Notes under the pieces: generated by a model
Seen by the model: only the letters and a program-made list of their open reading frames with translations
What the model was told of the DNA's origin: nothing
The model's database searches: none
NCBI GenBank assembly: GCA_943736015.1
Contig: OX031073.1
Coordinates: 25,137,210 to 25,201,209, forward strand
Source: Tridacna crocea
Lineage: Eukaryota > Mollusca > Bivalvia > Cardiida > Cardiidae
Direction: 5' to 3'
DNA: 64,000 nt
Program-made: the position numbers and the translations under genes
Shown: positions 1 through 64,000 of the stretch, in pieces
How the letters are laid out: every line of letters begins with the position of its first letter
How positions within the stretch are numbered: position 1 is the stretch's first letter

Positions 1-66
1 AGCATGTTCTGCTCAGTCTGACCATGATCTATACTGATCTTGAAAGATTCCTCGAGTCACACTTAA

Positions 67-287
67 CCCATTACCAAACGACAATATTTCATACTTGTCC
101 AAATCGAAAGCATTTCCAGACGACAAAATAAAAGTGACTGAAAATTTGAAAATTGTTTTGTGAAGGGTAGAAAACATTGTAGGGAAAGGAGAAAATGCTG
201 GTTACCAGCATTTTCTCCTTTTCCCACAATGTACTCTAAAGGCTTCTTTCTCAGGGGCGTCAAAAGTAGGGATTGTGTGGTAATGGG
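67..287. mobile_element. piggyBac-type MITE, copy 1 (family description)
   Basis: About 220 bp, flanked by TTAA at 63-66 and 288-291. Ends CCCATTACC / GGTAATGGG; most copies have CCCTTTACCAAAC / GTTTGGTAAAGGG. The centre is a hairpin: GGAGAAAATGCTGGTTACCAGCATTTTCTCC flanked by AACATTGT and ACAATG. TTAA duplication and CCC...GGG ends are the piggyBac signature. No transposase is encoded. At least 20 copies lie in this window in both orientations. Confidence 0.85.
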
Positions 288-633
288 TTAAGCGCCTAGA
301 GTTAACCGGAACAGTCCTAACATTATCAGTCAAGAACGAAGAAGTAAGAAGTCACGCTAATTATGTGGTTCGTTTTGTCAAAATTGACTCAGCTAATAAT
401 ACAATCTAGATCAAGATCGATCAGCACAATCTGCCGTCTGATCTTGATCTAGAGTATCAGCAAAGTTATCTGTTGTTGTGAAATGTGCTCTTGTGGTTAA
501 AATGAGTCAGGGTTTTCCCTATGGTGAAACATCCGTGAATTCGCTACCAATCAGAGATATGTTGGTGGAAAAAACATTGCCTTCATATTTAAGTCATCAT
601 TTGTGGAAAGGGCAATTAAATGCATCAACAAAC

Positions 634-664
634 GGTCTCTGTCTGTCTGTCTGTCTGTCTGTCT

Positions 665-703
<39 letters not shown>
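634..703. repeat. (CTGT)n/(CT)n microsatellite
   Basis: Six CTGT units followed by an unbroken CT run. No other content. Confidence 0.95.
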
Positions 704-706
<3 letters not shown>

Positions 707-981
707 ACAGACAGTAGTTCATTATTTATTTCTGTATCAGTTATGCATAAATCATGTACTGTGAAAACGGGGTTAAAATCACCTGCAAAAAGTATCGACT
801 CAGATCAGCCTGCGCAGTCCACGCAGGCTGACCTGAGTCGAAACGTTTTGCTGATTTGTTATATTTCTGCATTTCCAATGACCATTCTACATCATGGTTG
901 TTAAATAAAAATACATTTGACGGATCGGTCTATAATCATGTGTTTACTTGCTTGGTAAAATACACCAATTATATGTTTTAA

Positions 982-1189
982 CCCTTTCCCAAACAATCCC
1001 TGGTTTTTACGTGTCTGCAATAGTAGACTTTTGAAAACATTGTGGGAAAAGGAGGAAATGCTTGTAACCAGCATTTTCTCCTTTTCCCACAATTTTCTCT
1101 ACCCTATCATCTTTTCAGCAAGAGTTGAATTGTGGTCTGCAAATGCTTTCAATTTGGTCTTGTCCAAAAGTTTGTAGTTTGGGAAAGGG
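982..1189. mobile_element. piggyBac-type MITE copy
   Basis: TTAA at 978-981, TCAA on the right; ends CCCTTTCCC / GGGAAAGGG with the central hairpin intact. Confidence 0.85.
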
Positions 1190-1339
1190 TCAACCCCCCC
1201 CCCTTTTTTTTCCCAGAGCAAGACTCATTCATACAGCATTGGATGACATTGTTCACTGAATAATTTTGCCACATCCGGAACTGCTTCCATGGCCCAGTGG
1301 GCTTGGTAGACAGGGCGAAACTATTATAAGTCTTGTGTG

Positions 1340-1600
1340 ATTATTTCCCGCTAGATGGCATTCTACAAATACACATCTATTAAAATTGGGCATTCTGGGT
1401 ACAGAACCGGACTACTTTCCTAAGCGACAACCGTTACAGCCGGTCTGATTTCTCCTCAAATGTATTGATAAAAGCCATTTTCTTCATCGTTACTATATCG
1501 CGCGTATTACTACAAACCCCCCAACCCCCTCCCGCAATACTGGGGGAGTCATGCGTCATGGGAGACAGGTCGAATCTTCGAAGAATATGACATGCGCAGA
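1340..1600 (+). repeat. Dispersed repeat with CCCGCTAGATGGCATTCTAC end
   Basis: Same family at 4740-5110 (plus) and 51700-52085 (minus, between the two receptor tail exons). All share CCCGCTAGATGGCATTCTA at one side and GAATCTTCGAAGAATATGAC with GCGCAGACAACG at the other. No coding capacity. Confidence 0.75.
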
Positions 1601-1604
1601 CAAC

Positions 1605-1828
1605 GGGTCCTGAATGGCTCGGTGGTAAAGCGAATGACTTGTGACCTGAAGGTCCCGGGTATGAGCCTCACTAGCTCCATTGGATTTTTCATAGGAGTTT
1701 CCTTGGGCAAGACACTTCAGAGCCAAGCCTTGAACTGGTTTATCCCAGGAAACATGAATATGTGGGATGTCGCCGTGATATGACTGAAATAATGTTGAAA
1801 GCGGCGTAAAACTCCATTCAAGCCACTT
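1605..1828 (+). mobile_element. tRNA-derived SINE
   Basis: The head GGCTCGGTGGTAAAGCG and GGTCCCGGGTATGAGCC resemble the A and B boxes of a tRNA promoter. The tail part CGCCGTGATATGACTGAAAT followed by GAAAGCGGCG is a conserved SINE core shared with the copy at 29150-29418. Confidence 0.65.
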
Positions 1829-2026
1829 CCGGTTGACAAAGGAGCTTTTACCAAACAATGCCGTATTTTAAGGACCCCGAGAGAAAGAAGCCTTCTAAAA
1901 CCAAAATATTTGGAAAAGGAGCCAAAATGTTTGTTACTGGTATCTACCTTTCAGATTGAAATAAATCCGTTTTAAGTCATGTAATGTGTTTATCAAAGGG
2001 GATGGTCGCTTTCTTGTATAGCTTGC

Positions 2027-2277
2027 AACACGCGAAAAGGGGCATTCGGAAATTTGCGTAAAGTGTCGTCTCGGATCAGCCTGCGCAGTCCGCGCAGGCT
2101 GATCTGAGACGGCACTTTACGACTTCGTTAGATCTTGTCCCCTAGTAGTCTCCCATAAAATAGAAAAATACATGAAAACAGGAATTGTTGTTTCGGATTA
2201 GTCATCGCAGAGTGCACAGGTTGATTTGGGATGTTACTTTACGCAAATGTCCGAATTCCCCTTTTCGCGTGTTGCAG
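2027..2277. repeat. GC-rich palindromic MITE, full copy
   Basis: Outer arms GCAACACGCGAAAAGGGG and its complement near 2256-2277; inner palindrome CAGCCTGCGCAGTCCGCGCA centred near 2090. Fragments of the family occur at about 770-870, 4224-4390, 8240-8290, 11684-11795, 19999-20070, 38725-38860, 47685-47800, 54747-54810, 58708-58810 and 60280-60370. Confidence 0.8.
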
Positions 2278-2645
2278 ACCGTATCATTATTCATCTGTGC
2301 GTTTCCGCATAGCAGGCGAGGAATTTTATGAATGCATTTTACGTAATGCATGCATGCAACGATTTTCATACCACCTACGATTCTTGTTCTACCTGAAAGG
2401 CGAACGCAAATTGCCGAATCTGTCGAAATGACGTTTAGAAATTATTTTGGCAAACATGGATGTTGCTCGCCTGTCTTTTATTTACAAACCCACCATGAAA
2501 AGTCTCAGTATGCATATATATTATATTTCATTTGTCTATTTTTAGAAATGTTATGGGCTAAGAAATGTCGTGATTTAAGCTGGGGGATTATTTCCCCGTC
2601 ACAGTGAATATTTTCTCCTGCCGAAAATCTGGAACTACCTTTTTA

Positions 2646-4075
2646 GCTCACCTGAGCACAACGTGCTCAAGGGGAGCTTTTAGGATCACCCGGTGTCCGT
2701 CGTCCGTCGTCCGTCGTGCGTCGTCCGTCGGTCGTCGTCCGTCGTGCGTCGTGCGTCGTGCGTCGTCAACAATTCTTTAAACATCAACTCCTCCTAAACC
2801 GCTGGGCCAATTTGGACCAAACTTGGCAGGAATGTTCCTTAGGAGGTTCTCTTTTAAAATTGTTCACAGAATTTGATTCCATCAAAAGCTCTGGTTGCCA
2901 TGGCAACGAAATGGAACTTTTTAGCAAATTCTTTAAAAATCTTCTCCTCTGAAACCGCTAGTCCGATTTTAAAATAATTCCACAGATATGTTCCTTGGGT
3001 GACCCTTTTCAAAATTTGTTCGTGAAATTTTGATCCGTCCAAAAATGTGGCTCTGGTGAATGGGGGCTTCTTGCACTATACAGAAATGAAGGAATTCTTT
3101 AAAATTCTTCTCCTCTGAAACCGCTGGTCGGATTTTAAAATAATTTCACAGATATGTTCCTTGGGTGACCCTTTTTAAAAATTGTTCGTGAAATTTTGAT
3201 CCGTCAAAAAATGTGGCTCTGGGGAATGGGGGCTACTTGCACTATACAGAAATGAAGGAATTCTTAAAAAATCTTCCTTTCTGAAACCGCTCGTCAGATT
3301 TTGAAATAATTTTACAGAGTTGTTTCTTGGATGACCCTTTTCAAAAATTGTTCATGAAATTTTGATCCGTCAAAAAATGTGGCTCTGGTGAATGGGGGCT
3401 ACATGCACTATACAGAAATAAAGGAATTCTTAAAAAATCTTCTTCTCTGAATCCGCTGGTCAGATTTTGAAACTATTTCTCAGGGATGTTCTTTGGGTGA
3501 CCCTTTTCAAAAATTTGTTTGCGAAATTTTGATTGGTGAAGAAACATGGCTCTGATGAATGGGGGCTACTTGCACTATATGGAAATGAAGAAATTCTTGA
3601 AAATTCTTCTTCTCTGAAACGGCTGGTCAGATTTTGAAACAATTTCACAGAGATAATCCTTGGGTGACCCTTTTCAAAAATTGTTCACAAAATTTTGATC
3701 CGTCAAGAAACATGGCTCTGGTGAATGGGGGCTACTTGCACTATATGGAAATGAAGAAATTCTTGAAAATTCTTCTTATCTGAAACCCCTAGTCTGATTT
3801 TAAAATAATTTGACAGAGATGTTCCTTGGGTGACCCTTTTCAAAAACTGTAGATATAATTTTGATCTGTCATGAAACATGGCTCTTGTGAATGGGGGCTA
3901 CTTGCACTATACGGACATGAAATTCGTGAAAATTCTCTTTCTCTGAAACCCCTGGTCAGATTTTAAAAGAAATTTTCCGAAATGTTCCTTGGGTGACCCT
4001 TTTCAAAACTTGTTCGTAAATTTTGATCCATCAAGAAACATGGTTTGACAAGTTGTCAAAATTCCAGAGGGGGTC
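2646..4075 (+). repeat. Tandem array, about 167-bp unit, with AGCTCACCT head
   Basis: Starts AGCTCACCTGAGCACAACGT and a GTCCGTC simple repeat, then about seven degenerate units marked by CCTTGGGTGACCC and ATGGGGGCTACTTGCACTAT. Related in head and layout to 15050-17185. No coding frame persists. Confidence 0.85.
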
Positions 4076-4739
4076 CGGACCCCCGGTCCCATCTCTGGAT
4101 CCACGCATGGCTTTCCTGCTATTTTACATAAACAGTGGCACATGCTATGTAGAACAATGGAAGCTAAACAATAAGTTACTGCCTAATACTTTATAGGTTC
4201 TCGTCATTAACATTGTAATTATATATTGGGAAAACGCGAAATTGGGCCTTCGGACATTTACATAAAGTGTCGTCTCGGATCAGAAAATTACATAAACACG
4301 AAAAGTGTCGTTTTGGATTAGCCTGCTTAGACTGCGCAGTCTGCAGACGATACTTTACGCAAATGTCCCAATGCCCCCTTTCGCATGAGCTAATGTTTGA
4401 GATAAAATCTTAATATTGACTGTTTTATCTAAAATGGTCCTGACCTTTATGTTTAATAAATAAGCAGATATATAAACAGATCTTCGTCTATTATTCGGGA
4501 AGTTATATATAAACGGGAAGGTAAAGGTAACCAATTCAATACGTGCATTCCGCACGGAATATTTCCGTGATAATTTGGAACAAAACCGAAGGTAATCCCG
4601 TGTGATGCCGAGGGTAAAAATAGAATTTTAATTCTATGTAAATGATGTTGATCTGGGTCGGTTAAATGAAGTAGTACACGAAACTGCAAGAACATGTTAT
4701 TAAGCGAGCCTTTGGCGAGCGTAATGACTGTTCTTTGCA

Positions 4740-5110
4740 TTATCTCCCGCTAGATGGCATTCTACAAATACACATCTATCTAATTTGGGTATCCTTGGTA
4801 CAGAACCGGACTAACTTTCTAGGCGACAACGGTTACTTTGGATTTCAAACTAAATTAGCTCGTAAACGTTTACTCAATAAAACGCTACCTTGTGCGATTA
4901 GCAATGTAGAAATCTGGAGCTAAAAGAGGCATGATTTCTCCTCAAACATATTTATAAAAGACATTTTTCAATTGCTACTTTATAGCGCGTATTACTGCAA
5001 TTCCACCCCCACCCCCCCCCTCTACTTTTTGGGAGAGGGAGAGTGATGCATAATATAAGACAGGTCGAATCTTCGAAGAATATGACATGCGCAGACAACG
5101 CTGTTCTTTG
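4740..5110 (+). repeat. Second copy of the CCCGCTAGATGG repeat
   Basis: Longer than the copy at 1340-1600. Contains GTACAGAACCGGACTA and the run of C near 5000 that both copies share. Confidence 0.75.
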
Positions 5111-5201
5111 TGGACACACCTACGCGACAGAGCTCGTATCGAGCTAGAACTGCATAACTGTAAGTCCACTACCTTAACCACTAAGGTATCGACAAGATAG
5201 A

Positions 5202-5361
5202 GTTTATTTCATCAGCTTGTGGTAAATATGGGGAAATATTTACCGAAAAAGGGAAAGGTATACGCAAATAACGAGTGCCGTAGGGCACGGGTTATTTTCG
5301 CGGACCTTTCCCTTTTGAGGCAAATGTTTCCCCGTATTAACCACAAGCTGATGAAATAAAT
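5202..5361. repeat. Palindromic MITE (TTTATTTCATCAGCTTGTGG ends)
   Basis: Arms of about 70 bp that are reverse complements, centred on GTGCCGTAGGGCAC. Other copies at 38247-38418 and 45737-46213. Confidence 0.85.
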
Positions 5362-5384
5362 CATATATTATGATGTCGATCTGG

Positions 5385-6190
5385 CTCAACGGACTTTGAT
5401 TTTGGCATATATATGTAGTTTTGCTGTTGAGCTGGCCGTTGAGCTGGAATGTCGGGCTCGCTCAACAAGGCTGCTCTTGAGCTGAATATTGATTACTGAG
5501 CCTCGAGCTTACTTCACGGACCCTAATTATAGAAGAAATATCCACTGAGCACGTAATACAGTCACAATGATATTTATATGGATACCATTCTTTAGTATGG
5601 AATGATAGTTTACTATATACACAGATTTAACACGAACTACTATGTATCCAGCCACTTTGGTCGATAGTTTGGTCTTGTTAATTTAAAATACACCATAGCT
5701 TTCATGCGCGGATCCAGATATTTCTCTCAGGGGGAGTCCCACCAAAAACGCACTCATCTTATTATATGATACTTTGATTTCCGGATTTCAGTGGATGTAA
5801 GCCGTTTACAAGAAAAATCACGTTCCCAGTTCTAACCACAAAGAGGTCTCCACAATTAGAACCTTTTTTTTTTCTTATTATTTATTAATTTTCACGAATC
5901 CGACAACCACATTTCAAATGGCTCAAGAGCAGCCTTGTTGAGCGAGCCCGACATTCCAGCTCAACGGCCAGCTCAACAGCAAAACTACATATATATGCCA
6001 AAATCAAAGTCCGTTGAGCCAGATCGACATTCCAGCTCAACGGCCAGCTCAACAACAAAAGTACTAGATCCATGTCCGTTGAGCAAGCTCGACATTCCAG
6101 CTCAACCACCAGCTCAACAGCAAAAACGCATATGTATGTCAAAATCAAAGTCCGTTGGGCCAGCTCGACATTCCGGCTCAACGGCCAGCT

Positions 6191-6262
<72 letters not shown>

Positions 6263-6985
6263 ATCAAAGTCCCCTAAAGCCAGCTCGACATTCCAGCTCA
6301 ACCACCAGCTTAAAAGTTAAAATACTTATACATATGTTTCGATCAATGTCCGTTGAGCCAGCACACTCCAGCTCAACAGCCAGCTCAACAGCAAAAGTAC
6401 ACATATATATATTTCAAAATCAAAGTCCGTTGAGCCAGCCCGACATTCCAGCTCAACCACCAGCTCAACAGTAAAAATACGTATACTTATCGATCAATGT
6501 TCGTTGAGCAAGCTCGAAATTCCAGCTCAAAGGCCAGCTCAAGAGCACAAATACATATATATTTCAAAATCAAAGTCCGTTTAGCCGGCTCAACATTCTA
6601 GCTCAACCACCAGCTCAACAGTGAAAATACATTTGTATGTCAAAATCAAAGTCCGGTGAGCCAGCTCCACATTCCAGCTCAACGACCAGCTCAACAACAA
6701 AAATTCATTTCCGTTGAGCTAGCTCGACATTCCAGCTCAACCGCCAGCTCAACCGTAAAAATACTCAAAAGTAAAAATGTCAAAATCGAAGTCCGTTGGC
6801 TCAACATATGTATAAGTATTTCTACTGTTGAGCTGGCGGTTGAGCCGGAATGTCGAGCTGGCTCAACGGACTTTGATTGTGACATACATAATTATGTATT
6901 TTTGCTGTTGAGCTGGCCGTTGAGCTGGAATGTCGAGCTGGCTCAACAAGGCTGGTATTGATCTGCATGTTGATTACTGAGCGTC
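5385..6985. repeat. Satellite of about 90-bp units in opposed orientation
   Basis: Units carry GAGCTGGAATGTCGAGCTGG (or its complement) and CAACGGACTTTGATTTTG. They run forward at 5385-5520, reversed at about 5890-6800 and forward again at 6800-6985, with matching outer edges (TTCACGGACCCT at 5513 and 6990). Includes an A run and AT microsatellite at 6199-6259. A small array of the same unit is at 30295-30545. Confidence 0.85.
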
Positions 6986-7019
6986 GAGCCAACTTCACGG
7001 ACCCTTTTATTTATTCGTC

Positions 7020-7290
7020 TGTGAATGGATGGATGGATTGATGGATGCGTGGATGGATGCATGGATGCATGCATGTATGCATGCTTCGTTGGATGCGTGG
7101 ATTGATGAATGCATGGATTGATGGATGAATGGATAGACGCATGCATTCATGCATTGATGGATGCGTGGATTGATGGATGCATACATGCATGGAACGGACA
7201 GACGTATGGAAGGATGGACGAACTGCTGGACGGACGTACCGATTGATGGACCTTTTAAAGGGCGGATGGAAGGACGGATGGATGATTCTT
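7020..7290. repeat. GGAT/ATGC minisatellite
   Basis: Degenerate repeats of GATGGATGGATTGATGGATG and GCATGCATG. Open frames across it (His/Ser/Pro-rich) are an effect of repeat composition. Confidence 0.9.
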
Positions 7291-7584
7291 GACAAAAGAA
7301 TCCCGAAATAGACACTGCGAGAAGGCATTGCTTTTTGACAAGCTATAAAGAAAAATGTGTTTAGAGGAAGAACGATAATTATATAGTATGTGAGACCACA
7401 GTGAATAAATAGATCTAACAGGAAGAAGAGAAAAGAGAACGAACATTCTTTGAAAAACCATTAAAAACTTGAACTTAATAACGTCTATTAAAATCATCTT
7501 TTTGCAGTTTAACCCTTTATCACAAAATCTCGAGTTTAAACAAACCTGGAGTTGAAGGCTTTTAAAAACATTGTGAAGCCTCTT

Positions 7585-7770
7585 GAACCCTTTCCCAAAC
7601 AACCCTTGAGATAAAAAGCCTTCGAAAACATTGTGGGAACAGGAGAAAGTGTTGGCAACCAGCACTTTCTCCTTTTCCAACAATGTTTTCTACCCCGTCA
7701 TTATAGAATTTAACTATTTGCTTTCAAATAGGACATTTTAAAATTTTGTCACTTTGGTTAAGAGTTATTA
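7585..7770. mobile_element. piggyBac-type MITE copy, with a second fragment just before it
   Basis: Hairpin GTGTTGGCAACCAGCACTTT retained, right end decayed. A partial copy (about 7509-7580) abuts it, which suggests insertion next to or into an older copy. Confidence 0.7.
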
Positions 7771-7899
7771 ATGATAGATTAAAGACCATGAAAAGAGCCG
7801 GAACACCTCTCAGAAATACGCCGGTGAAAAGTTTGTATTCAAAACCTCGTTATAATGCTTTTCACGCTGAATAAAAAAAGAGAGGCGAATGCATATTTC

Positions 7900-8158
7900 C
7901 ATCCTCGGATACCCCGGGGTCTCCCTATTTGCTACGCTACATCGACCCCTGGGACAATTAATTGAATTTCCCTCGCTTTACCGCTGGCCGAATGCTGGCT
8001 TTTCATTGGTTCCATCATCATTTTGTGATGGGCGAATAGACTGTACGCTATGACGTTTCGTATCGATTTTCGGCGGCTGATTCAAAGTTTTATTAGTCAA
8101 TTGTCCCAGGGGTCGATGTAGCGTAGCAAATAGGGAGACCCCGGGGTATCCGAGGATG
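7900..8158. mobile_element. Foldback MITE with long inverted ends and 9-bp target duplication
   Basis: Inverted ends of about 58 bp (CATCCTCGGATACCCCGGGG at the left, its exact complement at the right), flanked by the direct repeat GCATATTTC at 7891-7899 and 8159-8167. A 9-bp duplication with long inverted ends is typical of Mutator-like elements. The 140-bp interior encodes nothing. Confidence 0.88.
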
Positions 8159-8567
8159 GCATATTTCTTTCAGTCATAATTTCTCTACAGACTGAATTAA
8201 TTTGAATATGTTGGTGATGTAAAAGAATATTCTAACTGAAAAACTTCTACCCAGATCAGCCTGCGTGGACTGACCTAGGACTGCACATTTTACCCTCTTT
8301 TCAGATAACATGGCTTAATAATAGGCAGAAATTTAAAATCAGTTGCATATGGATTTTTTTTTTTTTGAAAGTGTACATATTAGTCTTCTGCTAAAAAAAA
8401 GATAGACAAAAAGTTTGTCGGGAGTTAGGTGTCAAGGTAACTGTACCGACCCTGACCTACGCACTGTAGGTTGGGGTATCGGGTGTCAGTCTAAAAGTTC
8501 AAGAGCGCTGTTTTATTTGGTAGAATAGTATGCTTCATTACATCTCAAAAATGTTGTTATCAGAAAA

Positions 8568-8569
8568 TC

Positions 8570-8630
<61 letters not shown>

Positions 8631-8689
8631 GTCTCTCTGTCTCTGACTGTTTCTCTGTCTCTCTCTTTCTCCCTGTCTCTGTTTGTTTT

Positions 8690-8720
<31 letters not shown>

Positions 8721-8964
8721 TTCTGTCTCTGTTTGTGTCTGTTTGTCTCTGTCTCTCTTTGTCTCCGTCTGTCTCTGTCTCCGTTTGTCTCTGTCTCTCT
8801 CTTTTTCTCTGTCTCTGTCTGACTCTGTCTCTGTCTGTCTATGTTTGTCTCTGTCTGTCTATGTTTGTCTCTGTCTGTCTCTGTGTTTCTGTCTGTTTCT
8901 GTGTCGTCCCTCTCTCTCTCTCTCTGTGTCTCTGTCTCTGTCTCCGTCTCTTTCTCTTTCTCTG

Positions 8965-9025
<61 letters not shown>

Positions 9026-9138
9026 TTCTCTCTCTGTTTGTCTCTGTTTGTCTCTGTCACTGTCTCAGTCTCTGTCTCTGTCTCTGTCTCTGTCTCTCTC
9101 TCTCCCTCTCTCTGTTTGTCTCTGTCTCTGTCTCAGTC

Positions 9139-9232
<94 letters not shown>

Positions 9233-9242
9233 GCTCTCTTCT
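8568..9242 (+). repeat. CT / CTGT-rich microsatellite tract upstream of the receptor start
   Basis: About 675 bases, almost pure pyrimidine with scattered G, ending 195 bases before the receptor ATG. Because CTCTGT repeats contain no stops, all three plus frames are open, and one runs in frame into exon 1. It could act as a GAGA-type regulatory tract, but nothing proves that. Confidence 0.9.
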
Positions 9243-9436
9243 GCCTCGTCTTCGTCGTCGATTCGGTCTATGTCTTTTTCACCATCATCATTATTATCAG
9301 CGTTGTCATTCTCGTGGTTATTCAGTATTATTCTTTTTGCACTCTCAAATCATTATCATTTTACAGTTGGCTGGACAGCAACCAGGACCATATGAGACAA
9401 CGAATTCCACAGCGGGTTTTTTTCAAAGAAGGGACG

Positions 9437-9500
9437 ATGATAAGGAACCTGTGGGTTGCAGCTGTGGTGCTGACGGTGTGTGCGGCTGTAGCAGAAGGAG
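9437..9500 (+). CDS. Receptor exon 1: start codon and signal peptide
   Basis: Encodes residues 1-21, MIRNLWVAAVVLTVCAAVAE then G: a short basic start, a hydrophobic core and small residues before the likely signal-peptidase site. The ATG at 9437 has A at -3. Donor GTAAGG follows, in phase 1. The frame stays open upstream through the CT-rich tract, with another in-frame ATG about 45 bases earlier, but that would put a long non-signal segment in front of the signal peptide, so 9437 is preferred. Any 5' untranslated exon further upstream cannot be seen. Confidence 0.85.
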
Positions 9501-12500
9501 GTAAGGTCGTATGTTTGAATCTTTAATTTGTCGCAGTGCCCGAATTCTGAAAGGTCCGCTTGTAGCGTATGAGGGTAAACCCTTTACCACGTAATATCGA
9601 CTTCTAACGACCCTGGGGAAGAAGCCTATAGAAAACATTGTGGAAAAAAAGAAGAAAATGCTGGTAACCAGCATTTTCTCCTTTTTTCCACAATGTTTCT
9701 ACCCAATCATAGAAAAAATCGTATTAATGGAGCCATGTTGAAATTGTCGTCTGCTTCTGTTTTGAATTTGGACTAGTCTAAAATGTTGTTTGGTTAAGAG
9801 TTAAATACCAAACGGATTAGAATTGATTGAATTTAAGGGACCGTTTCCATCAGCCATTTAAATAATTTGCCAAACAATACCATCTTTTACAGAGACTTAA
9901 AAAGGCTTTTGAAAACATTTGTTGGAAATGGAGAAAACGCTGGTAACCGGCATCTTCTCCTTTTCCCACAATGTTTACTATCCTTTCAAAAATAAATCCC
10001 ATTTTTACGACACCTTAAATTTCTGTCCGCCATGTCCACTGGCCGAAACAGTGAGATACAATTAGTGGTGAATTTCTTCCACAGAAACAAAGTCAGTGGT
10101 CCAAATTACACAGCGCATATACAGACAAACATCATGCATAGAAAAATAGGAACGTCATTTTTTTTTTTGTTTAAATAATAACCTAGAGCTCTTAGCAGTT
10201 TTTTTTTTTCTAGCAAGGTCAGTCTTTCGCTTGCGGGAAGTGTAGATCATAATCAGACTGTACAGTCTTAAATACACTTGCAAACACCCTTGGTGTAGCA
10301 ATGTTTTGGTATGTTTATTGGGTAAATAAGTGTTAGGGACTGATCTTCAAAAGTGCTTTTAGAATCACTTTTGTTATAAGATAATGTTTGTACTAAAATT
10401 TCCGACTTCGCTAATTTCCGTTAGAATTTACCCATCTACTTCAAGCAGGATATATATGGATGATTTTAATCCAAAACTTCAAAGAAACATCATAAAAGGT
10501 GGAAAAGTCGTATTTGAGTTTTTTTTTTTTTTTATCTTTCATGATGTTTCTGTAAAGTTTTGGATGAAAATCACACAAATATAGAATTATCCATTTTGAA
10601 GTACATAGGTGAATTCTAAAGAAAGATAGCGAAGTTGAAAATTTATTACAAATCTCTGTAGTTACGGGAGATCAGTCCTTCCTTACTGCATAGCTTTCCC
10701 GTATAAAATCAGTACCTGACAACTGCGTCAGATAGATATCTCTTTGGCTCAGTGGTTATTTATTGGTCTTTTAATCCTTGAAAAACAAGGTTGTTTGTCC
10801 CTTCAGGGGTTCGTAGGATGGTGGCGCGTCCGTGATTGGCCATTGAGCTATTAATCGCATTTGTTGTCCAAAAAACGGCCTTCCTGTCTAATAAGGCTTT
10901 GAGTCATCAATAAATGATGACTTTAAGAGGAAGTCTGTTACGGGAGACCACCCCTTTCTTACTGCATAGTTTTCACGTATAAAATCAATACCTGACAACT
11001 GTATCAGAGAAATATCTCTTTGGCTCAGTCGTTATGGTACTGGTCTTTTAACCTCGAAAAACGGGGATACTTGTCCCTTCAAGGGTTCGTAGGATGAGGG
11101 CTCGTCCGTGATTGGCCATTGAGCTATTAATCGCATTTGTTGTCCAAAAACGGCTTTCCCGTATAAAATCAATACCTGACAACTGTGTCAGAGAGATATC
11201 TCTTTGGCTCAGTGGTTATGGTATTGGTCTTTTAACCTCGAAAAACAAGGATATTTGTCCCTTCAAGGATTTGAATCCCGCCAGATCCGGTTTGTATTTG
11301 GGCTATGCATTTCTTTGTTTCTTTGTTACGGACTTTGTTCGTAAGACCGTTTTATTAAGAAGGTAGTTCTAACAGCGCTTTATCGTGGCATAACAAAATT
11401 CAACCTACATGTACTTCAGGTCTACCATTTGGCTCAAACCAAGAATGCGAGGAAGGCTGGAAATTTTTCGAAGACAACTTTAGGAACGGAATGTGTTTCC
11501 GGGTAACGGCAGCACCGATGTCATGGCAACGGGCACAGGAGTACTGCCAACGGGACATCGCCCACCTTCTCAACTTGGACCCGATTTCCATGTTTAATTC
11601 TTTTGATCCGTTTATCGAGTCACAGGAGCGTCTGACAGAGTATTTGTTTCAAGGTAAATGAAGGCTTTATCCGAATTCTGCTCCATGAGAATGGGACTTA
11701 ATACATCTGCAAAAACGTATCGACCAATGTCAGCCTGCGCATGCGCAGTACGCGCAGGCTGACATTGGTCGATACGTTTTGGCAGTTTTTCCTTTCTAAT
11801 TAAAAAAATCGTCTTTCTATCGTGGTTTATCGTTCAATAAACCACAGTTGTGAGTTATGAGACACAATAAATAATCCACGAGAGCGATAGTCTTAGTGTT
11901 TTATTCATTGCGCCTCATAACTCACAGCGTGGTTTGTTTAGGAAATAATCTTCTTTCTATCATTGTTAATCCTTCAATAAACCACAGTTGTGAGTTATGA
12001 GGCACAATAAATAATCCACAAGGGCGATAGCCCGACTGCTTTATTTATTGCACCTCATAATTCACTGCGTGGTTTATTGAACGATAACCCTAGATAGAAA
12101 GAAGATTATTTCGATTCTAACATGACCAAATCTTAATGAAAGGAAAACAAGTTCATACTTACAGTAAAAAGGCGGATGCAGATTATATTCCATTGAATAA
12201 CTTACTGACTGACTTTATTCAAGATGACGTCACTTTACGTAGAATGACGTCAATCTCGATGGAATAACGTAAATTTTACCATGTTTTCGTTGCATTGTAT
12301 TTATAGAGACGAATTCACGTGTCATGTTACAATTAAGAAATAATCTACTTTCTGCCTTGGTTTATCATTCAATAAACCACAGTTGTGAGTTATGAGGCAC
12401 AATATATAATCCACGAGGACCATAGCCGGAGTGATTTATTTATTGCGCCTAAAAAACTCAAAACGCGGTTTATTGAACGATAAACCACAACAGAAAGAAG

Positions 12501-15500
12501 ATTATTTCGATTCTGACATGACCAACTCTTAATCAAAGGAAACAAGTTTATACTTACAGTAAAAAGGCGGATGCATATTTTATTCCATCGAATAACTCAC
12601 TGATTGACTTTATACAGGATGACGTCACTCTACGTAAAATGACGTCACATTCTATTATATAACGTGCATTTTACCACGTTTTCTTGCATTGTTTTTATAG
12701 AGCCGAATTCACGTGTCATGTTAGAAAATGAATAACTCACTAACTTACTTTATACAGAATGATGTCATTCTGCATGCAATGTTGCAGATTTTACAAAGTT
12801 TTCCTTGCACTGTGTTTATAGAGCCGAATTCGGATGTCATGTTAGAATTACTGATAATTTTTTTTTGGCAATCGAAAGGACCACTTTAATCAAAAGATGT
12901 ATAGATCTAGCTCTGAGGAAGGGGCTTCTAAAAAATGTAAGGCATAAGGTCTTGTAATTACATCCCAGAGAAAGGAAAACGTTCTGAAGCACTGTGGAAA
13001 AGGGACCTCTATACTTTACATCCCAGACAGAGAGGAGGGCCTTAAAAAACATTGTTGGAAAAGGAAAAAAGAAAAATACTTTTCTTTACCTAAAATGTTC
13101 AGTGGTGTCCATGGTTGTGAGGTAGAGCGTCGGTCTCGAGTTCTAGACCCAGGAGCGGGATAAACATGTTTAAATCTTTAACACTGTGGGGTAAAAGTAA
13201 CTTATTTCACATCTTAAAGAAAGGTTTTTTGAAACATTTTCCTTAAAGGGAATAATATTTTTAGACAGCAGACATTTCTCTCTATCACCGCTCCCCCCCC
13301 CCCCGTCCTCTCCCGGACATAATTTTTGTGGTATTTGTCGAAGACAATACCACTCTGAGTTCAAAATTGAATTTTAAAAGATCATGTATCCTATTTTGTG
13401 CAAAGCAGACGGAAATAAACCCAAATAAACTAGATTTTTCACAGAAAAATTAGTTTTTCGGTCGCACTCAGATTTATTTTTAGAAATGGCATGTTAAAAT
13501 GCGCTTGGTGAGGCCACCGATCGTAGAAATACTAATTTTTGATGGAAAATAGCTTCACTTGCTCATAGATTTCTATTGGCGCAATGATACAAAATTTGTC
13601 TATTGATAGTTTGGTCCTGGACTTTTTCGTTCCAAAACCAGTTCGTCCCATGGCTTGTTAATTCCATGATTGCGCTACTATATTTAATTTAGCATGAATA
13701 TCTATAGATCGAAATAATTGTAATGTTGGGAATTAAATGTTAACGACTAAGGATATTTCAAAATCATAATTTTCCGGTACAAACTTATTTCGTTCGATAT
13801 ATTTACACGGTTTCTCTCTCTATCCATCATGCATACTACTGTGACGGGCACTTCTTATGATCGAAGGGAGGAAACCAATACACAAATAATCCTAATTTTG
13901 TCATGAGTACTCTCCCTTCAGCCAAAAAAAGGTGTCCATTTGCTTAGTAGTTTGACTTTTAAGTCAATATTTAATTAATAGTTCTCTTTTTTTTTCAAAT
14001 TATTAAGTCCACACAATGGCTTCCTCGACAAATACCACTTCAGCGTTCTCAACGCTTTGATTTCCTATCATGTACGTATTCTGTAATCTTAGCTAAATTT
14101 GGTATATTATCTACACATATTTTCAATATTGTCTACTAAGATTTTGTGGTGTATTAAAGGGTTCCTGCATTGGTTTAGGGTGTAAGTCTCACAATCTTGA
14201 GGTCTTGGGTTCCATTCCGCATTTGTTCCATCCCCCACCCTTTTTTGTCGTGATAACGCTCGACTGTCAATTTCTGTTTCAGAAACCAATGGACAGTTTT
14301 GGTCCGGGATGAACATTCAGAACGGACGACTGATGTGGGACTCGTATGGGCCAGAGTATGTTTTGAATAAACGAACGGCGTAAGTTGGTTTTCCATGGCT
14401 TTTTTTTTTGTTGAAAATGGCGCAAAGCGACAATTGAACTTTTCAAAATATAACATTCAGGATGCAACTCATTGACCGTTCGTAGGCAGTGTAGATAATG
14501 ATCAGACTGTGCGGGAGGTGTAGTCTTATCTTGAATCTACACTGTTTGATTAGGAGATATTAGATATATACCCCAAAACAAGGCTAATGAATATCAACAT
14601 TTAGGCTTTCATTGTCGGTTTAACCCTTTCCCAAACAAACCCTGGTTTTTACGGGTACGGAATAGAAGCCTTTTGAAAACATTGTGGGAAAAGTAGAAAA
14701 TGCTGGTAACGAGCATTTTCTCCTTTTCCCACAATGTTTTCTACCCTGTCATATAGAAAAATAATCTTTTTAGCAGCTGTTAATTTGTCAACTCCAAATT
14801 TTTTTCAATTTGGTCTGGTCCAAATTTTGTCGTTTGGGAAAGGGTTAAAAGCTCCAAAGGTGGGTATTAAGATTTTTCACATCTAATCAAATGAAAAATA
14901 AAAGGCTTTGGGGGTAGAATGATGACTCTGGAGCGCCATCTTTAACTTATTTAGCAGACTAGGGCTAATTGAAAAAAGAATGAAAAATCGAATTCAGAAC
15001 CCTCGGTCGCGGTTTCAGAAGTGTGATTATTTTTTTTTGTTTTGTTTTTTAGCTCACCTTAGCACAAAGTGCTAAAGGTGAGCTATTGTGATCGCCCGAT
15101 GTCCGGCGTCCGTCGTCCGTTGTCCGTCGTCCGTCAGCAATTTCTTTAAACATCTTCTCCTCCTAAACCACTGGACCAATCTTCATGAAACTTGGCAGGA
15201 ATGTTCCTTGGGTGAAGCTCTACCAAAATTGTTCAAAGAATTTAATTCCACCCATAACTCTGGTTGCCATGGCAACAAAACGGAAAAAAAACGAAATCTT
15301 TGAAAATCTTCTTCTCTGAAACTAGAAGGCGTACAGCTTTGATATTTGGTATGTAGCATCTCCTAATGGACCTCTACCAAGTTTGTTCAAATTATGCCCG
15401 TATGGTCAAAACTGGCCCCACCCCGGGGGATAACGCGTTTGAGCATAGGAACAAAGAAGGAAAACTTTAAAAATCTTCTCCTCTGAAAATTGAAGGCGTA

Positions 15501-18500
15501 GAGCTTTGATATTTGGTATGTAGTATCTCCTCGTGGACCTCTACCAAGTTTGTTCAAATTATATCCCTGGGGTCAAAACTGGCCCCACCCCAGGGGTCAC
15601 AAGTTTGAGCATAGGAACAAAGAAGGAAAACTTTAAAAATCTTCTCCTTTGAAACTTGAAGGCGTACAGCTTTGATATTTGGTATGTAGCATCTCCTAGT
15701 GGACCTCTACCAAGTTTGTTCAAATTATATCCCTGGGGTCAAAACTGGCCCCACCCCAGGGGTCACAAGTTTGAGCATAGGAACAAAGAAGAAAAACTTT
15801 AAAAATCTTCTCCTCTGAAACCTGAAGGCGTAGAGCTTTGATATTTAGTATGTGGCATCTCCTAGTGGACCTCTACCAAGTTTGTTCAAATTATGTCCCT
15901 GGGGTCAAAACTGACCCCACCCCGGGGGTCACAAGTTTGAGCATAGGAACAAAGAAGGAAAACTTTAAAAATCTTCTCCTCTGAAACTAGAAGGTGTGGA
16001 GCTTTGATATTTGGTATGTGGCATCTCCTAGTGGATCTCTACCAAGTTTGTTCAAATTATGTCCCTGGGGTCAAAACTGGCCCACACCGGGGGTCACAAA
16101 TTTGAGCATAGGAACAAAGAAGGAAAACTTTAAAATTCTTTTCCTCAGAAACTAGAAAGCATAGAGCTTTGATATTTGGTATGTTGCATCTCGTAGTGGA
16201 TCTCTACCAAATTTATTCAAATGATGTCCCTTGGGTCAAAACTGGCCCCAACCCGGGGGAAACTAGTTTGAGCAAAGGAACAAAGAAGGAAAACTTTAAA
16301 ATTCTTCTCCTCTGAAACTAGATGGCGTAGAGCTTTGATATTTGGTATGTGGCATGTTCGAGTGGACCTCTACCAAGTTTGTTTAAATCATGCCCGTGGG
16401 GTCAAAACTGGTTCCGCCCCGGGGGTCACAAGTTCGAACATAGGAACAAAGAAAGCAAATTTTAAAATTCTTCTTCTCTTAAACTAGAAGGCATAGAGCT
16501 ATGATATTTTGCATGTAGCAATTCCTAGTGGACCTCTGCCAAGTTTGTTCATATTATGCCCTTGGGGTCAAAACTGGCCCTACCCCGGGGGGTCACAGGT
16601 TGGAACATAGCAACAAAGAAGGAAAACTTTAGAAATCTTCTCTGAAACTTGAGGGTGCAGAGTTTTCATATTTGGTATGCAGAATCTTTTAGAGGACCTC
16701 TACCAAGTTTGGTCATATGATGTCCCTGGCGTCAAAACTGGCCATGCCCGGAGGTCACAGGTTGGAACATAGGAACAAAGAAGGAAAATTTTAAATTTCT
16801 TTTTCTCTTAAATGGGAAGGTGTAGAGCTTTGATATTTGGTATGTAGCATCTTTGAGTGGACCTCTACCAAGTTTGTTCCAAGGATGCTGCTTTGGTTAA
16901 AACTGATCCAGCCCTAAGGACCACAAGTTCGAACATAGGACAAAGAAGGAAAATTTGAAATTCTTCTTTGAAACTGGAAGGTGTAGAGCTTTGATATTTG
17001 ATTGCCCTATGTCCGGCGTCTGTCTTTCTATAAACATCTTCTTCTCCTAACCCACTGGGCCAATCTTGATGAAACTTGGCAGGGATGTTCCTTGGGTGAA
17101 GCTTTACCAAAGTTGCTCAAAGAATTGAATTTCACTCATAAGCTATAGTCTAAGGTGAGCGTTCCAGGGCCAATGGCCCTCTTGTTTTTCATACCTCCGT
17201 GAATAAAATAAAATTCTTTTCATTCCTTAATTAGAAATCTATTTTTAGCTATTTAGCAGGATAAGGAATAATTATTTGATACAAATATCATTCGATATCA
17301 TATTTATGCCTCATTATTCCTTTAAAGCTCCTGGACATGGGCCCAGGGGCAACCAGCAATCCAAGATGGCAATGTTTGTGGTCACGTGGTACAAGGTAGG
17401 CGTGTCATAGCTCCCTTTACAACACGGGGTCCAGATATTAGTGGCGGCGAAGGTGGATCAGTAACCAGTGGTGATGGTGCAACAGACGAACAAAATACCA
17501 CAACAACGGCGCCACCTTCTACTACTGTTGTGGAAGTTTACAACGGAGTGACCTCTGTCCGACTGTCTAGGTGTGACACAGAGCTACCGTTCGTGTGTCA
17601 GAAACCAGTCATAAGTCAGGAGGTGAAAATAAGTAAGTACTTTAACTCTTTACCAAACGACAATATTTTAGACTGGTCCAAATTGAAAGCATTTGCAGAC
17701 GACAACATAAAAGTAACTGAAAATTTAAAATTAGTTTTATGTAGAGTAGAAAACATTATGGGAAAAGGAGAAAATGCTGGTTACCAGCATTTTCTCCTTT
17801 TCCCACAGTGTTTTTTAAAGGCTTCTTTCTCAGGGGCGTCAAAAGTAGGGATTGTGTGGTAATGGGTTAAGGTCATGGAGATAGATAATTTGACTATCTT
17901 AAGCTTTTAAGGCTTGAGCTGCTAAGCGAAACTCAGGAATCTTTTGCGGCCAGTATAGACCTGACATCAGACTGCACAGACGCCTTTTGAAAAACACTGT
18001 AGGAAAAGGAGAAAATGCTGGTAACCAGCATTTTCTCCTATTCTCACAATGTTTGGTGTCCTTCCAAAGGCATATTTCAGCATTTGCGTCAACCTTGATT
18101 TATGGTCTGCTTAAAATTTCAATGAGAGCAAGTCCAAAGTTTTGCTGTTTAGTCTACCAGAAAGGTACGGTAATTAAATTAAAGTCGGTTAATCAACATT
18201 GGCGTGTGATTATGAATAAAAAAGAAAAGTTTATGAAGATGTTTATTGATGAAAAACTAGAAGGCCATTGACCCATAAGATATATATGAAACATAATTAC
18301 ATAAAAACAGTATAATAAAATATGGCGAACATATTCCAATATTATAAAAGGTAATTCAGTCATTCCTTTTAGACATAACTCCCCCTCAAACCATTAGTAT
18401 CTGCCTTGTTCGAAACTGAAAAGCAAGATAGACAAATGGACTGATGACGAATAAAGCGAAAACATTTCTAAAAACAACTTTATTATACTGCAAAGAAATT

Positions 18501-21500
18501 TCTCGTGATCTGATGGGATAATATACCCTTAAGTTATATATCATATACACTGGCACAAGCAAGGTAAAAGCAGTTTTCCTTTTGGGAGCCCCGTAAACAT
18601 GACTACGCTACATCCTAAATGGCGGCGTCGATCAAGATTTACGTCAAGATCATGCACCACGCTGCGCGTAATACCAAGGTTTCAATGACGTCAGCATCCA
18701 GTTACGTCATATGTTATTGAATTGGGGCACACAGAAGGGAAATTCTATTTTTTCAGCGTACTCATTTTTTTAGCAAAGAAAAGAGATAAAATTCGCTCTA
18801 CAAAAGTTGAAATGGTGAAATTTTGCAGTTGAATAAATTCGTTGTACGGTCAGGTGGCAAAGATGAAAATAACCAAAGGGACTGACAGAAAAGTTATCAT
18901 GCTCATGAAAAAAGAGAGTGCATCCTTGTCTACGGTGCGTTTTATCAATGGTTGCTTTCTCCGTTTTGTCATACTACTACTAATGGGCTGCATTTACCAT
19001 AGATATAACGTCAGTCATAAAGCCTATGTATGAGAATCGTAGCCTTTACAAGACCTTAAGATTTAAACACGTTGTGCGACGACCGCGGCAAAGATATTAA
19101 CATTTCTTTTCACAGCCTCTTTCTGTCCCGATGGTTGGCTGGGTAATCTTTACCTACCATACTGTTTCCATATCGTCAAGGACCCAATGTCAGTAACTGA
19201 TGCGAGGAGGGTGTGTCAAGAGACGGAGGGTGGGGAACTATTCAAAGCTCGGCCTTATACGTTTAACTTCACAATGGGCTTCAACGTGTTACAGTTCTAT
19301 ACGGCGAATGACAGATGTAAGTACAGGCCCGTCGGAAGGAAATTTCATTTGGTCCGGCCAGTATGGCGAGCGACGAAGTCGCGAAGCCATTCTAGGGGGG
19401 TCCCGGGGCATGCATCCCCGGAAAAATTTTGAAAATAAGACGCTCTCTGGTGCATTCTGGCGCATTTTTTTAGTTTTATATTACGCATTTAAGCCATGCT
19501 AGGGGACGGGGGAGGGCATGCTCCCCCGGCAAAAATTTGAAAATAAGACGCTGTCTGGTGCATTCTGGCTTATTTTTTGAGGTTTATATTACGCATTTTT
19601 TTCGAAAATTGGTCTGGCCATTTTTTTCATTTTCGGCCGAAAATTTGGTCCGGCCATGGCCGGACCGGCCGGACCGCTTCCGACGGCCTTGAAGTATATT
19701 GTAAAAAATATTTATAGTTAAAATTCTTTCAAAGATGGCTTCAATCCACCCTTAATGAGCTAGAAAAATTATGTGACTTTTTTTCCTGTTAGCAAGAAAA
19801 AAAAATACTCGTATGATGTAATTTTAAGTGTAACGTTACTGTTTTGAAAAAAAAAATGCGAGGACAACCATTTCTAAATTTATGGGTTTTTTTTTTTTAA
19901 TAAATGTTGAAATATTCTTTTTTTTTTTACGTTTGTTTTCACTCCGTCTTTAAAAGTTTTTAGTGTGAATCAACTGTACTTGTGTTCATTTCAATATGGG
20001 TTGCAACACACGAAAAGGGGTAATAGGGACATTTGCGTAAAGTATCGTCTCGGATCAGCCTGCGCAGTACGTATGAAATGTACTCTAAACCAGCTACATC
20101 CCACCCACTTTTTAACGTGATTGGTCCGCCTCGCTTGATGCATATCGAACCCTCTGTCGCCTTCAGTTATAGAAATTTATATCCACGCATTCATCCTAGT
20201 TGTAATCGTCCAAATGTGTGCAAGTTTATTCCACATAAGTCCAGTGTGTATTAAAAATCAATAAAAGTGTATTTACAGCGAGAGAATCAAAACTGGCATA
20301 CAGGACTAACGGCCCTTTCCTAATCGTAACAAAAATTTCTTCGCCTACTTCCGGTTTTGACCCATTTGCGTACAGTACATTTGATGCGCCACTCGTGAAA
20401 ATATTACCGATGGTGTCCACTCGATGAAATAGATTTCGATCTTTCACAAAAAAACAAAACAAATATTCTATTTATTTCATGCTTTTTACCCTTTCTGGGA
20501 GGAGCTTTAACAAAATCCAGTACAGTTCTTTTCCCTTATTCCCCGTGGCGTACCCCTCCCGCATAGCAACGTTACGTCAAGCGCGAGAAATGTAAGGTAT
20601 ATGACGTCATACTTCCCATCTGGTTTGTAGGCACGCGCAATTTACCTGGGCAACAAGAACGTGAAAATCGGTATTTTTACTGGTGGTACCAGAGTAAGGT
20701 CGAAAAATATTTTCGCTGCTATTTCTCGATATCCTACCGGAAAGCATGAAATAAAAAATCCTATTGAATAAGTCGATATACATTTTATTTAGCGAGCCAT
20801 TGGCGAGCTTTATACTATCATTGTAGGCACAGTAGATATATTTTCATCTTAAAATCTAACGAATGTGAGATATCACACTGCTGTATCTCAAAAACTTAAG
20901 TGCATTTATTATCGGTTAACGTTATATGTCTACATTTCAATGTGTACTGGGCCCGTATTCACCAGGCATTCTTGAGAAGATTCTTAGTCTTATTCTCGAA
21001 GGTTTTCTAAATTTTATTTCATAAATAAACTTACCTGGTAGACTATGACAATGAGGATTCTCTTTTCTTAATCCGCTTTAGACCGTACCCAACCGGAAGT
21101 GAACTTTTTTACCCTTGCACCGTTTAGTTTACTTCCGTATGTACCTCGTGTTACCCCTCAGTTTCTCTTTTCTTGCGAAAGTGTTCGCACGTACGCTTTG
21201 GAGACCTTACAGTTGGAAAAAATTTCTCTACATACAGTTGAGTTTGACTTTAGTTTTCCTAGTGTAGTGTATAAACACTCGTTTGGATTATGGCGTCAAA
21301 TAAATTGACGGAAGTTACCAGGTTGTCGGACTCGGACGATATGATAAACGTGTCGCCTCCAAGATTATCTAGCAAAACTCGTGGTGATATTTCCAGTTTG
21401 TCGGACTCGACAGTTCACTCGCCAGTTTCAAAGAGGAAAAAGAAGTCTCGAAGGTCAAGATATAACGAACTTGCCAAGCGGTTTTCAGCCTTGGAAAACA

Positions 21501-24500
21501 TGTTCAAGGACTTTATGGAGAAGAATTCTCGTTCAGGACAAACCTGTTATGATGATAGAGTGGGACAAACCCATTCTACAGAAACACAAGTTACTCGTAA
21601 TAGATTTCCAAAGGGTGGAAATTTTGAGTCTGACAGTGATTCTGAGGCAAATGACAATGTGTCTTTGTTTGCTTGTGGGCAAATTTCACCTGAAGAGGGA
21701 GAATGTCAGGAACCCTTAGATAGCAACAATAATCTCACAGTGAGTGAAGATAAACTGACTAAAGAGCAGAAAAATGACTTATTTGATATGTTTGGTGATG
21801 ATGCAATCGTGAAAAAAGACAAGAAAATTGGGGGAATTGTCTTGGACAAGTCTCAAATAGAGGTAATCTCTTCTAGCTACAGGTGCAAAGAGCCAAATTT
21901 TCTGACGGCATTTTCTGAAGAGACTTTTGATGCCTTTCCATTAGATAGTACCTTCGAAGAGACTTTACAAGTTCCTTCGCTAGATCCCATCATAGAGGGA
22001 TGTCTCACAAAGAGATACGGCAATAAAGCAGCTTTCACTAAAAGCAAGTCCAAGAGCTTGTTCTCTCAACCAGGCAAGATGGTGGAGAAGATTAATTATA
22101 AAGGACAAAAAGCTGCTCGTTTGGGTCTTATTATTCAAATGTACATACAACAAAGCCTGGGAAATTTAATGCAGTCGATGCAGTCTGACACTTTTCAGAA
22201 GGAGAAATCAATACAGCAGGTTAAAGACATTTTTGCCATGTCGACTAAGTGCTTAGACCAAATTGGCAGGTCGGGTGCCTTCCACCACATATCTCGTCGG
22301 GCGGTCGCTATGACAGACACAGCTCTCTATGAACAACATGACAGTCTGGAATTTTCAAATTTACCCTTGACTGGCGAAGGTGTTTTTGGGACAGAACTTG
22401 AGACGTTACTAAAATCTCGTAAGGAAAAAATGAAACATGTGGAAGAGCTTCTGCCAGACTTGAAAAAGGGTCAGAAACGTAAATCCTCAGGTTATCAGTT
22501 TGACAATAAGAGACCTGCGTTAGAATTTAGTTCTGAAAAACCTGCATCAAATAATTGGAACAATTTTCGAATTCCAAAATTGCCAAAGGACAATAGAAAT
22601 GAGAGTAGACAAAACTCCTACAATTCCAAGTACAGAAGGGGTTACAGTAACTCCTATAGAAAGCCTGCTTCAACAACCTCAGGTAGAGGAAGGCTGGCTA
22701 AATCAGATGAAAAATGACTATGTAAGTATCATAGCAAAACACCCGGAGATACCTGTTGGGGGGAGACTGTCCCACTTTTTTCAAGAATGGAAAATAATAA
22801 CCTCGGACAAATGGGTTTTAGATATTATCAAGACAGGGTACAAACTCGAATTTCTGGAAAAGCCTCCATTTCAGGGAGTGAAAGCAACAAATGTCCCTCT
22901 GAAAAACCAGAAGGTAATAAAACAGGAAATAAACAGTCTTTTAGAGAAAAATGCTATAGAGATTGTTCCCCCTTCACAAATTCACTCAGGTTTTTACAGC
23001 ACACTTTTTCTTGTTCAGAAAAAGACAGGGGATTTAAGACCCGTAATAAATCTGAAACCCCTCAACAGATATCTCCGCAAACAACATTTCAAAATGGATA
23101 CGCTTTCAAAAGTTATAAACCTTGTTGGAAAAGGAGATTGGGGAATAACCATCGATTTGAAAGATGCTTATTTCCATATAAAGATATTTCGAGAACACCG
23201 TCAGTTCCTCCGGTTTCAATTTCAAGGAACTGTTTATCAGTTCCGGGTTCTTTGTTTCGGCCCTACAAGTGCCCCAAGGGTTTTCGTCAAAATAATATCA
23301 GTCGTAGTGGCATTTCTTCGGAAATTCAATGTTCGTCTGGCAAGCTATCTGGACGATTGGCTTACGGTGAACAGTACAAAAGTTCTATTACTAAAAGATC
23401 GGGCTGCAGTCCTCAGTCTCCTTTACCGACTAGGTTTCATAGTAAACAAGTCAAAATCTCAACTAATTCCTGTACAAAAGCTCATTTATCTGGGAAGTCT
23501 TTTCGATCTAAGCAAAGGTCTGGTCTGTCCTACTCAAGAAAGGATAGAAAAGATAAAGATTGCAACAAAAGTCATTTGCAAAGGTCATTGCATAGCAAAA
23601 TAATTTATGGTTCTGTTGGGATTAATTGCGTCATGTCTGGAGCTTATTCCCAATGCCAGATTGTACATGGGGCCCATTCAGCTCTATTTACTCCAGAACT
23701 GGAGTCCAGCAAGGATGCCAATGTCCACAATAATTCCAGTTACTGCAGAGCTAAAATCTCATCTGCATTGGTGGTTACAGGGTCAGAACATAGCAAAGGG
23801 CAGATCTTTGCAAAAGCAGTCATTTTTAGTCACTCTGACCACAGATGCAAGTGGCACTTGGGGCTGGAAGGGTCATTTGTACAATCTGACATGTCAAGGC
23901 AAATGGACCAATCTTCAGAAAATGCTTCATATCAATTGCCTGGAAATGATGGCAGTAACGCAGAGTTTACGGCATTTCCTGTGTCACTTGAATGGGAAAA
24001 ATGTCATGATAAGGTCGGACAATACGACTGTGTGCCACTACATAAATCGCCAAGGGGGGACAAGGTCCAGACAGCTATGCGAGCTAACAATAGAACTGTG
24101 GGATTTGGCTATAGCAAATCAGATCAATTTGAAAGCAGCTTATATAATGAGCAAAGCAAATCTTCTGGCCTATACTTTGAGCCGAAAGCATATTCAAACA
24201 ACAGAATGGTCACTGAACAGTACAGTGGTTCAGAAAATCTTCATGACCTTGGGTCAACCGTCTTTGGATCTTTTTGCAACTTTCAACAACAAAAAGACCC
24301 TTCTGTTCTGCTCATGGACCCCGCATCCACAAGCTTATGCTCTAGATGCTCTGTCAATAGCATGGCAGAACATGTTTGTGTATGCGTTTCCACCAATTCA
24401 ACTTATCCCAAGGGTCCTGAATCACTTCCAAAACTTTCATTGCAAAATGATATTGATTGCGCCAATGTGGCCACGTCAGCATTATTACCCATTACTTCTG

Positions 24501-27500
24501 AAACTGTTGATAGCATTACCACTGAGAATCCCATGCAGTCAGAATGTTCTGACTCAGTGCAACGGGAGGATATCCCATCCACATCCGGAATCTCTTCATC
24601 TGACTGCATGGCTGTTATCGACAGACGAATATCTTCAAAAGGCTATTCTGATTCGACTAGAGAACTCATGTCAAAATCTTGGAGACGTGGCACCCAGAGA
24701 GATTACAAAGCTAAATTCAGAATTTCCCATAGCTGGTGTGCTGAAAGGGAAATTGATCCCTATCTTGCCTCTTTGAAAGATTGTGCAGATTTTCTGACAT
24801 GTATGTTTCATAAGGGCCTGAAGTACAGGACTCTAAACGGGTACAGGTCAATGCTATCTTCAGTTTTGGCACCAGTGGATAATTGTGCTGTGGGGCAACA
24901 TCCTTTGATTATACGTTTATTGAAGGCAGTTTTCAATGAACGTCCACCAGTTAAGAAACTTGTTCCTGAATGGAATCTCCTTCTTATTTTAGAATGTCTC
25001 AAAGAAGATCCATTTGAACCGTTGCAGAGGGCATCTTTGAAATATTTAACTTGAAAGACTTGTTTCCTGATAGCCATCACCACTTTCAGAAGATGCAGTG
25101 ATTTACAGTCTTTACACCTAAGTGAAGGTTTTGTTAATGTCCAGAAAAAGGGTGTTACTTTCATTAGTACCGGGTTATCTAAACAGGATAGACCAAATCA
25201 CGTGGACAAGAATATTTTCATACCAGCTTTATCAGGAAATAGACGGCTAGATCCAAAAAGGGCATTAACATATTATCTTAAAAAGACAGAACCTTTTAGA
25301 CACTCTAAAAATGGCCAGGATGTTTGCAATTTGTTTCTATCTTATCAAAAGCCAAATCATCCTGTTACTGCTCAGACTATCTCTAGATGGTTAGTTGAAA
25401 CAGTAAAATTTTGTTACAAGAAAAAGAACAAAAGTGCAGGTAAAGTGAAGGGACATTCTACACGCAGTATTGGTCCTTCTTGGGCTTCAAAGGTGCGTCT
25501 TTGCAACAGATCATGGAATCCGCAGACTGGTCTAGGGAGACCACATTCACAAAACACTACCTTAAACCCATCAATGTGGATTTCATGAAGGTGTAGGAAA
25601 CACCAGTGTACAGTGGGTTACTCTATTCTTGCGGATTTTTTAGAGAGGAAACTGTTTTTTGATAGAAATAGGAAATTCCAGATGATTCATGTTTTATATT
25701 TGTATACAATAATACATGTGCATGTATAGGGACATGAATCACTTTTTCCCAATAGATAATTGGGGTTTTGTACAGACTATGTTTTATTCTGTATATAAAA
25801 TGATTGGGGTAGTCACTGAGGACAGAACTGGGATGAAAAACACCCACCTCCTCAAGTACTGCTGTGGAATCTACAATAATCCTCATTGTCATACCAGGTA
25901 AGTTTATTTATGAAATAAAATTGGAAAATTTGTATTTCAAATTAGAGTTTTATGAATAAATAATACTTACCTGGTATGACGGCTACCCTCCCTCCTGCCC
26001 CTCTTGTCATTCATACAGTTATTTATGGCGAAATTACTTTCGCCAGAAAAGAAACTGAGGGGTAACACGAGGTACATACGGAAGTAAACTAAACGGTGCA
26101 AGGGTAAAAAAGTTCACTTCCGGTTGGGTACGGTCTAAAGCGGATTAAGAAAAGAGAATCCTCATTGTCATACCAGGTAAGTATTATTTATTCATAAATC
26201 TCTAATTTGAAATACAAATTTTCCAATTTGAACGTAACACAACTTGTCATTGGCTAAACCGAATGGTTTTGTTACTTACCAGTGTTACCTGTCTTTTATT
26301 TACCACATTAACCTAACTCTTTACCAAACGACAAAATTTAGACTGGTCCAAATTGAAAGCACTTGCAGACGACAAAATAAACGAAACTCAAAAACTCACT
26401 TTGTTTCCAGCAGGGTAGAAAACCTGGTTACCAGCATTTCCTCCTTTTCCCACAATGTCTTCAAAAGGCTTATTTCAAGGTCGTAAAAACCAGGGATTGT
26501 TTGTTAAAGGGTTAAGTCATAAAGGTCCGTTTTAGATTTCGAGGCGACACCACCCGAGTTTGTATGGATTGACGGCGGCCCAGTGGACAACGACGGAATT
26601 ATTATTGAGAGCCAGTGTTATGCACTTAAACGAATCATCATTGATCAAGAGTTTAACATACCTGGAAGTGCCGAATGTGAAAAACCATTTCCGTTTGTAT
26701 GCGTGAAACCGACAGAAATTCAAGGTAAGTAACAGCAAAGCACTTCGGCGGATTATCATCAGAGGGGGTAAGTTGTCCAGTAAATTTGTAAAAATAGGGA
26801 GCACTTTATCCCTTTCCCAAACGACAAATTTTGGACTCTTCCAAACCAAAAGAGTTTGTTTGCAGACGACAATTTTAGATTTGGAGAAAATGGCAGAAAG
26901 TTCTCAAAAAGGGTGGAAAACACTGTGGGAAAAGGTGAAATTGCTCGTTTTCCCACAGTGTTTTCAAAAGACTTTTACTGCAGACACGTAAAAACCATGG
27001 CTTGTTTGGGAAAGGATTAAAGATAATTGAGGCAAATGCACGTAACCATTTACCACACAACAATATTGTAAACTGGTCCAAGTTAAAAACGTCTGCAGGG
27101 CCAAAATTTAAATATGGTTAAGATGATAGGGTTTATTCTTTAAAGGGCAGAAAACACTGTTGGAAAAGGAGAAAATGCTGATTCAGCAGGGATTGTTCGG
27201 TGAAGGGTAAATAGAATTTCTCTTTCAAACGGTATAAACATTCTGGAAAACGAAGAAAGTGCTAATAGCTTCTTTTCCCACTTTGCATTTAAGACTTCAA
27301 CCTCAGCGTCTTTAACACATTGGAGGAACAGATAAAGAGTAATATCATTAGTCTATTTTTCCTTGTAGAAGAAATCCAGATCGAAGTTAAAAGTCCATAT
27401 TTTGATCAGAATGAGCTACAGTCCCTAGACCCTTTCACGATGTTGTCGATGACGGCCATGTTTAACAGGGAACCTAGCGAAAACGAGGTTATATTCATAC

Positions 27501-30500
27501 GCACACCAAATAGACTAATTACCTCTACACAGGACTATTTTCAAGTAATAAGTTCCGATTCTGATAAGTTGAAATTCAGTTATAACGTAACCCAGTCGGA
27601 TAGGACTGTTTCCCCGTACGATGTAAATCTGTGGTTCCCGTCCTATAACAGAGAAGCTCCGGCAAGGAAAAAAAGATTTATGAAAAGTTCGTCCGAAAAG
27701 AAACATCACTATTCCTACGACAAGAAACAACACCATCCGTTTAAAAAGAATCACAAGCATTTGTCTGAAAAGAAACACCATAATCTGAAAAAAATGAAGG
27801 AGAGAAAAAAGAGAGCAGCGGCGATAGACGACATTTCTAGATACCGACCCGGAAGTTACAGTGTAGAACCTGTGCGGAATGACCATGATATCCTATTGAA
27901 ATCGTTGCAGAAATTTCTGAAAAGTAAACGTCTCCTAAAAGAACATGGCAGCATTGGAATGTATGCAAGCCAAATCCCATCCGTAAATGAAAGAGGACTG
28001 TTCAATTCTGCCGAACTTGACGACCGTTACCAGTACATAATAGAACAAACAATGATGCCAAACAGTAGACAAAATGCACCTGCAAATAACTTTGGTGCGA
28101 TTACAGAGCGTCAAATACGTAGTTTTCAATCCAAGTATGGTCAGATGTTGGGTCGAAAAAAGAGACAATGTAAGTTTAAAAGTTTAATTCATAATCCTCT
28201 TCTGTATGCAAGCAGCTGTTTTACAAATGTTTAGAATAGGGACAGTTGCTTATGGTTACTTTTCCCACTTTCTTGCCGACACGGCCTTCTATATTCAGCA
28301 GATGTTTACACTAAAACATTCTATAATGAAAGACATAGGGATTCAGTACGGTTTAGACACCTCTGCTGGCTACTGACACTTCTTCTTCAATGGATTTATA
28401 TCTTTTTACCAAAACATTACAATATAGACAAAAAGCAATTTGGTTTGGCCAATCGTAAGTTGTGTAACTTTCCAATTTTGAAAATTCTTGAGAATTATAC
28501 AAAGACTGATAAGAAGAACCGCTATTAAATACAAGCTTTAGATTTTTGTTGCTTTCAGGATTCACCAAGCATTCTTTAGAACATTCTAAGTCTTTTTTAA
28601 ATATTCTCAAACATTTTTGAGATTTGAAAAGTAACACAATTTATGATTGGCTGAACCATTTGGTTCAGCCAATCAGAAGTTGTGTTAAGTTCAAATTTAG
28701 AAAATTTGAGAGCAAAACTCTTAAGATCACTCTTAAGAATAGTTTAAATACAAGCACCGCCACAGAACGCTCAACATTTAATTCGAATGATTTTTTTAGC
28801 AGTACCTTTACCCGACTTTCCGAATGAGAATCAAGATGGGTTTGCGAATATCGTCAATTTTGACGATTTGTACTTGTCGACTGGTTACTACAACTTTGGC
28901 GTCTATACAATTAACCCACCGTCTTATAGAGAGACCGATCCTGTACTTCTACGGTTTTCAGGTGAGGGAAAGATCTTGATTTTGATTAGACTTCTGATGA
29001 ACTTTAACTGTATGTGGATTTCCAATGCCTGCTTTTTGGAAATCAAACTGTTTCGACTGGGTTGACTCATTGTTATAAAAACCACCTACGTACATTTCAT
29101 CAAGGACATAATTGACAGTCAATCAAATTAGCCAGTATCCTTCTGAAATCCCACCCAGGTGGCTCAGTGGTGAGCGTGTCATACTCATTACCTGGCGGTT
29201 ATGAGATCGATATCCGGTTAAGGTGAACTTTCTTTCCAGCGTATTTTGGCCTCTCACCTCTGCTGAAGCATGTGAAAAAAGCAGTCAGTGGCTTTGGAAA
29301 GAAAGTAGTGTAAGTACTGGTATGAGAAAGCCAGGAAATACATGTGCGTCACCGACCGCCATGATATGACCTTAGCTGTTCAAATGGCGTTACACCACAA
29401 TACAACCAACCAAAATTCTTCTGAGATAGTCTTTAGAGGACTAACCACAATTTAAATTGTTAGCCAAATTAAATCTTTTTCAGACAGTGCAAATAAAGAC
29501 CAGACCACACAGAATGTACAGTCTGAACTTGAATCTACATCTTTAGCTATGTATTGTGTATGGACTTGTTTTCTGACAAAAAAAAAGGAATTTATATTGT
29601 GTGTCTGTTTATTTTACAGGTTAAGGTGATCCGGAATACAGTAATGGCAGCTATATACTACTGAAAACACTTTTTTCAGAGCTATAAATTGCTGAAAACA
29701 CTTTTGTGAAATACGTTTTAATGACTACGGGTGAAATGTTTTCGAAACATTGTGATTAAAAGAAGAAAATGCTGGTCGCCAGGTCTTTGAAAACATTGTG
29801 AGAAAAAGAAGAAAATGCTGGTAACCAGCATTTTCTTCTTTTTCTCCACAATGTTTACTGATTTTTTCAAAGGCCAATTCCATTCCATCATTAAAGCCAC
29901 ATTTTATATTTTTTGTCGGCAAATGCTTTCAACTTGAAAACGTCTTAAATGTTTACCCTTTTGGAAAACAGCTGATCGCAATACAAACAATACAATTTCA
30001 GAGCGAGATTGGCACATCTACGTCTTGACAGTGGACATGCAGTCTCGGAATCTTTTTTTCGCCTCTGAAGAAATTGAGTCGTTTAATCTGTACGGAGAAC
30101 CACGCTTTCTTGGAGAGTTTGCCTTTCGTGCGATGGAAATAGCTCCCAATTTTCCCAATTTTCCTGTAGGACAGGTGGACCAGCCGAGTCTTGTACGTTT
30201 CTATAAGGCAAAACCCGAGCATATTGAGTAAGTTTATCTATCAACTCGTCCATCTGAAAGCTACAATTGCTAAACCTTTTCACTTCTCGACATTTCAGCT
30301 CAACGGCCAGCTCAACAGCAAAAATACAAATGTATGTCAAAATCAACGTCCATTGAGCCAGCTCGACATTCCAGCTCAACCGCCAGCTCAACTGTAAAAA
30401 TACTTATACATATGCTTCGATCAATGTCTGTTGAGCAAGCTCGAAATTCCAGCTCAACAGCCAGCTCAACAGCAAAAATACATATATAACATTATATGTC

Positions 30501-33500
30501 AAAATCAAAGTCCGTTGAGCCAGCTCAACATTCGAGCAATTCTTCAAACTGAAAGTATCCACTGATAAAAAATTCACCATGGCTCCATTAAAAGACAATG
30601 AGGGAAATGCAGAAAATACTAGTTAAGATATTTTCTCCTTTTCCCTACATTGTATTCGAATTGTCCTTCCTCATGGTCATGAATATATATGCTAGTATTT
30701 AAAGCCTTTAAGCCTAAGATCATTCGAACCAAAGTTTTTCTTACGTCCTTGTTGATTGCATTGAAAAGGTGAAATTTTTTTCTTCAAACAACGTTTCACT
30801 AGCCCAGTATTCCCACAAGTAGATTAAGCAAGCCTGTATGTTGCTTACACTTATAGTGAATCTTTTTTCTTAAAACCATCTTTCTCAAGTCCGACATTCC
30901 TAACAGGTAGCTTAAGCCTCTATGTTGCTTGCATTCATAAAGTGATTCTTTTTTCTTGAAACGACGTTTCTCTAGCCCAGTTTTCCTAACAGGTAGCTTA
31001 AGTCTGTTTGTTGCTTGCATTCATAAAGTAAAACTCTTTCTTTGAAACGACGTTTCTCTAGCCCAGTTTTCCTGACAGGTAGCTTAAGCCTGTATGTTGC
31101 TTGCATTCATAAAGTAAAACTTTTTCACTTGAAACAACGTTTCTGTACCCCAATATTCCGACAGACAGCTTAACCCTTTACCAAACGACAAAATTTTAGA
31201 CTCGTCCAAATTGAAAGCAGTTGCAGACGACAAAATGAACGTAACTAAAAAATTGAAATTTGTTTTCAGCAGGGTAGAAAACATTTTGGAAAAAGGAGAA
31301 AATGCTGGTTACCAGCATTTTCTCCTTTTCCAACAATTTTTTTCAGAAAGCTTCTATCTCAGGGTCGTAAAAACCAGGGATTGTTTGATAAAGGGTAAAG
31401 CCTGTATGTTGCTTACATATAAGGTGAATCTTTTTTCTTTAAACCATGTTTCTAAAGTCCAATATTCCTAAAAGGTACCTTAAGCTTGTATGTTGCTTGC
31501 ATTCATAAAGTGATTCTTTTTTTCTTGAAAAAAACGTTTCTCTAGCCCAATATTCCTGACATGTAGCTTAAGCCTGTATATTGCTGGCATTCATACAGTA
31601 AAACTCTTTCCTTGCAACGATGTTTCTCTAGCCCAATTTTCCTTACAGGTAGCTTAAGCCTGTATGTTGCTTACACTTATATAGTAATCATTTTTTTTCT
31701 TAAAACCATGTTTGTCAAGCCCAATATTCCTGACATGTAGCTTGAACCTGTATGTTGCTTGCACTTGTTTTAGTGAATCTTTTTTCTTCAAATGACGTTC
31801 CTTCTAGCCCAATATTCCTGACAGGTAGCTTAAGCCTGTATGTTGCTTACACTTATAGTGAGTCTTTTTTCTTAAAACCATGTTTCTCAAGTCCAACATT
31901 CCTAACAGGTGGCTTAAACCTGTATGTTGCTTGCATTCATAAAGTGATTCTTTTTTCTTGAAACAACGTTTCTCTAGCCCAATATTCCTGACATGTAGTT
32001 TAAGCCAGTATGTTGCTTGCATTCCTAAGTGAAACTTTTTTCTTGAAAGCACGTTACTCAAGCCCAATATACCTGACCGGTAGCTTAAGCCTGTACGTAT
32101 GTTGCTTGCACTTATATATTGAATTTTTGTTCTCTCTCCCTGTCTTGAAACCACGTTTCTTCAGCCCAATATTCCTGACAAGAAGGTTAAGCCTATATGT
32201 TGTTTGCAATTATATATTGAATCTCTTTTTTTTCAAACTACCTTTCTCTAGACCAATATTCCTGACAGGTAGCTTAAGCCTGTATGTTGCTGGCAGTTTT
32301 ATAGTGAATCTTTTTTTTTTTGAACCAACGTTTCTCTGGCCCAATATTCCTGACTGATATTCTAAGCCTGTATGTTACTTGCACTTATACGAGTGTCGTA
32401 AAGTGAATCTTTTTTTTTTTTTTTTTTTTTTACTTATTTAGAGAAACTTTCTTCTTGAAACCACGTTTCTCAAGCCTAATATCCCTGACAGGTAGCTCAA
32501 ACATGTAGGTTGCTTGCATTTACAAAATGAAACCTTATTTTCTTAAATCCACGTTTCCTGGCATGTACATGTACCTTAAACCTGTATGTTGCTTGCACTT
32601 ATTTAGTGAATCTTCTTTCTTGAAACCAACGTTTCTTTAACCCAGTATTGCTGACAGGTACAGTAGCTTTTGCCTGTAAGTTGCTTGCACTGATTTAGTG
32701 AAACATTTTTCTTTAAACCACGTTTCTTTAACCTAATTTTCCTGGCAGGTATTTTGAGTCTGCTAAGTTACATCAATTTTAAAACAAGTCTTTAATACGA
32801 TTTGGGCCCTTATTCAACAACTATTCTTTAACATAGTCTTTGTCGTATTCGAGATTTAGAAAGTTACATAAGGTCTGATTGGCAATCATCTTAGCCAAAA
32901 GGTTTAACCAAATAGAAATTGCACCACTTTCAAACTAGAAAATTTGCGAGAATTTGATGATAAGTATGACTCACTGACCTTATGCGGACAGTGTAGATCA
33001 AGATCAGACTGCACAGAACGTGCAGTCTGATTTTGGATCTACAGTGTCCGATAGAAGGATATTTCTCCTCTAAAAATAACTTTGAAACAGCAACCTTTTT
33101 GTTTTTAATAATCGAACTGAAGGAAACATTTAACTTATTCAGCAGGATAAAAGTTAAGAATATAGACCCCGTGCTCACTCTCATTGAATGTTGCTTGGAA
33201 ACCAGAATAGACAAAGGCTGATATACGAGTGGTTCAAAATGTTTACCCGCTTATCACAAGGTTTGTAGCCACCATCGATGACGCTCGTAAAATGTCTAAT
33301 ATGTTGTTGACATCGACATTAAAACTGTCATGATATTGTTCCTTCTGATTTTTTTTTTTATTTTTGTTTTAATTTTGTTTTGTTTTTTCATTCTAAGTGG
33401 AAATACAATAACGTTATTTTTCATTCCTTTTAGTCATCCTGAAAGTACAACAAAATTAATTTCTTCTGTTTATAGTAAAAAATCGTAAACAGTTTTTCTT

Positions 33501-36500
33501 TTATCTATTGTGTGAATGAAATAATCCCTTTTTCTTTTGTTATTGTTGAAATACAATTTGTCATAGTAAAACTAGAATGAAATTCTTTTCTTTTGCTGAT
33601 CGTGAACAGACAACGACTGTTATAATGCAAATACTATTCAAATATTTTATTCATATAAAAGAAATACAATAAAATTGTTCTCATTTTATTCATGGCTGTC
33701 ATACAATGAAACTCTTTTCTTTCATTTACGGTGGAAATCAAACGGAATTCTCTGCTTTTATCTATAGTGAAAATACAAGAACATTCTTTATCATAATAAA
33801 AAAGAAGTTATTTTGTTTTATCCATAGTAGTAATACAATGGAATTATATTCATGATGATTTCTTTTATTATTTATCCAAGGTAAAAATACAATATTCATT
33901 AATGAAAATGCAATTGACGTTATTATCTTTTGTTCATAGTGGAAATGCAATGATTTTCCGCTTTTATTCGATGGGATATTTTTCTTTAATTCATAGTAAA
34001 AATACACTGAAATTCTTTGCGTTTGTTCATATTTAAAATAAAATGAATATTTTTCTTTTACGCATAGATCTAGTAGAAATTAAACGAAATTCTTTTGTTT
34101 TATTTATAGTGAAAATGAAATGAAATTCCTTTCTTTTATTTACAGTGGCAGTACAATAAAATTCCGTTTATTCATGAATATGTACAATAGCCTGAACTAT
34201 ATGGGCGAATTAGAACAAGAGCTGATACCAGTTCTGGATGCACACTGGAGAAATAATTTGGCAAAAAGAGAATTTCTTCTAGATACAATCGAAGTTCGAA
34301 GCACAGGTACACGAGTTTGTCAAATTTGAGTAATAATTCAGACCCTAAATACAAATCTATTACATTGCTGCTTTCATTTTCAGTGCATTAGAGGCGTCAA
34401 ATATAAGTCACGTTCTGTGAGAAAGGGGCTTAATGCATCTGCAAAATATCGACCAATGAATCGAAACTTTTAAGACATTTGCTAAGCATGTCAAAGGACC
34501 ATTCTACCTCCATATTATTTGAATCAGAGCTCTAGATAAGAAGAAGTGGTGGCTTTGTAAATCTGTTATTTTTCTTCCTAACCCTATGTTGTGGGTACTC
34601 ATTAGAATCGTCTCGATGAGACGATTCTAATGAGTACCCATAACATAGGGTTTAGTGGAGAATAATTAAAATATTTTCAATCTATGAAATCAAAATCACT
34701 CCTTCTATCTGGAGCGCTGGTTGATTGTCTTTCAAAATGAGTTTTATAAATACCTAATTATGTGAGGACTTGCTTGGTATCATGCATCGCTGAGATGTTA
34801 TAAAAACCGTTTTGCAGGACCATGGCGTATAAAAGTAATCTCTGTAGAGATAGGCACCGCATGATGATAGATACCAAGACCACGGCGTATAAATGTAATC
34901 TCTGTAGAGATAGGCACCGCATGATGATAGATACCAAGACCACGGCGTATAAAAGTAATCTCTGTAGAGATAGGTACCGCATGATGATAGATACCAAGAT
35001 CATGTTTTCCTCATCTTATCCTTAACCCATTACCAAACGACAAAATTTCAGACTGGTTCAAATTGAAAGCGTTTGCAGACGACAAAATAAAGGTGACTGA
35101 AAAATTGAAATTCGTTCTGGGAAGGGTAGAAAACAGTGTGGGAAAAGGAGAAATTGCTCGTTACGAACAATTTCTCCTTTTCCCATAGTGTTTTCAAAAG
35201 ACTTTTGCTGCAGACACGTAAAAACCAGGGCTTGTTTGGGAAAGGGTTAAAAGGCAATTAACTTATATTTACCCTATAATTCAGTTGTTCAAAACGACTC
35301 TCATGGAAAATGTAGAACATCTTACTGCGTTAGAATTCATACTAAATAGTTTGTTTTTTTTTTTAACTTTTTTCTATTTTTTCCTCCCTCCCCCCTTTTT
35401 TACCTTTTTTTTTCCCATATTTTTAACCTTCGGTTTTTTTCCCCCTTTTTTGTTCTTTCATTTTACCTCTTGCCGGGAATGCATTTTGAATTCTGTCACA
35501 TAACAATAAGGTCCAGAGTTTGATACCTCGGAGCTGGTGTCAGCTTTGGGACTTTTTATTGGCTAACACATCCGGCACGAGTACTGGTGTAGTTTTCAGG
35601 AAGCAGAATCGAGAGATATCGGTATAAGTTGCAAGACCTTGTTTCTCAATCGGAGTAAAATGAATTTGTTTAAACATTTCTGTATTTTTAGTAATGTTGC
35701 CATAACGGTAAAAAAAAACTTTAGAATGTTATTTGTCCGCACAAACTGTACAAATTATAACAAATTGTAACAGAGAAGATAATGTACTGCACAAACAATT
35801 AAGTTCCGTAGTGAATTAAAGTCAAATATAACAATCAAACTAAAGCACCTTTTTCAAAGTAGTTTGGCCAATGGCCTTTCTCTTGATAAAAAAAAGCGGT
35901 CGGGGTACTGAAAAGGATTGTTTAACGTAAAGAATTTAATGTACTGTTAAATGTTATAAATAAAATAGGCTTTGTTGCCTGTTTGAAAGTACTATTAACT
36001 TTTTCTTTCTATAGTTGCTTGTCCACAAGAAAAGATAGATGTGAACGGGACGATCATCACATTTCCGTCCACACCGGCAGGCGAGACAGCGTTTACTTGG
36101 GAGAGATGCATTGGAGGTTATAACACTTTGCTATAGAATCAAACATATAACAATTGAGTTTGACAGCTATTATAAAGAATTCTCTATAATTATCTACATT
36201 TAATTTTTTTAAGGCTGTATCGGTAATAATTGTATAATTTCAGTTTTTTTATATTAAATTCCTTATCACGTGATAAGGTTCTAGTCATCCAAATGAAAAT
36301 CACCTGCATTTTAAAATCAAATCGGGCGGGAATGATACAATTTTACCTGGAAATAATAGTATAAAACATAAAAGGAACATAAGAACATGCTGGGTACTTG
36401 CTTTTTTCATTTTTTGCGATGTTTTCAAAAGTGTCTATCATATGGGGCGTTTAAACTCGGGAATTTTTAGTAAAGTATCGACAACTTTCTGTTTCATGAA

Positions 36501-39500
36501 AAAATTTACGTCTTTAGCTCCTTCTAAACAAGTTTCAACACTTACCATTGGGAAGTTTTAGTTGGAATGCGATTTGGATTTTATTTCAATAATCGCATTT
36601 TACTTAAATGGAGTTTTCAGTGAATTTGAAAATATTGAATCGTTTTTGAGTAAATCAAAATTTTACAAGGGACATGAGGTCCATCTATCAAGACAAAAAA
36701 CATTATATTATTAATATACTGTTAGTCTTCATATTCATAATTTATCTTTAGAATAAAAGAGTGTATTAAATCTTCTGTGAAAAGCAAATCTTTACAATAA
36801 GAATTGACACAGACAAAAAATAAAATGTGATTAGCATGCACGTTATGTGGTATTATTAAAGGAATTGTTGGTCTTGTTTAACAAGCCTCAGGCATGTTCG
36901 GCGTCCGATTGTGTTAGATAGTCAAGAAATTATATATGCATTTATTTAGCTTTTCCTGCCAAAGGGAAACCGTGCCAGTTTTTCTGATAAATCTAGATGC
37001 AACTGTGGCCAAAAACCATCAAAAATATCTTTTGAAGGAACCGGCGCCTTTGCCTCTAGAAGATGTCTTGGCGGCTATGATGACGGCGTCACTTGGGGAA
37101 ACATAACATTTAACACAGTATGTGGAGAATTTCCAGCGCTGAATCAGTCTAACAGTACAGCCACCTTGAAAATCTTGTCCGAGGTGAGATAGTATGATCT
37201 TGTCGGTTTTCTTGTGTAATAATAAAGGTCTCCGGCGCAAAAGACCAAAACTGTGGCTGTTGCTGATCGCATGTAATAAGAACAAACTTCACAGAAAGTG
37301 CAAGCCAGAAAAGATATTTTTAGTGAGAAAGCAAATATTGTATATGGAAAGTTCTAATGTGTAAATGAGAAGGAAATGATCCAAGAGGAGACTTTTTTTA
37401 TATATGCTTGAGGAAAAGGGATCAACGTAATAAAATCCAATGTGTAGATGCAAAAAATAGTCAGAGTTAAGACATACTGATGTGAAAATGGGAAAATGAA
37501 AATTAAGTGAAAACCAAAGATCAAAACTGACAAGATCTTGTCAATCTTGTGTGTGCATATGAATGGTAATTCATCACATTTTTCAATATCTTTTATTAGA
37601 TTTTTTAGCATGCCCCTAGCAAATAGTTAACTAGTATTGCAAGCTTGTTTTACGAAAAACTACTTTGTGTTTTACCTCAGTTTTATTTCCAAAAAATCAG
37701 AAGAATACTTCATCGTGTACTAGTGCCAGGTATGTTCGTAAATCTTGTGGACAATGCCGATATTTATCAAATTAAGGCACATCTTAAAGTTTTATTTCCT
37801 CGATTACCTTATGTAAATAATAGAAAGATATTGCGTCAACAATAAGTAGGTTACCACTCATGTTTAAAATGGTGGTAGCGGGGCCCGGAGCACTACAAAC
37901 AATACAATTAAATTGATTTTTCAAATTTTCGTCTGCTGTAGGTGATGCTAAACACTACCAACTTCGAAGATATTTTGAATGACACCACGGTCCTTACAAG
38001 CCCTGACCTTGAACTTACAGAAGCTGATATAATATACACTGCAGAAATTCTCTATAACTACTGGCAGTTTGAAGGTGCTGATCCAGGGGTAAGTACAATG
38101 TATAGTCGGTCAATTGGCAGAAGTATTCCATAAAATACTGAATTTCTATTTACTTGAAAATACACCAGTACAGCGAAAGAGGAAGATCGCAGAACCTAAA
38201 AGTATTGGAAATGGCTCCTCTCTGTAAACATAGATGAAATGGCAAGTATATAATTTATTTCATCAGCTTGTGGTTAATATGAGGAAATATATGCCGAAAA
38301 AGGGAAAGGTATTCGAAAATAATGAGTGCCGTAAGGCACGAGTTATTTTCGAGGACCTTTCCCATTTGAGGCAAATATTTCCCAATATTAACCACAAGCT
38401 GATGAAATAAATTATATATTATATTTCATCTGATTAATTTGTCAACGAATGCCACTTTAAAAGCCAGTGATCTCAAGTCAATAAGCCAGATTTTCGGTAG
38501 GAGGAAATTATTCACTGTGACGGGGAAATCATTCCACCAGCTTAAATTACGTCATTTCTTTACCATAACATTTCTAAAAATAGACACATGAAATATAATA
38601 TACATGGTGTAAGGGATTGAAAAACTCAAGACAGTTATCTTGATTTAAAACCGAAAACGACAACAGCGATAGCTTTGGAAGCCTGCAAAACACGAAATGC
38701 GTTATATTATACAACCCATAGTGTATGAAAAGGGGGTGGGGTGTATATTATTTGCAAAAAATATAGATTCAGGTCAGCCTGCGTGGACTGCGCAGACTTA
38801 TATGGCTCAATAGTTCTTCCTATTTGTCAATTTTCTGTTAGACAAATGGACTTAAGGCATCTATAATTATATGATGACCGGTTTGTGAACTTTTAGGTGG
38901 CACAAGGACTGAAAACCAAGGAAATGAATGTATTTTTCAGTACGCTCACCATCAGTCTTAACCTCGTTTGCGATTTAAACTCAATAATTAATCTACCCAA
39001 TAACTAATACGGTATCATTCATCGAACACCCAACCTTAAAAATAGAGTCAGTTTGGATGAATCTACATTTAGAAAAAAATCTATTACATATGCTCCTCTT
39101 TGTACTTCTTTCTCATTTTATTTCGATATTTTTCAGGGGCTTGATTCTGTATACGATGTTGCCAATAATGTTCTAGAGAGGTTTCCTAATATAATTGAAG
39201 CTGCACAGCGGATTACGAACGCCGCCAACAGGTATATAATAATGAGAGTAGACAATACCCTTTTGCACTCGACCAGCAATCATGTGAGAACGTACCGACT
39301 TTGAATGACAGATCTTCCAACGTCTTATCAGCCAATGAAAACGCAGCATTGGGCGTCATGTAAACAATAAAGTCTGACACATTCCTGGTTAGCTTGACAG
39401 GTTTGACAACCGAAATACCGCGTTACCGACATGAATTACTTGGTGTCTATCTTTGTCTTGTGTGTTTTATTTAGCTTGATTTTGAAATAACTTAAAACTA

Positions 39501-42500
39501 AATAATTGATACAATCCCCGGATTTCATGTTTGCTGTCAGAATATCCGGCAAAAATCAAAAACGCAGTAGATTGAAACCCAGGCTGCACATGTATTCTTA
39601 TCAATCTGACCTTACATAGGAAACTTGGCCTGTATTCACCAACCAAACTTAAGAACGTTCTTTGTTTTATTCTCCAGAATTTTCTACATTTGTGAGTAAC
39701 ACAACTTCTGATTGGCTAAACGGAATGGTTTAGCTAATCAGAAGTTGTGTTACTTACAAATTTAGAAAACCTTGGAGATTTAGACTGAGAATATATACGA
39801 TAATGGTTGGTGAATACGTGTGCCCTGATTTTGCTCGTATAGTTCTAAAAGATACACATGTCCACGGCTGAAGTAACGAGGTGAATAATCAACGTGATAT
39901 ATACCTACCTTTCATGAACAGAGATCAGATAGTTGATTGTCATATAACCAGAAATTATACCCCTGCATAAGATATATTTTTGCAAGAATTAAACGATGTT
40001 CATTGAGAAATAAACAAAAAACCATCTTTAGAAATTGGCTGTTCAATACAGGCAGCTTAAAAAGTGTAATATTGGAACTTAAATCGATTATTGCTTAATA
40101 ATATAGTTTTCACTGAACATTAAGTGGTAGCTAACAAAAAATAAACTATATAGTATATAAAACACATTCTAGGATCATTGAGTCGGTGGAAGAGATAACG
40201 AACAACGCCGAGTTATTTGGAAACACGACATTGAGGGTTGTGAGGAGCTTTTTGGCCACTGATATCTGGGACCAGGGTGGACAGGGAACATTGGTTATTG
40301 GGCTGAAGCTTCACCAAGAAGAAAGAAACGATACCATTATGGATAATGATCTGTTTAATGTTGAAACTCCCACTGACGCTGATGTCAATTTGACAGATAC
40401 CGCAATCTTTTTGGATGAAGATCTTCTTAATGGTATTTTTTTCTCCGTTATATTTGTGACTGTCGTCTTTTTGATAAGTAGTTTGGCTATATTGATATTT
40501 TTAACCCTTTACCAGACGGCCAAATTTTAGATCTATCCAAATTGAAAGCATTTGCAGACGGCAATTTCAAAGTGGCTCAAATAGTGCAGTTTTGCTTTGA
40601 AAAGGTAGAAAACTTTGTGGGAAAAGGAGAAAATGCTGGTTACCAGCATTTTTTCTTTTCCCACAATGTTTTCAAAAGGCTTCTTTCTCATGGGCGTTAA
40701 GAGTCGTCATTGTGTGGTAAAGGGTTAACAATGAAACTCACCCAGACTTTGATGTTAATTTGACTCATATTGCTCTCGTTAAATGAGGGACTACTTAATG
40801 GTATCGGGTTGTTATTTTTTCTAATATCTTTTAATGTTTTTGTTTTGATGGGATGATTATCTATACTGTTATCTGCTAAATAAAGACCCTTTTGTCTCTC
40901 TAAAGATTTAAAAGTATTTATTTCTTATACAGATACTTTTATGTAAAATAGGTTAGGTTAAACATATCTATTTCATAATTGTTGAAATGAAAACCCTTGT
41001 TGAGTGGATCGCAATTTCTCTCAAATTAGAATTGATCTGTGCCCCCCCAAAAAAAAGTTTCAGTAATTCTATTCACATCAATTGTAAGTAAAATGAATAA
41101 TGTATACAAACCTATGGACTCATTAAAAAAAAGAATTGAAAATTTGTATGAAAGCGCTTTCCGATGGTAATTAATTTTTTCATCGTTTATTGCAATTATG
41201 TCACATATCCATGGTCGGTTTACTTCCAAAACCTCTTAACTACAGCTTATTACAAGCTTTAGTTTGGAAGTAAACGGACGATATTTCACTCTGGTGGAAA
41301 AAATATATTAACATAATGTTGGCTAACTGTGCAGACTGACATGGGTTGATAACACTGCATTGAGCTCTTTTTCACAGAGTATGTCTAATTTTCATTTCTA
41401 TATTTCAGAGGTCCAGATAAGGGGGTAGTGACGGTATTCTAAATCCTTTATTTCTCTATCAAACCTTATGTTGTGAGTACTCATTAGAATCGTCTCAATG
41501 AGACGATTCTAATGAGTACCCATAACATATGGTTTGGTGGAGAATAACTAATATTTCTAATTTTAAAATCCAAATCACAACCTTTATCTGGAGCCCTGTA
41601 TTTTCTTATCTTTTTCTGTTTTTTTCCAGGGAGAAACACAAGGACAGTATTTCAAATCTACAGCAAAACCACGCTTTTTACCCATGTCAATTCTAATAGG
41701 TTTGAACTGGTGAGTAAAGTGGCGGCAGCACGACTTGAGATTAATGGCGTACAAATCACGGAGCTTGGAAATAACAAAGTGACGGCTGTTTTTAAACCTA
41801 CAAAGGTAAGAGAGACTTAATACAAATACTTGAACAGTGTAATTAAGTTATGGATGGTTCTAGTCGACAGACAGGATCTAAATATTTCGCCTATAAGGCT
41901 ACTGGTAAGAAACTTTCAAATAACAGCAAAACATGTTGGTCCTAGACATGGTGGTACTTTGCCAATTTTCTATTTAACAACAATTTACACCCAAACTTCT
42001 ATCTATTTTCTAAGTTTGATTTATTAGCAGTTATCTCGTATCTCGTGGCATAAATATGTCACCAAATATATGCATTTTTTTTCTGTCTTGTATGTTATTC
42101 TATCCAATCGCGACACATTTATTAGAACCGGAAAATTTACAAGTATATAAGAATTGGAGGGTTTTTTTTCTTTTGTACGTTGAAAGATCAAAATTTATTT
42201 TATCGAAGTGAACATCATCGGTAATATTTCCACTCGTGGCACAGCCAAGAATGAGAATATTACCGATGAAGTTCATGAGATGAAATAGATTGCAATCTTT
42301 CACAAAAGAATAGATTTCATGCCTTTAACCCTCCTTGGGGAACTTAATCAAAATATATAACATTTCTTTTTGGCTATTCCCCATGGTGTACCCCCTCCAC
42401 ATAGCAACACATTACAATGTTACGCTAAGCACAAGAAATGTAAGGTAAATTACGTCATTTTTCCATTTAGTTGTGAGGCACGCGAATTTTACCTAGGTAA

Positions 42501-43899
42501 CAAGTGCGCGGGACCAACTGTTTTCACCTTCAATATTGAATAGTTAGAATATAAAAACGGTATTTTCACTGGTCGCAAGCATGAAATATCGAAAAATACT
42601 TCACTGATAGTTCAGGATAACCAGCTGGAAAGCACGAAATAGATAGTTTATGTGGCTAGGCGCTAAACTTAAATTTCCGTCAGACAGTCTGTCAATATGT
42701 ATCTATTCTGCCAGCTTCTCAATCTGGGTGACATTTCTAATGCCCTGGTAAATCGGCTGGCAGGGCAAGTGATACTGGTGGAGTGAAATCGAATCTAGCC
42801 ATTCTCTGAAAGGCTATACCACTTATTTCATTCTCGAGTCGCATTTGTCCAACCAATGTAGATTGCATTTTATTTAGACAGTATCACAATATCTTATTCA
42901 CTTAAAAAATCTGATTGGCAAAACCATTTGGTTAAGCCAATAAGAAATATGTTATTTTGAAATTTAGAAATCTCTTGAGTATAAGAATAAGAATTGTATA
43001 AAGAATTGTTGGTGAATACAGTATACGAGACACCAAGAAGGTAGTTGATACGATATTACAATTGAACTATAGTTTTTTAAAAAGGGTAATACACGAAACA
43101 ATCCAAGAGTTTATCAATCATTCGTGTTTCTAACTGTGGCTAGGACGACGGCAGGATAGTTTGTGCATTCTGGGACTACCGGGCCGATGAAGGGGCCGGT
43201 GGCTGGAGAACCGATGGCTGTAACAAATCTGTTATGGTGGACGGACGTATTAATTGCGAATGTGACCATCTCACCAACTTTGCCGTTCTTATTGTAAGTA
43301 TTTGCACCATTTTGACATGATTTATTTTTGTGTGTCTGTGTCAAACTCTTGGGCCACCACTCACTGATCACAGAAACGAAATCGTGACAATGTCAAAGTT
43401 ATCTTTACGACAAAATTGTCATAACAACTCATCATGTTTTAAATATAAGTTCTCTTGTTTTTAATGTAAGACAGCCATTATTAAATTTCTTATCTTACAC
43501 AAGAGTTAAAAAAAAGGAAAGAAAACGGTAGCAAAATTGGTCAACGAGCTGTAATTGTGCGCTTTATTTCAAAAACAATGTTGATGGAGATTCCAGTGTG
43601 AAATTGACTGTCAAAACTGATGGTCGTGACACAGCTGCAAATTTTAGTACCTTTAGATGTAAAACAAAACCAATTTCTTTGGATTTTTTTTTGTCTGTGA
43701 TATACAAACCTGTCAAAGAAACAAATACTTTTTATGTAAATCTTAATGAATATGTAATGTGGGGCTATGAGTTAGCACTTTTATGAACTAAGACAGTTGT
43801 GTGTTTAAAATAATCTAACGTTCGTATTGTCTTTTGAGGTAAAATCTTATTAAATTCGTCCACAAAAGAGTGTTATTAAGCTCATCAAAGGCTCGCGTA

Positions 43900-43932
<33 letters not shown>

Positions 43933-46900
43933 GTAAACTGGTTCAGTAGAACTGGACGATTAATAGTTAATAAATATTTGAATGATAACCAACATTATGA
44001 GCAACACTTTCAGTATTTTGTCTTTTTGCCAGGACTTAGAAGCCTACACCATATCAGACACCAACAAATTGATTTTGGAAATCGTCACCAAAGTTGGATT
44101 AATTATTTCTATCATTGGACTTGGTCTGACGATTTTGACCTTTATCTTATTCAAGTAAGTCCAAGATAATTTGCCTTAACGATATTATGCTAGATTTATA
44201 TATTTTGTCTATTGAAATAACTCAGTGGTTATTTACATTATTTTAACTAAATATGGCGGACAAAAGCTATGGGTACAGCTTGACTCATAACTATACTATA
44301 AGTAGAAACTATATGTTTTTACTACCACAGGGAAATTCTCACCTAACAACTAGTCTTCCCTTTCGCCACCATGTACCGGAGTTCTCTGTAAGAGGTTATG
44401 GTTTGCTTTAACAAAAGCATTTTTCAGCTTATCAATGTGATCCCTCATTATGTCATTTTTTTTTTTCAGCCATACCGCTCCGGATGCTGTTTGTTTGGTT
44501 GACGTTTCTATTTACGAGCTTTCTTATAATACTTTCAAAGATTTGGGGGCGTAGGAAACACTTCAAATACAATATATAATGCATGATGTAAAATAAGCAT
44601 CCAATGGCCCCTTCCACTGAACCTTGAAACGAAAGACAAAACTTGTAAATTTTGAGAAGATATTTATGCAGAGGACAAATCAAATGAGAGGTGTATTTGA
44701 ATGAGTATAAGACATCTTTGAAAAGGAGAAAATACTTGTAACCAGAACTTTCTTTTTTTCGACATATCATGACATATCCAGCATTTTCTCCTTTCCTAAC
44801 ATTTTTTACATTTTTCTCAGGGAGTTAAACTGGGAACTGTTTGATTTAGTATGTCACAGAAATATTTTTTTCTTGTTGCTAGGCACTTGAGAAGTGGCCG
44901 AGGACAGCAAGTGCTGATCAACTTGGCTGTAGCAATGATTTGTTCTGCAATAATTTTCCTTGTTTGTATGGACCGAACGGAGGATAAAGTGGGCTGCAAG
45001 ATAGTGGCGGCACTTCTGCACTATTTCATACTTGTCTCCTTCATGTGGATGTTGGTGGAGGGAATCTTACAATATTTGAGATTTGTCAAAGTTTTGGGGA
45101 CCTATATACCGAAGTTTATGCTAAAGTCCATGATTCCTGCTTGGGGTAAGTCTTCTCTACAACGCTGTATTTCGTTTCACTTTAACCCATTACCACACAA
45201 TCCCTACTTTTGACGACCCTGAGAAAGAAGCCTTTAAAAAACACTGTGGGAAAAGGAGAAAATGCTGGTAACCAGCATTTTCTCCTTTTCTCACAATGTT
45301 TTCTACCCTTCACAAAACAAATTTCAAATTTTCAGTCACTTTTATTTTGTCGTCTGCAAATGCTTTTGATTTGGCCAAGCCTAAAATATTTTCGTTTGGT
45401 AATGAGTTAAATACTACCTATCAGACTTTGTACAAATAACGAGATTTATTTCCACTTATAATGATGTTTTGATACAACGGCTTATTTCGTTCACACCTAG
45501 TGTCACATACAGCTGAATTAATTACTCCTGCTTATAACAATGTTTTGATTTAACGATGTTTTGTTTGCCCGTATCCAACAGAACCCGTTATTTGATACGG
45601 CGTAATTCACCTTTTGAGATCCTGGTGATAGCAATGTTTGGATTTTGCGCTGTTCTTTTTTTTTTGGTTTTCTGAATTATTGATAAAAGCAGAATTAATC
45701 ATGATTGATTTACATGTAGATTTGCATGTTACATTATACAGAGTTTATTTCATCAGGTTGTGGTTAATATGGAGAAATTTTTGCCGAAAAAGGGAATGGT
45801 ATGCGAAAATAACGAATGTCGTAACTGCCGAACATATCGGTTAATTGACTTCAGATCACTGATGGAGTGAGGTCGAATCTAGCCATTCTCTAAAAGTGAC
45901 ATTTTTTGACAAAATAATCAGAGGAAATATAATATATAATAAAATAATCAGTTGAAATATATAATTTATTTCATCAGTTTGTAGTTAATATAGGGAAATA
46001 TTTGCCGACAAAGGGAAAGGTCCGCCAAAATAATGAGTGCGTACGGCACTCGTTATTTTCGCGGACTTTTTCCTTCTTCGGCAAATATTTTCCCATATTA
46101 ACCACAAGCTCAAGCTAATGAAGTAAGCAATCTTTATTTTCGCGGACCTTTGCCTTTTTCGGCAAATATTTCCCCATATTAACCACAAGCTAATGAAATA
46201 AACTCTGTATAACAACATTGTGTTGTTGTTCTGAACATCGCCGAATGGAAAACTTAACTACACATATTGAAACAGCTGTCTGCTTGAATAACAGAGTTTT
46301 TTTCTTTTGTTCCAGGAATACCTATAATCCCAGTCGTGATTGTGGCAGCGATTGATCACGAATTATATTTCGGAGGAAATGGATAGTAAGTGAGATGACA
46401 CCAGTAACCTTAACTCTTATCCTGGCGTTTGCGACCATAGGTGAATTATGTGGAGAGTGTAAATAAAGATCAGACTAAACGGTCGCTCAGTCTTATCTTG
46501 CTTAACAATCTCTGCAATACAATTCACGGTGTCGGTCGTCCAAACCACATTCAGTGCGAATGGTCTTAAAAAAAGATGTTCGTAGTGTCCGTGGTTGTGG
46601 GGTAGAGCGTCGGCCTCGTAACAATAAGTTTCTGAGTTCGATACCCGGAAGAGGGTGTCAACTTTGGGATTTTTCATAAGCCCAAACATTCGGTGCGAGT
46701 ACTAGTGTAGTTCCCAGGAAGCAATATCGAGAGAGATAAGTATAAGTTATAAGAGCTTGTTTCTCAATTGATGTAAAATAAATATGTTTAAACTAAAAGA
46801 TATTGTTCTAGTTGTCTTGATGAGGGCTAATATGTGTTCCCCATGTGGTCATGGTAAGTCAAGAACAGACTAAACAGAGAGTCTGACTCTTGATCTGAAC

Positions 46901-49900
46901 TATCCGGTATTGTTTAAATTGGTAAAATAGTCAAAATAGCCTTAAAATGAGTTTCGTCTTTTCATCTGATCAACTTTTACCATACCACTTCTTCAAGACA
47001 GGTAGCAGTTTGAAGAACTTGCTATTAATATTATGGATTATTTTTTCTTATTTTACCACACATTTTTCAAACGCCTTTTTTTCTGTCGTTTGTTATCATT
47101 TATCCATGTGCGACCCATATAGTCGAACTTAAGCTGTATAAAATTCGAGTTCATAACTGATAATTTAATGTCAAATAAAATGGCTCTAATTCTACTATGC
47201 GAGTACAGAATATCTTAATCGATATTGGACGCTGTATTATTATGGATTTTTTTCAGAACAAGGCCAAATTCCTTTATGGATTTTTCAAACGAAGCTAAAG
47301 TTCCAAATATAGGTATTCAACCGAAAGTTCAGTCTACTGAAGTCCATTGTCAAAAAAGCAATCAAAACGCCCTTTTGATATGTTTTGTTTTTTATTATTG
47401 TTACTTGAATTGAAATGGCGCTATAATAGTAATTAACTTTAAAGTCAATAGAAAGATGTGAAATAAATGCTAACATACTAAGGTACAATACTGAATTCAG
47501 TTGGATTCATACACTGCAGAACCAGTAGATAATTTTCAGTCGGCTGTCGCCTCGTTCATTACATAGACTGGTTCTGCTGTGTACTCGTCCAATGGAATTC
47601 AGTATTGTATCCATGCATATTAGATAACCTCATAGTACTAAACAAATACCAAACCGTTGTGAAACATGATTCTTACTAAATAAACCTGAGTCATGCTTTT
47701 TGAAAAGGGAGCTAAATATATCTGCCAAAAGTATCGATCCACGCCCTCCTGCTGAGTCGTTTCATAGGTCGATTTTTTTTACTTTTTGTAAAATTTCTGT
47801 TTGTCAACAGTTCCAGTCAATTGAATCCATAGATATGTGAGGAACTGTTGGCTTACCCGTTAAGGAAATGCATTAAATTCTCTGTTGCATGAATGTGGAT
47901 TAAAAGTTTTCTTGCTTTTTTTCAGTTGCTGGTTGGACCGTGATGCCATGATGTACGCCTTCATTATCCCAGTAGCAGTCATTCTTTTCGCAAATATCGT
48001 AGTCTTCTTTTTGGTACTCTGTAACCTTTTCCGGCGGAAGTCACGTGGTATGAAATCCAACCAATCAGAGAGGAAGATGGCGTTCCTCCATTTTCAAGCA
48101 GCTGTTTCAATATTTGTTGTTTTAGGTAAGAAATTTTTGTAGATATTGTCGTAAATTTCTGTCATTTTTTCGCAGTTTGAGTAAGAATTAAAACTTGTTG
48201 GTTGTGCTGCTCGTGATGATGGTGGTTGGTTGGTTTCTTATCTTTTCACATTATCTTTTCACAGAGTCCTGTGCCTATTTACCCATATCATTACGGAAAT
48301 AAGCTTCAAGGAGCTTAACTTTAACTAAACACCTAAGTTATAGATAGTATTGAAACATGTCAAATATTTTATCTCATATTGGAATATATGACTTCTCTTT
48401 GATATAACTGAATTGTTATAAAACATCACTCGTGCTAGTGAAAAGTATTCCTCTTTCAGGTTTGACATGGGTTTTCGGGTTTCTTGCCATCGATGGGGCA
48501 AGAGTTATCTTCCATTATGTGTTTGCAATACTCAACGCCTTCCAGGGTTTCTTTATCTTCCTTTTGTTCACTGCCAGAGAAAAACAGGTAAGTCTTGGAC
48601 ACTTAACAGGTTAGATATGTTAGTTTGAAGGCTGTGCATTTGGGTTGGCTACATGTAACAGACATTTACGCTTTACCTCTTTACCTCACAATCCTAAGTT
48701 TAAACGACCATAGGGGGTCCTTTGTGGCTCACTGGATCCACTATTCAACAATTAACGATCCTAAGAAAAAAAAGGCGTTTGAAAGCATGGAGGGAAAAGG
48801 AGAAAATGCTAGTAACCAGCATTTTCTACTTTTCCCACCATGTTTTTTACCTTATAATGGACAAAAACCTCTACTTCGGAAAAGTTTGAATTGTCGTCTA
48901 CAATTGCTATAAGTTTGGCAAAGTCTAATGTTTTTTTGTTTTTTTTTCGTCTGGTAAACAGTTATCTGCAGATTTAAATCTGAACCTGAAAGTTACCTAT
49001 TCTTACAACCCTAGGAAAGAAGCTTTATAAAAACATTTTGAGAAAAGGATAGTTTGCTCATAAGCAGCAACTTCACATCGCTGACAATGTTTTCTGTCAT
49101 TTCATAGACATATATGTTGGCCACCTATCCCGCTAAACAATATCATCTTCTGAAAATTCTACCGCCTTCTTCTTCTTCTACATAAAAAAGGGTTAAATAT
49201 CTTTACTTTAGCTGCAGGGAGTAATGTTGTAAAGTAGTCTGTAACATAACTTAGGTTGCTTGCATACTTCTTCGTAGTCACACTGTCAAACGTCTAACCT
49301 AGAAAGGCGCATTATTGACGTTACTACGTTAGTCACACTAGTCCGTTATAAGTCGCATCACCCTTTTAGTCGGACAATCACCTTTTCAGTCTAACAGTTA
49401 GGCGCATCATCGCTTTAGCTTTACCATCATGTAAATCATACCTCCGAGTAAGAGAAACTGCCTTGCCTTGTTAGGTGATTACAAAGTCAGTCTCACAACA
49501 GTACACTTAGACGCATAATCACGATAGTCTCGCGACCACAATTACCCACATCTTCCAGTTAGTCTTACAACCATACGCTTAGAGGCAATATTACGATAGT
49601 GTCACGACCACATTACCAACATCGTCCCGCCTGTCTCACAATCAAACGCTTAGAGGCAATATCACGATAATCTCACGACCACATTACCAAAATCTTCCCG
49701 TTAGTCTCACAACAATACACTTAGACGTACTATCACGATAGTCTCACGACCACACCACAATATCCCGTTAGTCTCGCAACCATTCACTTAAACACACTAT
49801 CACGATAGTCTCACGACCACATTACCCACATCGTCCCGTTAGTCTCACAACCATACACTTAGACGCATAAATACGATAGTCTCACGACCAAATTACCCAC

Positions 49901-52900
49901 AATATCTCGTTAGTCTCACAACCATACACTTAGACGCACTATCACGATGGTCTCACGACCACATTACACACATCTTCCCTTTGTTCACACAACCATACAC
50001 TTAGACGCACTGTCACGATAGTCTCGCGACCAAATTACCCACATCTTCCCGTTACTCTCACAAACATACACTTGGACGCACTGTCACGATAGTCTCACGA
50101 CCATATTAACCACATCTTCCCGTTACTCTCACAAACATACACTTAGACGCACTATCACGATTCTCTCACGACCACATTACCCACATCTTCCCGCCAGTCT
50201 CACAAACATACACTTAGACGCACTATCACGATAGTCTCACGACCACATTACCCACATCTTCCCGCCAGTCTCACAAACATACACTTAGACGCACTATCAC
50301 GATAGTCTCACGACCACATTCCCCACATCATCCTATCAGCCACACGGTCATTTACTTAAGCGCACCACCCCGTCATTTATGCAACCATTTACTTAGGCGC
50401 ACGATCACGGTAGTCTTACCAAAACATTACCCATATCTTTCCTTAGTCATACAACCGTACACTAAATGTGCACTATCACTATAGTATCACCACCACATTG
50501 GCCACACCATTTCGAAAGTCAAATAGTCATACTTTTAGGCGCACTGTCTGATAGTCTAACCACAACATTACCCACAACACCCTGTCAGTCACAGAATCAT
50601 TTACATAGGAATAAAATCCCGTAAGTTACGCAACCATAGGCGCACGATCACGATAGTCTCACCAACACATTACCAGCATCATTACGTTAGTTACACTCTC
50701 TCGTTATAGACGCATACAGATACACTATTTCGACAGTAGTGCACCATACTGTTAGACCCACAATCCCGCTAGGCATTCGTCCCTATGGCCGGCGTCACAT
50801 ATGGCCGGCGTCACAATGTGACGCCGGACTTAGGGACAGGTGCTTAGCGGGATTGTAGGTATGAAGAAGTTTTTACTAGTCTCGTATTTTTTCATCTGTC
50901 ACATTTTAAGGTAGGACATGCTTGTTAGAAAACCTTTTTTTATTATTTTGAAATTTTGGAATTGGATGTTATCAAAATTTGAGACAGCAACTTTTCCTTA
51001 TTTTTTATTTTTTTTTTTAACCGGTTGAAAAGAAGCAAATTTATTTTTGCACCAATTACACTTTTCTTTTCAATCAAATTCGACATTTTTCGAAACTGTC
51101 CTAGAAAAGTTAATCATGTTCTACCTTAACCTGCTCTGATGGTCATCAAGTTCTGCTGCAACATGAACAGTGTAGTGCTGTTAGAGATCTCTTGTATTTC
51201 AGGTTAGCCTATCTCTATCCAAGCACGTATCCTTCTGTACATAATCGCAATATACTCTTGTAACCATTTCTGTCTGTCTTTCTGTGGTGCTCTTTATTTC
51301 CGCACGTTTGCTTACAGATTCGGAAAGCATGGAGGAAAATGTGTTGTAAATCAAAAAGCAAAACATTTACCACCGGAAGTACTCCTGATAGTGTTCCTTT
51401 AAAAGCTCATTCTGATTCTACTGAAACTGGTTACAAAACATCGTCTACCGGAACTGAAGTTAAACGATCCAATGTGTATAAAACAGGTGATGAGCAAATT
51501 ATCGTATGAAAAGTTCAAACACACGTGGGATGCAACACTAAAATTTAGGGTACTTTGATAATATCATGTGGAATGAAAGTAGCTTTCTGCAGGATTGGAA
51601 CTTTGCTTTTGTAATTCTGTTGCGTGAATGTGGTAAAAACGAGTAAAATCGCAAATTGAAACCGACTGATGTGGCTTACAATTCAATCCATAGATTAACG
51701 GGCGCTGTTTATTTTGCATGCCTAACAGACGTTGTCTGCGCATGTCATATTCTTCGAAGATTCGACTGTCTTATATGATGCATCACTTCTAGCCCCGAAA
51801 GCGGGCTGACTGTACGCTCTATAAAGTAGCAATGTTGAAAATAGCTTTTACGTATCAATACGTTTGAGGAGAAATGAGACCTGCTTAAAAAGCAACAGAT
51901 TTCTCTAAACTGGTGATCATAGTTGAGTGAATTGCACGAGGTAGCGTTTTATTGGGTAAACCTTTTTTTTTGTTTTATATTCAAAGTAACGGTTGTCGCG
52001 TAGGAAAGTGGTTCGGTTCTGTACCCAGGATGCCCATATCAGATAGATGAGTATTTATAGAATGCCATCTAGCGGGAGATAATGGCCTAACAGAAGGTTG
52101 TCCCCAATGCTTGAACAGCTCACGAAACGTTCCGTATCCTCGTAGGAGCCGAATCATAGCGTTTTTTTCCTCCTTTTTAAAGATCTCCCTTAAACAACAC
52201 GAATAGCGGTTTATCAGCTTCTCGATATATCCGGCGACTTTCTAAGCACACTTGATAGTCAAGCTTTGTAATTAACCCATTTCCACACAATCCCTACTTT
52301 TGACGCCCCTGAGAAAGAAGCCTTTAGAAAACATTGTGGGAAAAGGAGAAAATGCTGGTAACCAGCATTTTCTCCTTTTCCCACAGTGTTTTCTACCCTT
52401 CCCAGAACAAACTTCAATTTTTCAGTCACCTTTATTTTGTCGTCTGCAAATGCTTTCAATTTGAACCAGTCTAAAATTTTGTCGTGTGGTAAAGAGTTTA
52501 AGGGATTTTCACCCCAGGGTGTTTGCCAATTAGCAATTAGTTCACTATTTAGAATTTAGATTGAGACTGGAACTGAGAATGGTTGATGAATTCGAAACTA
52601 GAACTACAGTCCACTAAAAAATATTTTTTTTTAAAAAAAATTCTGTTTTAAAATTCCGAGAACGAAATCATTACTTGGACGTATATTTTTACAGGTAGAA
52701 TCATCTTTTAAATAGAAAATAGTAATTTATTAGTTATTGAAGATCACAAATTAACTACGTGTGTGTAGGGGGCTGTTACCTGGGTGACAGTAGTCTAGGA
52801 CATGATTTTGACATTTTTGTGTCTGGTGAATTAGCACCCGAAGGTTAGAAAAAGCGTATCTCTAAGTTTTTAATCCACGTACATTTAGAATAATATTGAT

Positions 52901-53230
52901 AAGAATATGGACAACATTGTTACATTTCAACAGTTAGTGAAACAACATATCAACAGAAATTTACCCGAAAATCTTGCCTTGTATATGACTTTAATCTCTT
53001 ATGAACATCTCTTCGCTTTCCAGATTCGTAATGCCTGGAAAAAGATGTGCTGTAAACGATCCGCCGGAAAGGCGACGTCATCCAGTACCGGAACTGATGT
53101 ACCGAGACGGAAGACGTCACTTGATACAAATTCTACAGGGGTTAAAAGTTCCAGTGGTAAAAGTGATAACAGTTATAATGGAAACGGTCGGAACATCTCC
53201 GAATTTCATAATGTTGGTTACGATCCGTAG
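9437..53230 (+). CDS. Adhesion GPCR with two C-type-lectin-like domains (whole spliced gene)
   Basis: A receptor of 1,496 or 1,501 residues assembled from exons at 9437-9500, 11420-11653, 14283-14379, 17328-17632, 19116-19316, 26536-26724, 27369-28169, 28800-28961, 30002-30227, 34146-34306, 36015-36116, 37038-37183, 37942-38088, 39137-39231, 40173-40432, 41630-41805, 43144-43293, 44033-44154, 44883-45145, 46316-46385, 47926-48125, 48460-48587, then 51318-51509 or 53024-53230. Domain order: signal peptide (1-20), CTLD1 (about 30-230), CTLD2 (235-360), unrecognised region (364-813), HRM (814-880), GAIN with GPS (about 897-1172), class B2 seven-helix domain (1190-1420), cytoplasmic tail. Family knowledge: adhesion GPCRs self-cleave at the GPS, and the new N-terminus acts as a tethered agonist. 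The exons agree in phase from end to end, so the model is well supported, but it was built by eye without transcripts. Ligand and G protein are unknown. Confidence 0.92.
9578..9802. mobile_element. piggyBac-type MITE copy in receptor intron 1
   Basis: Begins 77 bases after the exon 1 donor; hairpin GAAAATGCTGGTAACCAGC present. A degraded copy follows at about 9860-10030. Confidence 0.75.
10336..10685. repeat. Imperfect long hairpin in receptor intron 1
   Basis: GGACTGATCTTCAAAAGTGC near 10337 pairs with the complement near 10665, and TTCTTTGAAACATCATAAAA-type arms meet near 10515. Arms of about 150 bp with mismatches. Likely a foldback MITE; no second copy seen in the window. Confidence 0.65.
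10670..11330 (+). repeat. Tandem SINE-like units in receptor intron 1
   Basis: Three units carrying ATCTCTTTGGCTCAGTGGTT, with a tRNA A-box look, each preceded by CCCGTATAAAATCAATACCT; two also carry ATTGGCCATTGAGCTATTAA. The last unit keeps a B-box-like TTTGAATCCCG. It ends about 90 bases before exon 2. Confidence 0.6.
11420..11653 (+). CDS. Receptor exon 2: N-terminal part of C-type-lectin-like domain 1
   Basis: Residues 22-99. The long-form CTLD start is visible: C31, then EEGW, then C47 followed by F, and WQRAQEYC with W57 and C64. This is the usual helix 1 pattern (W..A...C). Acceptor TTCAG and donor GTAAAT keep phase 1 on both sides, typical of shuffled extracellular modules. The upstream intron carries a tandem of SINE-like units. 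Confidence 0.93.
11815..12510. repeat. Three copies of a palindromic TTCAATAAACCAC repeat in receptor intron 2
   Basis: Copies at about 11815-11945, 11946-12110 and 12346-12510. Each has CAATAAACCACAGTTGTGAG on one arm and CTCATAACTCAC...GTGGTTTATTG on the other, with AGAAAGAAGATTATTTCGAT at the edge. A TGACGTCA-rich segment near 12220-12660 separates or follows them. Related copies at 61130-61200 and 61443-61600. Confidence 0.8.
13328..14038. repeat. Possible element with 14-bp inverted ends in receptor intron 2
   Basis: GTGGTATTTGTCGA at 13328 and its exact complement ending at 14038 bracket 710 bases with no coding frame. Single copy in the window, so the call is tentative. Confidence 0.4.
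14283..14379 (+). CDS. Receptor exon 3: middle of CTLD1
   Basis: Residues 100-131, including GQFWSGMN, the conserved FW.G core of the lectin fold, and LMWDSYG in the position of the loop that normally reads W.W.DG. The acceptor is GTTTCAG. The donor GTAAGT gives phase 2, which matches the next exon. Confidence 0.9.
14624..14844. mobile_element. piggyBac-type MITE copy in receptor intron 3
   Basis: Flanked by TTAA on both sides (14620-14623 and 14845-14848), ends CCCTTTCCCAAAC / GTTTGGGAAAGGG. Confidence 0.88.
15050..17185 (+). repeat. Tandem array, about 163-bp unit, in receptor intron 3
   Basis: Starts AGCTCACCTTAGCACAAAGT, then about ten units marked by GAGCTTTGATATTTGGTATG, GGACCTCTACCAAG and GGTCAAAACTGGCCCC. 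It ends with a second, head-like segment near 17010-17160 (AACTTGGCAGGGATGTTCCT). It occupies most of the intron between exons 3 and 4. Confidence 0.88.
17328..17632 (+). CDS. Receptor exon 4: C-terminal part of CTLD1 with Thr-rich insertion
   Basis: Residues 132-233. SWTWAQGQP with C149 is followed by a Gly/Ser/Thr-rich insertion (about residues 170-195, including TTTTAPPSTT, a likely O-glycosylated segment), then the closing CDTELPFVCQK of the lectin fold. The calcium-site signatures EPN/QPD and WND are not visible, so canonical sugar binding is doubtful. A piggyBac-type MITE begins 14 bases after the GTAAGT donor. Confidence 0.9.
17646..17866. mobile_element. piggyBac-type MITE copy next to the exon 4 donor
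   Basis: Starts 14 bases after the end of exon 4, flanked by TTAA. Hairpin nearly perfect. A degraded second copy lies at about 17970-18165. Confidence 0.88.
18170..19110 (+). other. Part of receptor intron 4 with little content
   Basis: AT-rich sequence with short open frames that carry no recognised motif. No second copy of any segment seen in the window. Confidence 0.55.
19116..19316 (+). CDS. Receptor exon 5: N-terminal part of CTLD2
   Basis: Residues 234-300. FCPDGW, PYCF (C250) and VTDARRVC (C267) match the start of a second C-type-lectin-like domain. Both splice sites are phase 1 (acceptor CACAG, donor GTAAGT). A repeat with short inverted ends begins about 10 bases after the donor. 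The 7.2-kb intron that follows contains the DIRS retrotransposon. Confidence 0.92.
19326..19688. repeat. Repeat with inverted ends GGCCCGTCGGAAG / CTTCCGACGGCC
   Basis: Begins about 10 bases after the exon 5 donor. The interior holds two copies of a unit with AAAATAAGACGCTCTCTGGT and TGGTCCGGCC-type ends. No coding content despite short open frames. Confidence 0.7.
20384..20764. repeat. MITE with TTTCGATCTTTCAC / TATTTCATGC ends
   Basis: About 380 bp. Family also at 42160-42640, 53740-54152 and 58044-58432, sharing CTTTCTGGGAGGAGCTTTA, TATTCCCCGTGGCGTACC, AAGCGCGAGAAATGTAAGGT and TCGATATCCTACCGGAA. Confidence 0.8.
20949..21009 (+). repeat. Left half of a MITE split by the DIRS insertion
   Basis: Matches the start of the family with ends GGGCCCGTATTCACC (compare 39627-39828 and 55042-55236) up to TTTTCTAAA. 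The rest of the copy resumes at 26225 after the DIRS element. Confidence 0.75.
21010..21174 (+). repeat. Left inverted terminal repeat of the DIRS element
   Basis: Nearly identical, in reverse complement, to 26046-26226, including the stretch CGGATTAAGAAAAGAGAATC seen at the right end. The left copy has a small insertion near TTACCTGGTA. The outermost boundary is fixed only to within the shared AATT. Confidence 0.85.
21290..22717 (+). CDS. DIRS gag-like ORF1
   Basis: A 475-residue open frame starting at an ATG just inside the left terminal repeat. The N-terminal third is Ser/Arg-rich (PVSKRKKKSRRSRYNEL) with an acidic middle; a helical part (GQKAARLGLIIQMYIQQSL) and a basic C-terminus (SYRKPASTTSGRGRL) follow. 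No zinc knuckle is seen. Its place before RT and overlap with it (22599-22717) fit ORF1 of DIRS elements. It is the only intact frame of the element. Confidence 0.7.
   Translation: MASNKLTEVTRLSDSDDMINVSPPRLSSKTRGDISSLSDSTVHSPVSKRKKKSRRSRYNELAKRFSALENMFKDFMEKNSRSGQTCYDDRVGQTHSTETQVTRNRFPKGGNFESDSDSEANDNVSLFACGQISPEEGECQEPLDSNNNLTVSEDKLTKEQKNDLFDMFGDDAIVKKDKKIGGIVLDKSQIEVISSSYRCKEPNFLTAFSEETFDAFPLDSTFEETLQVPSLDPIIEGCLTKRYGNKAAFTKSKSKSLFSQPGKMVEKINYKGQKAARLGLIIQMYIQQSLGNLMQSMQSDTFQKEKSIQQVKDIFAMSTKCLDQIGRSGAFHHISRRAVAMTDTALYEQHDSLEFSNLPLTGEGVFGTELETLLKSRKEKMKHVEELLPDLKKGQKRKSSGYQFDNKRPALEFSSEKPASNNWNNFRIPKLPKDNRNESRQNSYNSKYRRGYSNSYRKPASTTSGRGRLAKSDEK
22599..24776 (+). pseudogene. DIRS reverse transcriptase / RNase H, interrupted
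   Basis: RT part (22599-23603): GDLRPVINLKPLN, the DLKDAYFHI motif, and the catalytic YLDD at 23346-23357. An in-frame TAA at 23601-23603 breaks the frame. The same frame continues from 23607 with the thumb and an RNase H domain, whose acidic residues are TDASG (D80), LEMMAV (E113) and RSDN (D138), numbered from 23607. The PRVL.HF and LIAPMWPRQ segments after it are typical of DIRS/Ngaro polyproteins. The YR frame overlaps its 3' end from about 24608. Confidence 0.82.
24608..25596 (+). pseudogene. DIRS tyrosine recombinase, broken
   Basis: Begins near MAVIDRR. The helical core-binding part includes GTQRDYKAKF and YRSMLSSVLAPVD. An in-frame TGA at 25052-25054 interrupts it. After that, in the same frame, come the first catalytic Arg (RRCSDLQSL, 25088-25093) and the H..R box (GHSTRSIG, His at 25454 and Arg at 25463). 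The expected catalytic Tyr (codon 25558-25560, HYLKP context) lies in another frame, so a frameshift falls near 25490-25500. The protein cannot be made whole from this copy. Confidence 0.8.
25880..25985. repeat. Internal complementary region of the DIRS element
   Basis: The first half is complementary to the outer end of the left terminal repeat and the second half to the outer end of the right one, the two being joined head to tail. In known DIRS elements this region templates completion of the circular replication intermediate. Confidence 0.8.
26046..26226 (-). repeat. Right inverted terminal repeat of the DIRS element
   Basis: Reverse complement of the left terminal repeat, with extra outer sequence (AAATACAAATTTTCC) that is also present in the internal complementary region. 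This places the right end near 26226. Confidence 0.85.
26225..26285 (+). repeat. Right half of the MITE split by the DIRS insertion
   Basis: Continues with AATTTGAACGTAACACAAC and CATTGGCTAAACCGAATGG, the middle of the same MITE family. Together with 20949-21009 it brackets the insertion exactly. The far end of the MITE is missing or degraded. Confidence 0.7.
26317..26511. mobile_element. piggyBac-type MITE copy next to the exon 6 acceptor
   Basis: Ends 24 bases before exon 6. Left target site CTAA, right TTAA. Part of the central hairpin is lost. Confidence 0.8.
26536..26724 (+). CDS. Receptor exon 6: C-terminal part of CTLD2
   Basis: Residues 301-363. FVWIDGGPVDNDG is the WIDG strand of the lectin fold, SQCYAL supplies a cysteine, and CEKPFPFVCVKP is the closing pair. 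No WND calcium motif is visible. The acceptor TTTTAG lies only about 24 bases after the end of a piggyBac-type MITE (26317-26511). Donor GTAAGT, phase 1. Confidence 0.92.
26810..27016. mobile_element. piggyBac-type MITE copies in receptor intron 6
   Basis: Ends CCCTTTCCCAAACGAC / GTTTGGGAAAGGA. A second, more degraded copy follows at 27046-27207, so this 645-base intron is mostly MITE. Confidence 0.8.
27369..28169 (+). CDS. Receptor exon 7: long unrecognised segment with three RKKR sites
   Basis: Residues 364-630, by far the longest exon (801 nt). I do not recognise a domain. The first 99 residues look like a folded beta-rich unit. RKKR at 463-466 is followed by a Lys/His-rich stretch (467-508), a second RKKR at 509-512, about 113 mostly polar residues and a third RKKR at 626-629. 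Each fits the furin consensus R-X-K/R-R, so the ectodomain may be processed at up to three points. Phase 1 on both sides. Confidence 0.88.
28800..28961 (+). CDS. Receptor exon 8: unrecognised ectodomain segment
   Basis: Residues 631-684, starting SVPLPDFPNENQDGF. No family is recognised. It begins directly after the third RKKR site, so it would be the new N-terminus if cleavage occurs. Acceptor TTTTTTTAG, donor GTGAGG, symmetric phase 1-1. Confidence 0.85.
29150..29418 (+). mobile_element. tRNA-derived SINE in receptor intron 8
   Basis: The head GGTGGCTCAGTGGTGAGCGT is tRNA-like. The 3' part CGCCATGATATGACCTTAGC with GGCGTTACACCAC matches the core of the SINE at 1605-1828. About 265 bp, same strand as the gene. 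Confidence 0.65.
29735..29960. mobile_element. Degraded piggyBac-type MITE in receptor intron 8
   Basis: Two partial hairpin arms in series (about 29740-29780 and 29790-29850) with GAAAATGCTGGTAACCAGC. Ends at about 29960, close to exon 9. Confidence 0.65.
30002..30227 (+). CDS. Receptor exon 9: unrecognised ectodomain segment
   Basis: Residues 685-759, ERDWHIYVLTVDMQS onward. It is rich in alternating hydrophobic residues, as in a beta domain, but no family is recognised. Acceptor TTTCAG; donor GTAAGT in phase 2. About 60 bases downstream the intron has a short array of the AGCTCAAC-type satellite seen at 5385-6985. Confidence 0.87.
30295..30545 (-). repeat. Short array of the AGCTCAAC satellite in receptor intron 9
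   Basis: About three units related to 5385-6985, starting about 60 bases after exon 9. Confidence 0.8.
30780..32760 (+). repeat. Tandem satellite, about 87-93-bp unit, receptor intron 9
   Basis: About twenty units marked by CCCAATATTCCTGACAGGTA, GCTTAAGCCTGTATGTTGC and TTTTTTCTTGAAACCACGTT. Interrupted by the piggyBac-type MITE at 31174-31395. Short open frames on both strands come from the repeat. Confidence 0.9.
31174..31395. mobile_element. piggyBac-type MITE inserted in the intron 9 satellite
   Basis: TTAA at 31170-31173; GATAAAGGG right end followed by TAAA. The satellite unit is interrupted at this point and resumes afterwards. Confidence 0.85.
33400..34145 (+). repeat. Degenerate tandem array of splice-acceptor-like units before exon 10
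   Basis: Roughly 15-18 units of about 36-56 bases: a T-rich run, then TTTATTCATAG or a variant, then TGGAAATACAATGAAATTC. The last unit is the acceptor and first codons of exon 10 (TTTATTTACAG, then TGGCAGTACAATAAAATTCC). Confidence 0.75.
34146..34306 (+). CDS. Receptor exon 10: unrecognised, helix-rich segment
   Basis: Residues 760-813. After a short beta-like start (STIKFRLFMNMY), the segment ELEQELIPVLDAHWRNNLAK looks helical; a SEA-like alpha/beta fold is possible but not demonstrated. The acceptor TTTATTTACAG and the first 30 coding bases are themselves a unit of the degenerate tandem array that precedes them (about 33400-34145). Donor GTACAC, phase 1. Confidence 0.85.
34525..34724. repeat. 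MITE with perfect central palindrome, receptor intron 10
   Basis: Palindrome around CGTCTCGATGAGACG with arms GTACTCATTAGAATC; outer ends AGAGCTCTAGATAAG / CTATCTGGAGCGCT. Second copy at 41406-41600. Confidence 0.85.
34815..35005 (+). repeat. Three tandem copies of a 60-bp unit in receptor intron 10
   Basis: Units begin GCGTATAAAAGTAATCTCTG and differ by very few bases. Sixty is divisible by three, so a frame stays open (AYKSNLCRDRHRMMIDTKTT repeated), but no splice sites or homology support coding. Confidence 0.9.
35026..35246. mobile_element. piggyBac-type MITE copy in receptor intron 10
   Basis: Flanked by TTAA (35022-35025, 35247-35250). The central hairpin has variant loop sequence GAAATTGCTCGTTACGAAC. 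Confidence 0.87.
35505..35680 (+). mobile_element. SINE-like fragment in receptor intron 10
   Basis: Shares GGGACTTTTTATTGGC, CGGCACGAGTACTGGTGTAG and the TTGTTTCTCAAT tail with the element at 46588-46795. The 5' head is missing. Confidence 0.5.
36015..36116 (+). CDS. Receptor exon 11: first half of the HRM domain
   Basis: Residues 814-847. C816, FPSTPAGETA and C845 match the start of the hormone-receptor motif of class B GPCRs (C....W/F P.T.aG......C). Acceptor CTATAG. The donor GTTATA is weak, but the phase-1 junction to exon 12 reproduces the family spacing between Cys 2 and Cys 3. Confidence 0.83.
36117..37037 (+). other. Receptor intron 11, no recognised content
   Basis: AT-rich sequence between the two HRM exons. 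No repeat of the families above and no further exon was seen. The frame of exon 12 stays open back to an AG at 36948-36949. Confidence 0.6.
37038..37183 (+). CDS. Receptor exon 12: second half of the HRM domain
   Basis: Residues 848-896. GTGAFASRRC (C857), GVTWGN (W867) and C876 complete the HRM pattern C..G..G.A.R.C....W....C. The acceptor at 37036-37037 (TTTTGAAG) has a poor pyrimidine tract; it was chosen because it is the only nearby AG that keeps phase 1 and gives the family spacing. An AG at 36948-36949 also opens this frame but needs phase 0. Donor GTGAGA, phase 0. Confidence 0.8.
37942..38088 (+). CDS. Receptor exon 13: start of the GAIN domain
   Basis: Residues 897-945. The helical segment LTEADIIYTAEILYNYWQ resembles the first helices of GAIN subdomain A, which normally follows HRM in adhesion GPCRs. 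NTT, NDT and similar sequons give candidate N-glycosylation sites. Phase 0 on both sides; acceptor CTGTAG, donor GTAAGT. Confidence 0.9.
38247..38418. repeat. Palindromic MITE in receptor intron 13
   Basis: Same family as 5202-5361; nearly complete inverted arms around GTGCCGTAAGGCAC. Confidence 0.85.
39137..39231 (+). CDS. Receptor exon 14: GAIN subdomain A helix
   Basis: Residues 946-976: GLDSVYDVANNVLERFPNII and a following amphipathic helix rich in Ala and Asn, as in GAIN subdomain A. Acceptor TTTTTCAG, donor GTATAT, phase 2. Confidence 0.88.
39627..39828. repeat. MITE with GTATTCACCAACC ends, receptor intron 14
   Basis: About 200-bp palindrome centred on GGCTAAACGGAATGGTTTAG. Ends CTGTATTCACCAACC / GGTTGGTGAATAC. 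This is the family that the DIRS element split at 21010/26226. Degraded copies at 28550-28750, 32809-32945 and 42862-43022. Confidence 0.85.
39849..40172 (+). other. Part of receptor intron 14 with nothing seen
   Basis: AT-rich sequence between a MITE and exon 15; no exon, repeat unit or hairpin recognised. Confidence 0.6.
40173..40432 (+). CDS. Receptor exon 15: GAIN domain, subdomain A to B
   Basis: Residues 977-1063. A helix with NNAELFGNTTLRV is followed by an acidic linker (TDADVNLTDTAIFLDEDLL), consistent with the passage from the helical to the beta-sandwich part of GAIN. Acceptor CATTCTAG. The donor GTATTT is weak; the frame runs open a little further into a hydrophobic segment that I treat as intron, because the splice to exon 16 is in phase. 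Confidence 0.86.
40505..40724. mobile_element. piggyBac-type MITE copy in receptor intron 15
   Basis: Flanked by TTAA on both sides, begins 73 bases after exon 15, ends CCCTTTACCAGAC / GTGTGGTAAAGGG. Confidence 0.88.
41406..41600. repeat. MITE with perfect central palindrome, receptor intron 15
   Basis: Same family as 34525-34724 (centre CGTCTCAATGAGACG). Ends about 30 bases before exon 16. Confidence 0.85.
41630..41805 (+). CDS. Receptor exon 16: GAIN subdomain B
   Basis: Residues 1064-1122. RTVFQIYSKTTLFT, then VSKVAAARLEINGVQITEL and VTAVFKPTK, the strand pattern that precedes the GPS in adhesion GPCRs. Acceptor TTTTTTCCAG; donor GTAAGA, phase 0. Confidence 0.92.
42160..42640. repeat. 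MITE, TTTCGATCTTTCAC family, receptor intron 16
   Basis: Diverged copy of the element at 20384-20764; it keeps the inner inverted segment around TCGGTAATATT and the GGAGGAGC-like middle. Confidence 0.7.
43144..43293 (+). CDS. Receptor exon 17: GPS autoproteolysis motif and tethered agonist
   Basis: Residues 1123-1172. The four GPS cysteines (1129, 1148, 1160, 1162) and both tryptophans (1132, 1143) are present. CECDHLTNFAVLI contains the catalytic H1164-L1165/T1166 site, so self-cleavage between L1165 and T1166 is expected. The strand TNFAVLI would be the tethered (Stachel) agonist. Phase 0 on both sides. Confidence 0.96.
44033..44154 (+). CDS. Receptor exon 18: transmembrane helix 1
   Basis: Residues 1173-1212. 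The agonist linker leads into VGLIISIIGLGLTILTFILF, helix 1 of the class B2 bundle. Acceptor TTTTTGCCAG, donor GTAAGT, phase 2. Confidence 0.94.
44883..45145 (+). CDS. Receptor exon 19: helices 2, 3 and start of 4
   Basis: Residues 1213-1300. Helix 2 is VLINLAVAMICSAIIFLVCM. C1251 (VGC) at the top of helix 3 is the conserved partner of the second extracellular loop cysteine. HYFILVSFMWMLVEG is the class B2 helix 3 signature. Helix 4 begins at SMIPAW and runs into exon 20. Acceptor TTGCTAG, donor GTAAGT, phase 1. Confidence 0.96.
45186..45406. mobile_element. piggyBac-type MITE copy in receptor intron 19
   Basis: Flanked by TTAA, starts 41 bases after exon 19. A degraded relative lies at about 44695-44830, just before exon 19, so the exon is bracketed by two copies. 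Confidence 0.87.
45737..46213. repeat. Palindromic MITE interrupted by a relative, receptor intron 19
   Basis: The outer ends ACAGAGTTTATTTCATCA and TGAAATAAACTCTGT belong to one copy; a second copy (about 45957-46130) is nested inside. Some unique sequence near 45840-45950 separates them. Confidence 0.65.
46316..46385 (+). CDS. Receptor exon 20: helix 4 and second extracellular loop
   Basis: Residues 1301-1323: GIPIIPVVIVAAIDHELYFG, the end of helix 4 and the loop leading to C1325 in the next exon. A 70-nt exon with acceptor GTTCCAG and donor GTAAGT, phases 1 and 2. Confidence 0.93.
46588..46795 (+). mobile_element. SINE-like repeat in receptor intron 20
   Basis: TTGTGGGGTAGAGCGTCGGC and GAGTTCGATACCCGG look like the A and B boxes. 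Related, shorter copies occur at about 13099-13170 (head only) and 35505-35680 (body and tail). Confidence 0.55.
47484..47610. repeat. Short foldback element in receptor intron 20
   Basis: Arms GTACAATACTGAATTCAG and CTGAATTCCATTGG-type complement, with inner arms GCAGAACCAGT / ACTGGTTCTGC. About 125 bp, single copy. Confidence 0.7.
47926..48125 (+). CDS. Receptor exon 21: loop 2, helix 5 and start of 6
   Basis: Residues 1324-1390. YCWLD carries the loop cysteine C1325 that pairs with C1251. MMYAFIIPVAVILFANIVVF is helix 5. The basic third intracellular loop (FRRKSRGMKSNQSERK) is followed by helix 6 from FLHFQAAVSIFVVL. Phase 2 to 1. Confidence 0.96.
48460..48587 (+). CDS. Receptor exon 22: helices 6 and 7
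   Basis: Residues 1391-1433. GLTWVFGFLAIDG (helix 6) and VFAILNAFQGFFIFLLF (helix 7) are hallmark class B2 sequences. It ends TAREKQ at a phase-0 donor GTAAGT, from which either of two tail exons can be joined. Confidence 0.97.
48676..48962. mobile_element. piggyBac-type MITE copy in receptor intron 22
   Basis: Hairpin GAAAATGCTAGTAACCAGC. Contains an extra insertion of about 60 bases near its left end. A very degraded copy follows at about 49000-49190. Confidence 0.7.
49255..50760 (+). repeat. Tandem satellite, 71-bp unit, in receptor intron 22
   Basis: About 20 units such as CACTTAGACGCACTATCACG followed by ATAGTCTCACGACCACATTA and CCCACATCTTCCCG. The cleanest adjacent units are exactly 71 bases apart (50210, 50281). 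Units degrade at both edges. The array lies between exon 22 and both alternative tail exons. Confidence 0.92.
50762..50866. repeat. Inverted repeat closing the 71-bp satellite
   Basis: CACAATCCCGCTAGGCA and GTCCCTATGGCCGGCGTCAC on one arm pair with GTGACGCCGGACTTAGGGAC and TAGCGGGATTGT on the other. About 45-bp arms. Confidence 0.85.
51318..51509 (+). CDS. Receptor exon 23a: alternative C-terminal tail A
   Basis: Residues 1434-1496 plus stop TGA. It starts IRKAWRKMCCK, is Ser/Thr/Lys-rich, and ends DEQIIV, which fits a class II PDZ-binding C-terminus. Acceptor GCTTACAG, phase 0. A possible internal donor (GTGATG at 51487) joined to exon 23b would stop two codons later. I find no AATAAA or ATTAAA between its stop and exon 23b, so its 3' end is unclear. 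Confidence 0.88.
   Translation: MRKAWRKMCCKSKSKTFTTGSTPDSVPLKAHSDSTETGYKTSSTGTEVKRSNVYKTGDEQIIV
51700..52085 (-). repeat. Inverted copy of the CCCGCTAGATGG repeat between tail exons
   Basis: Reverse orientation relative to the two copies near the window start; lies in the interval between receptor exons 23a and 23b. Confidence 0.75.
52276..52496. mobile_element. piggyBac-type MITE between the two tail exons
   Basis: TTAA at 52272-52275 and TTTA on the right; hairpin perfect. Lies between exon 23a and exon 23b. Confidence 0.87.
53024..53230 (+). CDS. Receptor exon 23b: alternative C-terminal tail B
   Basis: Residues 1434-1501 plus stop TAG. It starts IRNAWKKMCCK, nearly identical to tail A over its first 11 residues, then diverges into a Ser/Asn/Gly-rich tail ending NVGYDP without a PDZ-type end. 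Acceptor CTTTCCAG in phase 0, so it can replace exon 23a exactly. The two exons look like a tandem duplication used as mutually exclusive last exons. Confidence 0.87.
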   Translation: MRNAWKKMCCKRSAGKATSSSTGTDVPRRKTSLDTNSTGVKSSSGKSDNSYNGNGRNISEFHNVGYDP

Positions 53231-53311
53231 TGGTTTTCTAGTGCATATCAAATTGTTTGTCACCTGTCAGAATTTAGTCGAGCTGGTCTTTTGACTGAGC
53301 ACGAAAAGCTA

Positions 53312-53535
53312 TGCTTAACTTCTAACCAAACAACAAAGTTTTTGAATTGGCAAAATTGAAAGAATTTGTAGACGACAAATTGATTGTACCTCAACAGATG
53401 ATTTTTTTAACATGATAGAGAATAGTGTGTTAAAAAGAAAAAAATGCTGGTTATCAGCATGGTCTCCTTTTCCTACAATGTTTTCAAAAGTTTTCTTCTT
53501 CAGGTTCGTTGAAACTTGGGATTGTTTGTCAAAGG
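53312..53535. mobile_element. Degraded piggyBac-type MITE after the receptor stop codon
   Basis: Left TTCTAACCAAACAAC, partial hairpin AAAATGCTGGTTATCAGCAT, right TTGTTTGTCAAAGG. Probably in the 3' UTR of tail B transcripts. Confidence 0.7.
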
Positions 53536-53538
53536 TCG

Positions 53539-53544
53539 AATAAA
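53539..53544 (+). promoter_or_regulatory. Candidate poly(A) signal of the receptor gene
   Basis: First AATAAA on the plus strand after the tail B stop codon, about 310 bases downstream, at the edge of a degraded piggyBac-type MITE. Position only; use is not shown. Confidence 0.3.
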
Positions 53545-53739
53545 ACATATACAACTTAAACATGCCAAAATATTTCATGTCTAGATATTGCTTATGTTAC
53601 AATACAATTTCTTTGTTTTCATGTAGGAACATTGTGTGACGCAGTACCACCAGTTTAGTATGTCGTAATCTAAATTGCACCCAGTTGTAAGCTTATAATA
53701 TGGCTTAATTTTTCAGCGCCAAAGATATAGAGGATATTT

Positions 53740-54152
53740 GTTTTTTTTTCGGTGAAAGATCGAAATTTATTTCATAGAGTGGACACCATCGGTAATATTT
53801 TCACGATGGTGTTCACGAGAAGAAATAAATTTCGATCTTTCACCGAAAAAAACAAATATTCTATTTATTTCATGCTTTTTACCCTTTCTGGGAGGAGCTT
53901 TATCAAAATTTAGTACAGTTCTTTTCCCTTATTCCCCGTGGCGTACCCCCCCCCCCGCATAGCAACGTTACATCAAGCGCGAGAAATGTAAAGTATATGA
54001 CGTCATATTTCCCATCTGGTTGTTAGGCACGCGCAATTTACCTAGGCAACAAGAACGTGAAAATCGGTATTTTCACTGGTGGTACCAGTAGAAGATCGAA
54101 AAATATTTTCACTGCTATTTCTCGATATCCTACCGGAAGGCATGAAATAAAT
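53740..54152. repeat. MITE, TTTCGATCTTTCAC family, intergenic
   Basis: Well preserved copy; GGACACCATCGGTAATATTT and an inverted partner lie near the left end. Confidence 0.8.
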
Positions 54153-54377
54153 GGACCATTCTCTAACGAGAGGGGTTATAATGCATCTCCGTGATCCATG
54201 TTACTAAGAAAGAAATAATGTTATTATGAATCAATAGAATGTATACTACTCAAAATTTGCTAGGGATCACTCAAAAAGATTCACTCTAAATATATATGCG
54301 GCATGTATTATGTATGATTTTACAATAAGTTACATTTCCACACTGAGCAATAAAATGACCAGTGGAAATGGATCTTT

Positions 54378-54596
54378 AAGCCTTATCTCACAATGCCGAC
54401 TGTTAAAGACACTGAGAAAAAGCCTTTGGAAAACGTTGTTGGAAAAGGAGAAAATGCTGGATACCAGCATTTTCTCCTTTTTCAACAATGTTTTCTATCC
54501 TATTACAGACAGCATAGTGCCCGTTGCATTTAGTTTTTGGTCAGCAAATGCTTTCAGCTTGGACAAATCTAGAGTTTTACAGTATGATAAAGAGTT
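54378..54596. mobile_element. Degraded piggyBac-type MITE, intergenic
   Basis: Hairpin GAAAATGCTGGATACCAGC retained; both ends diverged. Confidence 0.65.
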
Positions 54597-55041
54597 TGTG
54601 CAAAACTGTTGTAACTTATAAACCCATACATAAATATGTAAGTGATCCCTATCAAAGTTTAAGTAGTATATTTTGTCTAACAATCTTGCTGAATCTTGAG
54701 GAAGACTGGTCCATTTATATGAAGAACATTGACAAATGGTAAAAAGGTATTGATTCCGGTCAACCTGCGTGGACTGCGTAGGGTGATCTGATATTCTTTG
54801 CGGATCCCCGTTATCACAGAGTATTGCTCATCTATTTTAAAGTCTACCTCTGTCTACGGCTGAAAATACTAATTTCCTGAAACTGTGTTTTTTTTTTCAC
54901 CTCATAGGCTTGATGAAACAAGAGGACGGTGTAGACCCGTAATCGACCTCATTCTGCGAGGTCTGTCCTTGATCTATACACTGTCAGCAAAGCCTTTGTT
55001 TTCTGTGAATTTCTCTTAGAGATTTAGTTCATTTAAAACCT

Positions 55042-55236
55042 GTGTCCGTATTCACCAACCATTCTTCAGAATATTTTCTTATTCTCCAAGGTTTTCTAAA
55101 TTTGTAGGTAACACAACCTCTGATTGGCTAAACCGAATGGTTTAGCCAATCAGAAGTTGTGTTACTTAAAAATGTAGAAATTTCTGGAGAATAAGACAAA
55201 GAACGTTCTTAAGAATGATTGGTGAATATTGGCCCA
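55042..55236. repeat. MITE with GTATTCACCAACC ends, intergenic
   Basis: Full copy used to define the family; centre GGCTAAACCGAATGGTTTAGCC, ends GTATTCACCAACCATTC / GAATGATTGGTGAATA. Confidence 0.87.
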
Positions 55237-55439
55237 GGGGTGAAATGCGAAAGCTTTGCGGCGATGAAATGGGTTAACATTTGTCTGCTGAGAACCTGCA
55301 ATCTGCTCTTGTCCCTACACCGTCCAAAACTTTATCTACATCTGAACTGTTTTCTTTATGATTATTGTTTCTTTAAAACAAAGGTATACTTTCTTTATTT
55401 TGTTTTGGTGCTTTGTCTGTACGAATAAACACGCTTGTT

Positions 55440-56540
55440 CATATCAAGGAACGAATTTGAAGTAACAGTTTTTTTCTTTACCTCAGACAATTTATTATTT
55501 TGCGCATCTGTACATATTTTTTTATGAAATTGTGTAAACATGCATTTCTATCATGACATATTTTTGCCACGATTTACGAAAAAGGTACTATGTTGCTTCT
55601 AGAAACATATCGTGATAAAGGAAGGTTTTCTTAAATTTTTTATCGAGATAGTGAAAAGTCTCCTAAAAAAATAAAAGTTATATTAAAATGGAAATTTTCT
55701 TGATCGTGCAAAAAGCAGACATTCGAGACAGAATTATCACGATGGTTCTATCCGTTTATTCAATGGCCATAAATAGAAAATTCATCGTTTGGATGAACTC
55801 CCTGGTGTTTGACTTCACAAGATTGCAGTGTATTAAAAAAAAAGAGTCATTCACAATTGTAGCTTAATTGGTAAATATGACTAGACTCGAAATGAACAGA
55901 AGTCTTTAAGGTCACAGAGACGACTGGAAATGCCTCCTACGAACAACTTTAAAACCATTCAGGGAAAAAGAGAATCCATAAGGTTGTAGACAAAGGTGTA
56001 CCGGAAACTTATCTAATTATAGATACCGTGAATGTCAGTAATGGGCACGAAAGCAAAAATGATAACAATTACATTTTGATAACAATTAGAATTACACGTA
56101 TCTCGATATCATTATCGAGATATTTTTTTTTTTTTATTATCTAAATAATATTTCCAGAAAACTTACGTTTTATCACGGCAGCTCTCTTAAGTTATCGCAA
56201 TAGCTATCTGGTATGTCGTGGCAAAAACATGCCACCATACATTTTTTTTTTTCATTATTTTTTCAATTTTGTTTTTGTGCTTTATACTTGTAAAAGATGA
56301 TAAATCAAAAACAATTTTAGTAAATTTATATACTTCTACAATATTCTGACTTGGTTTTTCAAAGATAGCGCCAATTTCTCTCAACCCGAAATGATAAAAA
56401 CTTGACGACTTCAGACGTATAGAAATTCAAATCCCTGAAGCTCGGAAGATTTTATCGAATAGCTGTGAGTAAACAATTGACCGGATGAATCCAAGAGTAG
56501 ATTTCACCTGTTGTGCTGTCCGATCTAGATCTATGTTCAA
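55440..56540. other. Intergenic AT-rich stretch, nothing recognised
   Basis: Between the MITE at 55042-55236 and the minisatellite at 56545-56880. No exon with supported splice sites on either strand. Confidence 0.55.
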
Positions 56541-56544
56541 TTTT

Positions 56545-56880
56545 GCCTCCCTTTCGCCCATGTTTAGCCCCTCTTTTTTCCTTTGTTTAGCCCCTCTTTT
56601 GGCCTAGGTTTAGCCCCTCTTTTCGCTATGTTTAGCCCCTCTTTTCGGCCATGTTTAGTCCTTCTTTTTGCCTTTGTTTAGCGCGTCTTTTCGCCCCATT
56701 TTTAGCCCCTTTTTTCGCCCCATGTTTAGCCCCTTTTTCCACCTTTGTTTAACACTTCTTTTCGCCCATGTTTAGCCCCTCTTTTCACCAATATTTAGCC
56801 CCTCTTTTCGCCTTTGTTTAGCCATCTTTTCGCCCCAAGTTTAGCCCCTCTTTCCGCCTTTGTTGAACGCCTATTTGAGG
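56545..56880 (+). repeat. Minisatellite of about 21-bp units
   Basis: About 16 units of TTTAGCCCCTCTTTTCGCC with CATG or CTTTG linkers. Intergenic. Confidence 0.92.
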
Positions 56881-57024
56881 TTGAAGGGGTAACGATGTCA
56901 TAGTTGTCATAGTTCTGCTGCTGCGACAGCTTCGTCCTGCGAAAACCTTGACATCTTCCATCATCTTTGACCTTCTTGCAGACAGTTTTGAAAACTCGGG
57001 CAAGTTGTTTATCCTAAATCAATG

Positions 57025-57290
57025 ATCAAATGATAATATTCTTAACTGGCTTAAATCCAAAGTATTTGCAGACGACAAAATAAATGTGGCTAAAATGATT
57101 GGATTTGGTTCTGAAAGGTATGAAAACATTGTTGGAGAAGGAGAAAATGCTAGTCACCAGCATTTTGTCTTCTTTTCCAACAATGTTTTCAAAAGTTTCA
57201 TTCCACAGGGTCGGCGAAACTTGGGGTTTAGTAGTAATGGTATAAAAGGCAAAATAAGACAATTCAAAGTTTTAGGCCGATAGTTAAATT
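57025..57290. mobile_element. Degraded piggyBac-type MITE, intergenic
   Basis: GCAGACGACAAAATAAATGT and the hairpin around ATGCTAGTCACCAGCAT are recognisable; ends lost. Confidence 0.6.
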
Positions 57291-57479
57291 CCAAATGCTG
57301 ATATTACACGATTATTTATGGGTAAAAGTGTCGAGATCCAGGATCAGACTGTATGTTCTTTGTAGTCGTATCTTGATGTTCACTGTCCACGACAGGATCT
57401 TGAGTTGCACTTAGTAGTCAAAGATAACTGTTTAAAGAAAATACGGAAACCATTAACGGAATGTCAGGTCGCCTTTTAA

Positions 57480-57691
57480 CCCATTACCACACAATCCCTA
57501 CTTTTGACGCTTCTGAGAAAGAAGCCTTTAGAAAACATTGTGGGAAAAGGAGAAAATGCTGGTTACCTCCTTTTCCCACAATGTTTTCTACCCATCACAA
57601 AACAAATTCCTAATTTTCAGTCACTTTTATTTTGTCGTCTGTAAATGCTCTCAATTTGGACCAGCGTAAAATATTGTCGTTTGGTAATGGG
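57480..57691. mobile_element. piggyBac-type MITE copy, intergenic
   Basis: TTAA on both sides (57476-57479, 57692-57695). One arm of the central hairpin is partly deleted. Confidence 0.85.
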
Positions 57692-58043
57692 TTAACTCTT
57701 ATCCTGCTAAATAACTAAAATGAAACTTTAAAGACGATGTTAAAAGCCCAAATATTGTTATTTGAAGGTTATGTTTTAGGGAACAATATCTCCTTCACGG
57801 ACAGTGTAGATCTAAGATCAGACTGCAGTCTGATCTTGATCTACAATGTCTGCAAAAGGTCAGCGAGACGCGATAAGCTGCCAAAGGGTTAAATATTTTT
57901 GGCATAGTAACGCCCCTTTTTCTCATAGCTATAGATTTATTTTCTGTCAAATTGACGATTCCTTTTCTGTTAAGATAACAACGGGTGACCTTTACTAATG
58001 ATTTTTTTATTTTCTTCTTCTTTTTGAAATTGATAAGTCGATT

Positions 58044-58432
58044 TTCATAGAGGATATTTGTCTTTTTCGGTGAAAGATCGAAATTTATATCATCGAGTGG
58101 ACACCATCGGTAATATTTTCACGAGTGGCGCAGCCAAATATTCTATCTACTTCATGCTTTTAAACCTTTCTGGGAGGAGCTTTATCAAAATCCAGTACAC
58201 TTCTTTTCCGTTATTCCCCGAGTCGTACCCCACCCACATTACAATATTACATCAAGCGCGAGAGATGTAAGGTATATGACGTCATATTTCCCATCTGGTT
58301 GTTAGGCACGCTCAATTTACCTAGGCACCAAGAACATGTAAATCGGTATTTTCACTGGTTGTACCAGTGTAAGATCGAAAAATATTTTCGCTGCTATTTC
58401 TCGATATCCTACCGGAAAACATGAAATAAAAA
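58044..58432. repeat. MITE, TTTCGATCTTTCAC family, intergenic
   Basis: Fourth copy; diverged in the middle but both ends present. Confidence 0.78.
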
Positions 58433-58476
58433 GCTGTATTATCGATAAAAAAAAAAGACAAGATACAATTTTCACG

Positions 58477-58490
58477 ATTATTTATTGCTA
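58477..58490 (-). promoter_or_regulatory. Candidate poly(A) signal of the cadherin-like gene
   Basis: AATAAA read on the minus strand about 1.16 kb after the stop codon. It would make 58480-59649 the 3' untranslated region. Position only. Confidence 0.25.
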
Positions 58491-58588
58491 AACCTTTTAG
58501 TTCTCCCACAATTATATTATATAATACAATGTATTATGAATAATTCCAAAAACAACATTCATATCGAAGAAACGTCAAAACTGGACAA

Positions 58589-59015
58589 AAAGCCACTACT
58601 GAACTTTATATATCCGTGTTTACAATTAACACTTCATAAATGAAAGTTCTGTTTTTACAAAATCTATGAGAACAGACCAACAAGCATTTAAAGCATGATC
58701 TGCTCTGTGAAAAGGGGATTAAACGTATCTGCAAAAAGTACCGATACATGTCACCCTGATTAATCCTCTGAGGTTCACCTTAGTCGAAACTTTTGGCACC
58801 TTTTGTAAATTTTCCATAAGACTAGTTTAGACGAAACCCATATTCATGTGATAACTTGCTACATATAATGCATCAAGGAGTTGTATTAAATCCCCTTTTA
58901 CAACAGCATGGATCACACATATTGACAACCAACCACTGTACATCAGTAAAGAACTTTGTATATCCGTGTTTACAGTTGAAACACTTCATGAATGAAAATT
59001 CTTGTTTTGCAAACT
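58589..59015. repeat. Local duplication in the presumed 3' UTR of the cadherin-like gene
   Basis: A segment of about 70 bases around TATATCCGTGTTTACA followed by CACTTCAT occurs twice (about 58589-58660 and 58944-59015), 355 bases apart, with moderate divergence. No coding capacity. Confidence 0.6.
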
Positions 59016-59649
59016 TTAATAAAAAAGACAACAAACATGAAAAATGTAATCATTTGAAGACGACGTGTATTGCCTAAAACTCCCCCATCTAACATCATTG
59101 TAATTAAAGGGAATTTGTCGATCAACAGCTGTACACGAGTGCGACAAGACCTAGGATGGAAAGACAACTATCTTTCAGCCAGCACAGTATTACACTAAAA
59201 ACTTACACACTGACAATCTCTAACAATCTCAGAAAATGATGCTAGAACGATCAGCAAATATTCAACAATAATTATAGCTTCCGTGTTGTAAAACTTTGTG
59301 TACTTGCACTAGTTTCCTTCTATTTACAATTTAAGAAAAACTGAAACTTCACGTAGCTAGAATTACCAAAAACATTCAATGGATATACTTGGTCAAAAGC
59401 AATCTTAAGTTTGAAAATAGTAAGTTCCCTTCATAATGTGCTAATATGTTTAATTGTATTAAACATAATTGTTTTCAACATCGCTTATAATACGCTACAA
59501 GGATTTTTTCTCAGTCATCTGGGGCAATTTTTCAGAGTCATTGCTTAAGTTACAATTTTTTATGTGTTTCCTTTAATAATTTCTCTGTCTTTTTCTGCAT
59601 TTTGTTGCAAGAGTGCATCAAACACCATTTATCATTGGTCTGTTGATCT

Positions 59650-59789
59650 TTAGTTCACATGCGCCATCAGTAATAAAAGTAGGGCCACCGAAATCAGTGA
59701 TGTCATACCGGCAGTTAGCCTGGAAACACCTGAACATACGGTCCTGACGGCGATGTTGATAGTCGTTGTGCCCGTCAGAGAAGGGTTGG
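59650..59789 (-). CDS. Cadherin-like protein, last exon with hydrophobic C-terminus
   Basis: Finishes the repeat (NPSLTGTTTINIAVRTVC), then a Ser/Gly stretch (SGVSRLTAGM) and a hydrophobic end, SLISVALLLLLMAHVN, followed by TAA. No cytoplasmic domain and no basic stop-transfer residues follow. This fits a GPI-attachment signal with the omega site near CSG; a single-pass anchor with no tail is the alternative. Confidence 0.82.
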
Positions 59790-62700
59790 CTAAAATGAAA
59801 AAACAGAAGTGATATAAGTCTTGCTTTGGGGAAAAAAAACTAAACTTACTAACATTCTCATAAATGCTATCTGGATAACTTTGAAGCGGGCGACATGGAA
59901 GGCATCTTTGTAAAAACGAAGGAGATAAACAATATCAATGATGGTTTCAAGAAATGAAAACACACAAGAACATTGAAGCAAAAGAATTTTTTTTGTGTGT
60001 TTGTGTTTGCAATAATATTTTCATTTTATTATGTTATTAGGTTAATTATTAAATTTTACAGCGATGTTTTAGTGCAATTCTGAAAGCGAGCAAGAGAAAC
60101 TCACGCTTCACTTTTTCACGCTATAACAGTCAGAAACTCAAACTTAAGTTGCATACTCGATCAATAAGAATGTTTTTCTCGATAACTTAAATGAGACATG
60201 TTATGGCACTATAGCGAGAAAGCCATTTTGATCAATGAAATTAATTTTTCTGACAGCCAACTAAATAATGACGTATATCGGTCCTTTGACATGCAAAAAC
60301 TTGACCAATTAGCTTACTGCGCAGCCTGACCTTGGTCGATGCTTTTTGCAGGTTCGTCAAACCCCTTTTTTTCCAGATCGTTGGCCACATACTTATCATT
60401 CAATAATATAATTTTGGACCAATCGCATTGTCAGTGAAACCCAAAGAAAGCTTTAAATCCGTGTTCTTATCAAATATCGTTTTGAGTTAGCAATGTGTGT
60501 GTGTTTTTTTTCTATCGGGCCTTATTCTACTCCTTGTTGGTATTTTCCTTGTTAACGAAAAGAGAAAAATCTTGGCGTAAGTTTAACCAAATGCGAAGAT
60601 TACATGGGAATAAGACTCTCCGACGAAAATATCGACCATCTTGTCGTTCAATAGCATTTTCCTTGAGTTAAGACAACAATGAGCACATATAAAGCAAATT
60701 GATTCCTAATCTCTGGTTCGAAAATTTTACATGATCAACATGATCTATAGCACTTTGATAAGTATACGGAATAGGTTTAGGACAATAGCCCACTACGACA
60801 ATAGCCCATCCGGACAATAACCCACCGGACTAAAGCCCACTAAAACCTACCAGGACAATAGCCGACTGGTAGAATGGACCACCAAGGCAATAGCCTACTT
60901 ATAAGCATATGTAATATGTTTAAAACATAATTGTATCATGATAGGTAAATTTTAATGATTATGTGAAAAATGATAATATGATGTACATGTAAATTGATTC
61001 TTGTTTATTGTTTGAAAGGGGTAAATGAAATAATAAAAGTGTGCGTATTTTGTTGTGTTTGATGCCTACGGTTTTACTCAGATATTGATTATTGTTTCAC
61101 TCCAGTGTTAGAAATGAAATAATTTTTCATCGTGGTTGGTTATTCAATAAACCATGGTTGTAAGTTATGAGGCCCAATAATCAACCGTTCGGGCTATTTC
61201 AGTCAAATACTCATAAAACTTGCTATAAATGTTTGTCTTGATAGAATAAAGATCGAAATTTGATCATGTTGGGTCAAAATAATAGGTCACAAGAGCAAAA
61301 AGTAGGTCAGTACTCCCTTTTTTTTGGGGGGGGGGGAGTTAAGAACTGGAAAATTCATTGATTGATTCAAAGGATTAGCATCTTTTTTAATGCCAAATAT
61401 GGACTAGTTTCCCTTTGATCAGATGTAGATCATGTTAGAAATGAAATAATCTGTTATCGTGATTGGTCATTCAATAAACCATGGTTGTGAGCTATGAGGC
61501 CCAATAATTAACCATTTGGGCTATTGCCTTCATGGTTTGTTTTTATGCCTCATTACACTTAACCACGGTTTATTGAAGTACCATCCACGGCAGAATGGAG
61601 AATATGTCTTAAGTATAAATAAATCAACAGTATATTTTTTCCGATAGGATTGACTTACCCGCATCATTGGCCTCGAACGTCAGGATATAGGCGGGCAGGG
61701 TTGATATGTCCACAGATTTACTGGTAGCAATTTTAATTACTCCGTCTGTGTCAGTGAACACGCTGTCTGTATTACCGGCAGCTGCAAATATGTATATAAC
61801 TGCACTCTTCTGTGTTTTGGTGTTTTGATTAGTTGAAAAGTTCATGGGATACAAAGAATTGCTATTGTCAATTAACTTCCTTTTTTAAAGCATGATAACT
61901 AATAAAGAATGTTAATTTAAAATACATGTATAACAAAAGCATAAGCAAATAATGCAATTCAAAGACTTTTTATTTTAAGTTTCTTGTTCTGCACTTATTG
62001 AATGCTATCCATTCATCTCTCATTTTTACAGAAAACATTTCGGATTTAACTTGCTCAGAGACAAAAAAATGCGCTCAACTCTGATAAACGTGACACAAAC
62101 TACAATAAACCCCTTATTGGGGAGTGATCAATGCTAGCATTAGCTTTGAAAAGATGCTCCATTCATAAAAGCCTAAAAGAAATTTGAGGACGACTTTAAG
62201 AAATATCCTTGTTGAAGTTAGGCAATAAATTATACAGCGATATGTATCAACTCACTCTGGTAAACGGAAAAACTGCTCTCTACATGCAGTTTCTCATTTT
62301 ATTAAATTTACCACCAGACTTTGGTCAAGTATGAGACATTGCAGTTTGCCTATTTTCCATACGAAGATACTTTACAGTCTTCGATTGCATTTTCTGGCAG
62401 ATATTGAGCCCTTTTACTGTTATCCATGATTTCTTTTGCATTGCACTCAACAGACCATGAACAGGTGTCTTAAGCCTGGCTTATCAGGTGTTCAATTGTT
62501 AAGGTTCGTATTTTAATAAAATATTAATGCTTGGCAGGTCAAATACACATGTCATGCGTTGAACTTTAAACATACTTTAGACGTGACGCAACCATAAAAA
62601 CAATAATCCTCCGTAAACTGATTCTGAAATATTACTTTACCGTTATTTTATATTGCAGTGAATGTTTTTGAGATCATTAAAAAAAAAAGAATGCACAATT

Positions 62701-62899
62701 GATTACTTTTGTTCCTTATTTTACAAAGGAGGTAAATTGTTTAAAATCAAACATCCTTTTTATCCCAATAAATAACTCAACTTTAATTATCGGAGATACA
62801 GATAAACAATGAAATCCCACTTACTGATAGAATAACCGGCAATATTTCCGTTGGTGCTTGCATCCGGGTCTGTAGCTGTGAAATTACCTACCATGGTGT
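59650..62899 (-). CDS. Cadherin-repeat cell-surface protein, last three coding exons (partial)
   Basis: Three minus-strand exons (62825-62899, 61659-61781, 59650-59789) join in phase 1. They encode the end of a cadherin repeat: VGNFTATDPDASTNG (the A.D.D...NG calcium motif), then TDTDGVIKI, and Y.LTFEANDA before NPSLTGTTTINIAV, followed by a 28-residue C-terminus. Cadherin repeats bind calcium between domains and mediate adhesion. The gene continues upstream beyond 64000 or in exons I cannot see. It is convergent with the receptor gene. Confidence 0.85.
60775..60900 (+). repeat. GACAATAGCCCAC minisatellite in the cadherin-like gene
   Basis: About eight degenerate units of GGACAATAGCCCAC in the last intron of the minus-strand gene. 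Confidence 0.85.
61130..61600. repeat. Two copies of the TTCAATAAACCA repeat in the cadherin-like intron
   Basis: About 61130-61200 and 61443-61600, related to 11815-12510 (ATTCAATAAACCATGGTTGT and a GAGGCCCAATAA segment). The second has a partial inverted arm near 61560. Confidence 0.7.
61659..61781 (-). CDS. Cadherin-like protein, penultimate exon
   Basis: 41 codons: AGNTDSVFTDTDGVIKIATS and on to YILTFEANDA. Acceptor TTTGCAG, donor GTAAGT, phases fit on both sides. DTDGVI and Y.L...A.D are conserved cadherin strand motifs. Confidence 0.88.
61860..62820 (-). other. Intron of the cadherin-like gene, nothing recognised
   Basis: Between the two upstream cadherin exons. AT-rich; no repeats of the window's families and no further cadherin motif in any minus frame. 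Confidence 0.6.
62825..62899 (-). CDS. Cadherin-like protein, antepenultimate visible exon
   Basis: 25 codons: TMVGNFTATDPDASTNGNIA then GYSI. Acceptor TTTTCTAG and donor GTAAGT on the minus strand. ATDPDA and NG are the calcium-binding linker residues of a cadherin repeat. Confidence 0.85.
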
Positions 62900-62904
62900 C
62901 TAGA

Positions 62905-63540
62905 AAATAAAATAAAAGACAACAGTTGACTAAAACAGCCTTTGTTTGCAATCAACGACAACTGCCACTACTCGAAACCAATTGTTATTCAAGACAGCGA
63001 AAGACTATAAAGACTATGTCAAAATCGAGCCAGACCACTGAAAATAGGCGTTGCACTGGCAGATCCCACATTTCAACTATTTTGCAATACTGGATTTTTC
63101 TCGATCTGCGAACGATTTATAGTTATTGTCGGCTGAAATCACCTGCAGATTATGAGGTGTGCATAGGGGAGTGAAGGGGGATAAGAAAGCACAATACGAA
63201 AACAAATATAAAACACAAGTTTATATAACCCCATATAAACGAATTTGTACAGATAAATGAGTCTGTGTTACTTTTTCAAAAACGATCTTGTGATTCATGC
63301 CCTAAGACAGATACCTTTTGCAAATATATTGATAATAGTACGAATTATGAAAATTATATTTGGACACTAGATGAGAAACGTTTGACTCGTTATTGCCATG
63401 AACTATGAATTTTACAGCTGGCTCTCCCAAGATCGTAATGACCCTTGTAATAAGTCTGTTCTTTCGAAGGAATGAAAAAACAGGAATCCAATACCATAAC
63501 TCGTTTAGGTAGCATAGTCCCCTAATTTATCTCCAATCGA
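62905..63540. other. Upstream of the last visible cadherin exon, nothing recognised
   Basis: Presumed intron of the minus-strand gene. A plus-strand open frame at 62926-63174 shows no recognised motif. Confidence 0.5.
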
Positions 63541-63544
63541 AAAT

Positions 63545-63760
63545 GTGTGGCACTTTATGAAAAACACAACTAAGACTCGTATGTACCTGATCCGCAATTT
63601 AAGTGACATAAAAGACCATTTGATACGTGCTTGGAATGGTGTCCCTTTATTCTCTACTCAAAAGCTTTATGACAGTTTACATAGTCTTTGTTCACAAGTA
63701 ATAGCTCAAAAAGGAGATATTACAAAGTATCAAAACTATCTTTCAAACATTAGAATGTAA
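63545..63760 (+). pseudogene. Tc1/mariner-like transposase C-terminal remnant
   Basis: A 71-codon open frame with DHLIRAWNGVPLFSTQKLYD and a C.QVIAQKGDITKY ending. Spacing and residues resemble the C-terminus of Tc1-like transposases (W..IP...... L..S...RC..VI...G..T.Y). The DDE catalytic part is absent here, so this is a fragment. Confidence is limited because only about 50 residues can be compared. Confidence 0.55.
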
Positions 63761-64000
63761 ATTGACCTATTTGAATTTGTTAACATCGCATTTATTACGT
63801 GACGCCATTAAAAACTTGACTCACTTTTTGCATGTCACCGTCAGAAACATTGTTGTGAAATATTAAAAGTGAAATACAGTCAAATAAGTATGAAGATAGT
63901 TAAGCAATATGATACTTTGCTTTGCTTATTATTCTCAATTTATCCAATGATTACAACGTTTTGACACTTGATCTATTCTAAGTCATAAAAAAGTCGTCTG

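Follow-up and report, generated by a model that had tools for sequence, protein, structure and literature searches.

The window, by which we mean the whole stretch of 64,000 nucleotides analysed here (C18:25137210-25201209 in the 1.05 Gb genome of the bivalve Tridacna crocea), holds an adhesion GPCR gene (class B2) on its forward strand. Six exons between 43144 and 48587 could be joined at GT-AG sites into a single reading frame (Table 1). The rebuilding covered these six exons from the GPS to TM7, and the number "22" of the last one follows the exon count of an earlier note on this DNA. The GPS motif, which reads CDHLTNFAVLI, is placed directly before TM1 and a secretin-like 7TM domain follows. 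With the six core exons plus tail A as query, Pfam returned GPS at 8.4e-15 and 7tm_2 at 5.7e-47, and the best relatives with a solved structure were ADGRG2, ADGRG6 and ADGRL3. Single-exon pieces of the ectodomain gave no match to GAIN in Pfam and only a sub-threshold match to Lectin_C (C-type lectin, 0.03-0.04). Upstream of the core exons, at 21275-25585 (+) and presumably within an intron of the receptor gene, lie the long open frames of a retroelement; the frame at 22524-23600 matches Pfam RVT_1 at 1e-17, and two other frames tested gave nothing at E<=0.01.

Exon 22 stops just behind TM7 at position 48587 in phase 0, and either of two downstream exons completes the frame. TTTGCTTACAG directly precedes the first base of exon A (51318), whose 63 residues read IRKAWRKMCCK...DEQIIV-stop; for exon B, the first base is at 53024, preceded by CGCTTTCCAG, and the 68 residues read IRNAWKKMCCK...NVGYDP-stop. 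Each of them has an acceptor, a double cysteine, a tail and a stop codon, and both are in the same phase. These splice sites, frames and stops, together with the starts and ends read from 51318-51509 and 53024-53230, agree with the earlier note, which had claimed that both exons accept phase 0 from exon 22. The shared start IRxAWxKMCCK aligns to VRKQWRRYLCC, which is found behind TM7 in ADGRG2 chains. Adhesion receptors of this sort have helix 8 at that place behind TM7. Hence, A and B each seem to carry helix 8, the double cysteine and the whole tail, and the same alignment would explain why this start is the best-kept part of the two exons. Two alternative last exons are the best reading of this arrangement as far as the DNA tells.

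Three genes with both tails were found on C18, all in the same direction, at approximately 25.04 Mb (c1), 25.19 Mb (the gene of the window) and 25.29 Mb (c3). The DNA of tail A has three matches in the genome (100, 96 and 91%), and the DNA of tail B likewise has three over the whole query (100, 98 and 94%). The remaining 38 of the 41 rows obtained with tail B are confined to a repeat in the 3' flank of the exon (window 53303-53400). Exon 22 has 18 matches in the genome, of which four are on C18. The fourth C18 gene (gene 4) lies on the opposite strand at approximately 24.94 Mb and is a more distant paralogue with one tail; the six core exons are present in c1, c3 and gene 4 as well. At 49489-50333 of the window, in the intron that separates exon 22 from exon A, a 71-base unit is repeated in tandem (11.9 copies), and alignment gaps suggest that c3 has fewer of these units.

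Table 1. Exons and candidate RNA-processing signals of the receptor gene in the window, with their basis or their occurrence in the other gene copies
Feature	Position in the window	Strand	Basis or occurrence
GPS exon (...CDHLTNFAVLI)	43144..43293	+	splice sites, frame; Pfam GPS 8.4e-15
TM1 exon	44033..44154	+	splice sites, frame; 7tm_2
TM2-TM3 exon	44883..45145	+	splice sites, frame; Pfam
TM4-region exon	46316..46385	+	splice sites, frame; Pfam
TM5 and third inner loop exon	47926..48125	+	splice sites, frame; Pfam
Exon 22, TM6-TM7, phase 0, donor CAG/GTAAGT	48460..48587	+	also in c1, c3 and gene 4
Tail exon A (23a), helix-8 stretch and tail, ends DEQIIV, stop TGA	51318..51509	+	three genome copies
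Donor-like CAG/GTGATG within A; joined to B gives D-S-stop	51484..51492	+	same in three copies; chance level
AGTAAA, possible weak poly(A) signal after A, +133	51642..51647	+	also in c3, absent from c1
ATTGAA (ATTAAA in c1 and c3)	51655..51660	+	three-copy comparison
Tail exon B (23b), helix-8 stretch and tail, ends NVGYDP, stop TAG	53024..53230	+	three genome copies
AATAAA, likely poly(A) signal of B	53539..53544	+	+309/+309/+308 in window, c1 and c3

Besides the hexamers of Table 1, ATTAAA follows A at +135 in c1 and at +146 in c3, and AATGAA follows it at +52 to +63 in all three copies. Such hexamers are common in A+T-rich DNA and are hence weak evidence for 3' ends.

Origin of the two tail exons

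From the comparison of their sequences, A and B are homologous duplicates. BLASTP aligns them with 48% identity over 44 residues, and their local score of 98 was reached by none of 2000 shuffles (mean 28, SD 5.4). When the first 11 residues were removed, the score was 44 compared to a shuffle mean of 29, and 25 of 2000 shuffles reached it. Moreover, A and B share an exact match of 12 nucleotides beyond the helix-8 part (at 51446 and 53086), as long as is reached in 4 of 2000 codon shuffles. It was therefore overstated that the two tails diverge completely after their almost identical starts. In six-frame searches of the own genome at E<=1, the six matches listed for B were the three B copies and the three A copies, and the same six were listed for A; the reciprocal matches between A and B had E values of 0.001-0.003. 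These genome-wide searches were not exhaustive: the tail of gene 4 was not listed, yet tblastn on its region alone found it at E 0.003-0.005. Taken together, the homology, the same phase, the complete open tails and the presence of both exons in all three copies give good support to the exon duplication and the two alternative last exons proposed in the earlier note.

We also considered that the tails were acquired from another gene, as for KRAS4A, and rejected this candidate; no further match was listed at E<=1 in the searches that also missed the gene 4 tail. With no other source of the tails among the matches listed for the genome, a local duplication is the simpler assumption. A third tail exon was not found by a motif scan of the window, c1, c3, gene 4 (L044 only) and the nearest gene elsewhere, which is located on C7. 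The scan used [IVLM]-x(2,3)-W-x(2,4)-CC in three forward frames, with approximately 10 kb more downstream of each of c1 and c3. Apart from the known tails, its matches were at window positions 9757 and 31898 and at one place in c1, all of them with no preceding AG, and in the C7 gene, where the match is the gene's own tail, continuous from TM7.

For the history of the exons, the comparison among the paralogues is informative. Exons A and B are both present, in the same order and without indels, in c1 and c3. The earlier note had pointed to the loss of one exon in close relatives as a possible objection; both exons are kept in these two copies, whereas the distant gene 4 shows a single tail. 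No second tail was detected in gene 4 at E<=0.01 in approximately 2.2 kb of its intron plus approximately 16 kb downstream. The tail of gene 4 is nearer to B, since only 3 of 2000 shuffles reached its score with B but 147 of 2000 that with A. Without the helix-8 part it fits neither of them (1397 and 1714 of 2000 shuffles reached the score for B and A, respectively). In the C7 gene, no intron separates TM7 from helix 8. An intron behind TM7 is nevertheless not peculiar to this gene family, because GTAA is found right at this site in 5 of the 18 exon-22 matches, i.e. in the four C18 genes and in L032 on C4. The simplest history suggested by these sequences would be that the exon was duplicated once gene 4 had split off but before the gene was tripled; alternatively, gene 4 may once have had tail A and lost it since.

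The three copies also differ in their surroundings. c1 and the window are close to each other at 47461-48720 and 53221-53760; between these segments they are far apart, and the window is closer to c3. Such a mosaic suggests that the copies of the array have undergone gene conversion or unequal exchange. Between A and B, the window has two insertions that c1 and c3 lack, at approximately 51720-52085 and 52270-52500; a hairpin-like sequence (AAAATGCTGGTAACCAGCATTTT) is located in the second one, with similar sequences nearby, e.g. near 54450. In c3, the stop codon of tail B is replaced by GAG followed by TAG (L043 4906-4911), which changes the end of the tail to YDPE.

Conservation of the tails and alternative readings

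In a three-way alignment of c1, window and c3, exons A and B are free of indels and differ by only 1-3% per pair. In contrast, c1 differs from the other two copies by 17-19% in the intron between exon 22 and A and by 15-16% in the intron between A and B, and the window and c3 differ by 5-7% in both introns. Downstream of B, the difference between c1 and the window is only 2-3% (7/299). We compared the divergence of each exon with that of its +/-300-bp flanks by Fisher tests. For A, 3/189 positions versus 64/494 in the flanks differ between c1 and c3 (4e-7) and 4/189 versus 64/497 between c1 and the window (3e-6), whereas the window and c3 (5/189 versus 19/507, p 0.33) cannot be distinguished from their flanks. 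For B, the counts are 5/204 versus 84/579 between c1 and c3 (2e-7), 2/204 versus 53/584 between the window and c3 (8e-6) and 5/204 versus 62/594 between c1 and the window (9e-5), the last contrast coming from the upstream flank alone. Hence, in five of the six pairwise comparisons the exon is far less diverged than its flanks, with p <1e-4.

Among the three copies of B we counted four synonymous and two amino-acid changes (P 0.04); A has three of each, i.e. no significant deficit of amino-acid changes (P 0.18). The amino-acid share expected is approximately 0.75, and such counts are weak on their own. The tail A protein is identical between c1 and c3. Altogether, the alignments suggest that both exons have been kept by selection, which is doubtful for A of the window copy. 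Gene conversion may mimic such conservation, though hardly at the scale of an exon and in both exons.

With these data the possible readings can be weighed. We consider it very probable that this adhesion-GPCR gene has two alternative last exons, which go back to a tandem duplication of one exon that preceded the tripling of the gene. A resemblance of the exons by chance, or gene copies that are an assembly artefact (false duplication), is extremely improbable, even though copies in tandem on a single contig may represent haplotypes that were not collapsed, and the introns of the window and of c3 are only about 5-7% apart. A and B cannot be haplotypes of each other, as they differ at more than half of their residues, and both are present in each gene copy; c1 is 15-19% different in the two introns, with large indels. 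Chance is opposed by the reciprocal genome-wide matches and by the A-B score, which no shuffle reached. More weight can be given to the reading that the window gene uses B only and that A, formerly an alternative, is fading here and still used in c1 and c3, although we regard this as unlikely. In A, the three changes found in the window copy alone are all amino-acid changes (S17F, A22T, I63V), whereas each of the three that set c1 or c3 apart is synonymous. Moreover, the ATTAAA of c1 and c3 is ATTGAA in the window, the two insertions occur in this copy only, and the divergence of A between window and c3 resembles that of the flanks. The uneven split of changes, the missing ATTAAA and the insertions hint at a relaxed use of A in the window, where the exon may be under weaker constraint and perhaps decaying. 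On the other hand, its acceptor AG is intact, it holds neither stop nor frameshift, and I63V preserves the hydrophobic end. Furthermore, the numbers are tiny (3 versus 3), and the changes were assigned to the odd one out, without an outgroup.

It is very unlikely that A serves as an internal exon, in which CAG/GTGATG joins B, giving a tail ...YKTDS without PDZ-type end and leaving most of B as 3' untranslated sequence. The arithmetic behind this third tail, which the earlier note had raised as a possibility, is right: A cut at 51486/51487 and joined to B at 53024 reads ...NVYKT-D-S-stop, two codons after the join. The donor is identical in the three copies. With a crude matrix based on human donor sites it scores 7.3, within the 7.0-12.8 obtained for the six rebuilt donors, and only 4 of 377 GT sites at 48001-54500 score as high. 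However, a site of at least this strength occurs in 1080 of 5000 codon-shuffled A exons, the +5 and +6 positions of the donor are poor, and the conserved hydrophobic C-terminus behind it would be unexplained if it were usually removed. The internal donor is hence at chance level and was rejected as evidence; beyond the arithmetic, nothing speaks for a third tail.

For the preferred reading of two alternative last exons, the exon-22 donor would be joined to A, with the mRNA ending after A or continuing with B untranslated, or it would be joined past A to B, whose acceptor is better by eye and which is followed by AATAAA 309 bases on. One ectodomain and 7TM core would be made with either inner tail. 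By analogy with the known systems compared below, a tail switch may be the likeliest purpose of such an arrangement. The end of A (IIV in the window, III in the two other copies) fits what we take to be the class II PDZ-type pattern and the end of B does not, as the earlier note had stated; the single last-residue change among the A copies (V/I) preserves this end. Nevertheless, 3.5% of shuffles of tail A also give such an end. B holds FHNVGY, which fits the PTB/kindlin-type F-x-N-x-x-Y pattern and is given by 3.9% of shuffles. Both motifs were set aside as weak evidence at these frequencies. That tail B is one residue longer in c3 argues against a free C-terminal signal in this tail. If the PDZ-type end of A is taken as real, the choice between A and B could alter scaffold binding, trafficking or G-protein coupling, as in latrophilin-3, which is a weaker conjecture than the joining to either A or B. 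A more elaborate version is very unlikely: the whole inner side would be swapped from the start of helix 8, A would lead to PDZ scaffolds and B to endocytic or integrin adaptors, a third PDZ-less A tail would exist, and the copies would be tuned separately, the window one towards B only.

Comparison with known alternative tails

Among the matches listed in open-licence PMC full text, no paper on this receptor gene was found, but related arrangements have been described. According to the accessible excerpts of one article, each latrophilin-3 (ADGRL3) transcript includes one of the two exons E31 and E32, a PDZ-binding end is confined to the form with E31, and both G-protein coupling and the recruitment of scaffolds change with the exon that is chosen (PMC10830413). 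The likeness is an adhesion GPCR with alternative C-terminal exons, which are putative in the present gene. There are differences as well. The latrophilin-3 switch begins 81 residues after the last TM, whereas it would be placed directly behind TM7 in the present gene, so that the helix-8 stretch itself would be exchanged. Unlike A and B, the latrophilin-3 exons are nowhere called duplicates in those excerpts, and the latrophilin-3 end binds SHANK, whereas tail A shows a motif only (PMC10830413). PDZ ends are said, in the part available of another article, to occur in nearly half of the mammalian adhesion GPCRs (PMC13197933); compared to those, the putative end found here is of the class II type and in one of two exons.

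The KRAS gene offers a second parallel. As given in the available text of a preprint, its homologous last exons 4A and 4B are used alternatively after a shared exon, and they resemble A and B in having similar starts and then divergent C-termini, those of KRAS with different membrane signals (PMC9882654). KRAS is not a receptor, its exon 4A is said to derive from an NRAS exon, and alternative use has been shown for it, whereas A and B are known from their DNA. Alternative homologous last exons are hence a known kind of arrangement, and the present locus would add another adhesion GPCR in which the choice of the tail is built from a duplicated exon and kept in a tandem gene family. If both exons are used, they would offer a clean natural test of the contributions that helix 8 and the tail make to such a receptor, because everything before them is identical.
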